Made by a program: the position numbers and the translations under genes. This document shows, piece after piece, positions 1-64,000 of a DNA stretch of 64,000 nucleotides. How positions within the stretch are numbered: the stretch's first letter is position 1; every line of letters starts with the position of its first letter. The notes beneath the pieces are model-generated. The model saw nothing but the letters and a program-made list of their open reading frames with translations. It did no database searches and was not told the DNA's origin. Origin of the DNA: Candidatus Methanoperedens sp. BLZ2 (GTDB taxonomy: Archaea; Halobacteriota; Methanosarcinia; Methanosarcinales; Methanoperedenaceae); contig NZ_NTMG01000074.1 in assembly GCF_002487355.1 (NCBI RefSeq), forward strand, positions 1-64,000. The letters are read 5' to 3'.

Positions 1-1
1 T

Positions 2-370
2 TCATATACGAACAATATATTACTCAAGGTTTATCTAATTTTCAGACAAGCTCTTAGAGACGTTGGTTTAAAATTCATTGAGAATGATCTTGAAATGCCA
101 TCATTGAATACAGTAATATTTCTTTGTGAACTCGGAGAATTAACTGCTAAACAAAAATTTGAAAAAAGTACAGAAGAAATTTTGGGATTTATAAGAGAAA
201 TGGTAGAAGCAATAGCTAAAAGCAAAATAAAAAATTCGGGCATTACTATTGAATTGTCAATTTTGAGCCTTAAACGGATTGGAATAGCTGCTGCTGAAAA
301 TAAACATAAAAATGTAACGAAAACAGTAGCAGAGATTCTAAATGATATTCTGAAATTTAAAAAAGAATAG
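2..370 (+). CDS. Hypothetical protein, 5' end outside window
   Basis: The reading frame is open from base 2, so at least 122 codons are present and the true start lies upstream of the window. The protein is rich in Lys, Glu and Ile and predicted helical, with no signal peptide or membrane segment. An internal ATG at 95 has no clear ribosome binding site, so I treat the gene as a C-terminal fragment. I do not recognise the family. Confidence 0.45.
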   Translation, partial: SYTNNILLKVYLIFRQALRDVGLKFIENDLEMPSLNTVIFLCELGELTAKQKFEKSTEEILGFIREMVEAIAKSKIKNSGITIELSILSLKRIGIAAAENKHKNVTKTVAEILNDILKFKKE

Positions 371-476
371 AATCAAATATATGAACAAAAGAAGGTAATG
401 GAATCTTTTTAATAAAATAAATAAGGCCCTCAGTAAAATATAATTAGATAACACCGTTTAGTCCATATAGTCACGG

Positions 477-509
477 TTTTTGGGTGCGCCAGAGATTGTC
501 ACCCAAAAA
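477..509. promoter_or_regulatory. Perfect 10-bp inverted repeat upstream of 586 gene
   Basis: TTTTTGGGTG (477-486) and CACCCAAAAA (500-509) are perfect inverted repeats with a 13-nt spacer, 76 bp before the ATG at 586. It could be a terminator for the upstream gene, a leader hairpin, or a dimeric operator. The sequence alone does not decide. Confidence 0.5.
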
Positions 510-585
510 TGAAATATGGATGAAATTATAAACTAAGGGATATGAATTAAAAGGCAACCTGTAGCGAAAAAATGAGGTAACACAA

Positions 586-966
586 ATGAATAAATACGTC
601 AGAAATGTTTTGTATGGTTTTTTGGCATGGCTCATACCTTTTGTAGCTTCGATCCTTTTTTATACCAGGGAAGGAGAATTGACCATTGATATTTTTTTAT
701 TGAAGTCTATTATGATTGTCGTCGGCTCCTTTTCTGCCGCGATCTTATTAATCTCTTATTTTAAAAATATCAATGTTGATTATTTAAAAGAAGGAATAAT
801 AGTAGGATTGGTGTGGTTTGGCATTAATATTGTATTGGACTTATTGATATTGGTTCCCATGTCAGGGATGTCTATAATGGATTATTTCATGCAAATAGGA
901 TTAAGGTATCTGGCAATCCCGGCAATGAGCATTGCTGTCGGAACTGCCCTGGAAAACAAAAAATAA
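586..966 (+). CDS. Small four-helix integral membrane protein, unknown function
   Basis: This 126-aa protein has about four hydrophobic segments, roughly residues 7-26, 38-58, 68-92 and 100-120, joined by short loops. There is no signal peptide or catalytic motif. A purine-rich GAGGTAA lies about 8 nt before the ATG and supports the start. It resembles conserved small membrane proteins of methanogenic archaea of unknown role. It stands alone, followed by about 730 bp without a supported gene. Confidence 0.6.
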   Translation: MNKYVRNVLYGFLAWLIPFVASILFYTREGELTIDIFLLKSIMIVVGSFSAAILLISYFKNINVDYLKEGIIVGLVWFGINIVLDLLILVPMSGMSIMDYFMQIGLRYLAIPAMSIAVGTALENKK

Positions 967-1701
967 GGAATGGATACCTTGGGATACTCATAAGATTTCC
1001 CTTCGGTAAATAAGCCAGGACAAGAGGGTCGCCCATTCTCGCTTTCACCGCCTTCGGTGCAGCTTCCAGCCGCATCCCTGATATGACGGCGCGTCCGATG
1101 AATCGGGGTTTGGCGGCATTGCAAACTGCACAGATTCACAGGATACGTTATTTCCTTTTGAATCCGTGTTTTTATATAAAAATGAAGCAATTACTATTCT
1201 TTCGGGCGCGCTGATTTTGAAAAGTTCGATGCATCTGGCAACTTAGCCGCAGATTCCGAGTCGCGCCTCGGAAGGGCGCAGACACGTATGCCTGTTGGGG
1301 CATACGTGGATTCCCGCTCCAGAAGGGTAATCTGGACGCAGATAAACGCAGATACGAATCGTGATTAGCGGGCGCGCCAGAATTGTATAAATGAAATAAA
1401 ATAATTTATGTTGTAACCGGAATTTCAATATGATTTTCGGAAAGCATAGCAGTTAATCTGCGTTCATCCGCGTTTATCTGCGGTTTTTTTCTTAAATTAT
1501 TCCATGCACGTCTAAAGCAAATCGTTTTTCTGCCCGTATTCTTACTTATTCCCATTTTGTTAATTTACCAATCTTAACGGTCAATTATTATATCTGTTTC
1601 CAAGAAGCGAGCACCCATTCATCCACCACGCTGGTGTACAGTTACATCCCTGATGGAACAGCGCGCCAGGTGAATCAGGTAGCTCGCCCTTTATCAAACG
1701 C
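967..1701. other. Gene-poor spacer with hairpin and dispersed repeats
   Basis: I see no credible coding region here; the short frames present are GC-rich and composition-biased. CACGTATGCC (1283-1292) and GGCATACGTG (1299-1308) form a perfect 10-bp hairpin with a 6-nt loop. A GCAGATAAACGCAGAT-type sequence at 1336-1353 and its inverted relative at 1456-1483, followed by seven T, form a long-range inverted pair. Confidence 0.5.
1336..1490. repeat. Inverted pair of 'ATCTGCG...CGTTTATCTGCGG' dispersed repeats
   Basis: The right copy (1456-1483) reads ATCTGCG, CATCCGCG, TTATCTGCGG in series and ends in a T-run. The left copy (1336-1353) is the inverse complement of part of it. From memory, this kind of sequence occurs intergenically in many unrelated microbial genomes; the role is unknown. 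The T-run suggests terminator use here, but that is inference. Confidence 0.4.
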
Positions 1702-1989
1702 TTATTTATACGCATCGCCTCTATACTGGACTGATGTTATCCTGACTTTCTTAACCTCGTGATCGACAGCAAAAAGGACCCTATACTTGCCAATCCTTAA
1801 TCGATATGTATTACCTGGATATCCTTCCATGGGCTTTACATCAAAACCAGATCTTGGTCGAATCGGATTCTTTTCAAACTCGTCAAGTAGCTTTAAAAAT
1901 TTTTCAACAACATGCTTTGGGACTTTTTCCAAATCTTTTTCAACTCTTTCATCGATGAGAACTTCAAATGGAGTTGTGTCTCTGCTCAA
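1702..1989 (-). CDS. RelE/ParE-family toxin (type II toxin-antitoxin)
   Basis: This 95-aa protein has the RelE-fold pattern: an N-terminal strand, two helices (residues about 15-45), then [12 protein letters not shown] and a final strand ending in RGDAYK. The [11 protein letters not shown] signature is diagnostic of RelE/StbE mRNA interferases, which cleave mRNA in the ribosomal A site. Length is typical. The gene lies 5 bp downstream of its antitoxin on the same strand, the usual antitoxin-first order. Specificity (RelE or ParE type) cannot be settled from sequence. Confidence 0.85.
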
Positions 1990-1994
1990 CTATC

Positions 1995-2219
1995 TCAACT
2001 TCCACTTGAAGCTTTTATTCGGGATTTAAATTCTTCTTTTGAAATCCCTTTAAAATCAGCAAGGCGGCGATAATGTTCTTTGATATGTTCCGCGCTAACA
2101 TCTTCAATGGACACCTTGTTCATAAGCATATTTAGAACATCATCGAATGTCCAATCACCGAACTTATAATCCGATAATCTTTCTTTTGTTCTTTCATTTA
2201 TTGTAATGGTTGTTGGCAT
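1995..2219 (-). CDS. Antitoxin partner of RelE-family toxin
   Basis: This 74-aa protein begins with a beta strand (TTITINERTKERLSDYK) of the ribbon-helix-helix/VapB-like type found in archaeal antitoxins, followed by a helical, charged C-terminus that would wrap the toxin. It precedes the RelE-like gene with a 5-bp gap. Antitoxins of this type normally repress their own promoter. The AATTAAAACAATTGTTTTAATT palindrome just upstream (about 2219-2240) is a fitting operator. Confidence 0.75.
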   Translation of the reverse strand: MPTTITINERTKERLSDYKFGDWTFDDVLNMLMNKVSIEDVSAEHIKEHYRRLADFKGISKEEFKSRIKASSGS

Positions 2220-2240
2220 AATTAAAACAATTGTTTTAAT
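2219..2240. promoter_or_regulatory. Palindromic operator candidate of the RelE-type TA operon
   Basis: A near-perfect palindrome, ATTAAAACAATTGTTTTAAT, lies directly upstream of the antitoxin start on the minus strand. Its two-fold symmetry suits an RHH-type antitoxin dimer. No footprint is known; this is inferred from position and symmetry. Confidence 0.5.
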
Positions 2241-2297
2241 TGATATTAAAAGTAATGGGAAATGGCGCTTTCCATAGAAGATCTGGCAAATTTCATA

Positions 2298-2951
2298 TTA
2301 TCCCACTACATTAATAACAACAAGTGGTATCACTATCATCAAAACCGACCAGATAAAACCAATTTTCGTGACCGCATATCCACCCAGCGTCTGAACATAT
2401 CTCTCCATCACTGCCAGCGGGACAAGAACAAAAAGCATGGCATTAAAAATCGTAGTAGGAATATCATGCTCCGCAGGCAGATAAGTTGAATAAGGGCCGG
2501 GATTTGACCACCTGCTGATAAAAAAGATCAGCGACATATGAAGCAGCCCGATGTATGAAAAGTTCAAAAGATGTATATTAAGCCATACTTTCAGCCGTGG
2601 TCCGGGATTAATAACTTCCCCGATCTTTCTTTCAACAAAATAAAAAAATATTTCGATCCCGAAAAATACAACTGCAAGGATCAATGCAGTTTCCCATGAC
2701 CACAAAGCAAGAAGCGTGGGGATCGTAACCGTAAAAGCTGAGATCACAGCAACAAGACCAGAGGCTATTGTCCTGAAATGAGACGCTAGTCCCACGGTCA
2801 TAAAAACGATGGGAATAACGAAATTATGTCCCCACCTGGGATCTTTTACAAAGAGAAAAAATGCAGGACCAAGCCAGAATAATAGCCAGGCAACGCCCAT
2901 TATGAAAATGCCTGTTCCGGATGTCATCAATTTATCTAAATCAAGTTTCAT
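2298..2951 (-). CDS. Polytopic membrane protein, unknown function
   Basis: This 217-aa protein has six to seven hydrophobic segments (approximately 10-33, 42-62, 66-105 as two helices, 125-146, 165-185, 192-215). The ATG at 2951 follows AAGGTGGGAAC on the minus strand, which supports the start. There is no recognisable catalytic motif and no obvious operon partner, since the flanking genes are on the other strand or belong to the TA pair. I do not recognise the family. Confidence 0.6.
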   Translation of the reverse strand: MKLDLDKLMTSGTGIFIMGVAWLLFWLGPAFFLFVKDPRWGHNFVIPIVFMTVGLASHFRTIASGLVAVISAFTVTIPTLLALWSWETALILAVVFFGIEIFFYFVERKIGEVINPGPRLKVWLNIHLLNFSYIGLLHMSLIFFISRWSNPGPYSTYLPAEHDIPTTIFNAMLFVLVPLAVMERYVQTLGGYAVTKIGFIWSVLMIVIPLVVINVVG

Positions 2952-3039
2952 GTTCCCACCTTAATAACCATATAAATTTTTAAATATATGAAGTTTCTTT
3001 TAATCTATTAAATATGTAACGCAAAGGATAGCAGCAAAT

Positions 3040-3068
3040 CTTTGCGCCCTTTGCGTCCTTTGCGGTGA
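3040..3068. repeat. 'CTTTGCGCCCTTTGCG' dispersed repeat
   Basis: Tandem-like CTTTGCG units at 3040-3068 end in TTTGCGGTGA, and a related GCAAAGG lies at 3021-3027 in inverse orientation. I recall this type of sequence as a common intergenic repeat in many microbial genomes, with unknown function. No coding role is seen. Confidence 0.35.
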
Positions 3069-3148
3069 GCGTTCAATTAATCTATGAATTCCTATCGGGT
3101 TATTTAACGCTAAGCGACTAAATAATGAAAAAAATAATTTGAAAGTTT

Positions 3149-3838
3149 ATGATATCAATAATCACTCCGATCCTTAACGAGGAAGGTTATGTAAAGCCTT
3201 TTCTCATTCATTTGAATAAGGTGAAGGGCGACTTTGAACTGATACTGGTAGACGGCGGAAGTAAAGACGGGACATTAAATGAAGTGGAAAATTGCAGAAA
3301 TGAATTTCAGGGAAAATTAAGACTGCTAAGCGCTCCCAGGGGGAGAGCGATCCAGATGAATAAAGGTGCACAGGTGGCACACGGTGATATTCTGCTATTC
3401 CTCCATGTAGATTGTTTTATACAAAAAGATTCCCTGGAACTTATTGAAAAAGAAATCGGAAAGGGTGTAATTGGGGGAGGTTTCAGACAGGCTTTTTTTG
3501 ATGCAGATTTTTTCTTGAAATTCAGCAGTGCCTTTGGGAATTTGCGGGTAAGCCTGACCAGGACATTCTTTGGGGATTATGGGATATTCCTGAGAAAAGA
3601 TACCTTTGAAAAGATAGGTTGTTATGAAAATATACCTTTTCTCGAAGATGTTGAACTCTGCAAAAAGGCAAAGAAATGTGGCAAGCTTGTGCAGATAGAC
3701 CGTTATATATTTACCTCCCCAAGGCGATATTTAAGTCACGGAAGGATCAAGCTCACTATAGTTTTTAATCTTGCCTGCCTTTTTAATATCGTGGGATTCC
3801 GGCCCCGTTTCCTTTATAGATATATCGCTGACAAATGA
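3149..3838 (+). CDS. Family 2 glycosyltransferase (TIGR04283-like)
   Basis: This 229-aa protein starts with the GT-A nucleotide-binding strand (SIITPILNEE). It has the DGGSKDGT motif at about residues 35-42, LLFLHVDC at about 88-95 (a DxD-equivalent) and a late FLEDVELCKKAKK acceptor-site motif. The length and the 'GRAIQMNKGA' segment match the TIGR04283 glycosyltransferases, which often accompany radical SAM/selenodomain proteins. The substrate is unknown. The ATG follows GAAAGTTT. No membrane segment is clear, so it is probably cytosolic or peripheral. Confidence 0.85.
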   Translation: MISIITPILNEEGYVKPFLIHLNKVKGDFELILVDGGSKDGTLNEVENCRNEFQGKLRLLSAPRGRAIQMNKGAQVAHGDILLFLHVDCFIQKDSLELIEKEIGKGVIGGGFRQAFFDADFFLKFSSAFGNLRVSLTRTFFGDYGIFLRKDTFEKIGCYENIPFLEDVELCKKAKKCGKLVQIDRYIFTSPRRYLSHGRIKLTIVFNLACLFNIVGFRPRFLYRYIADK

Positions 3839-3891
3839 TAAATATATTTAACTTCGATTTTCTTTATTTATCAGATCAAAAAAATAGCATT

Positions 3892-3926
3892 TTATCCAGC
3901 CAAGGTAATTTGACTTGGCTGGATAA
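3892..3926. terminator. Perfect 13-bp hairpin after glycosyltransferase
   Basis: TTATCCAGCCAAG (3892-3904) and CTTGGCTGGATAA (3914-3926) are perfect inverted repeats around a 9-nt loop, 53 bp after the glycosyltransferase stop. A hairpin terminator or an RNA 3'-end element is plausible. There is no strong U-run, so a protein-binding palindrome cannot be excluded. Confidence 0.5.
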
Positions 3927-3945
3927 GACTTCATACTTACCTTTA

Positions 3946-3962
3946 ACGTCCGGGCCGGACGT
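3946..3962. repeat. 17-bp GC-rich palindrome ACGTCCGG-G-CCGGACGT
   Basis: The palindrome has perfect 8-bp arms around one central base and lies in an otherwise AT-rich 390-bp spacer between the chromosomal-looking genes and the plasmid-like block. It could be an operator or a recombination site near the element boundary. Only its symmetry is seen directly. Confidence 0.4.
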
Positions 3963-4237
3963 ACTAATTTTTGTTTAACGTCTATGTAGTGCCTACTTAT
4001 TTATTTTGTTCTTAGACAAAATCTCAGTATCTTCCTCGTATCTGCGGTTCATATTTGTTTGCTTAGACTTTTATTCCAGTTAACAATTTACTAAAAATAT
4101 TGGCATATCATATTAATATCAATATTATCACTTAAGTGTTTGTCAATTTTTTGACTCCAAAAAAAGTTGCACTTTCACCAGCACTTACCTCAGAAATATT
4201 AACCAATTTTTTAATTAAATAATTTTGGAGCGCGTGT

Positions 4238-4401
4238 GTCTGCCTGGAGGATAATCAGTGCGGCTTTCTCAGAACCGCATAAAAACATCAGGCAGACGCC
4301 AAAGGTGACGCACTACCGTCCCCGACGTGCTCTGAAGTATTCAAGGTTTGCGAATGCAAAAACCTTTTGTTCGATTGAAGAACAAAAACCGCACACTGCG
4401 G
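4238..4401 (+). ncRNA. Multi-hairpin structured leader or small RNA
   Basis: Five perfect or near-perfect stems occur in 165 nt. GTCTGCCTG (4238-4246) pairs with CAGGCAGAC (4289-4297) and encloses TGCGG/CCGCA (4259-4263/4275-4279). Then come AAGGTTT/AAACCTT (4343-4349/4360-4366), TTTTGTTC/GAACAAAA (4365-4372/4380-4387) and CCGCA/TGCGG (4389-4393/4397-4401). A strong AAAGGAGG follows before the ATG at 4423. A possible 60-codon frame here is better explained as structured RNA. It may be a regulatory 5' UTR, a replication-control RNA or a plasmid origin element. Confidence 0.5.
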
Positions 4402-4422
4402 CAATAAAAGGAGGATAATCCA

Positions 4423-4665
4423 ATGGAAAAAAATGTGGAAAGAAAAGTTGTCTGCGTAAAGCTGGAAGATCACGAATATATTAGGGAACTTTACAAAATG
4501 ATTACTGAAACCTATAAAACGATGGCTGCCCTGGCTGGAGTAAAACCGACAATTGGGAAAAAAGGAGAAGGACCCAAGATCAGGCACATCATAAGTTTTC
4601 TATGCGAGCACGCAGTTTATGGAGATAGAGAAATACAGAATTTTGCTACCAGGTTTGTTAAATAA
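4423..4665 (+). CDS. Small helical protein in primase operon, unknown
   Basis: This 80-aa protein has a charged helical sequence: residues 1-25 include VKLEDHEYIRELYKMI, and the second half ends in IRHIISFLCEHAVYGDREIQ. An AAAGGAGG 9 nt upstream makes the start secure. It follows a highly structured leader and precedes another small gene and the primase-polymerase, so it may act in replication control of the element. I do not recognise the family. Confidence 0.6.
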   Translation: MEKNVERKVVCVKLEDHEYIRELYKMITETYKTMAALAGVKPTIGKKGEGPKIRHIISFLCEHAVYGDREIQNFATRFVK

Positions 4666-4677
4666 AAGGAGATGGGT

Positions 4678-4827
4678 ATGCAAGAATCTTCTAAACAATT
4701 GTGTTTGCTTAATGAATTCTATAACAGGCACAAACCAATCATCGATGTTCTGGCGAGAGATGACGAAATGTTCAGAGCAGTAAAAGAAATAGCTGAAACT
4801 AAAGACAGGCCAGCTACTTCGAAATAG
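4678..4827 (+). CDS. 49-aa small protein, unknown
   Basis: This short gene begins at the ATG at 4678, which sits 6 nt after AAAGGAG; an ATG at 4672 is too close to that site. The product is 49 aa, helical and charged, with HKPIIDVLARDDEMFRAVK in the centre. It lies 12 bp after the 80-aa gene, so the two are probably co-transcribed. Function is unknown. Confidence 0.5.
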   Translation: MQESSKQLCLLNEFYNRHKPIIDVLARDDEMFRAVKEIAETKDRPATSK

Positions 4828-4873
4828 AAATGAATTGACTGAATGACAATAATAGAACACTTGCCTTTTTCTT

Positions 4874-4929
4874 GCATCTGCTCAGATGCCGTTCTCCTAG
4901 GTTAATTCGGAATCAAAGATGCAGGAGAA
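4874..4929 (+). promoter_or_regulatory. Mutually exclusive stem-loops upstream of primase gene
   Basis: GCATCT (4874-4879) can pair with AGATGC at 4884-4889 or with the identical AGATGC at 4917-4922. TTCTCCT (4892-4898) can also pair with AGGAGAA (4923-4929), and the latter contains a Shine-Dalgarno-like sequence. Alternative pairings of this kind resemble an attenuator or a riboswitch-like switch. No ligand can be inferred. Confidence 0.35.
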
Positions 4930-4990
4930 TGAAGAGCTAGCGGTATAACAATCCAAAAAATACGAATACTCCGGACTCTATGGTGATAAT

Positions 4991-6718
4991 TTGGGAATAG
5001 AACTTTTAAACGAGGCTATCAAGCTCACCAAAAAGGGGTGGGTGATACATCCACTTGCAGGTCCAAAAGATATTGGCCAAAGTCCTGGGAAGAGGCCTCT
5101 TTTAAATAGCTGGCAGAAACGCAAGAAGGCTACAGTAACAGAGTTAAAAGAGTGGTTTGAGAAAACTGATAATAATGCGGGACTTGTCCTGGGCATTGAG
5201 AGCGGGATAATTGTAATTGACCTCGATAAGTTTGATTGGGTTGATGTCCTTTTCCCTCCAGAGCAAAAGATTCTTGAGAATACATTGAGGGCAAGAAGAA
5301 CAACAGGAAGAGGTCATATTTATTTCAAGTACACTGATAAAATCGGGAATTGGAAGTTCCACGATTTCGGGATTGAGATATTGGGTGACCGTAATCAGGT
5401 AGTTGTTCCCCCTTCAGTCCACAAAGAAGGTCAACAATATAAATGGCAGCTACCGGAAGGAGCAGATCTGGAAACATTCGAGCTTCCAGAATTACCAGAG
5501 ACAGTCATTGAAACCCTCAAGCTCCTAAAGAAGTTTGATGAGAAGATCAAAGGCTGCCGTACATGCTTCAAGTGGGTGGTGAATCAGTCACCCGATGCCA
5601 TGCACGGAAAAGAAGGACGAAGATTGATGCTCGCGACTGCAACGGAGTTAAAATCCGAACATGTGACGCTTGAAGAGTTCAGGTTGTACGCAAAGAAGGT
5701 ATACGGTGATAACTACAATCCCATAAGAACAAACAGCGAGTGGAAAGGGATTGATGAAAGGAAAAGGTGGAAATGCATTACAATCCGGGAGAATTTCCCT
5801 GAAGTATTGGAATTATGCAAGACCTGTTCTAAAAAGATCCATGATAAGGATTTCATAGATATCGAAACAACGAAAAAGGCATTCGAAATAATGACCAGGG
5901 GTGATCCAATCGGATATATATTAGATACCTGGAACAAGTTCCATTCGGGAGACAGGCAATTTGGTTATGTTCTATTATGTAGTTCAGTGTGTAGCAGTAT
6001 AGTTGCAGGCGATGGATTATCAATAAACTTCAATGGAATTTCGGGAGGAGGGAAATCGCATGCATGTAGGTCAATGCTGCATCTCATTCCAGCTAAATGG
6101 TGGATCAGGAGAAATTTGAGCGATAAAGCGATATTTTATTCTGATTCTATTCAACCGGACATGATCTTTTTTTCAGATAATATTCAAATGTCTGAAGACT
6201 TCAAGATGATATTCAAGAACAGCGTCAGTGATTTCCAGGAACAGATAGAGCTTGCGACTGTTAACTACCAGTGCAAAAGTGAGATCCTGAAAGTTCCTCC
6301 CAGACTGACATGGTGGTTCACATCTGTTGCCGATATGGGTAATGTGGAAGTAGAAAGAAGCTGTCTGAAGATCGTGATGGAGGTTAATGAGCAGAGATCA
6401 AAGACCATTTCAAACAGATTGCTGAAGAGAAGGCAAAAATGTGAGGAGAAGTATCCTGAAGATTATCCAGAAGTCAAGATATGCCGAGCGATATTCAATG
6501 AGCTCAAATCGAAAAAAGAAAAGGTCGTTTTTAATTTCAATATCAAGTTCCAGGATAGTTTTAGCACCGATAGGCAGAATATGATTTTCGAGCTTCTACT
6601 GGCAACCGCACTAATAAACAAATATCAGAGGCAGAGAGATGTTGACGGTGCGATACTTGCAACAAAAGAAGATTTTATGACTGTGGTTGATAACTTTGCA
6701 GCCATCAGCGACATATAG
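4991..6718 (+). CDS. Primase-polymerase (prim-pol) with C-terminal ATPase/helicase domain
   Basis: This 575-aa replication protein resembles those of archaeal plasmids and viruses. The N-terminal prim-pol (AEP) domain spans about residues 1-180. It has KRPLLNSWQKRK, the metal-binding IVIDLDKFD (DxD at about 76-78), RRTTGRGHIYFK and a later DRNQVVVPPSVH motif. A central zinc-like part carries CRTCFKW and CKTCSKK. The C-terminal P-loop is NGISGGGKSHACRS (about 347-360) with IFFSDNIQM as the Walker B candidate. The start is TTG at 4991, after GGTGATAA. It would prime and/or replicate the integrated element. Confidence 0.8.
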   Translation: MGIELLNEAIKLTKKGWVIHPLAGPKDIGQSPGKRPLLNSWQKRKKATVTELKEWFEKTDNNAGLVLGIESGIIVIDLDKFDWVDVLFPPEQKILENTLRARRTTGRGHIYFKYTDKIGNWKFHDFGIEILGDRNQVVVPPSVHKEGQQYKWQLPEGADLETFELPELPETVIETLKLLKKFDEKIKGCRTCFKWVVNQSPDAMHGKEGRRLMLATATELKSEHVTLEEFRLYAKKVYGDNYNPIRTNSEWKGIDERKRWKCITIRENFPEVLELCKTCSKKIHDKDFIDIETTKKAFEIMTRGDPIGYILDTWNKFHSGDRQFGYVLLCSSVCSSIVAGDGLSINFNGISGGGKSHACRSMLHLIPAKWWIRRNLSDKAIFYSDSIQPDMIFFSDNIQMSEDFKMIFKNSVSDFQEQIELATVNYQCKSEILKVPPRLTWWFTSVADMGNVEVERSCLKIVMEVNEQRSKTISNRLLKRRQKCEEKYPEDYPEVKICRAIFNELKSKKEKVVFNFNIKFQDSFSTDRQNMIFELLLATALINKYQRQRDVDGAILATKEDFMTVVDNFAAISDI

Positions 6719-7008
6719 GTAGGCAAGCACACATTGCAAGAACTGATGGTAGCAATCTAAAACAGGTGGGGAATGAAGTATCTGGCAATACATTACAGGA
6801 GACTTTCAAGAAGACAGGTTTGCGGGGGAGTAGAATGAGCCAACCAATTACGAAAAAATTGTGGAGATGATTGATTAGGCCTCACTGATGCCTGCAAAAA
6901 CATTCCTCGATATCATGGAGCGAAGCCAAAAAATGGGGCGGTAAGGAACCTGATGGGCTGGAGACATCACTTGAAGTTACTACAAATCCGTTCGCAAAAG
7001 GCCTCTTC

Positions 7009-7314
7009 CTAGCTTTTAGGAACTCTTACCCAAAGATTCCCATTAGCCGCTAAAAGTCCTTTATCTGTGATCGTCATAATCTCGGTAAAACCAAGAGCAT
7101 CCGTAAACTCGATTTTGGGCCCCTTTTTTATATAAGAACCCTTCTCAGTGTATTTAACATCAGCAGGAATGAGAAGATAGGTCCCATCATCCCTGAGCTC
7201 AAGAGTCTGATTAGGAGGAACACTTAACTTAAACGTGCCTGGATAGATGTTAGCGTTTACGCATCCAGATAAGGATACAACCAGCATTCCAATGATTATT
7301 ATTTCGATCTTCAT
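7009..7314 (-). CDS. Small secreted lipoprotein
   Basis: This 101-aa protein has an N-terminal hydrophobic stretch followed by LSGC at residues 15-18, a lipobox, so the mature protein would be anchored at Cys18. The rest is beta-rich (LELRDDGTYLLIPADVKYTEKGSY), like small extracellular sandwich domains. Its ATGA start overlaps the stop of the AbrB-like gene, indicating translational coupling. Role unknown; it may act at the cell surface with the divergent conjugation operon. Confidence 0.6.
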   Translation of the reverse strand: MKIEIIIIGMLVVSLSGCVNANIYPGTFKLSVPPNQTLELRDDGTYLLIPADVKYTEKGSYIKKGPKIEFTDALGFTEIMTITDKGLLAANGNLWVRVPKS

Positions 7315-7502
7315 TCAAATTTCACCTTATCAAGTGGTACAAGAACAATCTTGGAGCCATCCCATTTAGCAACAAGCTCTTCACCTTGTTCTAATCCTAA
7401 ATCAAAACCTTTTGGTATATTTATAACTGCGCTTCCGTTAGGTCTTAAGTAATATTTAACGGATGTGAATAGTAAATCTTCTTTAGATAATCCTTTCCTC
7501 AT
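7311..7502 (-). CDS. AbrB/SpoVT-like DNA-binding protein
   Basis: This 63-aa protein contains a swapped-hairpin AbrB pattern: YYLRPNGSAVINIPKGF, LGLEQGEELVAKWDGSKIVLVPL. These proteins are dimeric transcription factors or antitoxins. It is divergent from the conjugation-type operon at 7614 and shares a 111-bp intergenic region with TATA boxes on both sides, so it is a good candidate regulator of that operon. No toxin gene is adjacent; the downstream partner is a lipoprotein. Confidence 0.65.
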   Translation of the reverse strand: MRKGLSKEDLLFTSVKYYLRPNGSAVINIPKGFDLGLEQGEELVAKWDGSKIVLVPLDKVKFE

Positions 7503-7575
7503 ATTTGAACCAACCGTATCCTTCTATATAGTTTATAACTTTATATAAATTATTGCATTATGAGGACATTTTAAG

Positions 7576-7613
7576 GGGAAATTATATAAACAAATAGGTA
7601 ATTTCGCAATTTT
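7576..7613 (+). promoter_or_regulatory. BRE/TATA promoter of conjugation-type operon
   Basis: GGGGAAA at 7576-7582 resembles a BRE. It is followed by TTATATAAA at 7582-7590, about 25 bp before the ATG at 7614. This spacing predicts a leaderless or nearly leaderless transcript, as is common in archaea. Confidence 0.6.
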
Positions 7614-7967
7614 ATGCGAATTTATATAGTTGGATTAATGGCATTCATGATGCTGGGAGGTCTGGCATCGGCAGCAAATGATAGTGATCTGATGCAACCG
7701 GGTATGGGACGTGCCTGGCTTGCAGTCCAGGGTGTAGAAGTACAGAATACGCTCAATTTTGTGCTGGGAGCTCTCGTTGTAGTGACTTTGGTATCATACG
7801 TAGTCTTCACAGGAAAAGCCGGGATATGGCTTATGTCAAACTCAACTACGATGGGAGACCCCAGAGAAAGATCTCATGCTCAAAATGCAATGCTGCATGT
7901 CTTGTATGCATTGGTGGCGATAGTATTGCTCATAAAAATTGGCACCACATTCTTTGGCTGGTATTGA
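7614..7967 (+). CDS. Pilin-like (VirB2/TrbC-type) membrane protein
   Basis: This 117-aa protein has a signal-peptide-like N-terminus (residues 1-20, ending LASAAND) and two further hydrophobic helices (about 47-66 and 94-115) separated by a short charged loop. This is the layout of VirB2/TrbC-type pilins. It is the first gene of an operon that continues with a single-pass protein, a TrbL/VirB6-like protein and a VirB4-like ATPase. Sequence similarity alone would not prove the pilin assignment; the call rests on topology and neighbours. Confidence 0.5.
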   Translation: MRIYIVGLMAFMMLGGLASAANDSDLMQPGMGRAWLAVQGVEVQNTLNFVLGALVVVTLVSYVVFTGKAGIWLMSNSTTMGDPRERSHAQNAMLHVLYALVAIVLLIKIGTTFFGWY

Positions 7968-8875
7968 TCCCGTTAATCTTTTCCATGCCTGGCCAAGCGG
8001 GGATACTTGAGGATATTAACAAAACATATATCTACAGCATCAATGAGCTGCCTCTCTCGACAGGAATTCCAGAGAAAAATATCAAGAATTCAGGTCATAT
8101 AACGGGATGGATAGATATCGTGGGATTCAGGCAGATGATGCGGGATAATGGAACTGATTACATACCTGGCAGTCCTGCGGATTATGCTATAGTGCAATAT
8201 GATACATGGACGAATCTCCAGAATTGTGACTCGTGCTATGTTGTGAAAATAGAGAATCATGTAACTATGAGAGACAGCGGCTCGATGACTATTGCCCAGA
8301 ACAATATTGATTTGCAATGGGCACAGATCTTCACAAATTGCGATGATAAAGGATGCTTGCAATATACTGTATATAAAACCGAATATGCGATATTTTCAGT
8401 TTCAGCAAAATCTCCATTACAGTTCAAATTCCCGACTAAACAAAATATAACAATCGAGCAGTATAAAGGGGTTGTTCCCAAGGAAATTATCAAGTTCGAG
8501 GGCATGGACGAAGGGATCATCTCATACAGGGTCACAACAGGGAACGGTTCAGTACTGCACCGCAGAAAGATCGGGAAGATAGAGACAACACCAAAGGGGA
8601 TTTTCTTTATGAATCTGACGCCTTTATCTGTGTGGGAAAGAACAGGTTCCGGGATATACCATTGGAGGGATGATCCAATAATGGGGGATGATGAGATAAA
8701 AGACATTTCTTTTGATACCCCATATGGAAAAGCGCCTGATATCGATTACAGTAGCAGGATGGTGTTTCATGAAAACAAAGAAACAAACATAGAACCGGGC
8801 GTGTGGTCTGTTTTATATGTGGTTCTAATATTCTTCGCAGGGATTTTTATTATGTATAAATCTTCGGGGTCGTAA
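7964..8875 (+). CDS. Exported protein with C-terminal membrane anchor (conjugation operon)
   Basis: A TTG at 7964 overlaps the TGA of the upstream gene and gives about 303 aa; an upstream ATG at 7826 would overlap the preceding gene by 140 bp and looks less likely. The N-terminus (IPLIFSMPGQAG) looks like a short signal. The body is a large beta-rich extracellular domain with two Cys pairs (NCDSCY, NCDDKGC), possibly disulfide-bonded. A single TM helix lies near the end (SVLYVVLIFFAGIFIMY). It may be a surface component of the secretion or mating channel. I do not recognise the family. Confidence 0.6.
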   Translation: MIPLIFSMPGQAGILEDINKTYIYSINELPLSTGIPEKNIKNSGHITGWIDIVGFRQMMRDNGTDYIPGSPADYAIVQYDTWTNLQNCDSCYVVKIENHVTMRDSGSMTIAQNNIDLQWAQIFTNCDDKGCLQYTVYKTEYAIFSVSAKSPLQFKFPTKQNITIEQYKGVVPKEIIKFEGMDEGIISYRVTTGNGSVLHRRKIGKIETTPKGIFFMNLTPLSVWERTGSGIYHWRDDPIMGDDEIKDISFDTPYGKAPDIDYSSRMVFHENKETNIEPGVWSVLYVVLIFFAGIFIMYKSSGS

Positions 8876-9802
8876 ATGAGACGAGGTTTAATGATATTGG
8901 TACTGTGTTTGGCTATGTTACACACTGCGATCGTAAGTGTAGCCATCCCGAGTGATCCGGTTATTCAAGTAATCCCCGACCTGATTGCAAAAGGGTTCGA
9001 TAAGATACTAGAGAACCAAGCCGATAACCTGTATTCATCAGTTGGGACAAACAGCACTAACGCGTCAACTTTGCTGACAAGTATGATGTATCAAAAGAAT
9101 GAATTTTTAGTGAATCCCGGGGTTCAGAAAATGAAAGATTTTACCGCGTTCTGGTATTTCGTATTTTACATAATATTCCTGTTAGTGGGCGGAATCGGAG
9201 TAATGCGAGAAGCCGCAGAAAACAGCTCCTTCGGGAATGATAATGGCAGCTGGAGGAACCAATATATTGAGATAGCAATTTTCGCTCCTTTAGTATGGGC
9301 GTTCTACCTTTTCGGATTACAGTGGTTATTCTCCCTAGAATGGGTTCTAACCAAATCAGCATACCTTCAAACAATGGATCTGATTGCTTATGTGCCGACA
9401 GGGGCGCTTGATTATCTTTCGTTCTCGATAATAAATGTAGCTTTGATCATAGCCCTTTATGTAAGATACCTGATTGTAGGCCTGGTATCAGCTTTCTTCC
9501 TATTAATAGCCGCAGCGGCGCTCTTCCCCCCAACAAGGAGATTTGCAGCCATGCTATTCTCCTATGGGGCAGTGATGCTGTTCTCAAGATTTATTATGTG
9601 CATGATACTTGTAGGAGGAACCAGCATAATGAGTGGGCTTCCATACCCGATTAATACCAGCCTGGGAATATATTTTATCATTGTGCTTGTCGCATTCATA
9701 TTCACTACAGCATGCATCCTGTATCCGATACTAGCCCCGTTCATCGGTCCGTTAAAGTACTTAATAGTAAGCAGGTCCCTGTATGGACAGGGGAGGAGAT
9801 AA
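8876..9802 (+). CDS. TrbL/VirB6-like polytopic membrane protein
   Basis: This 308-aa protein has a signal peptide (1-23), a periplasm-like segment with NSTNAST sites, then six or so TM helices (about 84-106, 130-152, 168-190, 195-225, 235-255, 265-290). This is the topology of the VirB6/TrbL inner channel subunit of type IV secretion systems. The ATG follows the upstream stop directly (TAAATG). Its place immediately before a VirB4-like ATPase supports the role. Confidence 0.6.
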   Translation: MRRGLMILVLCLAMLHTAIVSVAIPSDPVIQVIPDLIAKGFDKILENQADNLYSSVGTNSTNASTLLTSMMYQKNEFLVNPGVQKMKDFTAFWYFVFYIIFLLVGGIGVMREAAENSSFGNDNGSWRNQYIEIAIFAPLVWAFYLFGLQWLFSLEWVLTKSAYLQTMDLIAYVPTGALDYLSFSIINVALIIALYVRYLIVGLVSAFFLLIAAAALFPPTRRFAAMLFSYGAVMLFSRFIMCMILVGGTSIMSGLPYPINTSLGIYFIIVLVAFIFTTACILYPILAPFIGPLKYLIVSRSLYGQGRR

Positions 9803-9822
9803 TATTTGGGAGGTATTTTAAA

Positions 9823-12800
9823 TTGACCGAGCAGCAACCACATAAAATAATAATCCCCCTGCCTCCGAGATACATCATTGAAAAGCTGCAATTAGGACCC
9901 ATAGAGCTGTCATGGGATCAGGTAAAGGTAATGTTTGTGTGCGCTATCCTGACAACAATAATAATAGGCACAGGGCATGGAATAATAGCATTGTTATTGA
10001 ATATACTGGCCCTGATACTCATATGGGGATTGTTCTGGAAGTATGCCAGGACACATGAAGTGCTTGTAGAGTCAAAGATAATGTTCAGGCACAAGATACG
10101 AAAGATGAGGGGAATGAACAACTATTCGAGCATAATAAGCCCGGACAAGCAAGTATCCGAGCTTTATGCGTTTTCGATAAAAGGAATATCCAAAAACGGG
10201 ATAATAGATTTCGGAAATAACAGATTCGGTGTTATAATAGGATGCGACACTCGCTGGTTAGATGACGAGGAGCTGTCTCTGAATATAGCAAGGCTTTGTG
10301 GATTCCTTAACTCAATTCAGCCAAAGATACTATTGAAAGTACGCGCAAGCTCCCAGATACCATACATAAACCCGGTAGAGAAAATGGTAATGGAGCAGAT
10401 AAACAAGCCCAAGTCGCATAATGAAAAAGCCCTATTATATTCTTTGCACGATCTGTCCTCAAGAACACCAAAGACTACGAACTGGAATATCAAGCTCTTC
10501 ATAGGGGTATCGTCTCCACACAAAGAGATTGATACATTTATGATGGCGCTACTGCCCGGGGTGCTGAACAGATTACAGGCAGCTCATACGACAGCTGCAA
10601 TCATAACAAAACCAGGTATGATCTACAATATATTCGCAAACGATAATACAAGTCATCAGGTACATGCAAACAGGATGGCAGCTCTGCATGGAGAGAAGTC
10701 AGTCTGGAGAAACATTCAGCGCCAGATAATGCAGGGTTCAATAATAGAAAATGTAGACCATCTATTGGTCAATAATACAGAGTACATTTCCTGTATAGTA
10801 GTGGGAATTCCCGTCGGGGGAGTCAGCGGGTTCCCCCCGACGCTGTCGCCGGAGATACTGACCCAGATATACAGACTTTCGGCAAGCGAGGAACACGTAA
10901 TCAGGATAGACCAGTCAATATACCCCATAGACTCTCCAAGAGCGCTTCTTGAAATAAAGAAAGCGATGAACACGCTCACAGGAAACGAACAATCGCTCCA
11001 GAACAACCAGACCGCCCGCTTTGATATGGGATTGGACCAGGAAGATCTCAGGGCGTTATACGCGCAGATAAAAGATGGAAAAGAAAGCATGTTTGATGTG
11101 AACTATATCATCACTGTCTATTCACAATCATACGAAACTTTGCTCGCAGGAATATCAAAAGTACGGGCTATCCTGAGTGCGAACAACATAATGAACCTGG
11201 TGCCGAATAACAGAATCCTGAATACCATACAATGCACCCAGTTCTTGCCATTTTACGATGAGAAAATATCAGTCTGGCTCCCCACCTCCGGACTTGCGAG
11301 GATCATTCCGCTAGTGAACGGTCCCAATAACATCGTATCAGAGTCCGGTGTATATTTCGGGAATGACATTCACACTAACCAGGAGATCATAATAGATCTT
11401 GATAAGCTTGGAGCGAGCCATACGCTGATGATCGGGCCTACAAGATCAGGGAAGACCACAGCCATGGCAATAACAGGCATAAGGACCATCCTGAACGGTG
11501 ATGATGCGATCTATATAACGAACAAACCTGACCAGACGACTAATTACCTGGCTGTAGCAGAGTTTTTCAACGATGTCAGCCAGATCATAAACCTGGGAAG
11601 ACAGCCGGACGGCATTACAAGATATAATATTAATCCACTTGAAATAATATTCAACGAGAATGTTAAGTTTGACCCGGTATCAAAGTTCTATGGGCATGTT
11701 AACATGGTAAAGTTCTTCCTGAACCTTTTAACTGGGGGGGACAGGACACATAAGCAAATGACCTACATAGGCGAGACCCTGATAGAGCTGTATGCAAAAT
11801 TCAGGATCAATCCGGAAGACATGAAAACCTGGAAACAGGAGAAACAGCCCACACTTCTTGATCTATATGATCTGTGGGAGAGGGATAAGAAGAGATACAC
11901 GAACGATGCGACCATAGAGGCGGTGCACAGCAGGACTTCCTCTCTCAGGAACACACTGAGATGGCTTTCAAATCCCACGAACGTGGATCTTACAAAACAA
12001 TATACAGTAATTGACCTGTCCGCTATTCCAACAGACACACAGGAAGCCATGAACTATCTTCTCACAGCTATCCTTGCACTGAGATTCAATGTTAGATCTA
12101 AGAAGAAAACGACCATAATGATAGACGAGGCCGGGGTTTTCCTGAAGAATACAAGGCTTCAGGATGAATTTTCGCTGATGCTGAAACAGGCAGGAAGCTA
12201 TGGTGTCAGGATCATAATCGGGTCACAGCAGCTAGCCGACCTCTCAAGCATCGGTCCTGAATTGAGGGCAAACATTTTCATCTCTGAGATATACGGGCTG
12301 AACATCGGCAAAAGTATTGATGATGTGGTAAGGTTCTTCAAGCTCTCAAACAGTGATGAACAGTTCCTGATATCCTGCTCAAAACCCGGTATGTGCGCGG
12401 TTTCAGTCGGATGGCCTTACGCAACGACATATCATATGCAGAGAGTGGCATCAGACCTCGAGGCGCAGATATTGTTCGGAAAACAGGAGCGACAGGTTGC
12501 TTATACTTTCGTTCACCCTGACCTGGAATCCTTCGCAAAAGAGCAGGGGGTGATAATGGCTGACTGGATAAACGGCGATACGACATTACTCCGAACTGAG
12601 AGGCTAATGGAATGGACTCAGCGCACGGTAGGAAGCGGAAAGGTATTTGCATATATTGAGAAAGAGAAGTTAAATAACGGACTCATTTTGAACCAGAGTA
12701 AGGAGCATTTTTTGAACGTACTCCAGATAGCAGCGTGTTTCATCATAAAGGATCTAAAAGTGGAAGTTAACCATTATAACGATGCGGACGTGGTGGCCTG

Positions 12801-13062
12801 GATGCCAGACGGGCCGGTGGCATTTGAATACCAGACGCCCGGGTCAAATGATCCAAAGATACTGACCGAAAAAAGGAAAAACGGTGAAAGCAAATACGGT
12901 CGTTTATTTTTCGTAGGGAATATTCAGAGTTCCAAGGAAATAGAACGAGCGATAGGGACAAATGAAATCGTTATCCCACGAGGTACTAAACTCGAAGGGA
13001 AGATCAAGGAACTCCTCGGAGAAACAAGCCTGGAAAAGGAAGATATTGAAGATAAGAAATGA
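9823..13062 (+). CDS. VirB4/TraC-like conjugative ATPase with nuclease-like tail
   Basis: The best start is the TTG at 9823, 8 nt after GGGAGGT, giving about 1079 aa. It begins with two TM helices (about residues 25-75), as in archaeal VirB4 homologues. The Walker A is GPTRSGKT (around residue 535), Walker B is TIMIDEAGVF, and IIIGSQQLADL is a RecA-like sensor motif. ATPases of this family energise pilus assembly and DNA transfer. The last ~130 residues add a domain with NDADVVAWMPDGPVAFEYQ, reminiscent of PD-(D/E)XK folds. The gene ends the operon. No relaxase or coupling protein is seen nearby. Confidence 0.75.
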   Translation: MTEQQPHKIIIPLPPRYIIEKLQLGPIELSWDQVKVMFVCAILTTIIIGTGHGIIALLLNILALILIWGLFWKYARTHEVLVESKIMFRHKIRKMRGMNNYSSIISPDKQVSELYAFSIKGISKNGIIDFGNNRFGVIIGCDTRWLDDEELSLNIARLCGFLNSIQPKILLKVRASSQIPYINPVEKMVMEQINKPKSHNEKALLYSLHDLSSRTPKTTNWNIKLFIGVSSPHKEIDTFMMALLPGVLNRLQAAHTTAAIITKPGMIYNIFANDNTSHQVHANRMAALHGEKSVWRNIQRQIMQGSIIENVDHLLVNNTEYISCIVVGIPVGGVSGFPPTLSPEILTQIYRLSASEEHVIRIDQSIYPIDSPRALLEIKKAMNTLTGNEQSLQNNQTARFDMGLDQEDLRALYAQIKDGKESMFDVNYIITVYSQSYETLLAGISKVRAILSANNIMNLVPNNRILNTIQCTQFLPFYDEKISVWLPTSGLARIIPLVNGPNNIVSESGVYFGNDIHTNQEIIIDLDKLGASHTLMIGPTRSGKTTAMAITGIRTILNGDDAIYITNKPDQTTNYLAVAEFFNDVSQIINLGRQPDGITRYNINPLEIIFNENVKFDPVSKFYGHVNMVKFFLNLLTGGDRTHKQMTYIGETLIELYAKFRINPEDMKTWKQEKQPTLLDLYDLWERDKKRYTNDATIEAVHSRTSSLRNTLRWLSNPTNVDLTKQYTVIDLSAIPTDTQEAMNYLLTAILALRFNVRSKKKTTIMIDEAGVFLKNTRLQDEFSLMLKQAGSYGVRIIIGSQQLADLSSIGPELRANIFISEIYGLNIGKSIDDVVRFFKLSNSDEQFLISCSKPGMCAVSVGWPYATTYHMQRVASDLEAQILFGKQERQVAYTFVHPDLESFAKEQGVIMADWINGDTTLLRTERLMEWTQRTVGSGKVFAYIEKEKLNNGLILNQSKEHFLNVLQIAACFIIKDLKVEVNHYNDADVVAWMPDGPVAFEYQTPGSNDPKILTEKRKNGESKYGRLFFVGNIQSSKEIERAIGTNEIVIPRGTKLEGKIKELLGETSLEKEDIEDKK

Positions 13063-14228
13063 AACTGAAAAAACAATAGCTAACGTCTGTTATTTTTAAC
13101 TTGTATCCACATATATCAATATAATTTATCACTATCCTTAGGCGCAATGGCATTTGATGGAATAGATATATTTGTTGGAAAGGTCATGGAAAAATAAAAA
13201 AAACAGAAATAACAAGAGCTGTCGTCTGTTTTTTATAGTTAAAAATTGGCGCATTACATCACGGAATATATCTGAGTATATAAAGAACAGATGATTGTAA
13301 AACAGAACAGTTTGAAGGAAATCGGCGCTGTTATTTCCTCTTATTATCAAAAAAGGAGCGCTAATAAGGGAGATTAGCAAGATGTACTTATTTATTAGGC
13401 CTCACCCCCTGGGACTAATATCATTTCATGAAAGGCCATTCAATTACATTCTATAAACATTAACTAATATCATATCAATTACCATAAATAATCATTAATA
13501 AATATGGCACATGAAGTCGATGTGGGAATGCATTTGATTACCGATATATCCGCTCTAAGTTGATAATGGCACTGAAGCAGTAATCATTACGTTTTGGCAA
13601 TAAGAATACTATTCTCTGCATTATTCAGATAAACCCGTTGTGTCATTGCATAGATGCCCAGGAGGCACTGCGCTTGAGCCGGAGTATAGGTGCAGTACAC
13701 TGGTTTCTAAGATGCATAGCTGAAGCCCCCATAATTAAAGAAGTATTCCCAAACTCTTTTCGATTAATGAGGGGCAGGGCAATTCAGGGAGACTGCAGGC
13801 GCTATCTGTATCGACCGATTTCATTTTTACTTCTTGTCATAATCGTGTGTCTATATGCCTGGACTGCACCCCAAAAAGTGGACAGCGAGTTAAGAAACAT
13901 TCTGGAGCATGACCGGCGCGAGGTTGAGCGCTAGAATCGTCATAACCAAAGTACTCATCCGCATTGGCAAAATCGAAGCCGCAGATATTTCCGGGTAAAT
14001 TCCCCTTCTCTTGCATGGGGTATCTATAACTGTGCCCGCCTTGTTTTTCTGCCTCCCCCTGCACACGATTACCCTCCGTCTGAGGGGTGAAGGTTTGCCC
14101 CAGGGGGTTTTGAGCCTCCCCTACGGGCTGCCCCTCAAAATCGCTGCGGCGACAAACCATCACTCCCTCAGCCGGTCTCCACAAGAACGTGCGCAGGTTG
14201 AGGCGGCGTCTCCCTGCCGGAGGTTATT
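13063..14228. other. 1.2-kb spacer without supported gene
   Basis: The few short open frames here have poor codon composition and no ribosome binding sites, so I annotate none. The first half is AT-rich; 13,860-14,160 is GC-rich and includes a long hairpin (14,092-14,158). The spacer separates the conjugation operon from two small genes. Confidence 0.45.
14092..14158 (+). promoter_or_regulatory. Long nested hairpin before small zinc-ribbon gene
   Basis: Outer arms GGTTTG (14092-14097) and CAAACC (14153-14158) enclose GGTTTTGAG (14106-14114) and CTCAAAATC (14134-14142), the latter pairing perfectly with one G-U. It ends 70 nt before the ATG at 14229. Architecture and distance resemble the GCCAGATTTT elements at 29.5, 38.9 and 44.0 kb, so it may be a divergent relative. 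Confidence 0.4.
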
Positions 14229-14381
14229 ATGGAAAACAACGAAAGAAGGTTAGAATGTCCGGAGTGCAAAGAACTGATGCCTGCTCTGCTGTTGAATGAC
14301 TTGAACAAATGTGATAACTGTGGCTGCCCGGCTCACCTTTTTGACCGGGATCAAACCGTTCTTGGAGGTTGTTATGAATAA
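14229..14381 (+). CDS. 50-aa zinc-ribbon protein
   Basis: A short gene with GGAGG 6 nt before its ATG. The product has CPEC near the N-terminus (residues 10-13) and CDNCGC at 28-33, a likely treble-clef or zinc-ribbon pair. It ends TVLGGCYE and overlaps the next gene by 8 nt, so the two are translationally coupled: the next gene's GGAGG lies within its last codons. Such small zinc proteins are common on mobile elements and may bind nucleic acid. Confidence 0.55.
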   Translation: MENNERRLECPECKELMPALLLNDLNKCDNCGCPAHLFDRDQTVLGGCYE

Positions 14382-14691
14382 AATGAGGTTTGATGTAAAG
14401 TGCGTTAAGGAATGCCTGGCAAAAAATAAGATCGTTTATACGGTCAGGACGTGGGAAGGATATACTGCCTTGAGTAATGTTGAGGTTGAGGGGATCGGAC
14501 CTTGCACGAAGAAGAGGTTAATGCGAGTGACCGGGAAAGAGGATTTGACGAAGTACTTATCGTTAAGTGGATTCGGTTCACTCGATGATTGGTGGTCGAA
14601 GATTCGCAGTTTCGGTGCCTGCAGTGGATGGTTATTTGAGGTCAGGGTAATACCTGTCTATTCTTTTAGCCTTCCAGAGAGGTTTTTATGA
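14374..14691 (+). CDS. Hypothetical 105-aa protein coupled to zinc-ribbon gene
   Basis: The ATG at 14374 is preceded by TTGGAGG and overlaps the upstream stop. An earlier in-frame start at 14311 is not supported. The product has RFDVKCVKECLAKNKIVYTVRTW near the N-terminus and a SLDDWWSKIRSFG segment typical of small ASCH-like or plasmid orphan proteins, but the family is not certain. It sits at the right edge of the plasmid-like block. Confidence 0.5.
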   Translation: MNKMRFDVKCVKECLAKNKIVYTVRTWEGYTALSNVEVEGIGPCTKKRLMRVTGKEDLTKYLSLSGFGSLDDWWSKIRSFGACSGWLFEVRVIPVYSFSLPERFL

Positions 14692-14760
14692 AAATAGCAT
14701 TGTGAGACTATGAGCCACAAATTCCCTGCTGGAATCCATTTAGATATTTTAAACATTTTA

Positions 14761-17046
14761 TCAGACGGAATCACCTATGAGATCTTCACCGTTCAACAAA
14801 GCCAAACTCATTAAGATATTTTTGGACTCTAATTCACTTTTGAGTTCTTCTATTCGTTCTTTGGTTGTATCGTTGAACCGGTTAACTGTGCAATAATAAA
14901 ATTGATTTATACCAAGATCAGCAGCCAATCGTGCTGTAGCTATATCCTTCTCAGCTATTTCTTTACCCGCTTTACATTCTCCAGCATATATCTCATGATT
15001 TGAAATAAAAATAAAGTCAAGCTCAGCTTTCACTTCGTTGGACTGGAGAAGTTCTAAGCCAGGTACAATACAACAAGCGTTTTTGTCCTTTGTTAAATGA
15101 TACAACGCCAAAACAGATGGCAATACATCCTGATCCATTACGCGATTCACAAGTGTGTTCAATGTGTACTCCCACCGAATCTCACTTCCCAGAGGATACT
15201 CCACGGGTAGTGGAAACTGGGCGGAACAACCTGGACAGCTTACAGTTTCCTTAATAGTCTGCAATGGATGCCATGACGGTGTACCACAATTCTCGCAGGA
15301 TAAATAGAATCCGCGCTTGATGATCTGCTTCTCTGAAAGTTGAGTGAGTAGTCTGAGCAGCCCTTCTTTATATGGCTGTAAAGAACCATCTTTTAGCTGA
15401 GTATATGTCTTTGGAATCCTTTTCAGTTCAGGCACGACATCGACATCTTCCAGCAATGGCTGAATCATTTCGGAAAGGTTGGCATCTATTTGAATTCCGG
15501 ATTCTTGAATTTGCCCTACAATACGCTGTGCAAGCTTCTTGGTGCTCTTGAGAGCCAATGTGTCCAAAAGAAGATAAGCAGGCTTTGTTGCAAGGATATT
15601 AATATGATTATGTCCCCCGACCAACTCGATAAGGGCATCGGCATATTTACCAGGTTTCGACAGGCGAATGTCATACCCACGAGATCCGAAAAATATTTTC
15701 AGCGTTTCCCACTCTTTGGGCAAGTCAAAATCAATGTAGTGACCCTGATCTACTGTTTGACCAACGAAACTGATGCCATATCGTGAAAACCAGCTATACA
15801 TTTTTATTTTCTCAGCAATGCGATGCTCTTTGGGATATCTGGACAAGACATCACACTCTATATCTATAACCGTCAAACCACGGAACCGATTCCTAAATCC
15901 AGGAGGTGGATTGAAGAAAACTTCGTTTCGGCCATAGACAAGTTCACTGTTCACCGCTACTTGATGGCCAATCCCTTCTAAGTATGATTCCGAGTGATCC
16001 GGAAGTGCAATTTTGTATTTAATGGATTTTTCTGAAAAATCTTCTAATTTAGTCTCGTTTTTGATCCAAAACGTTGAAATTCGGATTTTATCATCGGAAA
16101 ACTCCTCTAATCCATCCAGTCTGCTGATGGCGATTTTCAATCTTTCTATATCATCGTCATCCCAAACACAAAAACGAAGATGTAAATTCGTGGAGACGTT
16201 TGGATAAGGAAGTTTTGATCGAATGAAAGAGATCATTTTTTGAAGAGCTTGTTTATTATCTAGGAGTTTTTCAGGCAAGAGTAGTGTACGTTGACCCATA
16301 TCTTTTCGGAATTGTTCAGAATCTCTCGTAGCCCTAAAATTCCAGAACATACATAAGCTACTGATCGAATTTACCAAAATAATATCAAAATGGTTAGATT
16401 CAAAAATGCCAGTTGCTCTGTATGGCGAAACGCTATAGCTGGTAAGGTTCAATACTGAACTAAATGGTGAGTTTTCAAATTGGCTTTCCCAAAATTTATC
16501 ATCTTCGATTCCGATTAGTTGTTTTTTAGACTTTATTATCTCTGCGTAATCTTTTTGATTTTCCGGAAGGATTACACCAAATAGTGCTGATAGCACCTCA
16601 TAATCAGATAAAAGCCAAGTGAAGTCGTGCTCAATCAGTTCATGTTTGTGCAAATCATCGTCTGAAACTACACTTAGAACGTGGGCTGTTTCGTCACGAC
16701 TCAGGAATAAGTGTCCTCTCTGAAGAATGAATAATCGATGAGGCCATAGGCCAGAAAGATATCTCTGAAATTTATTGTGATCCTCCATATTACCTGCTTT
16801 TATGCTTAAGAAGCCGACAAACCTATCAGGTTCATGGTATTTCAATAAACCTTCAAATAACGGTGCTATGGTGAGATCGGCTTTGACAGGTATAATCAAA
16901 TTTCGGATTCCACCCCATTGAGTGCATGATATTCGCAAGATGTTATTGAGGTTTTCAACATCGTCTTCTTTAACAAAGTAGGCATACTTAATCGGACGGA
17001 CATTAATGCGAGTCTTATATCGTGGTAGAAGAGGAGTCAGAATCAT
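14761..17046 (-). CDS. Large protein with zinc ribbon and PD-(D/E)XK-like C-terminus
   Basis: This 761-aa protein has no recognised N-terminal family. A zinc-ribbon pair, CENCGTPSWH and CPGCSAQF, lies at about residues 570-600. The C-terminal ~150 residues hold a PD-(D/E)XK-like core: AELDFIFISNHEIYAGECKAG (D, then E-x-K) followed by a helix and strand (INQFYYCTV). Such proteins are often stand-alone restriction or phage-defence nucleases. The gene stands alone on the minus strand, has its own start, and lies at the border between the plasmid-like block and other genes. Defence is inferred from the domain type. Confidence 0.6.
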   Translation of the reverse strand: MILTPLLPRYKTRINVRPIKYAYFVKEDDVENLNNILRISCTQWGGIRNLIIPVKADLTIAPLFEGLLKYHEPDRFVGFLSIKAGNMEDHNKFQRYLSGLWPHRLFILQRGHLFLSRDETAHVLSVVSDDDLHKHELIEHDFTWLLSDYEVLSALFGVILPENQKDYAEIIKSKKQLIGIEDDKFWESQFENSPFSSVLNLTSYSVSPYRATGIFESNHFDIILVNSISSLCMFWNFRATRDSEQFRKDMGQRTLLLPEKLLDNKQALQKMISFIRSKLPYPNVSTNLHLRFCVWDDDDIERLKIAISRLDGLEEFSDDKIRISTFWIKNETKLEDFSEKSIKYKIALPDHSESYLEGIGHQVAVNSELVYGRNEVFFNPPPGFRNRFRGLTVIDIECDVLSRYPKEHRIAEKIKMYSWFSRYGISFVGQTVDQGHYIDFDLPKEWETLKIFFGSRGYDIRLSKPGKYADALIELVGGHNHINILATKPAYLLLDTLALKSTKKLAQRIVGQIQESGIQIDANLSEMIQPLLEDVDVVPELKRIPKTYTQLKDGSLQPYKEGLLRLLTQLSEKQIIKRGFYLSCENCGTPSWHPLQTIKETVSCPGCSAQFPLPVEYPLGSEIRWEYTLNTLVNRVMDQDVLPSVLALYHLTKDKNACCIVPGLELLQSNEVKAELDFIFISNHEIYAGECKAGKEIAEKDIATARLAADLGINQFYYCTVNRFNDTTKERIEELKSELESKNILMSLALLNGEDLIGDSV

Positions 17047-17336
17047 GTTAATGCATCAGAACTTTTTAAAATATATTTTAGATTAAAGCTCAAATGGTTC
17101 TCTTGATATTAAAACTGTTACCTATACCTCAACCCAGCCATCGGTATTGATCTCGAACTTGTTACTTCCGGTAATATGAAAATTTTCAAAAGATGCGAAA
17201 TTGTTCGAAATTTAATCATGTTATTATTCCAATAATTCATAATTAACACATTCTTATGGCATCCTCATGGTGTTATTTAGCATCTTTTTTGTTGTGATTT
17301 TCAGCGATGGCATAAAAGAGCAGCTTGAGCATGATA

Positions 17337-18377
17337 TCAGGCAGATACTACATCCGAGGACTGCACTCCCTTACCAACCGGATCAGCGAGAGGGATCCTG
17401 ACATCAGGGTACCACCTCTGCATGAAAGTGAGGAGATGATATTTCATGAAAACGGGCAAAGGTACGGATACTATCAACAGAAGTATTATCGATACCACCA
17501 GGGCGATCAGCCCATAGGGTATCATCAATGCCCAGAATAAGAAACTCCCTCCCAGGGCTGATAATATGAAATATAATATCAAAGCTGGTATAAGAAGAAT
17601 AAGCAATATTAATATCAAAAGTATCAGCGCCGCCAAACCTACTACAATTGCTCCGGCTGCCCAGGCAAAAAACCTGACCACCCAATAGACCGCGATCTGT
17701 CTCCAGTCTTCTTTGAATCTCCCCAGGATCTTTCTTATAGCCGTTATTATGCCCACTTCCTGATACATCACCATGGGTATAGCAAGACTTATGATTGAAC
17801 TTGTGATCCCGCTGAGCACTGCGAGTATAAGAATTATGCCAAAAAACCACACAATGCTGCGCAGGATCAGTCCTGGAGTAATAGTGCCTGACAGGAGCTG
17901 CCTGAACACCGGTATCATTACCAGAAGAAATAACGATAGGAAAATTATCCCCAGGATTATCCTTACTATGAACAGATTAAATCCGGGACGCAGGTATTTC
18001 CTGAAGTATGCCCTGATGGTAACGCTATTCGTAACCAGGGATTCTACAAATACGAATTCCATAACACTGGATAATAGAGTGAACAGCAGTATCATGAAAA
18101 TGATAAAAGCAAGACCTATCAAAATATAGGTCTGGTACTGATGCCAGAACTGTGTCATTTTGCCGAATATCTCCTGGATTGAAGGTATATCCATCTTCCG
18201 GGACTCAGTCTGCCAGCTTGCCGGTAAGTTGAAGTTCGGGAATCCCATACCAGCTCCGCCGATAAAGATTGCAATAATCCCGAGCCTTATCCATTTCCAG
18301 AAAACGAACGGCTCGATGAGAGTTTTCTTTGTCCGTTTGATCGCCAAATCGAATGCTTCTAAACCATACCAGCCCAT
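17337..18377 (-). CDS. Polytopic archaeal membrane protein (DUF7544-like)
   Basis: This 346-aa protein begins MGWYGLEAFDLAIKRTKKTLIEPF, typical of archaeal DUF7544 membrane proteins. It has six to seven long hydrophobic helices, including two nearly uninterrupted Leu/Ile stretches (approx. 240-300). Function is unknown; DUF7544 genes are usually chromosomal, which suggests that this stretch is host rather than element DNA. Confidence 0.65.
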   Translation of the reverse strand: MGWYGLEAFDLAIKRTKKTLIEPFVFWKWIRLGIIAIFIGGAGMGFPNFNLPASWQTESRKMDIPSIQEIFGKMTQFWHQYQTYILIGLAFIIFMILLFTLLSSVMEFVFVESLVTNSVTIRAYFRKYLRPGFNLFIVRIILGIIFLSLFLLVMIPVFRQLLSGTITPGLILRSIVWFFGIILILAVLSGITSSIISLAIPMVMYQEVGIITAIRKILGRFKEDWRQIAVYWVVRFFAWAAGAIVVGLAALILLILILLILLIPALILYFILSALGGSFLFWALMIPYGLIALVVSIILLLIVSVPLPVFMKYHLLTFMQRWYPDVRIPLADPVGKGVQSSDVVSA

Positions 18378-18518
18378 AGGTACTTGATATACACTTATTT
18401 ATAAATAATTTATCTGTAATAATTTTTGGAAGTGAAGGCAATATGTGGATTAGATGGACTCCCATCGACTTTCGAGAGCATAAGAACACTTAACATCTTT
18501 CAGTCGCAAACCAGGGCG

Positions 18519-18564
18519 CCAAATTAACAATCGCGCCGGACAACGTGCGCGATAGTTAAATTGG
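18519..18564. repeat. Imperfect 18-bp inverted repeat
   Basis: CCAAATTAACAATCGCGC (18519-18536) and GCGCGATAGTTAAATTGG (18547-18564) match at 16 of 18 positions around a 10-nt loop. It lies in the 500-bp spacer between the DUF7544-like gene and the gene at 18876. A strong RNA hairpin or a transposon-like terminal palindrome is possible. Confidence 0.45.
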
Positions 18565-18677
18565 GAGGTTGAGCGATAATGCGAACTGCGCATAATCGCG
18601 TCTTTCCTTTGTTTTATTGCAAAATTGTTTTTATGAACCCCACGCTTTTTTAAAATAGTGCTTTTCAGGGTGCACCA

Positions 18678-18710
18678 TGAATGGCGCCGGGTTATCCCTC
18701 CGGGCGACTT
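18678..18710. repeat. Repeat copy 1 of a 30-nt GCCGGG hairpin element
   Basis: The sequence TGAATGGCGCCGGGTTATCC and its continuation CTCCGGGCGACT match, with a few changes, the segment at 19393-19425. Each can fold through GCCGGG/CCCGGC-type arms. The two copies flank the gene at 18876 in the same orientation. Confidence 0.35.
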
Positions 18711-18875
18711 TCTGATTACACGGAGCCCGCTGAACCTGCAGGGCTTGGGCGCGATTATGTGACCGAGAATCCGAACCAAATATAGTTTTCAAATTTCTAC
18801 CCAGACGAATACTTTCACACCGCTCTCCAACTCCTTTTATAGTTCCAATCTAATCTTTGAACAGAGGTAAAAGAC

Positions 18876-19307
18876 ATGAACCATCGTACTAATCCCCACG
18901 ATTTAGAGCCAGACCTTTTTAATATTTATAAAGGACATGTTCAGGAGGTCATTGATATCATAAATGAAGAAATTGACCTTACTGAATATGGAGATTTGCA
19001 TTCCAGAGCTGTTGCAGAGAACGTTTTCTTGAAAGAAAAATTAAAAAGAGTTCAAAAGATCCGGGATGAATCCAATAGACAATTCTTAGACTGTCTAAAA
19101 CGGATAAATGAAAATAAGACTCCCACACTTGAATATATTTCTCAGTGCAAAAAAATTATGGAGAATCCCGATTCTGCAAAGACAATAAGTAATGCCCATA
19201 ATTCTGGTTTCTTATTTCATCAAATCGTATGCACAAATATTCTTGATACTTATAAAAAATATGGCAAAATTTATTTTGCGGACCCTCCATCCCTCGTCCT
19301 GGATTGA
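18876..19307 (+). CDS. Hypothetical helical protein, 143 aa
   Basis: AGAGGTAAAAG stands before the ATG and supports the start. The protein is helical and charged (VQEVIDIINEEIDLTEYG, LKEKLKRVQKIRDE), suggesting a coiled coil at about residues 20-75. No domain is recognised. It is flanked by two copies of a GC-rich hairpin repeat. Confidence 0.5.
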   Translation: MNHRTNPHDLEPDLFNIYKGHVQEVIDIINEEIDLTEYGDLHSRAVAENVFLKEKLKRVQKIRDESNRQFLDCLKRINENKTPTLEYISQCKKIMENPDSAKTISNAHNSGFLFHQIVCTNILDTYKKYGKIYFADPPSLVLD

Positions 19308-19392
19308 GGGGCAATGACAGATACGAGAAACAGGCATCCAACTTTTCTTAGCATGCGGGATGATAATACCAGTTCCATTCAAGTGCGCGCTG

Positions 19393-19425
19393 TGAATGCG
19401 CCGGGGTATCCCCCCCGGACGATTC
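19393..19425. repeat. Repeat copy 2 of the GCCGGG hairpin element
   Basis: TGAATGCGCCGGGGTATCCC and the following CCCCGGACGATT resemble the copy at 18678-18710. Its second half forms a hairpin with the first. Only two copies are seen in this window. Confidence 0.35.
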
Positions 19426-19666
19426 AAAAAATGGCTGCGCGGCATCGCAGCGTCAGGAATTGATAGGCTTACCCAGTTTCAGATATTTGAACTGCTGCCC
19501 TTTTGGAAGATGAGAAAATGAAAAGATATTTCTAGAAGGGGTCGGAACTCTGTGGATTTGTGAATCACATCCTTGCCGCTCGGTCCTGCGGAAAAAAGGG
19601 AAGTCAAATATTCAAATTCTTTTAATCGCAACCGTTATATGACATATTGCCGAAGGAGTTGCCTTG

Positions 19667-20497
19667 ATGAGAGTGCTATTTGTAACAGACTTGCATGGAA
19701 GCAAGTGGAAATATGAGCGGCTATTCAAAGTAGCAAAAGACTTTCAGGCAAATGTGGTCATAAATGGCGGTGACATGCTTCCCAAGGAATGTGAACCATT
19801 CAGTCAGGGCGATTTTATTACGAACTACCTTGACGATCATTTTGCACGATTCAATTCTGCCGGAATTTATTACCTATGCTATCCGGGAAATGATGATCTA
19901 CGGATATTCGATAAACTGTTCGATGAAACCTGCAATAAATATCCATTCATCGTCTACCTGGCACAACATAAATTCGAAATAGAGGGTTACGATTTTGTAG
20001 GTATGAACTGGGTTGTGGATTATCCGTTCAGGCTCAAGGACAGATGCAGGATGGACACAGAGGACTATATTTTTCAGAAGCAATTCGGAACTGGACTGTT
20101 ATCCAGACCCGATGGATGGCAGGAAATCGATGACTGGTTTACCCATGCAAAAAAGCTCCCAACGATAGAAGAGGAACTTGATCGATTGGTTCGTCCCAGG
20201 GATATGGAAAATAGTGTGTATGTAATACACATGCCTCCGTCCAGGCTGGGATTGGATAAATGTTATTACGGGGAAGAAGTAGGGTCAAAAGCGATTTACA
20301 ACTTTTTGAAGAAATATCAGCCAAAGCTCTCGCTCCATGGTCATATACATGAGTCTCCTGAAGTTACAGGAAAATGGAATGCAAAACTAGGCAGAACGAT
20401 ATGCATTCAACCCGGTCAACTTGATGAGTTAACTTATGTCACAATTGACCTGTCAACGATGAAGTTTGACAGGATAAAGGAGCAATACGTCACATAA
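19667..20497 (+). CDS. Calcineurin-like metallophosphoesterase
   Basis: This 276-aa protein carries the metallophosphoesterase signatures in order: VTDLHGSKWKYER (D-x-H) at the N-terminus, NGGDMLP (GD), PGNDD (GNH-like; N-D variant) and LHGHIHESPEV (GHxH) near residue 222. These ligand residues bind a dinuclear metal centre. The ATG at 19667, 8 nt after AAGGAG, is better than the upstream TTG. The substrate is unknown; related archaeal enzymes act on phosphodiesters. The gene stands alone ahead of the AbrB/PIN pair. Confidence 0.8.
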   Translation: MRVLFVTDLHGSKWKYERLFKVAKDFQANVVINGGDMLPKECEPFSQGDFITNYLDDHFARFNSAGIYYLCYPGNDDLRIFDKLFDETCNKYPFIVYLAQHKFEIEGYDFVGMNWVVDYPFRLKDRCRMDTEDYIFQKQFGTGLLSRPDGWQEIDDWFTHAKKLPTIEEELDRLVRPRDMENSVYVIHMPPSRLGLDKCYYGEEVGSKAIYNFLKKYQPKLSLHGHIHESPEVTGKWNAKLGRTICIQPGQLDELTYVTIDLSTMKFDRIKEQYVT

Positions 20498-20618
20498 CAG
20501 CATGTATACGGTTCGTCTGGATCACCATAATGCTCGGCTTTGCCTCTCACTTCGCCTACCTCGATATCGTCCTACACTGGCAAAGCCTTATTAGGTAAGA
20601 AAGTAAGAAAGTAATACC

Positions 20619-20882
20619 ATGGCAACAGAAGTCGAGTTCACAAGAATGTCTACAAAAGGTCAAATAGTGATTCCTAAAAAACTCCGAGCAGGATTTGAAG
20701 ATGGAACACCATTTGCAGTAATCCGGGACAGAGATACGATTCTTCTCAAACAAATAAAACTCCCTGGTATTAAAGAATTTGAATTTCTTGCAGATAAAGG
20801 AGAAGAGATAGCAAGAGAACGAAAGATCAAAGAAACAGACGTTGATGAAATAGTCCATAAACACCGCAAAATACAGGATTAA
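20619..20882 (+). CDS. AbrB-family antitoxin (MazE-like)
   Basis: This 87-aa protein has an N-terminal swapped-hairpin AbrB domain (MSTKGQIVIPKKLRAGF...) and a helical, acidic C-terminus that would bind a toxin. The PIN toxin gene follows after 3 bp. AbrB-PIN pairs are a known archaeal toxin-antitoxin arrangement; the antitoxin normally represses the promoter. Confidence 0.85.
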   Translation: MATEVEFTRMSTKGQIVIPKKLRAGFEDGTPFAVIRDRDTILLKQIKLPGIKEFEFLADKGEEIARERKIKETDVDEIVHKHRKIQD

Positions 20883-20885
20883 ATT

Positions 20886-21296
20886 ATGGTAAAGGTAGTT
20901 GCTGATACCAATATTTACATTTCAGCTTTGTTCTGGCGCGGGAATCCATACAAGTTCATCCATCTATGCTTTGAAGGAAAAGCCAAATTAGTTATCTCAA
21001 GGCAAATCATCGATGAACTCGAAAGGATACTTTTAACAGACGGGAAATTTGAAATGCCGCGAGAAGATGTGGCTTTATATTCCGAAATAATCTTAAGCCA
21101 TGCTGAATTTGTCTCTCCTGCCTTCACTTTGAATGTCATTGTAAAGGATCCTGCAGATGACAGGATATTGGAGTGCGCTGTTGAAGGTGAGGTGGATTAT
21201 CTGGTTTCAGGCAACAAACATCTTCTTGATGTTAAGGAATTCCGGGGGATAAAAATCGTGACTGCAAAGCAGATACTTGAAATCCTTGGAGCTTGA
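20886..21296 (+). CDS. PIN-domain toxin (VapC-like, COG1569)
   Basis: This 136-aa PIN RNase has the acidic quartet: VADTNIYISALFWRGNP (D6), the helix IIDELERIL (E), DPADDRILECA (DD) and late DYLVSGNKHLLD. It is the putative toxin of COG1569, a magnesium-dependent RNase. Length is typical and it is coupled to the AbrB antitoxin, 3 bp upstream. Confidence 0.85.
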   Translation: MVKVVADTNIYISALFWRGNPYKFIHLCFEGKAKLVISRQIIDELERILLTDGKFEMPREDVALYSEIILSHAEFVSPAFTLNVIVKDPADDRILECAVEGEVDYLVSGNKHLLDVKEFRGIKIVTAKQILEILGA

Positions 21297-21409
21297 TATA
21301 ATAACTTCAGCTATGCACTTCTTAACTCCGGGAAATCCAGCTTATCATGGGATTCATTTGCACGAACCCGCCCGATTTCAGCAAAATGGTTCACTCCAAC
21401 TAAGGTCGA

Positions 21410-22324
21410 TTACACCATTTGCTTCTGGGTTTTCATGTGTGTATTCCTTGCAGGTCCTGGAAGCCTGTGAGGCTCTCTGGCGGCTCGATTCCAGAATTTT
21501 GCTAAAATGTGCGGGATTTTAAATCCATTCCATAATCCTTGTGTGACCGCTGTTGGATATACTATACCAGCTTCTTTTGCGGTTTCTGTGACATCCACAA
21601 GCACTCCATCTTCGATTGCTTCGGCGCGGGTGTAGACATCGATTAAATCTCCGAATACACTTTTTGTCGATTGATCCCCTGTTTCAGCTTCAATATCCAC
21701 GAAGGATGGCAGTTCATCTTTAGGTGCATATATGGGTGGCTCGGTCTTTGGCTTTATTGGCGACTCAAATAGCTTCGAGTAATCCCCGGCTACTATCCAA
21801 TCGACATATGTAGCCAGATTCTCCTTCATAGTGAAAGATTGGCCGAACCCCGGTTTGTTCATATTTGTGAATAGGTGTCCATTATAGAGAACAATAGGGT
21901 CATCCGCACCGCAGGCATCCTGCACGATATTGAATCCTGGGATTTTACCGGAGGCAATCATCTCGCACAGGTTCTGAAGGTTCTCCGGTCCGACTTCATA
22001 CCTTCTTGCCCAGACATCTATTGAATATGTGATACCGCGGGCATAAAGTGAAACGATCTCCCACCCCGAACAGCCTTTCTTATGGTTGTGATCATCTAAC
22101 AGCAGGTACTGGCCGCCATTCGATGTGCCCAGTGTGTAGTGATGCTTTAGTGCGGGGTCTTCCATATAGGGCTCCAAATCCACGATCTTGCCCGCATAAT
22201 AGGCCGCAAGAACCTTCCTGCAATGTGGACACAGATATGCGGATACACACTGGAAGTCCACGGGAATTATGCCCCGCTTATTCATGTTATAGAAATATAT
22301 TCTATTGTTCTTTACTTTGATCAT
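21410..22324 (-). CDS. Zinc-finger/DUF6573-like plasmid protein
   Basis: This 304-aa protein has a paralogue at 43418: both begin with a strand (IKVKNNRIYFYN), then SAYLCPHCRKVLAAY (CxxC) and a DDHNHKKGCSGWEI His/Cys motif. The C-terminal part (about 225-275), with YTRAEAIEDGVLVDVTETAKEAG, matches the DUF6573 pattern found on plasmids and phages. The final ~30 residues look degraded. In the intact module at 43 kb the paralogue directly follows the helicase; here the helicase remnant is 6 kb upstream on the same strand, separated by defence cargo. Confidence 0.7.
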   Translation of the reverse strand: MIKVKNNRIYFYNMNKRGIIPVDFQCVSAYLCPHCRKVLAAYYAGKIVDLEPYMEDPALKHHYTLGTSNGGQYLLLDDHNHKKGCSGWEIVSLYARGITYSIDVWARRYEVGPENLQNLCEMIASGKIPGFNIVQDACGADDPIVLYNGHLFTNMNKPGFGQSFTMKENLATYVDWIVAGDYSKLFESPIKPKTEPPIYAPKDELPSFVDIEAETGDQSTKSVFGDLIDVYTRAEAIEDGVLVDVTETAKEAGIVYPTAVTQGLWNGFKIPHILAKFWNRAAREPHRLPGPARNTHMKTQKQMV

Positions 22325-22384
22325 TTCTTCGCTCCTTCAAATCATTCAGTTTCGAAATTCTACTGTTCTCGATTTCCTGAACTC

Positions 22385-22417
22385 GCCAGATTTCAGCACT
22401 GCAGTGCGAAATATGGC
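22385..22417 (-). promoter_or_regulatory. Structured leader element, copy D
   Basis: On the minus strand this reads GCCATATTTC, then GCACTGCAGTGC, then TGAAATCTGGC. The outer arms pair with one mismatch and the middle is a perfect 12-nt palindrome. It lies 60 nt before the ATG at 22324 and is a short form of the copies at 29502, 38876 and 43986. Confidence 0.55.
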
Positions 22418-22749
22418 ATTATCGAAAAATCATTTATCCCTTTTTCCTGTTTCAATATCCTTAAGCAGTGCCTTCACGCGTCATGCTATGTTACAGTTTC
22501 ACCACCAACCTTCTGAAGTGTGAAAAATTAGAAAGTTTGGAGTGTGCCCCTCTTGGATACCCTAAAAGCGGGAATTTATAGTTATACCTGCGATCAAAAA
22601 AGTGAGTTTGTTTTTAGGGTTCGCCGTTCTTGCATATGTGAGTATGAATCTCGTCACGAACATCAGACAAATGTCGGAGGTATTTGGAGGGTGCTTGAGT
22701 TTTTCCCCGTAGATTAAGTAAGTCTGTTGGTTAATGGTTTTGTAAACTA

Positions 22750-22928
22750 CTCAGGGCTGGAAGCCCTGAGCGTTTGTTGCTGTTTCGGTTCGCAGTGAAA
22801 AACGGTTTGAAGTTTTTCTGAGAATGTGCCCGAAAGATGCAGTCCCGACAATTGTTATTAGGGATAAGTTTCACAATTGCGAGGGGCCAATTCATCTCCT
22901 GCTTGAAAGCAGGAGGGTTCTCTGCCCC
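22750..22928. mobile_element. Paired hairpins, possible IS200/IS605-type or MITE remnant
   Basis: CTCAGGGCT/AGCCCTGAG (22750-22758/22762-22770) and CTCCTGCT/AGCAGGAG (22896-22903/22908-22915, enclosed by AGGGGC/GCCCCT) are two perfect hairpins 125 bp apart. The subterminal hairpins of IS200/IS605-type ends look like this. No transposase or TnpB gene remains, so this is only a candidate non-autonomous remnant. Confidence 0.35.
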
Positions 22929-22991
22929 TTGACCCACGAACTAAGTTCTATTCAGCCATAAATTGCTGATTAAAACCATCATAATATCATT

Positions 22992-24146
22992 TCAAGTCTT
23001 ACGTGAAAGCTTGGTTATCACTGCTTCTGCAATATCTTTCATAGCTGTTGTTCTTAAGTCAATATATCCTCTTGTATCGTTAATCCCAGGAATTTCAGTA
23101 TTATCAATTCTCACTGGAAGAATATATTCCTCATTTTCTCTGAATGCTCTGGCTTGTGCCTGCTCAAGTTCATGTCTAGGCCAGAACTTTTCAGCATAGT
23201 TATGAGATACAAAAACCACGCAAAACCGAGCATTGTCTCTATAAATGGATTGGAAATGTTGGTATAAATTCTTTCCCCAAAGCTCTGCAGTTTTATAGTC
23301 GTCATAAAAAACCTTTATACCTTTTTCAGTAAGTAATTTAGCTAATTCTTCAGAATATTTACGATCTTCGCCTGCAAAAGAAAGAGCAACATCATACTCA
23401 AAAAGAATTGGATTAGTAATACTTAATGCAATATCGGTCAGCATTGTCTCAAAAGTAGTATGAATGTAACTAACAACATCACCATCAACTTCCATCATTC
23501 TTTGATCTTTTTCCATTCCTTCAGGATAATACCATTTAAATTTGCGTGCGTAAGTTCCTTCATTAAATTGAAATTCCCCTCTTCTTGCTATATCATTATT
23601 ATCTCCAGAAATGATTACATCACAGAAGGTAAAAATATATGCCACAAGGTCTTTGTATCCTTGATCAATTTTAAAACTTACTAAATAATTTGTATCCGGT
23701 CTTTTTTTAACTGTAACAGTTTTTTGTGTTCGATGGATAAATGTTTCAATATCCTTTTCATGATTTTTAATTCTTTCAGCAACATTCTTTTCCTTATTTG
23801 AATCTCTAAACATCATTAGATAACTTTTCCAACCAGATTTTGGTTTTCCACTCCAATAACATAACAACATAGGTTGATTATTTTCATCAAGACCTTTTAT
23901 TAAAAATATGTCCAGAGGCATTATTTTAAAATTATTAATGCCATTTGGTCCATAATCGCTTCTGATTTTTTCAATTATATCCCGATCAAGATTCTTATAT
24001 ATTGGATTCTTAACAATTAATCCATCTGTTGACATCATACAAGGAAAATCTGGATGTCGGAATAAAGTACGAATAGCATTTTCATGGTCTTTCCGATTAT
24101 ATAGGTTAGTAGTTGAAATAATATCATCATCTTTCATCACAATCAT
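22992..24146 (-). CDS. TIR-domain effector with novel N-terminal sensor
   Basis: The C-terminal 135 residues are a TIR domain: YDVALSFAGEDRKYSEEL, a KVFYDDY strand, WGKNLYQHFQSIY, VVFVSHNYAEKFWPRHELEQA (which includes the catalytic-type Glu) and YILPVRIDNTEIPGI. TIR domains of this type hydrolyse or cyclise NAD+. The N-terminal ~240 residues match no family I recognise and should be the sensor; they include a GKPKSGWKSYLMMF segment. The TIR part is highly similar to that of the divergent gene at 25302, and the two start regions face each other across 500 bp. Confidence 0.8.
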   Translation of the reverse strand: MIVMKDDDIISTTNLYNRKDHENAIRTLFRHPDFPCMMSTDGLIVKNPIYKNLDRDIIEKIRSDYGPNGINNFKIMPLDIFLIKGLDENNQPMLLCYWSGKPKSGWKSYLMMFRDSNKEKNVAERIKNHEKDIETFIHRTQKTVTVKKRPDTNYLVSFKIDQGYKDLVAYIFTFCDVIISGDNNDIARRGEFQFNEGTYARKFKWYYPEGMEKDQRMMEVDGDVVSYIHTTFETMLTDIALSITNPILFEYDVALSFAGEDRKYSEELAKLLTEKGIKVFYDDYKTAELWGKNLYQHFQSIYRDNARFCVVFVSHNYAEKFWPRHELEQAQARAFRENEEYILPVRIDNTEIPGINDTRGYIDLRTTAMKDIAEAVITKLSRKT

Positions 24147-24652
24147 CTCATTGCTTCATCTTATAGAGGTGATGTATCTTATATATTTATTATATGCGTC
24201 TGATTTTCATGTCCGAGAGTTGTTTTGGATTTCTATCGCCTTCTGAGAGCATGATAACGAGCATAGATGCAGTCACTGACCTCGGTCTCGAAAAACGGGG
24301 CCTCTCGGTGTGAGTGCATGAGGGTTACCATCTATTAGTTATTATTTTTGGTTTTTGTCGATGGGAAAGGGGGCAAGAAACTTGTATGAGATAATCGCTA
24401 TTCGGTGCTTCTTCAGTCCTAAATATTGGTTTCAAATGGAAAGGTAAATGCTGTCCCCCAGCCAGGGAAAAAGACAATTCTTATATTTTTAAAGAACATG
24501 TTGTCTTGTGACTATCAGATATCTACTATGTTTAAGCAGGACTAACAAACTAATATAAACGATATGGCCGCCTATGAAAGATTCACTCAAAATACATATA
24601 AGGTCGGTTGCTAATTACCCAAGTTAACTATCATTTAGGAGCAAGATGCATT

Positions 24653-25267
24653 ATGATCACCCAAGGTGACCCCAATACTCAAATTCAAGCGAGAAGTCTT
24701 AATCCCCCTCATAAGACTGCTAAAACACGATGGTGCGTGATTACCGGAGGCCCTGGTGCAGGTAAATCAACCGTTATCGCAGAATTAGAGCGGCGAGGTT
24801 ATATAGTTGTTCATGAAGTTGCAAGAGAATATATACAACAGAACCGTTCGCAGGGGGGATCTCTGGACCAGATTCTGTCAGATCAGCTGAGCTTCCAACG
24901 TCAACTTGTAAATATATTAGTGAAGATAGAAGACGCTCTGGATCATGATATTATTGTTTTTTTGGATCGAGCATTACCGGACGCAATCGGCTACTTCCGA
25001 AATGCAAATTTAGATCCACAAGAACTATATCCATTATTTTTTGTCCATCGTTATTACAAAGTATTTTGCCTCGAGATGCTTGCTTTAACATCGTGCACGA
25101 AAGATGAGTTTCGGCAAGAAGATATCAAGAAAGCTTTGGAACTTGAACGGCAAATCTTATATGGCTACCAAGATATTGGGTACACAGTAATTCTCGTTCC
25201 TCCTATGTCGTTAGATGAACGGGTAGATTACATACTACAAAATTCGGTCTTTTGTCAGGATGTATAA
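24653..25267 (+). CDS. P-loop NTPase (AAA_28/NadR-kinase-like)
   Basis: The ATG at 24653 is preceded by TTAGGAGC; a TTG at 24608 is less likely. The 204-aa product has Walker A GGPGAGKST (residues 19-27 from this start), VHEVAREYI, and DIIVFLDRALPDAIGYF as Walker B. This matches AAA_28, a family related to nucleoside/NadR-type kinases. It precedes the GNAT-TIR gene by 34 bp and is probably co-transcribed with it. A link to NAD metabolism or to control of the TIR effector is tempting but unproven. Confidence 0.7.
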   Translation: MITQGDPNTQIQARSLNPPHKTAKTRWCVITGGPGAGKSTVIAELERRGYIVVHEVAREYIQQNRSQGGSLDQILSDQLSFQRQLVNILVKIEDALDHDIIVFLDRALPDAIGYFRNANLDPQELYPLFFVHRYYKVFCLEMLALTSCTKDEFRQEDIKKALELERQILYGYQDIGYTVILVPPMSLDERVDYILQNSVFCQDV

Positions 25268-25301
25268 AACAATACAGCCATGACCGAACCTGAGAGGAAG
25301 T

Positions 25302-27110
25302 ATGAAAGGCATTAGACCGCATGGTAATCAAGAATTTGATGTTAGGAGAATCTTTCTAAAGGAGGATGCCGAACGAATCAAAGAGTTGCAAGCACATGCT
25401 TCCGAATTTGAACAGCATTACCCCCAACATATGAAATGGTTAGAAATGGCGCTGGGGGAAGTGGTTACTGGCAAACGTCTTGCATTTGGAATCTTCAGTC
25501 TGGCATTTAATACACAGCGACAGCCGGTTGTTGAACTTGTCGGTTGCACAATTCTGAAGCCCCGTAGATATTCGAACGTTATTGAGATGAAGAACTACTT
25601 CATAAGAAAAAGTAGTCGAGGGCGTGGTTATGGCAAGGCCCTTTACAAAGCCGTTGAAGAACATTGTGCAAGAGTTGGCTACGACCAAATTGAGTCTGAG
25701 GTTCCATGTAGCGAAATTAGCACGATAGGCTTCTTCCATCGTATGGGATTTCACATTACCGAGATGCAGCGATCTCCATATAAACCTAGTGATTATCATT
25801 ATCGAATTGAAAAGTTGTTGGTTCCCCGTTACCACGGTGATAGCTATGATTTGTATGAACTGTCACTATGGTTGGTCGGTTATTATTACGGTTTCTCAAA
25901 CATAAAACAGGTGCAACTTGGTAAACATTTCGAATTCGAGCTAAGGACAAGTGCCTTCTTATCAGCAAAAAATGGTAGCGGAGAGTTGACACTCACGGGT
26001 AATGCATTGGTTGTCGAATCATCAGATAAAGATGTAAGTCCATGGTTTTCTGACATGATTAATAGCCTCCAGAGATCGCTGCTAATCATTTTTACAGGAA
26101 GTGGGTTCAACCCCAAGGGCCTGGAATTGCCCAGAGATGTGAAAGTAATTGAAGAACAGAGCATTCATCGAGAATTGGGCCATTTGTTCTCTTTTGGGCC
26201 TCCGCGTTTCTCGCGAGAAAAGATTGCGGGAATGGTTGTACCGATTACTCCGGAATATTTCTCTCGAATTATATCCAGCGGCAAAAATGTTTTATCGTAT
26301 TTTAAAACTGGTCCCATGGGTAAATACCTCAGACAAGGCAACAGAATTATGATATTCGTTGAACCAACTCCAGACCAGCCAACAGGAGGTGTTAGGGCCA
26401 TCGCAACACTTCAAGAGGTGCTCAATGGTGCTCCTGAATACATCTGGCAGGTATTCAATGAAAGGAATCCCGTGCTTACCCATGACGAATACCTAACATT
26501 TGCGAGGAATAAACACGATGTCATCGGTCTGTACCTTACGAAATTTGTGCAGGTGGAAACTGTGGATTATTCTACACTTAAGAAAGAAGTATTATATGAT
26601 GAACCGGATCCCTTGGATATTGGTCATTACTATCTGAGTATGGAAATGGTCAGTAGGTTTCTCCAGAGAATGAGACCATTAAATCATCTAGCACAGCAAT
26701 ACGAATATGATGTAGTTTTATCTTTCGCAAAAGAGGATCGGCATTATGCAGAACCTTTAGCTGCACTCCTTATACAGAATGGAGTGCAGGTCTTCTATGA
26801 TAAATACGAGGAAGCGAATCTTTGGGGTAAGGATCTTTATCAGCACCTACAATCTGTGTATAGAGACAAAGCCAGATATTGTGTGATTTTCATATCAAAG
26901 TATTATGCACAAAGATTATGGCAACACCATGAACTCATACAAGCCCAAGCGCGTGCATTCCGTGAAAATAGAGAGTATATACTCCCAGTTAGAATTGATA
27001 ATACTGAAATCCCTGGAATCAATGAGACGATTGCATACATTGATTTGAATGATATACCGATTGAAAAAATCGCACAAATATTGATATCGAAGATATCAAC
27101 AAAATCATAA
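25302..27110 (+). CDS. GNAT / ASCH-EVE-like / TIR fusion protein
   Basis: This 602-aa protein has three or more domains. The GNAT part (about 1-165) shows FLKEDAERIKELQ, motif A RGRGYGKALYKAVEEH and a late GFFHRMGF. A middle segment of about 170-330 is unknown. About 310-440 looks like a PUA/ASCH-EVE fold (GQGNRIMIFVEP-type strand, GVRAIATLQEVL, LYLTKFVQVE). A C-terminal TIR (470-602, SFAKEDRHYAEPLAALL, HHELIQAQARAF) follows. The TIR is nearly the same as that of the divergent gene at 22992. The start follows GAGGAAGT at 25302. The sensor-like parts suggest recognition of modified RNA/base or acyl groups, then NAD+ depletion. Confidence 0.7.
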   Translation: MKGIRPHGNQEFDVRRIFLKEDAERIKELQAHASEFEQHYPQHMKWLEMALGEVVTGKRLAFGIFSLAFNTQRQPVVELVGCTILKPRRYSNVIEMKNYFIRKSSRGRGYGKALYKAVEEHCARVGYDQIESEVPCSEISTIGFFHRMGFHITEMQRSPYKPSDYHYRIEKLLVPRYHGDSYDLYELSLWLVGYYYGFSNIKQVQLGKHFEFELRTSAFLSAKNGSGELTLTGNALVVESSDKDVSPWFSDMINSLQRSLLIIFTGSGFNPKGLELPRDVKVIEEQSIHRELGHLFSFGPPRFSREKIAGMVVPITPEYFSRIISSGKNVLSYFKTGPMGKYLRQGNRIMIFVEPTPDQPTGGVRAIATLQEVLNGAPEYIWQVFNERNPVLTHDEYLTFARNKHDVIGLYLTKFVQVETVDYSTLKKEVLYDEPDPLDIGHYYLSMEMVSRFLQRMRPLNHLAQQYEYDVVLSFAKEDRHYAEPLAALLIQNGVQVFYDKYEEANLWGKDLYQHLQSVYRDKARYCVIFISKYYAQRLWQHHELIQAQARAFRENREYILPVRIDNTEIPGINETIAYIDLNDIPIEKIAQILISKISTKS

Positions 27111-27177
27111 TCGATGTACTTTCAGATTTGTTAGCTCTTTTAGCGTGTTTACTTGAGACTTATTAAATAATATCATA

Positions 27178-28185
27178 TCAGCAGCTGAATCTCTCTTCCG
27201 CTGCTCTTCGAAGCCTATTCATAATAACTTTTCCTTCTCTCTCTTCGGGAAACGTTCCTTCCGCAATCCCAACATCTACCTTCATATCATCCAAAAATCT
27301 AAGTCCAGAATAGAGTCTTCTTGCAACCTCTTTCAAATCATTAATGCTTCCGAGTATGTATTTTTCATCGCAATATATATCCTCAGAGCTCTCATGACAA
27401 GCAAGCACCCCTACTTTAAGTCCCTGCTTTTGATAATTTTGAATAAGATGATTAATCTTAACCAAGACACGGGTTCTCTCACCTTCAACGAGTGTAAGCG
27501 GTGTTTGGGGGGAGAAATGCCTATAACGCATGCCAGGTGAGTTCACCAGCTCTCCTTCAACCGCAATCGCGCCAACAGATTCAATTATCTCCTCTATGCA
27601 TATCGCTCCAGGACGACGAACAGCCGGAGGAGTAACTGTAAGGTCAACAATAGTGGATTCTATACCAATTTTACAATCATCACCTCTGATAATTGCATCA
27701 ATCTTTCCATCCAAATCATTTGTGACATGCTTTGTCATTGTAGGGCTAGGTCTCCCGGAAATATTGGCGCTGGAAGCTACAATAGGTACACCCACTTCAT
27801 TAATAAGAGCAAGGGCAATTTCATGATCTGGCATTCTAACAGCCACCATATCAGATCCTCCTGTAATTGTAACTGGCACATCTTCCCTAGACTTTAATTT
27901 TAGAGTGAGTGGACCAGGCCAAAAATCTTTCATAAGTTTTGCTGCAATTGCAGGAATATCATTTGTAATTGTATAAAGCATCTCATATGAAGATACATAA
28001 GAAATTAGTGGATTATCATCGGGACGGTTTTTTGCTTTGAATATCTTTGTGACCGCTTGTTGATCATAAGCGTTTGCACCTAATCCATATACCGTCTCTG
28101 TTGGGAAAGCAACTATTCCACCTGTTTTTAAGATATTCGCTGCTTTTCTTATTTCATTTGAATCGAGAATCTGCATATTTATCAT
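27178..28185 (-). CDS. sua5: Threonylcarbamoyl-AMP synthase (Sua5/YrdC)
   Basis: This 335-aa protein has the YrdC domain first (GGIVAFPTETVYGLGANAYDQ, KIFKAKNRPDDNPLISYV, PTM...LDGKIDAIIRGDDC, IESTIVDLTVTPPAVRRPGA) and the C-terminal Sua5 domain (about 230-330). It makes threonylcarbamoyl-AMP from threonine, bicarbonate and ATP for the universal t6A modification of ANN-decoding tRNAs. The length fits the two-domain Sua5 type. It is a housekeeping gene among accessory genes, so this stretch may be chromosomal DNA. Confidence 0.9.
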   Translation of the reverse strand: MINMQILDSNEIRKAANILKTGGIVAFPTETVYGLGANAYDQQAVTKIFKAKNRPDDNPLISYVSSYEMLYTITNDIPAIAAKLMKDFWPGPLTLKLKSREDVPVTITGGSDMVAVRMPDHEIALALINEVGVPIVASSANISGRPSPTMTKHVTNDLDGKIDAIIRGDDCKIGIESTIVDLTVTPPAVRRPGAICIEEIIESVGAIAVEGELVNSPGMRYRHFSPQTPLTLVEGERTRVLVKINHLIQNYQKQGLKVGVLACHESSEDIYCDEKYILGSINDLKEVARRLYSGLRFLDDMKVDVGIAEGTFPEEREGKVIMNRLRRAAEERFSC

Positions 28186-28537
28186 TAATATAAAAGATTT
28201 GTATTCGAAGCCGGGGTATTATAACTGATTTTGCTCTCTCGGTAAATAAATTCATTGGTTTGTATTGGATATTATGGTTGATAAAATTTCTATAAAACTT
28301 TTTATATGATGAATCAGCTCCATTTCCCTAGATTCCTCTTAATGTAATTTTTATTTCTGCCCCCATTTTTAGTGCCATGATTGATATGTTGGTTCGAGAT
28401 ATTCTATGAATGCACACATAATCTATAGCCTTCAGTCACAAATCCCATAAGATGAACGAGGCCCATATATAGAAGTGAGACATCTTCCATATTACTGTTT
28501 GTCTACTTTTTGTACACTGTATTTGAAAGTGACACCT
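28186..28537. other. Spacer without supported gene
   Basis: AT-rich, 350 bp, between Sua5 and the helicase remnant. I see no gene or clear structured element. Confidence 0.4.
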
Positions 28538-29408
28538 TTAACCCATCTCATATCCTTCTTCTTTCAACATCTTTAACGTGAAATCACGATAGCTCAGCCA
28601 CTTTGCCGGGTCAAACTCCGCAGCATCCTGATAGTCGAGACCTTCGTCTATCGCCTCTGACTTCGCATCCATTAACTGCTGCATGTATTCGTCTATCATG
28701 CCCTTCGCCCTGAGCAGATAGATCCGGGGCTTCCTTGTCTGCTGCGGTCTCAATATCCTGCTGTATGCCTGGATCTGCTTGCTTGGAGTCCAGGACACGT
28801 ATCAGCGATGATGACCACATTCGCCTGCGGAATGTTGAGCCCAGTCTCGCCGCATGTCGTGGTGGCAAGCAGGACGTGTGTTCCATTATTCTTAAAATCA
28901 TTAAGAACCACGTTCCTGTTCTTGATCCCCTGCGAACCGATGAAAACATGAGACTTAATTCCCCATGTCTTGAGCTCCTGCTGCATGAGCTTCTGGAAAT
29001 CAAGTCGCTCCGAGAAGACGATGATCGTCTCTTGTTTAAAGAGCCCCTCTTGTATCAGGTCCAGTGTTCTCTCCTGTTTCATGGTGATGCCACCCGGCCA
29101 GAGGCCGTGCTCATTGTTCGTTTTCTTCGATTGCGGGATAGTGCTTGCGAACTGCAGTTGAGTCAGGTGTGCCAGTACAACCAATCGGGTCAATTTTATG
29201 GCCTTCAGGGCTTTCCTTTTCCAGCCGCAATTGCTCCTTGAACCATGCAGCGAATTCATCAAGCCAGTGTTTGTAATGCCTCACCTGATCCGGTTACATT
29301 TTGATTAGCTCTGTGGAGATTTCATGCTTTCGGTATCGTCACAAAAGCTTCCACTTCCAGCTCCTCTCTCTGCCGCCTGATGATCTTCGGCGACATCATC
29401 GCCCAATT
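28538..29408 (-). pseudogene. Decayed C-terminus of a plasmid helicase
   Basis: Read on the minus strand, this region matches residues ~750-1043 of the methyltransferase-helicase at 40290 in pieces. MMSPKIIRRQREELEVEAF is near 29405. LTQLQFASTIPQSKKTN and NVLLATTTCGETGLNIPQ-type pieces lie around 28800-29180, and SKQIQAYSRILRPQQTRK with EAIDEGLDYQDAAEFD lies at the end. At least two frameshifts/stops break it. The N-terminal two thirds are missing. The orientation is opposite to the intact gene, and the partner at 21410 is on the same strand, so this is the residue of a second, inverted copy of the module. Confidence 0.75.
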
Positions 29409-29501
29409 TGCTACTATTGACGATTCAATGGATGGAACTAAAGGATGAAAACGATGCCAGGAAACATGGTAAAAATCCTTTTTCTAATTAATTCCGATGA
29501 T

Positions 29502-29554
29502 GCCAGATTTTCCCCTGCGCAAAAGCGCAGGGTCGGCTGCGCCTAAAATCCGGC
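29502..29554 (+). promoter_or_regulatory. Structured leader element, copy A
   Basis: Outer arms GCCAGATTTT and AAAATCCGGC pair with one mismatch. Inside, CCCTGCGC-aaaa-GCGCAGGG is a perfect hairpin, followed by TCG and a short GGC/GCC stem. The 53-nt element ends 65 nt before the ATG at 29620, followed by a conserved-looking CAGTT. Confidence 0.6.
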
Positions 29555-29619
29555 TTGCACAGTTGCAAAAAAGAATGTCCGGATCTGGCAATAGCTGGAT
29601 CCATCGAGGTATTGAAAAT

Positions 29620-29772
29620 ATGGAATCAATAGAAGATGTTAAGAAAGCCTTCAGACAGGCAAGAATCGTGGGCGAAGAACTTCTCAGCAAAGGCAAAATG
29701 ACCTGGGATAGCTTTGCGGCCATGATGGTAGGATTTGAACAGAAATTGAGAGAAATGGGTCAGGAGATCTAA
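29620..29772 (+). CDS. 50-aa helical protein, first gene of plasmid module
   Basis: An ATG at 29620, after GAGGT, is preferred over an upstream in-frame start because the latter would translate the leader hairpin. The product is 50 aa and helical (MESIEDVKKAFRQARIVGEE). It overlaps nothing and precedes the DUF932 gene by 13 bp, so both are in one operon under the structured leader. Confidence 0.55.
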   Translation: MESIEDVKKAFRQARIVGEELLSKGKMTWDSFAAMMVGFEQKLREMGQEI

Positions 29773-29785
29773 AGGAAGTGGAATA

Positions 29786-30862
29786 ATGGGAAATCAACAG
29801 TTGGTTCCTGTCTTCTACGAGCTAAAGAGACAGAGAGAAACGAGAAGAGACTTGATAGTGGATTCGCGCACCCTTACAGCGGTAGCAGAACCAGAACGCA
29901 TAGTGATCGACATCCCGAAATTCGGGGCATATCCGCTGACACAGTGGGCACATGGCCAGTTATCAGATAAAGTGCTGATACCACAGAAATATTATGGCAG
30001 GATGATCGAAGCAAAGAACTTCGATCTGCTTGCGGAGAACGTGAATGCCTGGCTGCCTACGGAAGATAAGAGGATGATAAGAATACTGGATGGAAATATC
30101 AGGGCTATCCTCAGCGATAGATACCGGGTGCTGGATAACTACGATCTTGTATTCCTTGCACTCGATGAGTTCGCAAAGGCGGGAGCAGATGTTCACAAGC
30201 TGAACCTCACGGAATCACACCTGTTCGTAAAAGCAGTAACCCCTAAGCTGCGGGGAGAGATTCGACCGGGTGATATCGTACAGGGCGGGTTAATAATCAA
30301 AAACTCAGAAGTAGGGGCCTCCCGCTTCGCAGTTGAGCCCTTCGTGTTAAGGTTGAAATGTACAAATGGATTGGTCATCTCGCAAGGATATTCCAGAGTA
30401 CATCTCGGCAAACGCAAAGAGGAAGGCGAATTCAATTGGTCCTCAGAGACAATAAACCTTGAGAACCAGGCGATATGGAGTGCCGTCCGTGACGTTATAC
30501 AACAGACATTTGATCCTGCAAGCTTCGCAGCAGTCGTTGAGAAGTTAAAAAACAACGCAGAGACGCCAGTCAAAGAACCCGTGCAGGCAGTGAGCAACGT
30601 GGTTACGGCAATAGGGCTCACAGAAGCGACAAAGGAGATGCTGCTAAAGAACTTCCTGGAAGAGAAGGACTACACGCAATGGGGAATGACCAATGCCCTC
30701 ACAGCAACAGCCCGGCAATTTCCAGCGCCGGATGACCAGGTGAACCTTGAGACAAGGGCAAGCGATATAGCGCTGATGCACCCGGAGGCTTTTCTTGAGA
30801 TCGTGGATGCAAAGCCCAGAAGTGCAGCCATAAGGAAATTGATGGAAGGTGACGGGAGTTAG
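29786..30862 (+). CDS. DUF932 family phage/plasmid protein
   Basis: This 358-aa protein shows the DUF932 pattern: HGQLSDKVLIPQKYYGRMI, WLPTEDKRMIRILDGNIRAILSDRYRVLDNYD, VKAVTPKLRGEIRPGDIVQGGLIIKNSEVG, VEPFVLRLKCTNGLV. The family is found on plasmids and phages and its function is not established. A GGAAGTGG precedes the ATG at 29786. It is the second gene of the operon that continues into the prim-pol fragment. Confidence 0.8.
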   Translation: MGNQQLVPVFYELKRQRETRRDLIVDSRTLTAVAEPERIVIDIPKFGAYPLTQWAHGQLSDKVLIPQKYYGRMIEAKNFDLLAENVNAWLPTEDKRMIRILDGNIRAILSDRYRVLDNYDLVFLALDEFAKAGADVHKLNLTESHLFVKAVTPKLRGEIRPGDIVQGGLIIKNSEVGASRFAVEPFVLRLKCTNGLVISQGYSRVHLGKRKEEGEFNWSSETINLENQAIWSAVRDVIQQTFDPASFAAVVEKLKNNAETPVKEPVQAVSNVVTAIGLTEATKEMLLKNFLEEKDYTQWGMTNALTATARQFPAPDDQVNLETRASDIALMHPEAFLEIVDAKPRSAAIRKLMEGDGS

Positions 30863-30889
30863 CCCGTCCCTCTTTTCCAGGGTAACGGT

Positions 30890-31600
30890 ATGATATTAGA
30901 CAGGATCCTCTCAGACCGAAAGCGTGAAGATGTTTTAAACGTCCTGCACTCCGTTCATCCCACGCATAACCAGAGATTGTGGCTTGTGGGCTTCCTTTAT
31001 TACGTGGGATATAACCTGCGGGAGATACTGGGGATAATATCTTCTGAGAACCGCTGGAAAGGCTATGACTGGGAAAAGACTGCATACCAGGCGTCTTCGG
31101 TAATCACGGGGAAAAGAAAGACACCTCGTGGCCAGAAGCAAAAGCCCGCCCTGACCATTGACGAACTGATACAGACCTTCATGAGCAATACGAAACCCAC
31201 TGGCAGAATGGTTGTTCCATCGACTGCGTTGTGGGCTGCCGTGTATTATTATCTTGAGGGTTATACACCGCTGCCTAAAGACAGGGATGCAAAGAGGCCA
31301 ATGATTAACTGGAAGCAATACCAGGAAAAGCCCCCGACACTGGAAGAGATAATGTCCTGGGATTGGTCAAACGGGCTGTGTTTACTGGCAAATGACAAGT
31401 TCTCGTTCATAGACATAGACGCAAGCGGATATGAGCAGGTATTCAAAGATTACCATGTAGAGTTCACGCCAAGGGGAGGACTCCACGCGTTCGGACTGGG
31501 TACAGTCAAAAGCGTTAATGTGGAAAATGTAGGCGAGCTGAAAGGCAAGGGAACTCTGATAGTCGCGTATCCGACACAGGGTTATAGAGTGAAGGGGTAA
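30890..31600 (+). pseudogene. Prim-pol N-terminal domain, truncated by in-frame stop
   Basis: This 236-aa product has a helical N-terminal part (1-110) and a prim-pol segment: LPKDRDAKRPMINWKQYQ, GLCLLANDKFSFIDIDASG (the DxD metal motif) and HVEFTPRGGLHAFG. Compared with the 575-aa prim-pol at 4991 it lacks the ATPase half. After the TAA at 31598 the same frame still reads WGLEKEDVVSRIVRASEG, and after a frame shift reads GKTPDTEPEKSAKEMPPKTFF. This suggests decay rather than a natural end. The PLD/helicase cassette begins 250 bp downstream. Confidence 0.65.
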
Positions 31601-31850
31601 TGGGGGCTGGAAAAAGAGGATGTTGTATCGAGGATAGTTCGTGCCTCAGAGGGTCCCAACATTGAATATAAGGAGATTGAGTTTGAGAAAGTGCCGCTAC
31701 TAATTACCAAGTTAAAGCTAAAACAGTTAATTGTTATCACCTGGGAAAGACACCTGATACGGAACCGGAAAAGTCCGCTAAGGAGATGCCACCTAAAACA
31801 TTCTTTCTTTTTGGTGCCTGAAATTGCCAATAAAATATGGCGAGTCGCGT

Positions 31851-31885
31851 TTTTGAGTTCATACTTCTTCATAAGAGTATGAACT
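31851..31885. repeat. Left inverted repeat of the PLD/helicase cassette
   Basis: TTTTGAGTTCATAC (31851-31864) and GTATGAACT (31877-31885) form an internal hairpin. The 35-nt block matches, in inverse complement, that at 38438-38472. The shared core is GTATGAACTCAAAA on the complementary strand, with the same 12-nt internal spacing. It is also about 30 bp upstream of the TATA box of the cassette. Confidence 0.65.
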
Positions 31886-31910
31886 ATAATGGTACAATAA
31901 ATTAATATAA

Positions 31911-31938
31911 CATATATAACATTTATCAGATTTATTAA
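31911..31938 (+). promoter_or_regulatory. Promoter of the PLD/helicase cassette
   Basis: ATATATAA at 31912-31919, about 24 bp before the TTG at 31939, predicts an almost leaderless mRNA. The 35-bp palindromic repeat just upstream may serve as operator. Confidence 0.45.
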
Positions 31939-33870
31939 TTGGATGGAGATAATAATACGATTGAAATTGGAGAGCTTGTTAGATTTGAAGCGGAATATGG
32001 GCCAAGGGCAGGGATAGTTCTTCAAATAAATCCATCTAAAATTCTTATAAAAGGTTTTGATACAAATGAGTACTGGCTGGAAAAAGAGAATTTAGAACTA
32101 TATATAGACTTTATAGAAGGTGAAGGGCGGGCGAGGAAACTCAAGACGGTATACGAAGAGTTCTTTGGTGTAAGATATAATCGAATGCCATCGAAAAATC
32201 TTGAAACGCTTTTAAATATACTACAAAAGCATGGAATAAGTTACAATCCTGATGCAAAACGGGCAGATGACCCATTTAGAATGCATCGAAATAAAGCATA
32301 TTTAACTAATACCGAGCGAACTAAATACTCTGCTAAACCAATATTAGGGGATGAAATAAGTCGACTACTGCCGAAATGGATAGAACCTGAAGAGCTTCCT
32401 TCCTCCTCACGTGACCCACTTGGCTTGCAGGCATTTGCTATGCATTTGGCTGATAAATTACTCCCTGGAATGACTGTTTTTACAAGTCGCGCTGGATACT
32501 TTTTTTTCCTTTCGTGGGCACTAAAGAGCCTTAATGAAACTCACTCGGATACAGGGCAATATGATGTTTTAAAGCGTTTAGAGAGGGCTTTGGTTCTCTG
32601 TGAGAGTTTATATCATGGAAAAGATGGTTTAAAAGACTGTATACATCTAGGAAACAGAAGTAAAATGCGACTTTTGGCAAATGGTGTTGGCAATGTCGAA
32701 ATACCAGACAAGATTCTCAAAAGACAGGACGCCACAGGCTGCTACAACTTATACAAGAACTCAATGATCAGCTTAGGGTTCTGGGAAGAAGATGAAGAGG
32801 CAGCTATAAAGGGATTATTGCCTTATAGATTAACTAAGCTCGGTGAGAAAATAGCTGATTTATTTGAAAAGAGAAACTATTCATCTGAGCTATTGCGATG
32901 GGCTAAAGAAAAAGAGACTAAAAGGAGTGTTATACACCTGGAAAATTGGGGAGAAGATCTGTGTTTTCTTACTTATGGCAGTATAGGTGAAAAAAAGACC
33001 TTTTTAGAAGGTTTTCTATTTGCAAAAGGACATTCTGATAGAGTAGTATATGATGCTAATTTACGTCTAAAAACGTTGATAGCATTAGATTATGAGGATT
33101 TACTAATTGGAGATAGTATAAATGAGATGCAAGCACCTGTTACTGATGAGGCATATGGCGCAGCAGTTTCTGAGCTGGAAGATAAAGAACCAGGTTACAA
33201 TCAATTTTTCTTAGTACATTATTTTGATAACAGAAAAAAGAAAAATATAGAACCGTTTGTTGATGCAGCAATTTATGAAATATTGGGTCTTTCACTAAAT
33301 GCAATTTTTGCAGGAGTTTTTTATCACGTTAAAAATAGTGGGCGCACAAATATACCTAAGTGGATTGCTAAAGACGTCGTAGCAGGCTCAAGAAATATAG
33401 ACTTCTGGGATGCTAAATTGGAAGAAGCGGTCAAAATATCCAGAGAGTCGGAAAGAAAACTGATAAGCATTATTTTATCTTTAGATACCTCCTCGCAAAG
33501 TGGAGTTATTGAAGCAGGTTTGATGCTTTTGATGAGGGTCCTTTCTGATGAATTCAACCGGCAAGTTTTAAACTCACATTTAGCAGAATGTGCTTTCCAA
33601 GACATACTTGAAGACTTAACTACACAAAAAGAAAAAAATATGAGGCAAGTATTAGAATTTTTAATTAAAGCTCTGATATTGCACCACAGGGGTGTGTTCG
33701 AGCGTAAACACAAAGAGCGCTGGTTGGATATTGATGGAGATGAAGTCTATGCTTTTGAAATAAGTGGGGATATGGCGCTTGGTTTTCATAGTTATCGTTT
33801 CCCACAATTGATGTCAATAATAAGAGATATTGAATTATCGAGGGAGGATCTACATAATGGAGGACAGTAG
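31939..33870 (+). CDS. Cassette gene 1: large protein of unknown function
   Basis: The 643-aa product probably starts at TTG 31939. A conserved-looking N-terminal barrel (IGELVRFEAEYGPRAGIV) is followed by a long helical region with DPLGLQAFAMHLADKLLPGMTVFTSRAGYF at about residues 155-180 and a later helix (LERALVLCESLYHGKDGLKDCIHLG). I do not recognise a catalytic motif. It overlaps the PLD gene by 14 bp, so it is translationally coupled. Its tight coupling to a nuclease and a helicase suggests a specificity or regulatory subunit. Confidence 0.7.
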   Translation: MDGDNNTIEIGELVRFEAEYGPRAGIVLQINPSKILIKGFDTNEYWLEKENLELYIDFIEGEGRARKLKTVYEEFFGVRYNRMPSKNLETLLNILQKHGISYNPDAKRADDPFRMHRNKAYLTNTERTKYSAKPILGDEISRLLPKWIEPEELPSSSRDPLGLQAFAMHLADKLLPGMTVFTSRAGYFFFLSWALKSLNETHSDTGQYDVLKRLERALVLCESLYHGKDGLKDCIHLGNRSKMRLLANGVGNVEIPDKILKRQDATGCYNLYKNSMISLGFWEEDEEAAIKGLLPYRLTKLGEKIADLFEKRNYSSELLRWAKEKETKRSVIHLENWGEDLCFLTYGSIGEKKTFLEGFLFAKGHSDRVVYDANLRLKTLIALDYEDLLIGDSINEMQAPVTDEAYGAAVSELEDKEPGYNQFFLVHYFDNRKKKNIEPFVDAAIYEILGLSLNAIFAGVFYHVKNSGRTNIPKWIAKDVVAGSRNIDFWDAKLEEAVKISRESERKLISIILSLDTSSQSGVIEAGLMLLMRVLSDEFNRQVLNSHLAECAFQDILEDLTTQKEKNMRQVLEFLIKALILHHRGVFERKHKERWLDIDGDEVYAFEISGDMALGFHSYRFPQLMSIIRDIELSREDLHNGGQ

Positions 33871-35926
33871 CGTTATCATCCAAGATCTGGTTAGAGAGTT
33901 CCAGCCAAATGAAGATATAAGACACGCTATATTCTTAACATATACATTTGATGGGCCTTACATTGAAGACTCAGAACGGGGGTTATTTGATTTACTATGG
34001 CAGCGCAATTGCCAAAACATTATTGTCATCCGCGATGGTAACGCTGTTATTAATGAGAAGCAATCCCATAGATATCGTGTTCTAAATGCCTCATACAGTA
34101 CAAAAGTATTTCATAGTAAATTGATGTTTTTTTTAACACAGTCAGGAGCGATGGCACTTGTTGGATCCGCAAATTTGACAAGGGGGGGTCTGGAAAGAAA
34201 TCTGGAGCTTATCAGCACCTATAGATTAGACCTTGAAACTGGTCCGATTGATTTCTTTAGATCCCTTAAGGAATATTTCAGTACCCATTTAAGGAGAGAA
34301 TTGAATCCAGTTTCCGATTTACTTAAAGCACTGGATACATTCCTGAGGGACTATGAATTATTCTTATCGGAGATTCCAAAAGCCAGAAAATATTACATGG
34401 AACCTATTTTTTTGCATAATTACGATCGATCTCTGTTGGAAAAGATAACCGATCAACTACCGTCTAACAATCTTTCGGGATTATGGGTAGTTAGTCCATT
34501 CTACGAGCAGGACAAAAGTGATGGAATGAGAACAGAGGACCCTCTGTACGAAAACCTAGATAATACGCTAATAGAGGAATTATTTAACAAAATTAAATTC
34601 ATAAAATCAGACAATGATAAATCCATACATTTATATTTTCAACCAAGTGGGGATAATAGGACAAACCTTCCATTAAATATTCTTGGTAACTATCGTAACA
34701 GGATATCTTTATTTCCCAAAAACACAGCTGTCGATGGTCTTTTTCAACGCTCTCTCCATGCAAAGATGATGATATTCATAGGGGCGTCCGCTGGATCAGA
34801 TGGTTTTATCGCTATATTTCAAGGCTCAGCTAACTTCACAAAGGCGGCACTATTATCTAAGCCTCCCAATGGAAACGCTGAGATTGGTGTGTTAACAATA
34901 TTCCCAAGAAAAAGTTTAGATCTAAATTTATTATCAAGATACTTAAAATTAAATCAAATTTTCAAATATGAAGAGAATTGGGAGAAATGGATGCCTACTA
35001 ATAAAATTACAAAATATACACTGGCTCCAGCGATCCAATTATCGGGAGGTCTTTTGGCTTTAAAAGATAATAAAATCAGCATTTATTTTAAAGCAAATGA
35101 TAAAGTTAGCAGAATAAAATTTAAACTTGTAGCTTTTAATGAGAACTTTATAAATCTAAATGAGCTGAAGAAACCTTTTGATGGCCCTGCTGTCTTTGAT
35201 ATCCATCCAGAGAAGATTTTTGATCGAGAAAATGATTTAATACATCTCCGATACAATCGAATCAGAGGTGAAGCATTTGATGAGGATGGAGTAATAATGG
35301 GAGAAGCCGACGGTCCATTAAATGTTGATAATCCATCTTTATTTATGAATGACATTTTCTTTGAAACAGATTTCACTGGTTTAGATAATGAGATCTACCA
35401 AACTGGAATTGGGTCATTTTATAGATATTCGGAAATTAAAAACCTTATAAACAAATTATTGACTTCTAAAAAGAGAGATAGAGACACCTTATTATTGCCA
35501 AAACATCAAGCAGATTTAGATAAATTTTTCCGTCAAATTCACATCGGATTCAAAGGTTGCGGTAATAAGTTAGAACGCTATAAATATTCAAAATACATTT
35601 TCGCGGATTTGTTGCGTGATTATCAAAAATGGAGTGTTCAAGCAATTGAAAAAGATGATTATACACCTGAACAGAAGCTCTACCTTATTGATCGGATTAT
35701 TAGAGCTGTTCAAGAAAATAGTAAGGATGTCTTGGGGAGCGAAAAAAATAGATTTCAAATTTCAAGAATTATCGAAGAAGAATTTCTAAATCAATCCAAA
35801 AAACCGATTGAGGAGTATCTTAAGAATGTTGGCAAGTCTCCGATGTTGAAACAATACTCTTCTAAGACGCTTAAAAGGCTACGTAGCATTGAAGAAACTG
35901 TAAAAAATATTAAATTAAGATATTGA
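33857..35926 (+). CDS. Cassette gene 2: PLD-family nuclease-like protein
   Basis: This 689-aa protein (ATG at 33857, with GGGAGG upstream) has two PLD HxK motifs: HSKLMFFLTQSGAMALVGSANLTRGG and HAKMMIFIGAS...FQGSANFTKAAL, each with the Asn/Ser that completes HxK(x)N. Two full motifs make one active site, as in PLD-superfamily nucleases. A C-terminal ~300 residues have no recognised motif. It overlaps gene 1 and is 10 bp from the helicase, so the three genes form one operon. Expected activity is DNA cleavage. Confidence 0.75.
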   Translation: MEDSSVIIQDLVREFQPNEDIRHAIFLTYTFDGPYIEDSERGLFDLLWQRNCQNIIVIRDGNAVINEKQSHRYRVLNASYSTKVFHSKLMFFLTQSGAMALVGSANLTRGGLERNLELISTYRLDLETGPIDFFRSLKEYFSTHLRRELNPVSDLLKALDTFLRDYELFLSEIPKARKYYMEPIFLHNYDRSLLEKITDQLPSNNLSGLWVVSPFYEQDKSDGMRTEDPLYENLDNTLIEELFNKIKFIKSDNDKSIHLYFQPSGDNRTNLPLNILGNYRNRISLFPKNTAVDGLFQRSLHAKMMIFIGASAGSDGFIAIFQGSANFTKAALLSKPPNGNAEIGVLTIFPRKSLDLNLLSRYLKLNQIFKYEENWEKWMPTNKITKYTLAPAIQLSGGLLALKDNKISIYFKANDKVSRIKFKLVAFNENFINLNELKKPFDGPAVFDIHPEKIFDRENDLIHLRYNRIRGEAFDEDGVIMGEADGPLNVDNPSLFMNDIFFETDFTGLDNEIYQTGIGSFYRYSEIKNLINKLLTSKKRDRDTLLLPKHQADLDKFFRQIHIGFKGCGNKLERYKYSKYIFADLLRDYQKWSVQAIEKDDYTPEQKLYLIDRIIRAVQENSKDVLGSEKNRFQISRIIEEEFLNQSKKPIEEYLKNVGKSPMLKQYSSKTLKRLRSIEETVKNIKLRY

Positions 35927-35936
35927 GGTAATTATA

Positions 35937-38423
35937 TTGGCAAATGAAGATGTCATTGAGAAACTTGTTAGCGAAATAGATCTTGGAAAGGGACATGAGC
36001 ATCAACATAGGGCAGTTTATTGTGCGCTTTCCCGTCTTATAAAGGATAAACAGCGAGGTATAATTTTAGCAGATGAAGTGGGTTGTGGTAAGACTTATGA
36101 GGCCTTAGTGTCTCTTGCACTTTTATGGCTATATCACCAGGAAATTGGAAAAAGAATTAAGAAAGTGTTAATTCTTTGCGATTCTAAGCTCATCCGAAAA
36201 TGGGAAGATGAGGTCGAAACGGATAAAGATTTCAACGGCAATAAACAAGGATTTAAATCATACCTGAGAGACCATAAATGGGATAAATTTAGAGAGAGCT
36301 TTATAGATGAACCTGGCTTCAAAGTAATAAAAAATGTAGGGGAAGCCAGTAAAATGTGGGGAGGAAGGGGGGGAAGAAAATTGCTGAGAGGAGTTAGAAA
36401 AAATGAAAAAATCCAGGTTCCAGATGGTCTTTACATTGTCAAGAATTATACCCTATATGAGAACCAACAGAATAAAAATAAACTACTCAGATATATATTT
36501 AATACAGACTGGGATGTAATAATAGTTGATGAAGCTCACCACTACGCAAAAGAGAATGAATGTACCTATATATTTGCCCCAGACTTCAGAGACGTTGGTC
36601 GAGGATCTTCTCCGAATTTTGAGAGCGGCATACAATCCAGATATCTGTTTCTTTTAACAGCGACCCCTTTTGAGCTGGATCCTAAACAGATGGTTAACCT
36701 GTTAAAAATTGCACGTGCGGATAAAGATGATCTAATGAATATAGAAAGTATTCTCAAAGATTATCAAAAAGCTCTTTACCATTTTTATGATTTAAGAGCA
36801 TTGCCACCAGATGATGACCAGCGTAGAAGAATCGTAGAATATATAAAGTTGCTTAAAGATGGGTATGATGGAAAACCAGGGCTAGAAGCTCTTATGAAGA
36901 AATATATGATTCGTAATGTTAAAGAGAGTTTCAGTAGGGAGTATTCCTTCGTGAATCGAAAGCTAAATAGTGAGGGCTGGGATTTCAAAAAATTTGATAA
37001 ATTTGATAACATCAAACAGATTTGTAAGAATAACCCATTAATCCCATTCGAGAGCCACCATGCTTTATATTATCTAGAGCTTCGTGAGTTGATTCAGGAA
37101 GCATCAGAGATATCAAAAGACAATGAAAAAAGATCGTTTATTACCATGGATCTTTGCCAGGGTCTATCTTCATACCCACAGATAATGAAAAGTAGTATAC
37201 TGGTGAAATCAAAAAGTAGTAGAGCAAAAGATTTCTTGAAACTTATCTCGAAATGGGATAAGAAATCAAAAGGTGATTCAAACTTTTTGCATCCTAAAGT
37301 TGTTGCGCTTAGAGATATTGTAACGTATATTATTCAGTTAGAAATGGAAAAAATTAGAAAAAATCCTGAATCCCATTTTTCAAAAATTATCGTTTTTAAC
37401 AAATTAGTTAAGGGAACTGCACCGCATCTCAAAGAAGAACTGATAAAAGCAATAAAGCCATTGGTTGAGAATTTTGTTGAATCTATAGCAAAGGAAAAAG
37501 GCTGGAGTTCTTTGCAAGAATTACGAAAAACTGCTTTAGAAGAAGGAATAAAAAGGATTAAAGAACTTAAAGAGTTTTTTGATTCAAAATACCAAAAAGA
37601 TGCAATTTTGCCAAAATCATTAATTGAAGAAGCCGGATTTGTAACAAATATTAATAAGCACGTCGTAGATGTTTTTGAATCATTTGTAAAAGATCGAATT
37701 AATCAGGATTTATTTTTATTGTATTATCTTTGTTCTAATCATCAAGATATCAAAAAATATATAGAAAATATTGTCTATGACCTGCGAGTACAGTTGGATA
37801 ATCTTATTGAAGTTTATTTAAATGAACAGCTTAGCTCAAAAATAACTACTGTAAGAAATTTGGAAATGCTCAGAGAAGATTATAAGAATCCTGAAATCGT
37901 GGGGCGTTACGATGGTGATAACACTAAGGACCGGGAAGCACATCGTAAAAATTTTAACAATTTATATAACCCTCTAATCCTAATAGTAAGCAAAGTTGGA
38001 GAAGAAGGTATAGATCTTCAAAAACAATGCAGATACATAATACACTATGACTTGGAGTGGAACCCTGCTAGAATGGAGCAGCGTGAAGGAAGGGTAGATA
38101 GGGAAGGATATGGAAGAGCAGATGAAGGGAATATTAAAGTTCACTTTAAAATCTTAAAAGGAACATATGAGGAACGAATATTTCACACTGTAATGCAAAG
38201 AGACCAGTGGTTCCAGATTCTAATCGGATCAAAAAAGACGAAACTTGGAAGCTTTAACGACGGTGAAACAGATGAAAAAGTGGATATTACAAAAGAGGAC
38301 GCAAATTTACTCGAAGAAGTGAGAGAGGAAGCAGATTCGGTGGGGAATTTAACACGAGAAGAGAAAAATGCTGTTATGCTTGATCTTAGACCACCTGTAA
38401 TGGGGCTACAACTGAAAATATGA
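35937..38423 (+). CDS. Cassette gene 3: SNF2-type superfamily 2 helicase
   Basis: This 828-aa protein begins at TTG 35937 after GAGGTA. Motif I is LADEVGCGKTYEALV (about 43-57). Motif II is VIIVDEAHHYAKEN, and motif III is LLTATPFELDP. The C-terminal RecA lobe has LILIVSKVGEEGIDLQ (V) and MEQREGRVDREGYG (VI). A helical insertion of about 250 residues separates the lobes. It likely translocates on DNA and delivers it to the PLD nuclease. The layout resembles the compositions of DISARM, Mokosh or Azaca systems, but I cannot assign it to any of them. Confidence 0.8.
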   Translation: MANEDVIEKLVSEIDLGKGHEHQHRAVYCALSRLIKDKQRGIILADEVGCGKTYEALVSLALLWLYHQEIGKRIKKVLILCDSKLIRKWEDEVETDKDFNGNKQGFKSYLRDHKWDKFRESFIDEPGFKVIKNVGEASKMWGGRGGRKLLRGVRKNEKIQVPDGLYIVKNYTLYENQQNKNKLLRYIFNTDWDVIIVDEAHHYAKENECTYIFAPDFRDVGRGSSPNFESGIQSRYLFLLTATPFELDPKQMVNLLKIARADKDDLMNIESILKDYQKALYHFYDLRALPPDDDQRRRIVEYIKLLKDGYDGKPGLEALMKKYMIRNVKESFSREYSFVNRKLNSEGWDFKKFDKFDNIKQICKNNPLIPFESHHALYYLELRELIQEASEISKDNEKRSFITMDLCQGLSSYPQIMKSSILVKSKSSRAKDFLKLISKWDKKSKGDSNFLHPKVVALRDIVTYIIQLEMEKIRKNPESHFSKIIVFNKLVKGTAPHLKEELIKAIKPLVENFVESIAKEKGWSSLQELRKTALEEGIKRIKELKEFFDSKYQKDAILPKSLIEEAGFVTNINKHVVDVFESFVKDRINQDLFLLYYLCSNHQDIKKYIENIVYDLRVQLDNLIEVYLNEQLSSKITTVRNLEMLREDYKNPEIVGRYDGDNTKDREAHRKNFNNLYNPLILIVSKVGEEGIDLQKQCRYIIHYDLEWNPARMEQREGRVDREGYGRADEGNIKVHFKILKGTYEERIFHTVMQRDQWFQILIGSKKTKLGSFNDGETDEKVDITKEDANLLEEVREEADSVGNLTREEKNAVMLDLRPPVMGLQLKI

Positions 38424-38437
38424 GAAAATATAAATCG

Positions 38438-38472
38438 GGTTCATAATCGTATGCAGGTGTATGAACTCAAAA
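38438..38472. repeat. Right inverted repeat of the PLD/helicase cassette
   Basis: GGTTCATAA (38438-38446), 12 nt, then GTATGAACTCAAAA (38459-38472). It is the inverse complement of the left block at about 28 of 35 positions, with the same spacing, and lies 14 bp after the helicase stop. It may mark a mobile cassette end or act as a terminator/operator. Confidence 0.65.
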
Positions 38473-38875
38473 GCCAAACTCATTGATTTCATACGCAATT
38501 TACCAACTTTATACCCACGACGATTCAGGACAAAAGAAGCACAGAAGAGCGAACACTCGTATGCCTTGTTCTGGAACTTGCTTATTTGAAATGACTAAAA
38601 CAACCAATAGGAGATAGAAAGACCTCATGTACCCCTTTGATGCCTTGGACTTTAGCGAAGCGGAGCCGAGGTGGGTAGGAGATGTATTTTACTCTGGCAA
38701 ACTCCAGAATCTACAAAACCTTGTATATGTAAATACTTTTATCTAATGAAGCTCCCAATCGCAGCAGAGCTGGGGAGTGTAACGATTAAAATTAAATAGG
38801 ATACTTAAAATTCATTGATATCCGTAAAAAATTATCCCGACAATTTTTTCAAATTTTAAATGCCTTTCAGCTGAT
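38473..38875. other. Spacer without supported gene
   Basis: AT-rich, no coding signal. A GGAGATAG-like site at about 38610 is not followed by a meaningful frame. Confidence 0.4.
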
Positions 38876-38928
38876 GCCAGATTTTCCCCTTCGCCTTCGC
38901 TCAGGGTCGCTTTACGCTAAAATCTGGC
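38876..38928 (+). promoter_or_regulatory. Structured leader element, copy B
   Basis: Outer arms GCCAGATTTT (38876-38885) and AAAATCTGGC (38919-38928) are perfectly complementary over 10 bp. Inside, CCCCT...AGGG forms a second stem, followed by TCG. It ends 56 nt before the RadC ATG. A CAGTT follows, as in the other copies. Confidence 0.65.
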
Positions 38929-38984
38929 CTTTCCAGTTTCTAAACTCTCCTCTGTAAAAATTTCCAATACAAGGAGGTAATCAG

Positions 38985-39671
38985 ATGGAAAATTGTAACA
39001 TCAGAATACTCGACATGCGTAAAGAAGAAAGACCCAGGAATAGATTGATGGACAAGGGCGCCGGTTCATTGAGCGATTCGGAGCTCCTGTCAATAATCCT
39101 GAGAACAGGTTCAAAGAAAGAGAATGCGATAAATCTGGCCCAGCGAGTTCTATCTCAGTATAATCCAAAAGAACTGTCCCGAATAGATACCCAACAGCTA
39201 ATGAAAATAAGCGGGATTAAAATGAGCAAAGCCTGCCAGATAGCTGCTGTCTTTGAGATAGCCCGCAGACTTGAAACGTTCGTGAGTGATGATAAACCGA
39301 AGATAAACTCTCCGGAAGATGTTTACCGACGATTGTATCCGTACATGAGGGAGTCAAAAAGGGAGACTTTTATTGAATTGAGCCTGGATACAAAGAACCA
39401 GATTATCCGGGAGGATACAATATCGATCGGGTCACTGAACGCCAACATTGTTCATCCCAGAGAGGTTTTTAAAGTAGCGTTGATGCAGTCAGCAGCGCAT
39501 ATAATAGTCGCGCATAACCATCCTTCGGGAGATCCTACACCAAGCAGGGAGGATATTGAGATCACAAAGAAATTGGTTGAGACGGGGAAGATAATGGGAA
39601 TAGACTTACTCGATCATGTGATAATCGGTGATTGCAGACATTTCAGCATGAAGGAGGCCGGTCACATATGA
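38985..39671 (+). CDS. radC: RadC-family JAB-domain protein
   Basis: This 228-aa protein is full length for RadC. It has an N-terminal UPF0758 helix-hairpin region (RNRLMDKGAGSLSDSELLSIILRTG) and a C-terminal JAB/MPN domain with HIIVAHNHPSGDPTPSRED, which carries all zinc ligands (H, H, D). Despite the name it is not required for DNA repair in known bacteria; on mobile elements it is a signature gene. AAGGAGG before the ATG is strong. Its own stop overlaps the next start (ATGA), so it is the first gene of a coupled operon. Confidence 0.85.
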   Translation: MENCNIRILDMRKEERPRNRLMDKGAGSLSDSELLSIILRTGSKKENAINLAQRVLSQYNPKELSRIDTQQLMKISGIKMSKACQIAAVFEIARRLETFVSDDKPKINSPEDVYRRLYPYMRESKRETFIELSLDTKNQIIREDTISIGSLNANIVHPREVFKVALMQSAAHIIVAHNHPSGDPTPSREDIEITKKLVETGKIMGIDLLDHVIIGDCRHFSMKEAGHI

Positions 39672-40276
39672 ATATGGCAGAAGTAAATATCTGGCAGGAT
39701 CTCTCCCCAGAAGAGGTTCGAGAGTTTATTCAATGGGCTCTTGATAACTGGAAGCCAAAAACTCCGGTGAATCCAGTATGGCATCCCCTGATAAGGCGTA
39801 CATGGTCACAAATGGACGCATCGTTCGAGACATCCAGGAAGCAGATTCTTGCTGACACGGGAGAATCTCTTTTCACTTCCAGAATGACTGAAAACGGAAG
39901 GCCTTCGATAATGAAAATACCATGGACTGTGATAGAGAAAATGGATATAAGTGCAAGCCGAATAATCGTTAACTGGCAAGAGTTCTACCTGTTCAATTAC
40001 GATGGGAACCTGCTTTTCACTCCAGAAGAGGTAGCAGCCGCACATCAAAGGTTCATCCAATACCCGAAGATAGAGAGAACATTCCCTGCATGGATACTCT
40101 CAGAGTCAGATATAAAAGGAGTGGCTGACCGCTTTGGGCTGGACCTTGAAGGAATCGATCTGGATCTTGTTGTTCATCACTTCAAGAAAGGGTTCATGCC
40201 TATGGTAGAATCGTGGGATGAGGTTCTAAAAATAGGAATCGAACAGGCCAGGTTGGAGAAGTTTATCCAGGCATAA
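39668..40276 (+). CDS. Hypothetical plasmid-module protein, 202 aa
   Basis: The ATG at 39668 overlaps the RadC stop and sits after AGGAGGCCGG. The protein has no recognised motif; Trp is frequent (residues 9-35 and 108-112). It is the second gene in the RadC operon and precedes the methyltransferase-helicase by 13 bp, so it is likely a partner of those proteins. Confidence 0.6.
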   Translation: MNMAEVNIWQDLSPEEVREFIQWALDNWKPKTPVNPVWHPLIRRTWSQMDASFETSRKQILADTGESLFTSRMTENGRPSIMKIPWTVIEKMDISASRIIVNWQEFYLFNYDGNLLFTPEEVAAAHQRFIQYPKIERTFPAWILSESDIKGVADRFGLDLEGIDLDLVVHHFKKGFMPMVESWDEVLKIGIEQARLEKFIQA

Positions 40277-40289
40277 GAACGGAGGGGTT

Positions 40290-43200
40290 ATGACAGGTCA
40301 ATTAACGCTTGGATTATTCGAAGATATCAAACCTGACCACGGGAAAATAACAGCCATTACGGCTGCACCCATGTCAGAATTGCCCGGATTATACCCTCCG
40401 GATTTCATATCTCTGGTGATGGAAACAGTTGAAGTCACGGAAGACGAATTTGATTCGAGGAAAATCCCATTTGATATACGGGGTGATCCGAACGAAGAGT
40501 TGTGGCGCGATGTCCTGGCAGGACATATAGACCGTGAGAGGGTTTTCAGTGATTATCAATCCCTGGGGCAGACGGTAGCAATAGAAGGCAACAGGGGTAT
40601 TCCCGATCTGGCAAAGAAGAGAGCGCTCACTTTCCAGCAGTTTTTCACGCCATCGATAATAACACGGTTCATAACGCAGGCACTCAGGCTTGACATACCC
40701 GGAACACCTGCATCTGTCTTTGATAATAGCTGTGGCATGGGCAGAATGTTCCAATTCCTGAACAATTCATGTGACCTCGCGGGAATTGAAGTCGAAGATA
40801 AAGCCTTTCACATGGCAAGAACTCTGTTCCCGGGAGCCTCCATCATCCAGGATGACATGATACATCATCCGAGGGCAATTGCAGATTACTTCCTGATCAA
40901 TCCTCCCTTCTCAATACAGTTAGAGAAAAAGAACTGCGGTTTCAAGAATGCGGGGTGGGGGGATCTTGGGCCAGGGACGAGCATAAAGTCACATATTGCA
41001 GCCATGGAGACTGCAATTGAGAGCGCACGATACTTCGTGGCAGCCATGTTACCGACCGGCTACTTCACGAACGAGGATACATTTACATTCGAGAGATGGG
41101 TAAACCAGAATGCCAAGCTCATCTTCAGACTGGACATCGAAGGCAAAGCGTTCACTAAGTACGGATTCACATGGCCATGCTCAGTGGTGATCTATTCAAC
41201 GGATGACCTTAGCATACCTGGAACGCTCCACCATAAAACAGATGTTCTCGATGAAGCGTTTCTCGCTCGCGAACTTGCAATATTGCAATTATCGGAAACA
41301 GGCCGAATTATCCAAGAAGCTGCTGACCACATAAGGAAGAGAGGGCACATACATTTCACCAGGCCAGAGAAATACAAACCTGATAAGGTACAGGAGCCTC
41401 TAACAAAGCTACCACTGACAGGATCGAACACGGTTAAGCTCTGTTTATCGCCGGACGCCAGCTGCTTAAACCTGAAGGTTGATAATCTCCTTGCTGCTCT
41501 GAAAGTACATGAGTTCAGGGAAGCAATGGGCAAAGAATGGAATCAGGGGCTCAGTGGTTACACATCCCTTGCAGATGTAAAACTCAGAAGGAGAAACCTG
41601 TTAGAAGATCCACGAGCACTTTTTGAGTTGTGGCAAGATATTTCGCGCACAGGTTTAATTCCTGTGATCGATACGCAATACGCTAATTGGGTAGTCAAAA
41701 AGGCAAAGTGGTTTGAACGGCAGCAGGCTCCCTTCGAGCAGTTCATCAAAGGAAAAGATGGTAATTGGATATGTCTGCATAAGGATGACGGCATTAAATC
41801 GCTGTATCCGGAACTGTATCATGCAAGGTTAAAGAAGCTGGATAAGCTCGGCATTACATGGCTGTGGCCATTCCAGAAGGAAGATGTAGCCAGGATGAGC
41901 ATGAAGAACTCGAACCTCCTTGCAGATCACATGGGATTGGGTAAGACGAGACAGATAATAGCACTGGGGATTCTATATGGCTGCAAACATAGTCTGATTG
42001 TTGTAGAGCCAAAGTTAAAAGATGAGTTCGTGAAGGAGTTCAAGAACATCGGCATAACAGACTATCAGATCATAACTGATGAAAAACAACTCAAGAGCCT
42101 GAGAAAGTTCAATCTTATTGCTTATAACTTGTTATGGCGCCCTCTCAACAAACACACAAAGAAGACCTTCGCAAAGGCAATGAGAAGAAGGTTTCAGTTC
42201 ATAGCAATTGATGAAGCTCACAAGATCAAGGCTAAAGACAGTGAGCAGGCAAAAGCAGTCAGGATGCTGAAAGCAAGGTACAAACTCCTTTCAACAGGAA
42301 CACCGATAGCCAACTATCCAAGGAACATATTCAGCCTCCTTGTCTTTGGATGGGGTGATGCAACAGAACGCAATCATTACGGCTATTATAGTCCGATAGA
42401 GCGCACTGAAGATAATAGAATCAGGAGCTGTTATACAACAGGCACGCGCCAGTTCAAAGAGGATTTCATTAGCATCGAATGGGTTACTCCACAGTTTGAT
42501 CATACTCTGGATACAGGAGCCAAAAGCCGCGAGGTTCCAAAAATTAAAAACCCGGAGCTATGGTGGCAGATGATGTGTAGCAAGATGATAAGGCGCCAGA
42601 GAGATGAGCCTGATGTCAAGGCACACATAACCTTCCCCAAGCCTGAGATAAAGACAGAGCTTATAAAAATGTCGCCAGAGCACATAAAGCACTATAAGCA
42701 TTGGCTTGATAATTTTGCAGGATGGTTCAAGGAACAGTTAAGGATGGAGAAGGAAGAGGGCCACAAGATTGATCAAATGATGGTTCTTGCTCACCTCACT
42801 CAACTGCAATTCGCCTCAACTATTCCGCAATCGCCAAAGACAAACACAAAGGATGCACAGTGGTCATTCGGCCCAACGACAAAGCAACAAAGGACAATAG
42901 ACCTTATAAAAGAAGCAATCGCCAATGAAGAGAAGATAATTGTATTCTCTGAAAGACCTGAGTTCCAGAGGTTTGTCCAGGAGATCCTTCATACCAAGTA
43001 TCATGTAAAGTCTCACCTTTTCATAGGACAGCAGGGAATTAAAGAGCGTAATATTCTCCTGAATGATTTCAGGAATAACGGAACAAACGTGCTGCTCGCA
43101 ACAACATCATGCGGTGAAGTTGGTCTGAACATCCCTGAAGCGAATGTTGTGGTTCTCGCTGACACTTCATGGACTCCGAGCAAACAGATCCAGGCGTATA

Positions 43201-43421
43201 GCAGGATACTCAGACCTCAGCAAAAGAAAAAGCCCAAAATTTTCCTCTTGAGAGCAGTTGGGACCATAGACGAATACATGAGCCAATTGATGCAGGCTAA
43301 GAGTGAGGCTATTGACGAAGGAATTGATTATCAGGAAGCGGCTGCTTTTGACCCCGGGAAATGGTTGAGCTACAAAGATTTCACTATTAAGATGCTGAGA
43401 GAGGAGGGGTATAATATATGA
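40290..43421 (+). CDS. N6-adenine methyltransferase / SNF2 helicase fusion
   Basis: This 1043-aa protein has two halves. At residues ~110-350, SVFDNSCGMGRMFQF (SAM motif I) and FLINPPFSIQ (motif IV, NPPF) mark an N6-adenine or class-gamma methyltransferase. The C-terminal half is an SF2 helicase: LLADHMGLGKTRQIIALG, FIAIDEAHKIKAKD, LLSTGTPIANYP, NVLLATTSCGEVGLN, SKQIQAYSRILRPQQ. These fusions occur on plasmids and phages and may modify DNA or protect it from restriction. The ATG at 40290 follows GAGGGG. A decayed copy is at 28538-29408. Confidence 0.8.
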   Translation: MTGQLTLGLFEDIKPDHGKITAITAAPMSELPGLYPPDFISLVMETVEVTEDEFDSRKIPFDIRGDPNEELWRDVLAGHIDRERVFSDYQSLGQTVAIEGNRGIPDLAKKRALTFQQFFTPSIITRFITQALRLDIPGTPASVFDNSCGMGRMFQFLNNSCDLAGIEVEDKAFHMARTLFPGASIIQDDMIHHPRAIADYFLINPPFSIQLEKKNCGFKNAGWGDLGPGTSIKSHIAAMETAIESARYFVAAMLPTGYFTNEDTFTFERWVNQNAKLIFRLDIEGKAFTKYGFTWPCSVVIYSTDDLSIPGTLHHKTDVLDEAFLARELAILQLSETGRIIQEAADHIRKRGHIHFTRPEKYKPDKVQEPLTKLPLTGSNTVKLCLSPDASCLNLKVDNLLAALKVHEFREAMGKEWNQGLSGYTSLADVKLRRRNLLEDPRALFELWQDISRTGLIPVIDTQYANWVVKKAKWFERQQAPFEQFIKGKDGNWICLHKDDGIKSLYPELYHARLKKLDKLGITWLWPFQKEDVARMSMKNSNLLADHMGLGKTRQIIALGILYGCKHSLIVVEPKLKDEFVKEFKNIGITDYQIITDEKQLKSLRKFNLIAYNLLWRPLNKHTKKTFAKAMRRRFQFIAIDEAHKIKAKDSEQAKAVRMLKARYKLLSTGTPIANYPRNIFSLLVFGWGDATERNHYGYYSPIERTEDNRIRSCYTTGTRQFKEDFISIEWVTPQFDHTLDTGAKSREVPKIKNPELWWQMMCSKMIRRQRDEPDVKAHITFPKPEIKTELIKMSPEHIKHYKHWLDNFAGWFKEQLRMEKEEGHKIDQMMVLAHLTQLQFASTIPQSPKTNTKDAQWSFGPTTKQQRTIDLIKEAIANEEKIIVFSERPEFQRFVQEILHTKYHVKSHLFIGQQGIKERNILLNDFRNNGTNVLLATTSCGEVGLNIPEANVVVLADTSWTPSKQIQAYSRILRPQQKKKPKIFLLRAVGTIDEYMSQLMQAKSEAIDEGIDYQEAAAFDPGKWLSYKDFTIKMLREEGYNI

Positions 43422-43978
43422 TAGAAATAAAGAACGGCAGGATATATTTCTACAACACGTTAAAATCCGATCTCAGGGTTCTGGACTTCATGTGCCTGTC
43501 AGCATATGTCTGCCCGGTATGCAAGAATGTCCTTCGCGCTTATTTTGTGGGAAATATAACACCGGAAGCACTTAAGGAATATATGGAAAAAGACACCATG
43601 AAGTACGCCTACGAAATGGGAAGCACCCAGGGAGCGCAGTGGATAAAGCTGCGTGATCATTCTCATAAAGAGACCTGCAGTTGGCAGATAGTCGGGGCCA
43701 TATCAAAAGGCATAGATAATTCGGTCAAGTCTTTTATCGATATCCATGAAGTTAAGATAAAGGATAAACAACTGCTAATAAGAGCAATAGAAGAGGGAGT
43801 AATGCCTGGATTCAAAAAAGTGCCTGACGAGATCGGAGCCGATTTGCCAATGTTGATTTTCAAAGAGAACGATCTTCTGGACACCAAGAATATGTCGTTT
43901 GATAAGAAGTGGGAGCTCCTCAGGAATCTCGGCAAGTGTATAGAAACAGTTCTTGAAACAATTAGATTACCTCAGTAA
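43418..43978 (+). CDS. Zinc-finger plasmid protein (paralogue of 21410 gene)
   Basis: This 186-aa protein begins with IEIKNGRIYFYN and has SAYVCPVCKNVLRAY (CxxC) and DHSHKETCSWQIV. The 304-aa protein at 21410 has the same N-terminal part plus a DUF6573 region that is missing here. The ATG overlaps the helicase stop by 4 nt (ATGA), so it is translationally coupled. It is the last gene of the RadC operon; the next operon starts after leader copy C. Confidence 0.65.
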   Translation: MIEIKNGRIYFYNTLKSDLRVLDFMCLSAYVCPVCKNVLRAYFVGNITPEALKEYMEKDTMKYAYEMGSTQGAQWIKLRDHSHKETCSWQIVGAISKGIDNSVKSFIDIHEVKIKDKQLLIRAIEEGVMPGFKKVPDEIGADLPMLIFKENDLLDTKNMSFDKKWELLRNLGKCIETVLETIRLPQ

Positions 43979-43985
43979 CGTTGAA

Positions 43986-44035
43986 GCCAGATTTTCCCTC
44001 GCTTCGCGAGGTCGGGCGCAGCCCTAAAATCAGGC
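43986..44035 (+). promoter_or_regulatory. Structured leader element, copy C
   Basis: GCCAGATTTT (43986-43995) pairs with AAAATCAGGC (44026-44035) with one mismatch. Inside are CCTCGC-ttc-GCGAGG (perfect), TCG and GGGC-gca-GCCC (perfect 4-bp). It begins 8 nt after the upstream stop and ends 61 nt before the ATG at 44097. Confidence 0.65.
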
Positions 44036-44096
44036 GTTTTCAGTTTCAGAATATCCCATTGAGCACAAGCTCTCAATATATAAGAGGTGATGTAAA

Positions 44097-46235
44097 ATGG
44101 ATCTCAATGCTCTACGAGTTTTCGATAGCATTCATTCACTCTCTATCACCGAAGAGGAGTTTTCCGATCTGGAGAGAGAACAGAAGGCCACGGATAGAAC
44201 TGGCGTGTATATTCGATGCGTCAGGCAGGGCTATTCCATAGCCGTCAGCCATGATGAGAACCACAAAATCATAATCAGGGAAATAAAGAAAGATTTTCCT
44301 ACACCGTGTAGAGTTCTGTTTAAGACTCTCATACCCTTCGATGAACTGCCAGAGGAGATATATACGCTTCATGCAATCGCGCAGTACAGGGCGCTGGATA
44401 CCGATATGAAATTCAGATCCAATAACATGGAAGAGTTAAAGGACAGGATATGCGAGAGGTTCATTGATAACTTCCCCAAGGAGCTCGGGCGTTTTTACGA
44501 TGACACTCACTACAACGAACTGCACTCTTATGATGAAGATAAGAGAGCTACATGGGGAGAGCTAAAGACAAAGCTCATCGAAAGACAGCTACGGGCTCTT
44601 TTCTGGCTTTTTGGCGAGGATTACGAGAAGTTTGAGAGAGAAGTTAAGGTTGCCAGGAAAAACGTCCCCAGGATCATCAAAGTCTTCGAGAGGAACAACA
44701 GAAGGATGGCTATCATCCAGAGGTCAGATGATTACGAGAAGAGAAGGGGAGGTATGATGTATAACCCCGCATGGTTCGAATCCGTGAAGGGCAATGTCCT
44801 TATGATCAGGTGCTTTAAGCCAGGCAATCCTCAGTACAACTATGTAGACCTTAACCGGGAAATGTATCTTCCGAATGGGATAGATGAAACTGCAGAGATA
44901 TGGCTGGATGATGACCTTTTTGAGAAAATAGACTATCCGGAACTGAAAGTTTTTTCAAAACGGCTTTTCTCAGGAAGGGAGGCAGAGAATCTCAACGGCA
45001 AGAGATGGACTCTCCTTACAGCTGACGAGTTCAATAAAAAGCAGACTCTTCTACGAATTGAGGTGATGAGCGCGACAAGGCATCACCAGGAAGAGGAAGC
45101 GAAGAAAGCACTTGTAAAGAATATAGAGGCGCAGTTCAAAAAGGGAAAGGTAGTAAGACAGGGTATTACGTTCACGAAGAATAGCATAGAATGTGAAGGC
45201 GTTCTCGTTAAAAACGATAGGCTGGGTCATTTTGTGATGCGTAATAACATTCATCTCCAAAGGGAACCGGAGTTCTCGAAAATAGTAAAGGACTTCATTT
45301 GTTTTATTCTGAACATAGATGCAGTATGGAGCAACTATTCTTCTGGAGTGAATTACGTATGTAATTTCGCTGGAAAAGAAACAATACTGATCGGAAAAGT
45401 GAAGCTGTGTATTGAGAACCGGAAAAATAGCATTTTTGTAAATGACCACAGGATAGCAAAGAATGACCTTGTAGATGTAATATTCACAGCTCTGTTTCAC
45501 AGGAATCAGAATGATTTCGATCAATATCTGGCATACAGTTCAAGGGTTAATCTGACACTGCAGAAGGTTCTCTCAGATGGTGGGATCTCATTTGAACTCA
45601 AGATAGATAAAACAACAGATAATGAGCTTCCAACAGATGAAGCTAAGATGATCCTTTCGCTGCCTTTACATCGCGAGAAGAATAAGAATTTCACCACTAT
45701 CAATGGAACGGATTATCAGATACAGGATTTAAACGCGTTCTTTGATCTTGGGAAGGACATTAACAGCGCGAGGATAGGTTACGGAGGTGGCGGATATCTC
45801 CAGAGAACAATAAGGCTTCTGTATAAGGCGATCAAGGGGATATCACCAAAAGAGATCGGAGAAATAATAAAGAACGGTGAACAGGAATATGCAAGGTTAC
45901 AGGAAAGAAGACGCCTGGAGAATGCAGAGAAGTTAAAGAAAGCAAACGGTTTCCTGGCAGAGGCAGTAAGGCTTAGTAAGGCCGAGAAGTTAAAAGATGG
46001 CTACTTAGTGGTCGGTAAGAGCGGGAAGCCATACACAGTTAACTCAAATACCCTTGCAGTGTACGATATGGAGAATGGCGGCAAGGGGAGATACTGTTGC
46101 ATTGTGGATATGGGTACATCAACAGATGAAGAATGGGGACGCAAGGATGCCCTGGCTAAAAGACTCTTGATGTTAGCGCACGACCTCAAAGTAGCAGATG
46201 AAATTCATACGTTAGAATTGGAGCCAGAGTTATGA
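44097..46235 (+). CDS. Large plasmid-module protein, unknown
   Basis: This 712-aa protein is charged, mostly helical, with a GGGGYLQRTIRLLYKAIKG segment at ~560-580 and a coiled-coil-like GEQEYARLQERRRLENAEKLKKA at ~595-620. No catalytic motif is seen. GAGGTGATG precedes the start. Its stop overlaps the ATG of the E1-like gene, so it may function with it. The gene follows leader copy C, so the two probably form the second operon of the module. Confidence 0.6.
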   Translation: MDLNALRVFDSIHSLSITEEEFSDLEREQKATDRTGVYIRCVRQGYSIAVSHDENHKIIIREIKKDFPTPCRVLFKTLIPFDELPEEIYTLHAIAQYRALDTDMKFRSNNMEELKDRICERFIDNFPKELGRFYDDTHYNELHSYDEDKRATWGELKTKLIERQLRALFWLFGEDYEKFEREVKVARKNVPRIIKVFERNNRRMAIIQRSDDYEKRRGGMMYNPAWFESVKGNVLMIRCFKPGNPQYNYVDLNREMYLPNGIDETAEIWLDDDLFEKIDYPELKVFSKRLFSGREAENLNGKRWTLLTADEFNKKQTLLRIEVMSATRHHQEEEAKKALVKNIEAQFKKGKVVRQGITFTKNSIECEGVLVKNDRLGHFVMRNNIHLQREPEFSKIVKDFICFILNIDAVWSNYSSGVNYVCNFAGKETILIGKVKLCIENRKNSIFVNDHRIAKNDLVDVIFTALFHRNQNDFDQYLAYSSRVNLTLQKVLSDGGISFELKIDKTTDNELPTDEAKMILSLPLHREKNKNFTTINGTDYQIQDLNAFFDLGKDINSARIGYGGGGYLQRTIRLLYKAIKGISPKEIGEIIKNGEQEYARLQERRRLENAEKLKKANGFLAEAVRLSKAEKLKDGYLVVGKSGKPYTVNSNTLAVYDMENGGKGRYCCIVDMGTSTDEEWGRKDALAKRLLMLAHDLKVADEIHTLELEPEL

Positions 46236-46819
46236 AGATTCTTATAATCGGGGCTGGCGGCATTGGATCGTATCTTATCGCAGAGGTTTGCAGGTTAATC
46301 GAGATAGAACAGATTGACCCAAATACGGATCTGGTAATTGCAGATAATGACCTGGCAGAAATGGAGCAGGTAAAGTACCAGAATTTCACTTTTGCGGAAG
46401 CCGGATTGAACAAGGCCCAGGCATTGGCAAAAAGGTTCAAGCACGTTGGCGTTACAGCGATAAAGGACAGAATAAAATCGGATAAACAGCTCAAAGGCTA
46501 CGATCTCATATTTCTCTGCGTGGACAATGATCCAACAAGGGAACTGGTCATAAAATACTGTTTCTCAAAAAAAGTGGATTTCCTGGATCTGCGCTCTTCC
46601 GGAAGGACGGTATCAGCATTCCCAAAGTTAGAGAAAGCCAGTGATAATCTGAAGTTCGTTGATAGCAACGATACGGCCTGCTATTCTTGTCAGGACCGCG
46701 AAAACCTGCTAATGGGCAGGATAGATGAAGGGAATAAGATAGTTGCCCTTATTGGAGTTCAGATGATGCTGAACAAGTTCCGCGGGATGAATAACAGGGC
46801 GATTAACCTGGCAATATGA
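46232..46819 (+). CDS. E1/ThiF-family ATP-binding protein
   Basis: This 195-aa protein is a Rossmann-fold adenylating enzyme: ILIIGAGGIGSYLIAEV, ADNDLAEMEQVKYQNF (the D-x-D/E...QN type motif), KAQALAKRF and LIFLCVDNDPTREL. CYSCQ (residues ~148-152) may bind zinc. It resembles the ThiF/PRTRC-type plasmid E1 proteins that activate small Ubl or sulfur carriers. No transfer Cys is certain. Its start overlaps the 712-aa gene by 4 nt. Confidence 0.75.
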   Translation: MKILIIGAGGIGSYLIAEVCRLIEIEQIDPNTDLVIADNDLAEMEQVKYQNFTFAEAGLNKAQALAKRFKHVGVTAIKDRIKSDKQLKGYDLIFLCVDNDPTRELVIKYCFSKKVDFLDLRSSGRTVSAFPKLEKASDNLKFVDSNDTACYSCQDRENLLMGRIDEGNKIVALIGVQMMLNKFRGMNNRAINLAI

Positions 46820-46844
46820 AACGCAATTCGTTCAAGGCGAGTGA

Positions 46845-46861
46845 GCAGGTTCAAACCCTGC
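46845..46861 (+). other. T-arm-like hairpin before 46907 gene
   Basis: GCAGG-TTCAAAC-CCTGC is a perfect 5-bp stem with a 7-nt loop, identical in form to a tRNA T-arm. No tRNA body surrounds it. It lies 45 nt before the ATG at 46907 and may act as a leader hairpin or be a tRNA scar. Confidence 0.35.
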
Positions 46862-46906
46862 CATGCGCATTCCCCTCGGTAGAGGAGAACATAAGGAGAG
46901 ATCTAA

Positions 46907-47407
46907 ATGGAACATGATTTGACAGACAGAATCCCCTTCAGGATAGAAAGCAAGCGAGGGGACGATACTCTCGGAACGAATACGAAAACCGGGACGGTAT
47001 TAACTGATTTCGAAGCAACAGAGAAAGGAGTACCGTTTCAATCCGGCGTCCCCAGGGACAAGATACTGGAAGCAATAGAGAAGGCATTGAAACAGGAGAA
47101 ATGGGTCTGTGTGGAAAAGAAGGATGGAACCACTGAGCTCCTAACGCAAAAGGATATCCCGAAGGTCCAGGATGAGAATGCCATTGAACCGGCAGTCATG
47201 GTCAATAGCGGAAATCGGGAGGATACATCACAGCCTCCAAAAAAGGAATGGGAAGGAGATTTAAAACCTATGCAGGTATCAACAAAGAAACCAGGGGTTA
47301 CAAATCAAACGATAGATCCGGTTCATGCGAAGCAAAAGGAAGAATGGGTCAGCAAGTTCGCAAATATAAAAAGCGCAACAGCAACCCACAAGGGCAAAGG
47401 TGGTTAA
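46907..47407 (+). CDS. 166-aa protein ending in Gly-Gly, Ubl candidate
   Basis: This protein follows the E1/ThiF-like gene. Its N-terminal half is folded-looking (IPFRIESKRGDDTLG, RDKILEAIEKALKQEKWVCVEKKDGTTELLT); the second half is low-complexity and charged. It ends GKGG, the kind of C-terminus that E1 enzymes activate on ubiquitin-like or sulfur-carrier proteins. The caution is that the last codons, GGTGGT, also form the ribosome binding site for the next gene. AAGGAGAG precedes the ATG. Confidence 0.55.
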   Translation: MEHDLTDRIPFRIESKRGDDTLGTNTKTGTVLTDFEATEKGVPFQSGVPRDKILEAIEKALKQEKWVCVEKKDGTTELLTQKDIPKVQDENAIEPAVMVNSGNREDTSQPPKKEWEGDLKPMQVSTKKPGVTNQTIDPVHAKQKEEWVSKFANIKSATATHKGKGG

Positions 47408-47408
47408 C

Positions 47409-47681
47409 ATGGATCTCAAGACACTGTTAAAGAAGCTCAAAGAGGATAAAACGAGAATCATGATAAACGGGCTCGGCTCAGGAGACATCAGGGGCTTGAT
47501 TATGGAGGTTCAGGATGACTATATCGTCTATGAACTCTGCGATGCGCAAAAGGAGAAGCATTCAGGGAAAGAGAAGGTAAAAAAGGAGGTCAAATACATA
47601 CCGATCTCAAGCATTTTTGATATGAGTGAAGGCGAGAAGGAAAATGTTAATGTTCCAAACCTGTCCACCTTTAATAAATAA
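47409..47681 (+). CDS. Small SH3/Sm-like protein
   Basis: The ATG at 47409 is chosen because the in-frame GTG at 47400 lies in the previous gene. The product is 90 aa. IMINGLGSGDIRGLIMEVQDDYIVYELCDA, KKEVKYIPISSIFDMSEGEK has the strand pattern of small SH3-like or Sm-like barrels, in which a DNA/RNA-binding function is common. The name is tentative. It ends the second operon of the module. Confidence 0.5.
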   Translation: MDLKTLLKKLKEDKTRIMINGLGSGDIRGLIMEVQDDYIVYELCDAQKEKHSGKEKVKKEVKYIPISSIFDMSEGEKENVNVPNLSTFNK

Positions 47682-47901
47682 TCAATCTATTTTTCGTAGA
47701 ACACGAGCAGTTATTCAATAAACAGGATTATCGACGACGTTAAGTGGACGGCAGGGTCCAAAATGGAGATTGAAATCGATTGCTATGGATTGAAGTTGAG
47801 CATTAAATTTGTTAAATTCGCATCATGTTAACATCTCTTCTTGAAATGGCAAAATTAGAGATCGTCTTTTACTGAAGAACGTGAAAGTAATCAAGCAGTA
47901 T

Positions 47902-48204
47902 TTACAAACGACTGATAGAGGACAGCCAGGCTTTCACGCCCTCTGAGCTGAACGTTGTTTCAAATTCCGCTTCCCTGATGTAATTGATCTTCCAACCTTT
48001 GCTGAACGCTGCCCGTATCTCAGCCTGAGTCACTCTCCTTGGCCCGTATGTTCCCGGCTCATGCTCACTGAAACAGAGCATGAAATATTTACTGTCAGGA
48101 TAGAGCGCAGAATATAAATTTGCAGCAAAAATTGGTCGCTCCTCATCCGAGAACACATGAAACAGACCGCAGTCTGCATAAACCATCGGCGCAGTATCAA
48201 CATT
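47902..48204 (-). pseudogene. C-terminal fragment of a SAM-dependent methyltransferase
   Basis: Minus-strand frame, about 100 codons, with DCGLFHVFSDEERPIFAANLYSAL, GTYGPRRVTQAEIRAAF and EAEFETTF. This is the C-terminal half of a thiopurine-type class I methyltransferase. The N-terminal SAM-binding half is missing. The fragment is in frame directly after the GajB stop, so the Gabija pair probably landed in or replaced the 5' part. Confidence 0.65.
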
Positions 48205-50079
48205 TCAAAAATCATGGGTTTCAACTAATCCGGACTCATGTAACATACTATATAACGATGTTATATGAGATATGCTGCCTGGGTAGCGATTATTAGGTCT
48301 ATTTTCACAAAATGTAAAAATAACTCGCACTTTGGCTCTTGAAAACGCTACAAAAAAAGCACAAGTATCCTCTTCAGGTTGTTTTCTGAAATTCCAAAAT
48401 GCACCATTTTCCAAACCGATGAAAATAATAGTATTATATTCGAGACCTTTGCTTTTATGTATTGTCATGAGAGGGAGGGAATCTTTTCCTCTCAAAGATT
48501 CAACAGATTTTACCCAATTGTCATATGATTCAAATTCTTTCCATAAATATTTGGATAATTCATTAATTTGTTGGATGAAGAATGTACCCTGCTTATATTG
48601 AGGATAATGATTCAAAAATTTTTCTTTGCCAAAAAAATCTATTATTTTATATAATCCTGATATCAATTCTTTTTCATTAGTTATGCCTAAGAATAATTTG
48701 TAAATTTTTTCAATTTCTAAATTGAATTTTTGATCAAATAATCTCAGTTTCTCGTAATCCGAATCTTCGTCCAAATAGAATGATTTCATTAATTTTGTAA
48801 GTTCGCGTGTATTCAACCATTCTTCTTTTGCACTTTTAGAGATGGCACACATAATTACATCCAATAGTATTCTGACACATTCTTCCGATATCAAGTCTTG
48901 TAGCTTACTTTCATTTCTTATCTTTACATCATATTTTGCCATTTCATTGATCAAATTGCCACAATACTCGTCTGGTAATTGTTTTACAATGATGCAAATA
49001 TCATTAGGATTCAAACCATCATCATCAATCCATTTTTTTATTTCATGTGAAATGACTTCTGCCTCTTTTTGGCTATTCTTGAAGTTCCATATTTCGCAAA
49101 CTCCATCTTCATCGTCCCAACCTTCATGTGCAGATATGTTATTATTATCACCACTTATATTTTCTATCAGTATCTTTTGTATTTCAATAAGTCTGGGAGC
49201 TGAACGATAATTCATTAATAATTCACATGTTTCGGCATCAAAATCGTCTTTAAATTTATTAAATACTTCTACATCTGCTCCTGCCCATACCATTATCCTT
49301 TGTTTTTTATCGCCGACTGCAGTTAATATCGTATTTGTATTAAAAAAACATGTTTTAATAAGATCATATTGATATGTCGTAGTATCCTGAAATTCATCTA
49401 AGAAAACATGACTGTAAGATAAAACAAGAGCGGTATGAATTTTCTTATTTTCTCGTATCAAAAACTCACTTAATCTTGAAATCATTGAGAATGATAATTT
49501 TGATTGTGTCTCAGACCCTACCTTTAAACCATTCATCCAAACTCTGAATATTAGGGCATTTAAATCCCAATTTGAACCAGAATCTAGAGGCAACCTCTTA
49601 ACTGATAGATACTTCCAATATTCTTTTTCTTCGCTCTTCAAATTCAACTTAGGAACTGGCCTAAGCGAACCAAAATATTGATCAAACATTTTTTTATCGT
49701 CAAAAACGATCTCATAGTTTTGGGACGGCCTATAATCATTTGGCAAAGCTTTCCTAAAATGATCAAGAATTCCTTTGGCAAATGAATCATAAGTGAGTGA
49801 AACAAATCTTTGAGCTAAATCATCCCCACATCTCTTTCTAACTCTTTCTGCAAGATTTTTTGCTGCATCTTTCTTGAAGCTAATAGCAAGTATCTTTCTT
49901 GGCCATTTACAAGTATTTGTTTGCAGCAAAAAACAAGCTCTTTGAGCAAGTAGTTCTGTTTTTCCCGCTCCAGGGCCAGCAAGTACACAATAATTTTTCG
50001 ATGATTTAACTGTCTCCAGAGCTTTTTTTTCCAAATCTAAATCATTTACTGGTTTCCAATCAACTGGAGTAATTCTCAA
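48205..50079 (-). CDS. gajB: Gabija helicase GajB (UvrD-like)
   Basis: This 624-aa superfamily 1 helicase has VLAGPGAGKTELLAQRACFLL (motif I), VFLDEFQDTTTYQYDLI (II) and PLMTIHKSKGLEYNTIIFIGLENGAFW (a UvrD-type motif V/VI region). It probably starts with TTG at 50079, after TAGGTGATT. In known Gabija, GajB is the second component, activated by DNA ends or nucleotide depletion, and acts with the GajA nuclease. The gene lies 10 bp downstream of gajA on the same strand. Confidence 0.85.
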   Translation of the reverse strand: MRITPVDWKPVNDLDLEKKALETVKSSKNYCVLAGPGAGKTELLAQRACFLLQTNTCKWPRKILAISFKKDAAKNLAERVRKRCGDDLAQRFVSLTYDSFAKGILDHFRKALPNDYRPSQNYEIVFDDKKMFDQYFGSLRPVPKLNLKSEEKEYWKYLSVKRLPLDSGSNWDLNALIFRVWMNGLKVGSETQSKLSFSMISRLSEFLIRENKKIHTALVLSYSHVFLDEFQDTTTYQYDLIKTCFFNTNTILTAVGDKKQRIMVWAGADVEVFNKFKDDFDAETCELLMNYRSAPRLIEIQKILIENISGDNNNISAHEGWDDEDGVCEIWNFKNSQKEAEVISHEIKKWIDDDGLNPNDICIIVKQLPDEYCGNLINEMAKYDVKIRNESKLQDLISEECVRILLDVIMCAISKSAKEEWLNTRELTKLMKSFYLDEDSDYEKLRLFDQKFNLEIEKIYKLFLGITNEKELISGLYKIIDFFGKEKFLNHYPQYKQGTFFIQQINELSKYLWKEFESYDNWVKSVESLRGKDSLPLMTIHKSKGLEYNTIIFIGLENGAFWNFRKQPEEDTCAFFVAFSRAKVRVIFTFCENRPNNRYPGSISHITSLYSMLHESGLVETHDF

Positions 50080-50089
50080 ATTTAATCAC

Positions 50090-52135
50090 CTATGTAGCTA
50101 CTTGTTTTAAAGAAGAAAAAGGATCATTTTTTAGCTCGGATGCAATTGCATTAACTACTTTTTTTAGTGATTCAGGCATATTTTCTTTAAACGAGGAAGT
50201 ATCCAGCATTGTCATTGCGAGAATGTGGGTCCCAGGTTTTCCTCGGTCAAGGAATAAATAAGGGTACCACAACATCAACTCTTTCTCAAAATCTTGATAA
50301 GAATTTCCATTTCCACCACTTTCTTTCAATGTATGTCTAATACATGTCTCTATTTTTTTAGTGTATCCATTATTATCAGTTTCTTTGTCTGGTATACGAG
50401 GGCCTTCTCCGGTTGGTACAGTTCTCTGGTAGTATTCCTTGAAGGCTTTTAGCATTGAAAAGTCAAGATCTAGAGGAGATGAAAAATATACTCCATAACT
50501 TTCAAGGTGTTGTACCCAAGACATCATTGTTTGTCCGTCCTCCTTTGAATTTAACGGCCATGTGTGCATAGAGTCAAGATCAGATTGCGTAAGACCACTT
50601 TTTCCACAAATATCATCAAATGATATACCATTTTCTATAAGTTGATTTATTACATATTTTATTATCCCCCAACCTCCTGTCGCACGTTCAGAGTCTAAAT
50701 CAAGAAGAGTAATAAAAGGTATTTCAATCTCACTTAATAATTTCCAAAAATGATTGACGAATCTGCCACCCAATGGAACAACGCATATTCCACACGAGTC
50801 TATCTTTGAACCAAGAGTTTCTATCGCTTTTGGAATAATGATAGATTCTGTGTCTCCTTCACCAAATACGACTAATCTAGCAAAGTATATTTCGGGATAA
50901 CAAGTAACTGCTTCTTTTACATACTTGTGTGCATCATCTACTTTATCAGGTAGTAAGATTTTATTTACTTTTGTACATAAATTCTCTTTGCTTATTCTCA
51001 AATGGCGAATTGATTCGGGTTTAATTCTTTTTACTATTGAAGGAGAATGAGACGTCAGTATCACTTGAGAATTCTTTTTCTTAGAGATTTGATCTAGGTT
51101 GTCAATTATCCTCCCTAAAAGTTGAGGTGCTATGTGGTTCTCTGGTTCTTCAACAGCTAGAATGGTTAAAGCTGGAGGCAATAAATTAAATGCCTTTTCT
51201 TCAGCACTTTCAGTTTGAGATATAAATTCAATCTCAAGCAATGAATTCACTAGAGACAAATAGAATAAGGATTTTAATCCTTCTCCCAAGGAGTTAATAT
51301 TGTAAGACTTTGGAATTTCCGTAGGAGAAAACTCAATATCAATTTTGTTCAAAATACTATTTAAATCGCTATTTGTAAATTTAATTTTGGTTTCTGTGTA
51401 TCTGGAATCTTTATGAAAAGACTGCCACTGAGTCTGAATAATCGTTTGTACTTGTTTAACTCCAACTTGATTATCAAAGATAGAGTTAACGGGTTTCATA
51501 TTATTGTTAATTTGCTCATTGATATCCTTAGGCCAATTAATCCCATTTAGAATTCTCCAAAGTATAGTACCAGAAGCATTTTTCAACTGGTGCGAAGGTT
51601 CTCTTACAGCGGGAACATAAATCATTTGAATATTTGATCTTATATCACTTACTTTCGCAGGAGATCTATTATCTTCATTCCCGTCATCTTCTTCTCTTGA
51701 TACAGTTATAAATGATAGTTTCGAATCGATGTCACCATCAGGCGTATTATTTTTTTTCCAACAAGCATCTAATCGAATTCTGATATAAGGATCACCGTCA
51801 ACATCCTCTACGACCATTCTCTGAAATAAATTAGGCACAGTTTTCTCAGCTGCCGTTTTGTCAGTCACTAATTCAGGGAAGGAAATAATAGCTTCAATGA
51901 TTAGATCATTTTCATCTATTTCCTCGGGTTTTTTTCCCATAGGTACATGGAAATCGGATCTTTTGATTTCCCTCTCTTCTCCATTCCTGCCAAATAACTT
52001 TAGTAAGGCCCCTAATATCGCGGATTTTCCACTGCTATTAGCACCAATTATACTAGTTAAATTATCAAACTCAATAGTTTCCTCATCTGACCCGAAACAT
52101 CTGAAGTTTTTAAGAATGAGTTCTTTAATTATCAT
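50090..52135 (-). CDS. gajA: Gabija nuclease GajA (OLD-type ATPase-TOPRIM)
   Basis: This 681-aa OLD-type protein has Walker A IIGANSSGKSAILGALLKLF at the N-terminus, LAVEEPENHIAPQLLGRII and VILTSHSPSIVKRI (ABC-type signature and switch) at about 325-370, and a TOPRIM domain with VVFGEGDTESIIIPKA and FITLLDLDSE. GajA is a DNA nuclease that, in characterised Gabija systems, is regulated by nucleotide levels. The gene precedes gajB by 10 bp, and both are AT-rich, in keeping with the island. Confidence 0.85.
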   Translation of the reverse strand: MIIKELILKNFRCFGSDEETIEFDNLTSIIGANSSGKSAILGALLKLFGRNGEEREIKRSDFHVPMGKKPEEIDENDLIIEAIISFPELVTDKTAAEKTVPNLFQRMVVEDVDGDPYIRIRLDACWKKNNTPDGDIDSKLSFITVSREEDDGNEDNRSPAKVSDIRSNIQMIYVPAVREPSHQLKNASGTILWRILNGINWPKDINEQINNNMKPVNSIFDNQVGVKQVQTIIQTQWQSFHKDSRYTETKIKFTNSDLNSILNKIDIEFSPTEIPKSYNINSLGEGLKSLFYLSLVNSLLEIEFISQTESAEEKAFNLLPPALTILAVEEPENHIAPQLLGRIIDNLDQISKKKNSQVILTSHSPSIVKRIKPESIRHLRISKENLCTKVNKILLPDKVDDAHKYVKEAVTCYPEIYFARLVVFGEGDTESIIIPKAIETLGSKIDSCGICVVPLGGRFVNHFWKLLSEIEIPFITLLDLDSERATGGWGIIKYVINQLIENGISFDDICGKSGLTQSDLDSMHTWPLNSKEDGQTMMSWVQHLESYGVYFSSPLDLDFSMLKAFKEYYQRTVPTGEGPRIPDKETDNNGYTKKIETCIRHTLKESGGNGNSYQDFEKELMLWYPYLFLDRGKPGTHILAMTMLDTSSFKENMPESLKKVVNAIASELKNDPFSSLKQVAT

Positions 52136-52388
52136 ATTTATCCCCTATTCAAATTATTTAAATTTCAATCACATGAACAAATTGTGAGCATTAAAAGGCG
52201 GCACTGTATAAATATCTTGTGCGTATCGTAAATGTAAGCTACGATTTGAGGTTTAAGACAAGAATTTCCGGAATTTTTTACTAATGTTAGCGCGAACTCC
52301 CCATCCCGCAGACATAGTATACACTGTGGATGTACTATGCCTGTTTAGGGCGTTTTTCAGGAATATATAAAATTTTTTCCGGTTATAT

Positions 52389-54551
52389 TCACGATATTCC
52401 ATAAATAAGCAAGTTTTTCTGCATTTTTCCCTTCATAAGTTCATCCAGCCGTTCCTGCGTGTACCCGAAGGGCAGCAACATGCTCTCCGCAGCCCGCAGC
52501 AAATGTTCATAGTATTTCGCCCTGTCGTACTGTGTGTCATCGTCTGCAAGTTCCGGTATCATAACCCGTTTCTGCCAGCTTCTGGATTTATGATCTGTTA
52601 TTATATAGCGAATACTCTGCCCCGCCAGTGTCTCTATACCTTCCTGTTTAAGTTGCTTCATGGCAGCCAATTGGTTATTGAACTGCCTGTACTCATCGCA
52701 GCCTCTGGATACATGTGTCTTGAATATCAGGTCAGAAAATTCACAATCATTACCAAGCACTTTTCTTGTATATTCCCGCAATAAACCGATAGCTTCAGGT
52801 ATCTTCATGTAAAATTCGGAAGCGTTTTTTGCTTCTGCAAGCTTTCCAAGCATGGCGTCCTGCAGGTTACTGATCAGCTTTGGAGTATCGCTCCGTCTTG
52901 TTTCAATGCCCCGCACTTTCAGCTTGCCGTTTGTCATTACCCCATAATATCGGTTCAGAGCACCAACTCCATTTGATTTATCAGGCAGGAACACGATCCA
53001 CCTGAACTCGCCTTTAAGCTCAAGAGGTATGCCGATTTCATGGGATGCAAGTTCACAGAGTTTCTCAGGTTCGCGCCCTTTTACCCACAGACTATCCACT
53101 ATGCCGTGCAGTATCTCAAAACCCATGTCGTCTGCAAGCTCTATTGTGCGAAGCAAGATATCCCGTCCATATGCTGTTATGGATTCATGACATTCTATTC
53201 TCCCAAACCGCGCTTTGTTAAATCCCATGTAACCAAAGCTTGTCACAAGCAGCCATTTGAGTATGTTCTGTTTCATCTCGTATTCTTCTGCTCTCAACGG
53301 GAACTCTATAATGCGTCTCTTGTAGGTCATCCGCCTTTCTATCAAAGGCTTTAGAACACGCGGGATTAATCCTATATGCTGCTGGCAGATGTTGTAGTGC
53401 GTAAACGGAACGCGCTTTTCCGAATCCGGGCAGCATCCGCATAACACTGTTTCAGGCGATATGTTGTGTTTCACCATGATATTTGGGAAAAGCGATGTGA
53501 AGTCTATCTCAAATGCGTTCTCATGCAGTCCTACTTTCGGCTCTATAACTAAAGCACCCCTGTCAGCAATGAGGAGTTCCTCAGCCGTTTTCCAGTATTC
53601 TGCAAGGTTGCGCTTCCAGGGAACGAGTACGCCATCACGCAGAGCCTGATTAACCTGAAGTGCCGTCACAGCACTGCCGGGACTCAGGCGCGATAGCTCC
53701 TGCATCGGTATCCCTGTTATGCGGGAAAGGTCGATCAACCCAAGCAGACCTCCTTCCCTGAAAACAAAGATTGATCTGTCAAGATGCAGCCGGCCTGAGA
53801 GCATATAGCCTTTCGGCTTATAGATTATCCTGCCGTAGCTGAAATACGATTTTCCACTTCCTTCTGGCAGGATATCTTTCTCTCTTCCAAGCTGAAGATC
53901 GATATCATGAAGCGATGCGCGGTAATGCAGATACGGCAGTTCAAAACTATCTCCTTTTTCTGTTATTATCAGGTCCGGGTTAGCACGAGCGACTTCGCGA
54001 TTGAGTTCAGCGATCATTTCTCCTTCATCCTTATTTTCAATAAAGGTGTTCCCGAGGGTAATCCTGCTGATAGGGTCGCCCATTGTGATAATTCCTTTTT
54101 CCCTGCCTGGCGTTACCGAGAGTTCCATGCTTACAAGCTCAGGTATTTCATAATCAATGGAATACTGGCTGTCATCGAGAACATCTCCTTTGAGTCTTGC
54201 CATGGGAAACAGTCCATGTTCAAGCATATACTGCCTGACGGGATCGAGATCTATATTGTACAGGCTACATCCCTTCGCCTCAAGCATATTGGCAATCTCA
54301 TAAACTGCATTCGGTTCTATGGTAGCAGATATTACTTTTTCAGGTCCTTTGCCAAGCCAGGTGCTCTTCTCTTCGTAATTTGTGTGTTTAACACCGGGCA
54401 GGCTCGCTACCAGGGACAGAAGTTCGGGTTTGCACGAAATGTATATCCTCGGATAGAATACCTCACGGACTGGCCTGCAGACTGCCCCATCTTTAATCCA
54501 TCTTGTTATCGTGCTATTCTCAGGATTATATCTCACGTCCAGCAGGAACAT
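52389..54551 (-). CDS. polB2: Family B DNA polymerase, PolB2/Dpo2 type
   Basis: A 720-aa protein (ATG at 54551 after GGAGGCG). It has an N-terminal and exonuclease-like region where the ExoI acidic pair is not conserved (ELVSMELSVTPG), the palm motif EIDFTSLFPNIM, the fingers helix (LLVTSFGYMGFNKARFGRIE) and HGIVDSLWV in place of the usual YGDTDS of motif C. These departures mark PolB2, which was long thought inactive; I recall that a homologue (Dpo2) has been reported as a lesion-bypass enzyme. It is the third gene of a probable stress operon. Confidence 0.8.
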   Translation of the reverse strand: MFLLDVRYNPENSTITRWIKDGAVCRPVREVFYPRIYISCKPELLSLVASLPGVKHTNYEEKSTWLGKGPEKVISATIEPNAVYEIANMLEAKGCSLYNIDLDPVRQYMLEHGLFPMARLKGDVLDDSQYSIDYEIPELVSMELSVTPGREKGIITMGDPISRITLGNTFIENKDEGEMIAELNREVARANPDLIITEKGDSFELPYLHYRASLHDIDLQLGREKDILPEGSGKSYFSYGRIIYKPKGYMLSGRLHLDRSIFVFREGGLLGLIDLSRITGIPMQELSRLSPGSAVTALQVNQALRDGVLVPWKRNLAEYWKTAEELLIADRGALVIEPKVGLHENAFEIDFTSLFPNIMVKHNISPETVLCGCCPDSEKRVPFTHYNICQQHIGLIPRVLKPLIERRMTYKRRIIEFPLRAEEYEMKQNILKWLLVTSFGYMGFNKARFGRIECHESITAYGRDILLRTIELADDMGFEILHGIVDSLWVKGREPEKLCELASHEIGIPLELKGEFRWIVFLPDKSNGVGALNRYYGVMTNGKLKVRGIETRRSDTPKLISNLQDAMLGKLAEAKNASEFYMKIPEAIGLLREYTRKVLGNDCEFSDLIFKTHVSRGCDEYRQFNNQLAAMKQLKQEGIETLAGQSIRYIITDHKSRSWQKRVMIPELADDDTQYDRAKYYEHLLRAAESMLLPFGYTQERLDELMKGKMQKNLLIYGIS

Positions 54552-54792
54552 TCGGTTTCGCCTCCTGCAATGAAATGATTTCTTTCTCTTGCTCAATTAA
54601 AATAGATAGGAAAACAGCTTGCATCAGGTCAATTGTGGGTGTAACAGTACAGGAGGAAGCGTGCTTTCTTGCCTTGTTCATGAGGTTATCGAACGCATCC
54701 TTATCCTCACCGTGCAGAGCCATTCTGAATACCGAAAGCTCTGCTATCATTTCCTCAAGCAACATCCGAAAGCTAGGCACTGTTCTTCCCAT
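54526..54792 (-). CDS. Small helical protein of the polB2 operon
   Basis: The ATG at 54792 is 8 nt after GGAGG. The 88-aa product is helical (FRMLLEEMIAELSVFRMALHGEDKDAFDNLMNKARKHAS) and overlaps PolB2 at its 3' end and the RadA-like gene at its 5' end. Such a small helical gene between an inactive RadA paralogue and PolB2 is known from archaeal PolB2 operons. It may be an adaptor. Confidence 0.6.
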   Translation of the reverse strand: MGRTVPSFRMLLEEMIAELSVFRMALHGEDKDAFDNLMNKARKHASSCTVTPTIDLMQAVFLSILIEQEKEIISLQEAKPNVPAGREI

Positions 54793-55438
54793 ATGCATCA
54801 CCTCCTGTAAAATCCGTAAATCTCATCTGCCCAGACGGGACTGGGAAATACTCATAAACGTGGCCGTTATCGAATAGCCTTATGAGGTTCTTTGAGGGCT
54901 GCTCGATGAGTATCACTCTATCGGCCCTGGATGCAAGAAGCATATCCCCATACCATTGCCCACCGAAACTCGTGACGGCTGCAATGATGCCAGAGGATGC
55001 AGTCAGAAGTTTTAAAAATTCAAGTAATGGTTCGAACAGTCTCATTCCGTCTGAACCAGAAAACAGGGAAGGCAGATAGGATATCGCGAGGACCGCGGGA
55101 TTCCATTGCTCAACAGCATCCTTCAGTCCATGTATCAGGGCATCCATCTGATACTCGGTAAAAGCACGGGCGACATGAATGCGGGAGAGTACCTTTTTTG
55201 GCTCTGTGCCGATGGATTTTGCAATCCTTAATAAGGAGTAGGGATTAAAACTGTTTCCCCCGTCCACAAATAAGGCATCCCTGTCTAATGATACAACAGA
55301 GGCTGCGCACAGGCGGAATAAAACATCGGGCACCAGACTGGATGAAACCTCAATTACTGTGATGCATGAGGGTTTAAAATCCCGAAGGTCAATACATGGC
55401 AATACCGGGAGACTGCGGGAGCTAATGCAGAAAGACAT
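54773..55438 (-). CDS. Inactivated RadA/RecA-like paralogue
   Basis: The product (about 221 aa from ATG 55438; a start at 55492 is possible) carries the RadA core: ALFVDGGNSFNPYSLLRIAKSIGTEPKKVLSRIHVARAF, then a strand-helix pattern ending IAAVTSFGG. The Walker A lysine motif is absent. It is likely a regulatory or scaffolding paralogue within the PolB2 operon rather than a recombinase. Confidence 0.65.
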   Translation of the reverse strand: MSFCISSRSLPVLPCIDLRDFKPSCITVIEVSSSLVPDVLFRLCAASVVSLDRDALFVDGGNSFNPYSLLRIAKSIGTEPKKVLSRIHVARAFTEYQMDALIHGLKDAVEQWNPAVLAISYLPSLFSGSDGMRLFEPLLEFLKLLTASSGIIAAVTSFGGQWYGDMLLASRADRVILIEQPSKNLIRLFDNGHVYEYFPVPSGQMRFTDFTGGDAYGKNSA

Positions 55439-55582
55439 ATCGTTCAGATCCAGAGGGGAATAATAAGATAGGATGGATAAGCTTAAAAACAATTTGAGAG
55501 CGAAGTGAAAGTATTCAAGTGTTTGCCAAGTTAGAAGGCATAGCCATGATTATTAAGAGTGAAGAGAAGATAAAATAAGAAT

Positions 55583-56056
55583 ATGAAACTTATGAGCAAA
55601 AATTCGACCTGCGTCAGCCAGCACATAAACGCGCCTCGCGCAAAAGTCTATCCCGCGCTTGTCGACGCGAACGCGATCGCTAAGTGGAAGGTGCCGACCG
55701 GTATGACCTGCTTCGTGCATGAGTTCGACGCCCGCGAAGGTGGCTCGATCCGGATCTCACTCACGTACAACGAGCCCACCGGAAAAGGCAAGACGACCGC
55801 GCACACCGACACGTACCGCGGCCGCTTCGTGAAGCTCGTGCCGAATGAAAAGGTTATCGAAGTGGACGAGTTTGAGACAGCAGATCCCGCTCTGCGCGGC
55901 GAGATGACCGTCACGATTACTCTCACCGATGCAGACGGCGGCACCGATGTCCTTGGGGTGCACGAAGGACTGCCACCCAGCCTGTCGACCGCCGACAACG
56001 AAGCAGGCTTGCGAATGGCACTTGCGAAACTGGCGGTGCTAGTCGAGGGGGCCTAG
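55583..56056 (+). CDS. SRPBCC/AHSA1-family protein (laterally acquired)
   Basis: This 157-aa protein has the START/SRPBCC pattern (HINAPRAKVYPALVDANAIAKWKVP, GGSIRISLTYNEP, VTITLTDADGGTDVLGVHEGLP). It is GC-rich with G/C-ending codons, unlike its AT-rich neighbours, and divergent from the PolB2 operon. This points to recent acquisition from a GC-rich bacterium. Ligand and role are unknown. Confidence 0.75.
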   Translation: MKLMSKNSTCVSQHINAPRAKVYPALVDANAIAKWKVPTGMTCFVHEFDAREGGSIRISLTYNEPTGKGKTTAHTDTYRGRFVKLVPNEKVIEVDEFETADPALRGEMTVTITLTDADGGTDVLGVHEGLPPSLSTADNEAGLRMALAKLAVLVEGA

Positions 56057-56701
56057 GAATAGCCAAACAAAAACATCAAGAACCTTATCAGAATTCATTA
56101 AATGATATGAATTTCAAGGAATAATGGTTACTATTGTCCGTACGCTCCAATCACCGCATCCTTCATGCGCTCAACAAAAGCTTCGCGCATTTCAGGCACG
56201 GCTCATGCCTTGCGGTCATTGTCGCTGCTGGCTGTGGCGACACTCTTTCGCTCTCGCTCCAGAGAGTCGCCGGATTCGGCTATCATATCGCTTTAACTCA
56301 TCTCGTTTTTACTGCAAATAGGCGCGCGTGGATATCTGATTGAAGGGGCAGGAAGTTACTATTGTAATGGGGCAGCCGGAGATATTGAGATTGAGCCTGC
56401 CCTTATGTATGACTCTATTCATCAATGATTGGCCGCTGTTGCAGCGTGCGGGATTAGGCGTGGCCTCACCACACTATTCCTATTGCAAATGTTCGCTGTA
56501 TCGCATCCACAGAAGATGCTCTTGACCTCTGCATTTCATTGTCCTATAACCAGCCTTTTCTTCCTTCCATATGCGGTCTTGCCATATGTATAAATTATAT
56601 TCCTCTATGAGACGGCTTGCAGCTTCCTGGCGAACTCCTCTCCATAGTTTCGCGCATATGCCAGATATATCAAGTGAAGCAATTCAAAAAGGATACTATT
56701 T
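56057..56701. other. Gene-poor spacer with decayed coding traces
   Basis: No intact gene. Around 56320-56430 a frame reads GYLIEGAGSYYCNGAAGDIEIEPALMYDSIH before a stop, which looks like a remnant of a larger gene that I do not recognise. The GC-rich segment adjoins the SRPBCC gene. Confidence 0.35.
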
Positions 56702-58444
56702 TCATGAAGATTCCTTTTCTTCTTTTATTGGTGTATTTAATATTTCAATCAGATCATCGACTTTTTGTTTAGGAAAGTATTTCTGGTATCGGCTCAAGAT
56801 AACATCAACCATTATAATGTACATCTCATAGGCAGTACTCAATATAAAAATCTCTTCATCGATTAGTCGTTCGTTTTTATATAATGACGTAGCTATTGAA
56901 GGATGTGAATGCAGCGATATGATGTCTGACAACTCGTGGAACACATCTTTCATATACTTCTCTTTATATAACGTACCATAATCTATTTGCCAGTGAATGA
57001 ATGATGGAGAGAACCATTTTGCAGAAGAATAATTTTTTTCATTAATTAGATTGAAAATCTTTTTTGGGTATTTTTTTTCCTGAAGGTAAGACCTGAAACC
57101 TTCGTAATCCATCGCTGCATACCATTTTATATTCTCGTTGAATATAGATCTCTGAATACACAATTGTTGAAGGTCGCCCCATCTTTTTATCTCGTTAGGA
57201 TGCTGATGAAAGTACAATACCATTTGAGCAGATTCAACAATAAAACGCAGAATTGCCTGTGACTCAGAGTATTTGCGATAATTATTAAAATCAATGATTG
57301 TATGGATCAAGATACTATTGTTCAATAAAATTGCAGACAATACACTAAACAGGTCTTTATTCTCATCTCCCTCTATTTTATTGATGTCCAAGTCTATGAC
57401 ATATACTGTTTTTTCAGAGAGTCCAAAATATCTTTTTGCCAAATCAAAATAGAAATTCGTTCTCTTTGGGTTCTGCTTTCTTTCAGTCTGATATTCCTTC
57501 ACGAGATCATCTGGGAGTGGACAATTTGCTTCATGGATAATTTTCTGTCCGTTATGTATCGGCAACTGAATAAAACCCTTGGTTTTAATTTCCTGAATAT
57601 TAACTTTGTCGTTATCCGATGATTCTAGCATGTCGATGATTTTATCAAATGTGTTTTTGTCAAGCACCTTCAACATTGACAATAGTAATAAGTGCATTTC
57701 GTTGGCAGTTTTTTCAGGAATAAAGGTCCGAATCTCATTGAATATTATTTTCAAAACGATTTCAGTGAAACTCAATGCTGTCATTAGGTTTTCTAATTCC
57801 ACTTCAATGTCTTTTTCCAATGGTTCAAAAAGAGTGAAAGAAGGGTGCACGTCGTTGCTGAGGATATTGTAATAATTGCGCAAATTCCGTTTCTGTTCAT
57901 AGTTTGTTAAACCATGAATGTATTTTTCATAATCGATATTCGAGCATATGAAAATCGGATCAAATGTAAGTGATCTTTTGTAATATTCTTTAGTTATATG
58001 GGAAGTATCCCTATATCCTCTATTTTTGATTAGTTCCTCATATCCTTCAAAAGTTAAATGACTATATTCGTTATACGTTTTCTTATCAACAACCTTGTTC
58101 ATCAATATCCCCTGAAAATCAATCCATCTCCTAGCCTCATCTGGATATTTGTCAAAATATTGAATCAGCAGCGTTATTTCCATCATGGTTCTCAATATGA
58201 TGCTTGCTCCGCGATAATTTCTTTTTGTGTTCATCATAATCACGGAATCGGAAAGGCTAAAAAGTTGCCAATGCAGATTAATTATAGCGGTGAGTTTTGG
58301 ATTGTTTAAGTTTATTGATTCCAACATCTCCCTGTCGATTTCCTTGATTGCAATTGGATATTTTTCATGATATATTAGCAGGATCATGTAGATTTCATCA
58401 TATTCCTGCTCATGTTGTGTATAATTCTCAGTCATTGTGTCCAA
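56702..58444 (-). CDS. Tandem-duplicated domain protein (DUF5677-like?)
   Basis: This 580-aa protein contains two copies of a ~180-residue helical unit. Copy 1 (about 75-265) has RGASIILRTMMEITLLIQYF, RRWIDFQ, TFDPIFICSNIDYEKYI, DVHPSFTLF. Copy 2 (about 370-560) has AILRFIVESAQMVLYFH, IKRWGDLQQL, FSPSFIHWQIDYGTLY, SLHSHPSIATS. The shared [DS]xHPS motif resembles the DUF5677 and HEPN-like families; I am not sure of either. It is on the same strand as the viperin gene, 217 bp downstream, and may be its partner. Confidence 0.5.
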   Translation of the reverse strand: MDTMTENYTQHEQEYDEIYMILLIYHEKYPIAIKEIDREMLESINLNNPKLTAIINLHWQLFSLSDSVIMMNTKRNYRGASIILRTMMEITLLIQYFDKYPDEARRWIDFQGILMNKVVDKKTYNEYSHLTFEGYEELIKNRGYRDTSHITKEYYKRSLTFDPIFICSNIDYEKYIHGLTNYEQKRNLRNYYNILSNDVHPSFTLFEPLEKDIEVELENLMTALSFTEIVLKIIFNEIRTFIPEKTANEMHLLLLSMLKVLDKNTFDKIIDMLESSDNDKVNIQEIKTKGFIQLPIHNGQKIIHEANCPLPDDLVKEYQTERKQNPKRTNFYFDLAKRYFGLSEKTVYVIDLDINKIEGDENKDLFSVLSAILLNNSILIHTIIDFNNYRKYSESQAILRFIVESAQMVLYFHQHPNEIKRWGDLQQLCIQRSIFNENIKWYAAMDYEGFRSYLQEKKYPKKIFNLINEKNYSSAKWFSPSFIHWQIDYGTLYKEKYMKDVFHELSDIISLHSHPSIATSLYKNERLIDEEIFILSTAYEMYIIMVDVILSRYQKYFPKQKVDDLIEILNTPIKEEKESS

Positions 58445-58661
58445 TTATCCTTATTCAAATATCTGATTTAACATTGTATAATATTCATTCAATTTATATC
58501 AATCTGCCGTCACTGTGTAATTAATATTAGACTTGTTGTGAAATAACTCATATATCGCTATGGTACAACGGTTTTTAGGCTTTACGCAAAACGGCTGTTA
58601 ATATCTCCTTATCTAACTTATAATGCCATTCATATATATAATAAATATTTCTGAAAAATAA

Positions 58662-59510
58662 TCATTTCTTCCAGTCATATAATCCATCTCTTCCCAGGTA
58701 CTTACCTATATCCACCACGCTTTCTGGATTATTCAGGAAATCATCGAATTCAAATGTTTGGTATGAACCACTTGAGTTTGATATTACCTTTCCAGATGGT
58801 GATAATATCAAATAAGAACCTTTCATATCCTCGTTGGACTCAAAAACGGGTTTAGTCCCTCCTGTTAAGCGGATATGTTTGTGTCGGTTAATAAAATCGT
58901 TGAATTCCTCATCCGTGATAGCAAGTTCTTTCACACAATTATCATTTTGTCCTTTTATGTGAAGCATTTGGAATGCTTTCCATCTATGAGGATTCATCCG
59001 ATGGATCAATTGATGCATATTCTCGCGATATGTCATTTTCGTGACGGTAGTGTTAACTTTCAATTTTATACCCTGTTCATGAATAAGGTCAGAAACTTCT
59101 ATTGCATGGCTTACATGCTTCCCTTTACCCCTTGCAAGCTCAGCTTCCTTCAAATTGCTGATCGAGTCAACGGATATGCCTATCCAATCCGTGTACTTCC
59201 CGATCTCTGCTATGTTTCGGTCATTGATAAATGAACCATTGGTAACAATGGAAGTGGTAAATCCAAGAGCGTGCGCCATCTTAAGCAGTTCATAAAAAAG
59301 AGGATGTAAAAATGGTTCGCCCCCTACGAAATTAATTTTCTCGATGTTAATATCATCTGTTTTAGAATCTTTCAGCTTATTAAGTACGGAAAATGCCTCA
59401 TTAAGATCCAAAATTTCAGTATCAAGTCTCTGGACATAACAAAACTTGCATTTATAGTTGCATTTTGCGGTTATGTGCCAATTTATCGATTTTATTGTTC
59501 TATCTTTCAT
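58662..59510 (-). CDS. Viperin-like radical SAM enzyme (pVip)
   Basis: This 282-aa radical SAM protein shows all viperin hallmarks. WHITAKCNYKCKFCYVQ carries the 4Fe-4S CxxxCxxC with the viperin NYKC. NFVGGEPFLHP follows, then SVDSIS, KVNTTVTKM, RWKAFQMLHIKGQND, TDEEFNDFINRHKH, and FESNEDMKGSYLILSPSG. In viperin these elements bind SAM and an NTP substrate and convert it to a 3'-deoxy-3',4'-didehydro-NTP chain terminator. The ATG at 59510 is used. Leader length is near zero, since a TATA-like ATTATATT is ~25 bp upstream. No nucleotide kinase is adjacent. Confidence 0.85.
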   Translation of the reverse strand: MKDRTIKSINWHITAKCNYKCKFCYVQRLDTEILDLNEAFSVLNKLKDSKTDDINIEKINFVGGEPFLHPLFYELLKMAHALGFTTSIVTNGSFINDRNIAEIGKYTDWIGISVDSISNLKEAELARGKGKHVSHAIEVSDLIHEQGIKLKVNTTVTKMTYRENMHQLIHRMNPHRWKAFQMLHIKGQNDNCVKELAITDEEFNDFINRHKHIRLTGGTKPVFESNEDMKGSYLILSPSGKVISNSSGSYQTFEFDDFLNNPESVVDIGKYLGRDGLYDWKK

Positions 59511-59548
59511 CAAACCATAATCGGTATTGAAAAATATAATAATTCTTT

Positions 59549-59578
59549 AGTTTTATCAATAGTATTATAGATAAAACT
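59549..59578. promoter_or_regulatory. Palindromic operator between viperin and CARF genes
   Basis: AGTTTTATC (59549-59557) and GATAAAACT (59570-59578) are perfect 9-bp inverted repeats with a 12-nt spacer. The palindrome lies next to the viperin TATA-like box on one side and 51 bp before the CARF gene ATG on the other. A dimeric wHTH protein could bind it. Confidence 0.55.
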
Positions 59579-59629
59579 ATAAGTTAGTAGAATTAATGTA
59601 AAGATAGTATTTAGAGAGTTGTGCAATAA

Positions 59630-60385
59630 ATGTCCGAAGAAGAAATTATTCACGTTATGAGTGCAGGAGCAAGTGTACACCTGACCTTTCCTGTTGCAGT
59701 TAATGAAATATCCAGGGCAACAAAGGTCTATGTCATTGTCGAAGATAGAGTGTATCAAGATTCAGAGGTTAAGGATAAACAGGAAATGCGTGAAAAAATC
59801 AGAAATTCAATAAATGAACTCAAAAAAATCGCATCTCCTTTTGTTAAAAATGGCATTCATGAAAAAAGGATACCTAAAGATACGCTTGAATATATTCGGA
59901 ACGCGGTCATAGAAATTTATACTGAAAACCGAGATGCTAACTTCTTCTTTAATGTTTCAGGGGGTACAAAACAACTATCGATTGGTCTTTTTTTGATGGG
60001 ATTATGGATAGAAGCGGTTCCATATCTTGTTGATCAGGATTTAGATGCAACAAAACTCTCTGTTCCAAGAATCCACATAAAGGATCTTACAGAAAATCCT
60101 AACCGCGTATTGATATTAAATATACTCCAAGAACAAAAGTCCAAACGATTATCAAGAAAGGATCTTTTCGATAAGGTAAAACAAGAATATATACAAATAA
60201 GAAAACCTAAGGAGAAAAGGGAATTGAAACAAGGAATTTTTAATGCTCTTGTAGAGAATTTAATTCAATGGGGTTTGATATATGTAAATTACAGGGAAGG
60301 AAGTAAGAAAGAGAAAGTATATCAAATAACTCCTGATGGAGAATTTACATTAAACTTTGTCAAGTTAAAACAGAATACAAGTTAA
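59630..60385 (+). CDS. CARF-like sensor with wHTH domain (DUF6293-type)
   Basis: This 251-aa protein has an N-terminal Rossmann-type CARF-like fold (IIHVMSAGASVHLTFPVAVNEI, NFFFNVSGGTKQLSIGLFLMGLW, the nucleotide-loop signature) and a C-terminal winged helix (RVLILNILQEQKSKRLSRKDLFDKV, LIQWGLIYVNYR, EKVYQITPDGEF). CARF-wHTH proteins bind cyclic oligoadenylate or related nucleotides and regulate transcription (Csa3, HFX_2341-like). It is divergent from the viperin-like gene and could act as its regulator through the palindrome between them. Confidence 0.75.
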   Translation: MSEEEIIHVMSAGASVHLTFPVAVNEISRATKVYVIVEDRVYQDSEVKDKQEMREKIRNSINELKKIASPFVKNGIHEKRIPKDTLEYIRNAVIEIYTENRDANFFFNVSGGTKQLSIGLFLMGLWIEAVPYLVDQDLDATKLSVPRIHIKDLTENPNRVLILNILQEQKSKRLSRKDLFDKVKQEYIQIRKPKEKRELKQGIFNALVENLIQWGLIYVNYREGSKKEKVYQITPDGEFTLNFVKLKQNTS

Positions 60386-60427
60386 ATCCACGAATGCAGT
60401 CTCACCAGTTCATTATTTTAATATATA

Positions 60428-60577
60428 TTGTGCTTTTTGTCAGCTATTCCTGCCACTCCAGCTTCTTCGATTACTTATGAGGGTAAAATCGCATCTGAGA
60501 TGCTGGCTGAAGTCCGTGAATGGGATAAACAGGAGAAGGCTGCTGGGTTCACCCTGGATATCTTTATCGCGCCATAA
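60428..60577 (+). pseudogene. Short C-terminal gene remnant
   Basis: An open frame of 49 codons from a TTG, with ATPASSITYEGKIASEML and DKQEKAAGFTLDIFIAP, lies between CARF and DUF1638. It resembles the tail of a larger protein, but I cannot name it. No ribosome binding site. Confidence 0.3.
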
Positions 60578-60621
60578 CCAAATAAAAAACAATGTATAAT
60601 CAACGAACGGATACATATTAA

Positions 60622-61485
60622 ATGCCAGTATTAAGCATAATTGTATGCGGTATGCTTGAAGATGAACTCGCATATGTTCTCTCAAGCGATAGGGAGCTTG
60701 TCCAGTTGATACTTGTAGAGAACGGTGAACATTTCGGGCTGCAAAGGAAACTAAAATCCCTGGGATGCTTTCCAACGCTTATTCCACTGGATAGAGTTCT
60801 GGAAATCCTGATTCGAGAAAACAACCAAACCCTTCCGACAATCCTGAAACCACTCTGCCGCTTTAATTTTATCAAAAAAATCGTCAGCAAAATGGAAAAC
60901 CAGCATAAACCAAAAGTAACAGTTGTAGCCAATATGTTGAGACGGGGACTACATGCCGATGTTGAAATGGTAAGAGTAGAAGTTTACAGGAAAATCATGG
61001 AAATGTCCCGGTTTTCAGACAGGATTCTCATTTTCTACGGCACATGTGGGCATTCACTTTCGAACCTGGAAAAAGATTTTGAAAATCTTGGGTGCCAGCT
61101 TTACTTCCTGAAAGACGAAAAAGGTGAGATTGTTGAGGATTGCATCAGCCTGGCGCTCGGAGGGAACGATGTCTATGCACGATCCCTAGTCAATGGCGAA
61201 GGTACTTTTTGCCTTACCCCGATGTGGGCTTCAAATTGGGAGGAGAAGTCGAAAGATAATGCGATTCTTTCACCGGAGTCTGATACAAAGTATCTGAAGC
61301 TGTACGGAAGAGCTGCAAAGATCAATACAGGGCTTTCGTATGAACCTGACTTTGATAAAAATGTCCGGGATTTTGCGCGGTTTTTCGATTTGAAGATCGT
61401 GGAACTTCAGGGGAGTAAAAAGATAGCGGAACAAAGTTATCAGAACGCTAAAAGGTTTCCTCGAAAAGATGGGACGAATATTTAG
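60622..61485 (+). CDS. DUF1638 family protein
   Basis: This 287-aa protein has the DUF1638 pattern: LSIIVCGMLEDELAYVL, KDEKGEIVEDCISLALGGNDVYA, LILFYGTCGHSL-like segment and CLTPMWASNWEE. DUF1638 is found mainly in methanogens and other anaerobes near corrinoid methyltransferases; its function is unknown. It is followed closely by the interrupted O-methyltransferase, so they may be one unit. Confidence 0.75.
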   Translation: MPVLSIIVCGMLEDELAYVLSSDRELVQLILVENGEHFGLQRKLKSLGCFPTLIPLDRVLEILIRENNQTLPTILKPLCRFNFIKKIVSKMENQHKPKVTVVANMLRRGLHADVEMVRVEVYRKIMEMSRFSDRILIFYGTCGHSLSNLEKDFENLGCQLYFLKDEKGEIVEDCISLALGGNDVYARSLVNGEGTFCLTPMWASNWEEKSKDNAILSPESDTKYLKLYGRAAKINTGLSYEPDFDKNVRDFARFFDLKIVELQGSKKIAEQSYQNAKRFPRKDGTNI

Positions 61486-61905
61486 TTAGCTTTGATCATA
61501 TTATTAGGTATGAAGAGAATTGTGCAAAAAAAAATCGAGCAGTATTGCCAGGAACACACAAATCCGGAGTCAAAGCTTCTTCATGAACTTGTAACTGAGA
61601 CTTTTGCACATACAGCTTTTCCAGAAATGGAAATAGGACATCTTGAGGGAGCATTTCTTAGGATACTGGTGAGGTTACTTCGAGCAAAACGAATCCTTGA
61701 ATTAGGAACATTTACAGGTTACAGTTCGCTTGTTATGGCAGAAGGATTACCCGATGATGGTAAGCTGATCACCTGCGATATTGACCCTGAGACTACTCAA
61801 ATCGCCAAAAAATACTGGAGCAGGAGTCCACATGGGAAGAAGATTGAACTCAGGTTCGGTCCTGCCCTTGAAACACTCAAGACTATTGAAGGTCTCTTCG
61901 ACTTA

Positions 61906-62912
61906 GAGCCTGTATGAAAATTCCTTTTTTATGAAATGGAAGAACCTCTTCGAGCCAATCGCTTAAGCATTAAATGGATCATACCAGCATAAATCATTGA
62001 TTCACTTGATTCTGACAATCCTTCGTAGTCTTTACTCAAACGCCTATAACGACCCAACCATCCAAATGTACGTTCTACTACCCATCTTCGGGGAAGAACC
62101 TGAAAACCTTTTACATCATCACTACGCTTTACTATTTCCAATACCCAACAGCAATGTTCTTTGACCCAACCAATCAATTTTCCCGCATAACCACCATCAG
62201 CCCAAATCAGGCTCATACGAGATGATTTTCCAATATATTTTTCCAGAACAAGCTTGGCTCCATCTCGATCCTGTATATCGGCAGCATGCACTATTACCAT
62301 GAGCAAAAATCCCATCGTATCCACCAAAATGTGGCGTTTTCTTCCTTTTATCTTCTTACCAGCATCATAACCACGCACACCGCGAGTTTCAGTTGTTTTT
62401 ACTGATTGGCTATCTATTATCGCTGCGCTTGGTTCTGGTTGGCGACCATCAGCGATTCGCAATTCACTCCTCAAATCAGTATTTATTTGTTCCCAGATCC
62501 CTTTCAAACGCCAGAGACGGAAATAATGGTATACGGTGCTCCAAGGTGGGAAGTCATGGGGCATCATGCGCCATTGGCAACCTGAACGCAATATATAAAA
62601 AATAGCATTAAATATTATTCGAACAGCATGTTCACGTTTTCTGCCTCGTTTTGTTTTTGGTTTTGGAATGTGAGGTTCAACCTTTTGCCAATCCTTATCG
62701 GATATATCAGACTGATATGATATCATAAATAAATTTACCTTAGCATCAAAATTGTTGAACTAAATATTTAAAATTTTTTTATTAAATATAAAAAATTGAT
62801 ATATTCTATTGTTTTTGAAAAGTTGGATTATTGAATTGTTATTTATAATTAAAATAATATGAAAAATAATTATTTGACCTGACATTGTAAAATTTATTTT
62901 TCAGACAGGCTC
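61906..62912. mobile_element. IS5-family insertion sequence, 1007 bp
   Basis: Terminal inverted repeats GAGCCTGTATGAAAA and, from the other end, GAGCCTGTCTGAAAA bound it. The target is duplicated as TTA (61903-61905 and 62913-62915). One transposase on the minus strand lies between. It is the only complete IS in the window. Confidence 0.9.
61929..62726 (-). CDS. IS5-family transposase
   Basis: This 265-aa single-frame transposase has an N-terminal WQKVEPHIPKPK, the DDE core (AIIDSQSVKTTETRG, WADGGYAGKLI, VVERTFGWLGRYRR) and a GKKIKGRKRHILVDTMG segment, typical of the IS5/IS1031 group. All catalytic positions appear to be present, so it may be active. It spans nearly the whole IS. Confidence 0.9.
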   Translation of the reverse strand: MISYQSDISDKDWQKVEPHIPKPKTKRGRKREHAVRIIFNAIFYILRSGCQWRMMPHDFPPWSTVYHYFRLWRLKGIWEQINTDLRSELRIADGRQPEPSAAIIDSQSVKTTETRGVRGYDAGKKIKGRKRHILVDTMGFLLMVIVHAADIQDRDGAKLVLEKYIGKSSRMSLIWADGGYAGKLIGWVKEHCCWVLEIVKRSDDVKGFQVLPRRWVVERTFGWLGRYRRLSKDYEGLSESSESMIYAGMIHLMLKRLARRGSSIS

Positions 62913-63202
62913 TTAGTTTTTATCGACGCTGACAAAGTGAATTATATTAATTATTGGGAATTGTGCTTACCAAAAATCCGATCTGGTGGTCTATTGGTAA
63001 TTGATAATGTGCTCTGGAGTGGATCGGTTCTTAACCCGGAAGATGAAACTGAAAGAGCAATAGATGAATTCAACAAACATGTATATTCTGATAAACGTGT
63101 GGAAGTGGTAATGCTCCCGATTCGTGATGGTGTAACTCTTGCCTGGAAATTCTAAAGCGGAATGATCAGGATGCCGTATATTGCTAAAAAAAATCTGGAA
63201 AA

Positions 63203-64000
63203 ATGCAGATAATAGAGATTGATATGTTACGTACACGAATGTTGGGGAGAAAAATATTTGGTCCTTCATTCGATTATATCCTTTTCCTTCGCCCTCGACA
63301 GTGGCCTATTCTGACCTTTCAGTTGATTGTTGGGATATTTACTGCTCCTTCGGTCGCCGCGACCATTTCCCGGGGATCATTTGAGACATTTTCATGGAGC
63401 AGTCTTCTGATAGCTTGGCTGGCATGGGTTGTCTGCCTGAATGGAGGCACACTGGCTTTTAATAGCGCTTATGATCGCGATGAGAAAGATATTGCTTATC
63501 TGGTCAAGCCACCAATCCCACCTAACCATCTGGCGACCTTCTCCTTTATTTTAATGGCGATCGGCGCAGGTCTTGCTTTTCTTGTAACGCCGGCCTTCGG
63601 TCTGGTTACAGGAGGATGTGTCATAATGTCTGTCCTCTATTCTCATGATGCATTCCGCTGGAAGAGCATTCCTGGCGGCGACCTGGTTATTAATATAGTG
63701 GGTTACGGCGGGTGCACGACACTCTCAGGGATAATGATCGGGCAGGTTATTCTGGGTGCTATATCTGTCAGCCCGGACCTGGCAGGCTGGTTACTGATCG
63801 TGGGATTTGGCCTCTTATTTGGATCATTCTATCCTTTAACCCAGATCTACCAGCTGGACTCAGACCAAGAACGAGGCGACTTGACCCTGGTCGCTGCCAT
63901 TGGTGCAGGCAAAGCCCTGATCTTGGCCATCGTGCTAGGTATTGCGGCGGGGATATTTCTCCTTGGAGCCTCCTGGCTATGGAATGATGCTTTCAGACCG
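63203..64000 (+). CDS. UbiA-family prenyltransferase, 3' end outside window
   Basis: The frame is open to base 64000. A start at 63203 or 63224 is possible. The product has a first aspartate-rich motif, NSAYDRDEKD (N-x3-D-x3-D), many TM helices (about nine), and a second YQLDSDQERGD motif near the end. This matches membrane prenyltransferases of the UbiA family that make archaeal lipids, quinones or haem O. The precise substrate is not clear. Confidence 0.8.
   Translation, partial: MQIIEIDMLRTRMLGRKIFGPSFDYILFLRPRQWPILTFQLIVGIFTAPSVAATISRGSFETFSWSSLLIAWLAWVVCLNGGTLAFNSAYDRDEKDIAYLVKPPIPPNHLATFSFILMAIGAGLAFLVTPAFGLVTGGCVIMSVLYSHDAFRWKSIPGGDLVINIVGYGGCTTLSGIMIGQVILGAISVSPDLAGWLLIVGFGLLFGSFYPLTQIYQLDSDQERGDLTLVAAIGAGKALILAIVLGIAAGIFLLGASWLWNDAFRP

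Follow-up and report, generated by a model that had tools for sequence, protein, structure and literature searches.

The window, a 64,000-nucleotide stretch of Candidatus Methanoperedens sp. BLZ2 DNA, carries a prokaryotic viperin gene that is divergent from a gene for a CARF-wHTH protein, with a perfect inverted repeat between them. We propose that this is probably an antiviral locus in which viperin is governed by its own dedicated, nucleotide-responsive switch. Viperin is an antiviral enzyme that makes chain terminators (ddhNTPs), and animal viperin is induced by interferon; no description of how prokaryotic viperins are switched on was found in the open literature. The features of the locus are as follows.

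58662–59510, minus strand: prokaryotic viperin (radical SAM ddhNTP synthase family)
59630–60385, plus strand: CARF-wHTH (Csa3-like) protein, probable transcription regulator
59548–59579, no strand: perfect inverted repeat TAGTTTTATC-N12-GATAAAACTA, putative operator common to both divergent promoters
56702–58444, minus strand: protein with DUF5677 in tandem, following viperin on its strand

The window encodes a prokaryotic viperin

Judged by its sequence, the 58662–59510 product is a true prokaryotic viperin and would be expected to synthesize ddhNTPs. It had been called a viperin from its motifs in an earlier, sequence-only reading, and profile searches bore this out. The protein scored 260.8 bits against NF038283 (NCBIfam), passing the cut-off of 180 by 80 bits, and 256 bits against PADLOC pVip, where the best model was the one for viperins not associated with kinases; viperins in the PDB matched at E about 1e-36. 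Membership of pVip was defined by a CxxxCxxC radical SAM motif plus GGEP, RWKxFQ, ESxxxMxxSY, and a C-terminal GGxYxW-like motif. The window protein has CNYKCKFC, NFVGGEPF, RWKAFQ, and ESNEDMKGSYLI, with ESNEDMKGSY corresponding to ESxxxMxxSY, and its C-terminal motif is GRDGLYDW, in which D replaces the usual first G of GGxYxW. The ATG at 59510 is preferred as the start codon over the TTG at 59513, where the listed open reading frame begins. In a tree whose outgroup was radical SAM proteins from the same genome, the window protein groups with the viperins and is not placed outside pVip; its nearest relatives are those of loci L085 and L084, and identity is 70% at best. The CARF-paired viperins are scattered over several clades of this tree. 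Compared with the known pVip enzymes (NF038283, PDLC02903), which were reportedly described by Bernheim et al. in 2021, the window enzyme is of the same family, has all of the sequence motifs, and lies above the curated cut-off, but its locus lacks a kinase and instead has its own divergent CARF regulator and putative operator.

The missing kinase had already been remarked on, and it proved to be a local feature: there is none beside viperin in the window, whereas a VakA-type kinase gene lies beside viperin in five of the pair loci in relatives. The duplicated-domain protein recorded downstream of viperin is a tandem DUF5677 protein (PF18928 matches two stretches) whose halves match each other at 25% identity (E = 6e-16). 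It is separated from viperin by 218 bp and was not found beside viperin in relatives by neighbor clustering; whether it belongs to the viperin system is uncertain.

A protein of about 1000–1300 aa adjoins viperin in 15 of 21 pair loci, on the viperin strand in most; four of these proteins were scanned, and all four match PADLOC "TPR" (PDLC02907). An archaea-only viperin-TPR system is mentioned in PMC12988326. The 15 loci resemble that system in having the TPR protein downstream of viperin, but PDLC02907 had no match in the window or elsewhere in its own genome. An R-N-x3-H motif is present in 15/15 TPR proteins (L072:3426–6425, L079:2270–5317, L085:2462–5911, and those of 12 more loci) and in 9 from named loci, a partly overlapping set, and is C-terminal in most. 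The resemblance of this motif to the HEPN RNase signature is a hint at such a function; Pfam found nothing in the TPR C-terminal domain, and its Foldseek matches were non-significant, with HEPN toxins among other helical bundles. Profile comparison of the DUF5677 protein as an equivalent of this domain was negative, and the idea was dropped.

The divergent gene encodes a Csa3-like CARF-wHTH protein

The protein encoded at 59630–60385 is a CARF-wHTH protein with a predicted fold like that of Csa3 from end to end, and it probably acts as a DNA-binding transcription regulator. It matches the PADLOC "Csa3" family (PDLC02909) at 332 bits. Matches to Pfam CARF, HFX_2341_N, and DUF6293_C were all under the cut-offs (PF19810, 22.9 of 30 bits; PF22665, 15.7 of 27 bits, Pfam gathering scores), and the Pfam profile Csa3_N (PF22662) gave no match. 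The CARF-like/wHTH identity first proposed was upheld by the PADLOC score and the Csa3 fold but not by the CARF/DUF6293 Pfam scores.

An AlphaFold2 model built with 13 homologues had a mean pLDDT of 90.9, and a Foldseek search of the PDB with it returned almost only CARF proteins (Can2, Cdn1, Csm6, Card1, Cam1, Csx1, and ring nucleases). Most of the top structural matches are cyclic oligoadenylate receptors. Csa3, the one with a CARF-wHTH architecture among these matches (2wte, 6wxq, and 6w11), gave the highest TM-scores, about 0.6/0.7, at 12% identity, and 2wte and 6wxq aligned with the model over its full length, covering both the CARF and the wHTH domains. Residues expected of a CARF pocket are kept (the S-A-G loop, Asn108, and Gly112). 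Csa3 recognizes cA4 through specific residues, including Arg98 (PMC8844856), in the motifs T-hydrophobic-G-F-D/N-E and L-x2-G-hydrophobic-R; by motif comparison, the window protein has S-A-G-A-S-V and V-S-G-G-T-K at these positions, and Arg98 is replaced. Because these Csa3-specific residues are replaced, we refer to the protein as a Csa3-like CARF-wHTH regulator and not as a strict Csa3.

The Csa3a and Csa3b proteins of Sulfolobales (2wte and 6wxq) have the same CARF and wHTH architecture and a palindrome upstream of the core promoter, but beyond the low identity and the altered cA4 motifs, the window regulator differs in that it sits beside viperin with no cas gene alongside, and genomes with the pair usually lack Cas10. 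Other archaeal CARF-like wHTH regulators are HFX_2341 (DUF6293; Haloferax, PMC11434293) and MM_0565 (Methanosarcina mazei, PMC7465815); these are linked with CRISPR loci or with cas genes, not with viperin, and the HFX_2341_N and DUF6293_C scores of the window protein are sub-threshold, as above.

In PADLOC-DB, a single accession block holds pVip (02903–02905), TPR (02907), Ankyrin (02908), Csa3 (02909), HicA-like (02910), and VakA (02911), from which we infer that the viperin-Csa3 association is already catalogued, probably after Bernheim et al. 2021. The window regulator matches PDLC02909 and adjoins viperin divergently, but the entry is a protein family, for which we found no operator, regulation, or signal described. 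Full-text search of the open literature turned up no account of a CARF protein regulating viperin, although an earlier description is still possible. The novelty that had been claimed for the circuit is therefore reduced: the gene association is already in PADLOC-DB, whereas what appears to be undescribed is the regulatory logic, together with its independence of type III CRISPR.

The viperin-CARF pair is conserved

Viperin was sought in 393 genomes of the window's phylum at E below 1e-40. It was found in 26, and in 20 of these a PDLC02909-type CARF-wHTH gene adjoins it. Nineteen pair loci are head to head, and in two (L077 and L078) the CARF gene is directly upstream of viperin in tandem; in L103, a shorter CARF gene is head to head with viperin. 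Among CARF loci from named genomes (Methanolobus, Methanosarcina, Methanoculleus, Methanofollis, a Methanomicrobiales MAG, and Methanocorpusculum), a divergent viperin was present in 12/12 readable cases, while of the two others, one is at the end of a contig and one has a CARF gene that is truncated. All strong PDLC02909 matches (E<1e-60) adjoin viperin except one (G085); PDLC02909-type paralogues without viperin occur in other genomes. Viperin and CARF distances are correlated (Mantel r 0.78), which shared species history could also produce. The divergent linkage suggested from the window alone is confirmed by these counts, and the pairing is neither chance nor unique to the window. It occurs in methane-cycling archaea. 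The locus is patchy, since both viperin and the CARF gene are missing from two genomes in the genus to which the window belongs. Searches of viral contigs and plasmids found no CARF relatives.

The CARF gene is absent from 6 of the 26 viperin genomes. A wHTH-like protein of about 555–591 aa adjoins viperin in four of these six (L097:6645–8318, L098:6603–8270, L099:6422–8089, and L100:4568–6343), divergently in three; a Pfam and PADLOC scan of three of the proteins gave no match. This protein is possibly an alternative viperin regulator.

Second, divergent viperin copies were seen at L070:8268–9092, L081:8774–9526, L085:5908–6729, and L080:7774–8517. The L080 copy has no CxxxCxxC motif and is probably no longer a radical SAM enzyme. 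A CARF-viperin pair closely resembling the one in Methanocorpusculum (L119) was also seen on L117 and L118, two short contigs that are assigned to one MAG of Bacteroidales and one of Acholeplasmataceae but are probably mis-binned archaeal sequence.

Operator-like elements lie between the paired genes

The inverted repeat in the window had been recorded as 9+9 bp, which is exact, and it extends by 1 bp per arm to perfect 10-bp arms around a 12-nt spacer. Its distance to the start codon is 37 bp on the viperin side and 50 bp on the CARF side, and against shuffled versions of the AT-rich sequence between the two genes it has p = 0.01. A probable viperin TATA box is centered about 27 bp before the ATG, with the putative operator just upstream of it. 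This placement resembles that of the Sulfolobus Csa3a palindrome, 12 bp upstream of BRE/TATA (PMC8699464). The palindrome is single copy in the 3.7-Mb genome; the next-best sites have 3 mismatches and are no commoner than those of a reversed-pattern control, so a wider regulon sharing this motif was rejected.

Symmetric elements are present in many of the pair intergenic regions. L073, L074, and L076 have AAATTGTTTC-N8-GAAACAATTT in common, 39 bp from the viperin start. Two copies of a half-site, GAAAYWATTT, 18–21 bp apart (about 19), are present in 9/19 head-to-head intergenic regions from several archaeal families, compared with 3/2229 control windows from the same loci and 3/691 with matched G+C; the half-site was read from the tested sequences themselves, so the comparison supports specificity more than discovery, and related loci are not independent. 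To our reading these half-sites are new here, and they would be candidate binding sites for the CARF-wHTH proteins. The window and its CARF relatives L069–L071, L079, and L081 use palindromes other than GAAAYWATTT pairs. When single palindromes were compared with shuffles, 12/20 intergenic regions were non-significant and 7/20 had p<=0.05, with one borderline. One palindrome common to all relatives was rejected. Conservation of the element thus holds for position and symmetry, which recur, but not for sequence, which differs by CARF clade; this is what a joint change of operator and regulator would produce.

Most genomes with the pair lack Cas10

To our knowledge, the signal that CARF switches sense has one well-known source only, Cas10 of type III CRISPR systems. 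By PF22335, a profile that Cas10-like minimal polymerases might escape, Cas10 is present in only 4/20 pair genomes (the window genome, G253, G362, and G121) and absent from 16/20, each estimated to be at least 96% complete; there is no enrichment relative to genomes in which the pair is absent (Fisher p = 0.77). Strong matches to type III RAMP proteins were confined to those four genomes, with one weak match each in G061 and G346, and Cas1 matches were found in 20/20. Because Cas10 is so rare among them, type III cyclic oligoadenylate cannot be the general signal, and the idea of a nucleotide second messenger needs another ligand or source. The same question of ligand source is raised by HFX_2341, which works in a genome without Cas10 (PMC11434293). 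No conserved nucleotide cyclase was found in the pair loci, where the only recurrent partners are viperin, the TPR protein, and the VakA kinase. CD-NTases were rejected as a source: SMODS matches were weak, and almost all of them fell in ORFs of about 460 aa, which are most likely CCA-adding enzymes.

These counts bear directly on cross-talk with type III CRISPR, in which Cas10 responding to viral RNA would make cA4 or cA6 that the CARF domain senses to turn viperin on. The same has been proposed for Csa3a and spacer-acquisition genes, Csa3 binds cA4 (PMC8844856 and PMC8699464), and the structural matches to cyclic oligoadenylate receptors fit. Both Cas10 and RAMP proteins of type III are encoded in the window genome, and Cas10-made cyclic oligoadenylate may act in this organism. 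Against the pattern of carriers without Cas10 and the replacement of Csa3-specific cA4 residues, however, we consider cross-talk unlikely as the explanation of the locus.

A feedback loop is also conceivable, in which the regulator senses ddhNTP, the viperin product, or a shifted nucleotide pool, with no separate messenger synthase. The missing cyclase and the rarity of Cas10 would both fit, but the CARF ligands known to us are cyclic or linear oligonucleotides and not mononucleotides, which makes this reading rather improbable.

It is very unlikely that the regulator controls only itself and other defense genes, with viperin a passenger in a defense island, despite a nearby Gabija system, the many genes changed by overexpressed MM_0565 (PMC7465815), and the paralogues without viperin, given that head-to-head linkage is kept over many genera and families, strong PDLC02909 matches are beside viperin with the one exception, and the putative operator is single copy.

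A proposed model for viperin control

In the dedicated switch that we favor, the CARF-wHTH protein would be a Csa3-like transcription factor, presumably dimeric, that binds the inverted repeat between the genes, abutting the core promoter of viperin. Its targets would be viperin, any downstream partners that a locus has (VakA or the TPR protein), and probably its own gene. In an infected cell, the pocket of the CARF dimer would take up a nucleotide ligand, the protein would change conformation, and viperin expression would rise, so that ddhNTP chain terminators are made only when needed; we take the ligand to be more plausibly inducing than repressing. Counting for the switch are the frequency of pairing, the enrichment of half-sites over controls, the single-copy palindrome near the TATA box, the Csa3 fold, and the distance correlation. 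Counting against it are the clade-to-clade variation of the palindrome, the non-significant intergenic regions, the six viperin genomes without a CARF gene, and the finding that DNA binding by Csa3Sso in vitro is unaffected by cA4 (PMC8844856).

A more specific form of the switch, which we put forward tentatively, is a Cas10-independent nucleotide alarm, in which the CARF domain senses an infection nucleotide of non-type-III origin, from an unrecognized synthase or from viperin itself, and turns on the chain-terminator operon. If true, this would parallel, in archaea, the way interferon induces viperin in animals. The lack of Cas10 in most carriers points to an unrecognized source or kind of CARF ligand. 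With a conserved divergent regulator and a recognizable operator, viperin switching becomes testable in culturable methanogens (Methanosarcina and Methanolobus).

Genomic surroundings

Beyond the CARF gene and elsewhere in the window, the following features were recorded.

60622–61485, plus strand: DUF1638 protein (Pfam score well over the cut-off), immediately past the CARF gene
48205–52135, minus strand: complete Gabija system (PADLOC)
48205–50079, minus strand: GajB-type helicase (745 bits)
50090–52135, minus strand: GajA (843 bits)
35937–47407, plus strand: run of SNF2-type helicase, RadC-like, methyltransferase-helicase, and ThiF-like genes
52389–54596: B-family DNA polymerase, after this run
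61929–62726, minus strand: IS-type transposase, within 61492–63155

DUF1638 was not seen as a recurrent neighbor of the pair by neighbor clustering. The 35937–47407 run, in which RadC and ThiF were assigned by reading only, resembles a mobile element backbone. Also by reading only, the transposase appears to split an O-methyltransferase-like gene (61492–61917 and 62937–63155), and an IS-like end sequence, TTCAGACA(A/G)GCTCTTAG, has a similar counterpart near the window start.
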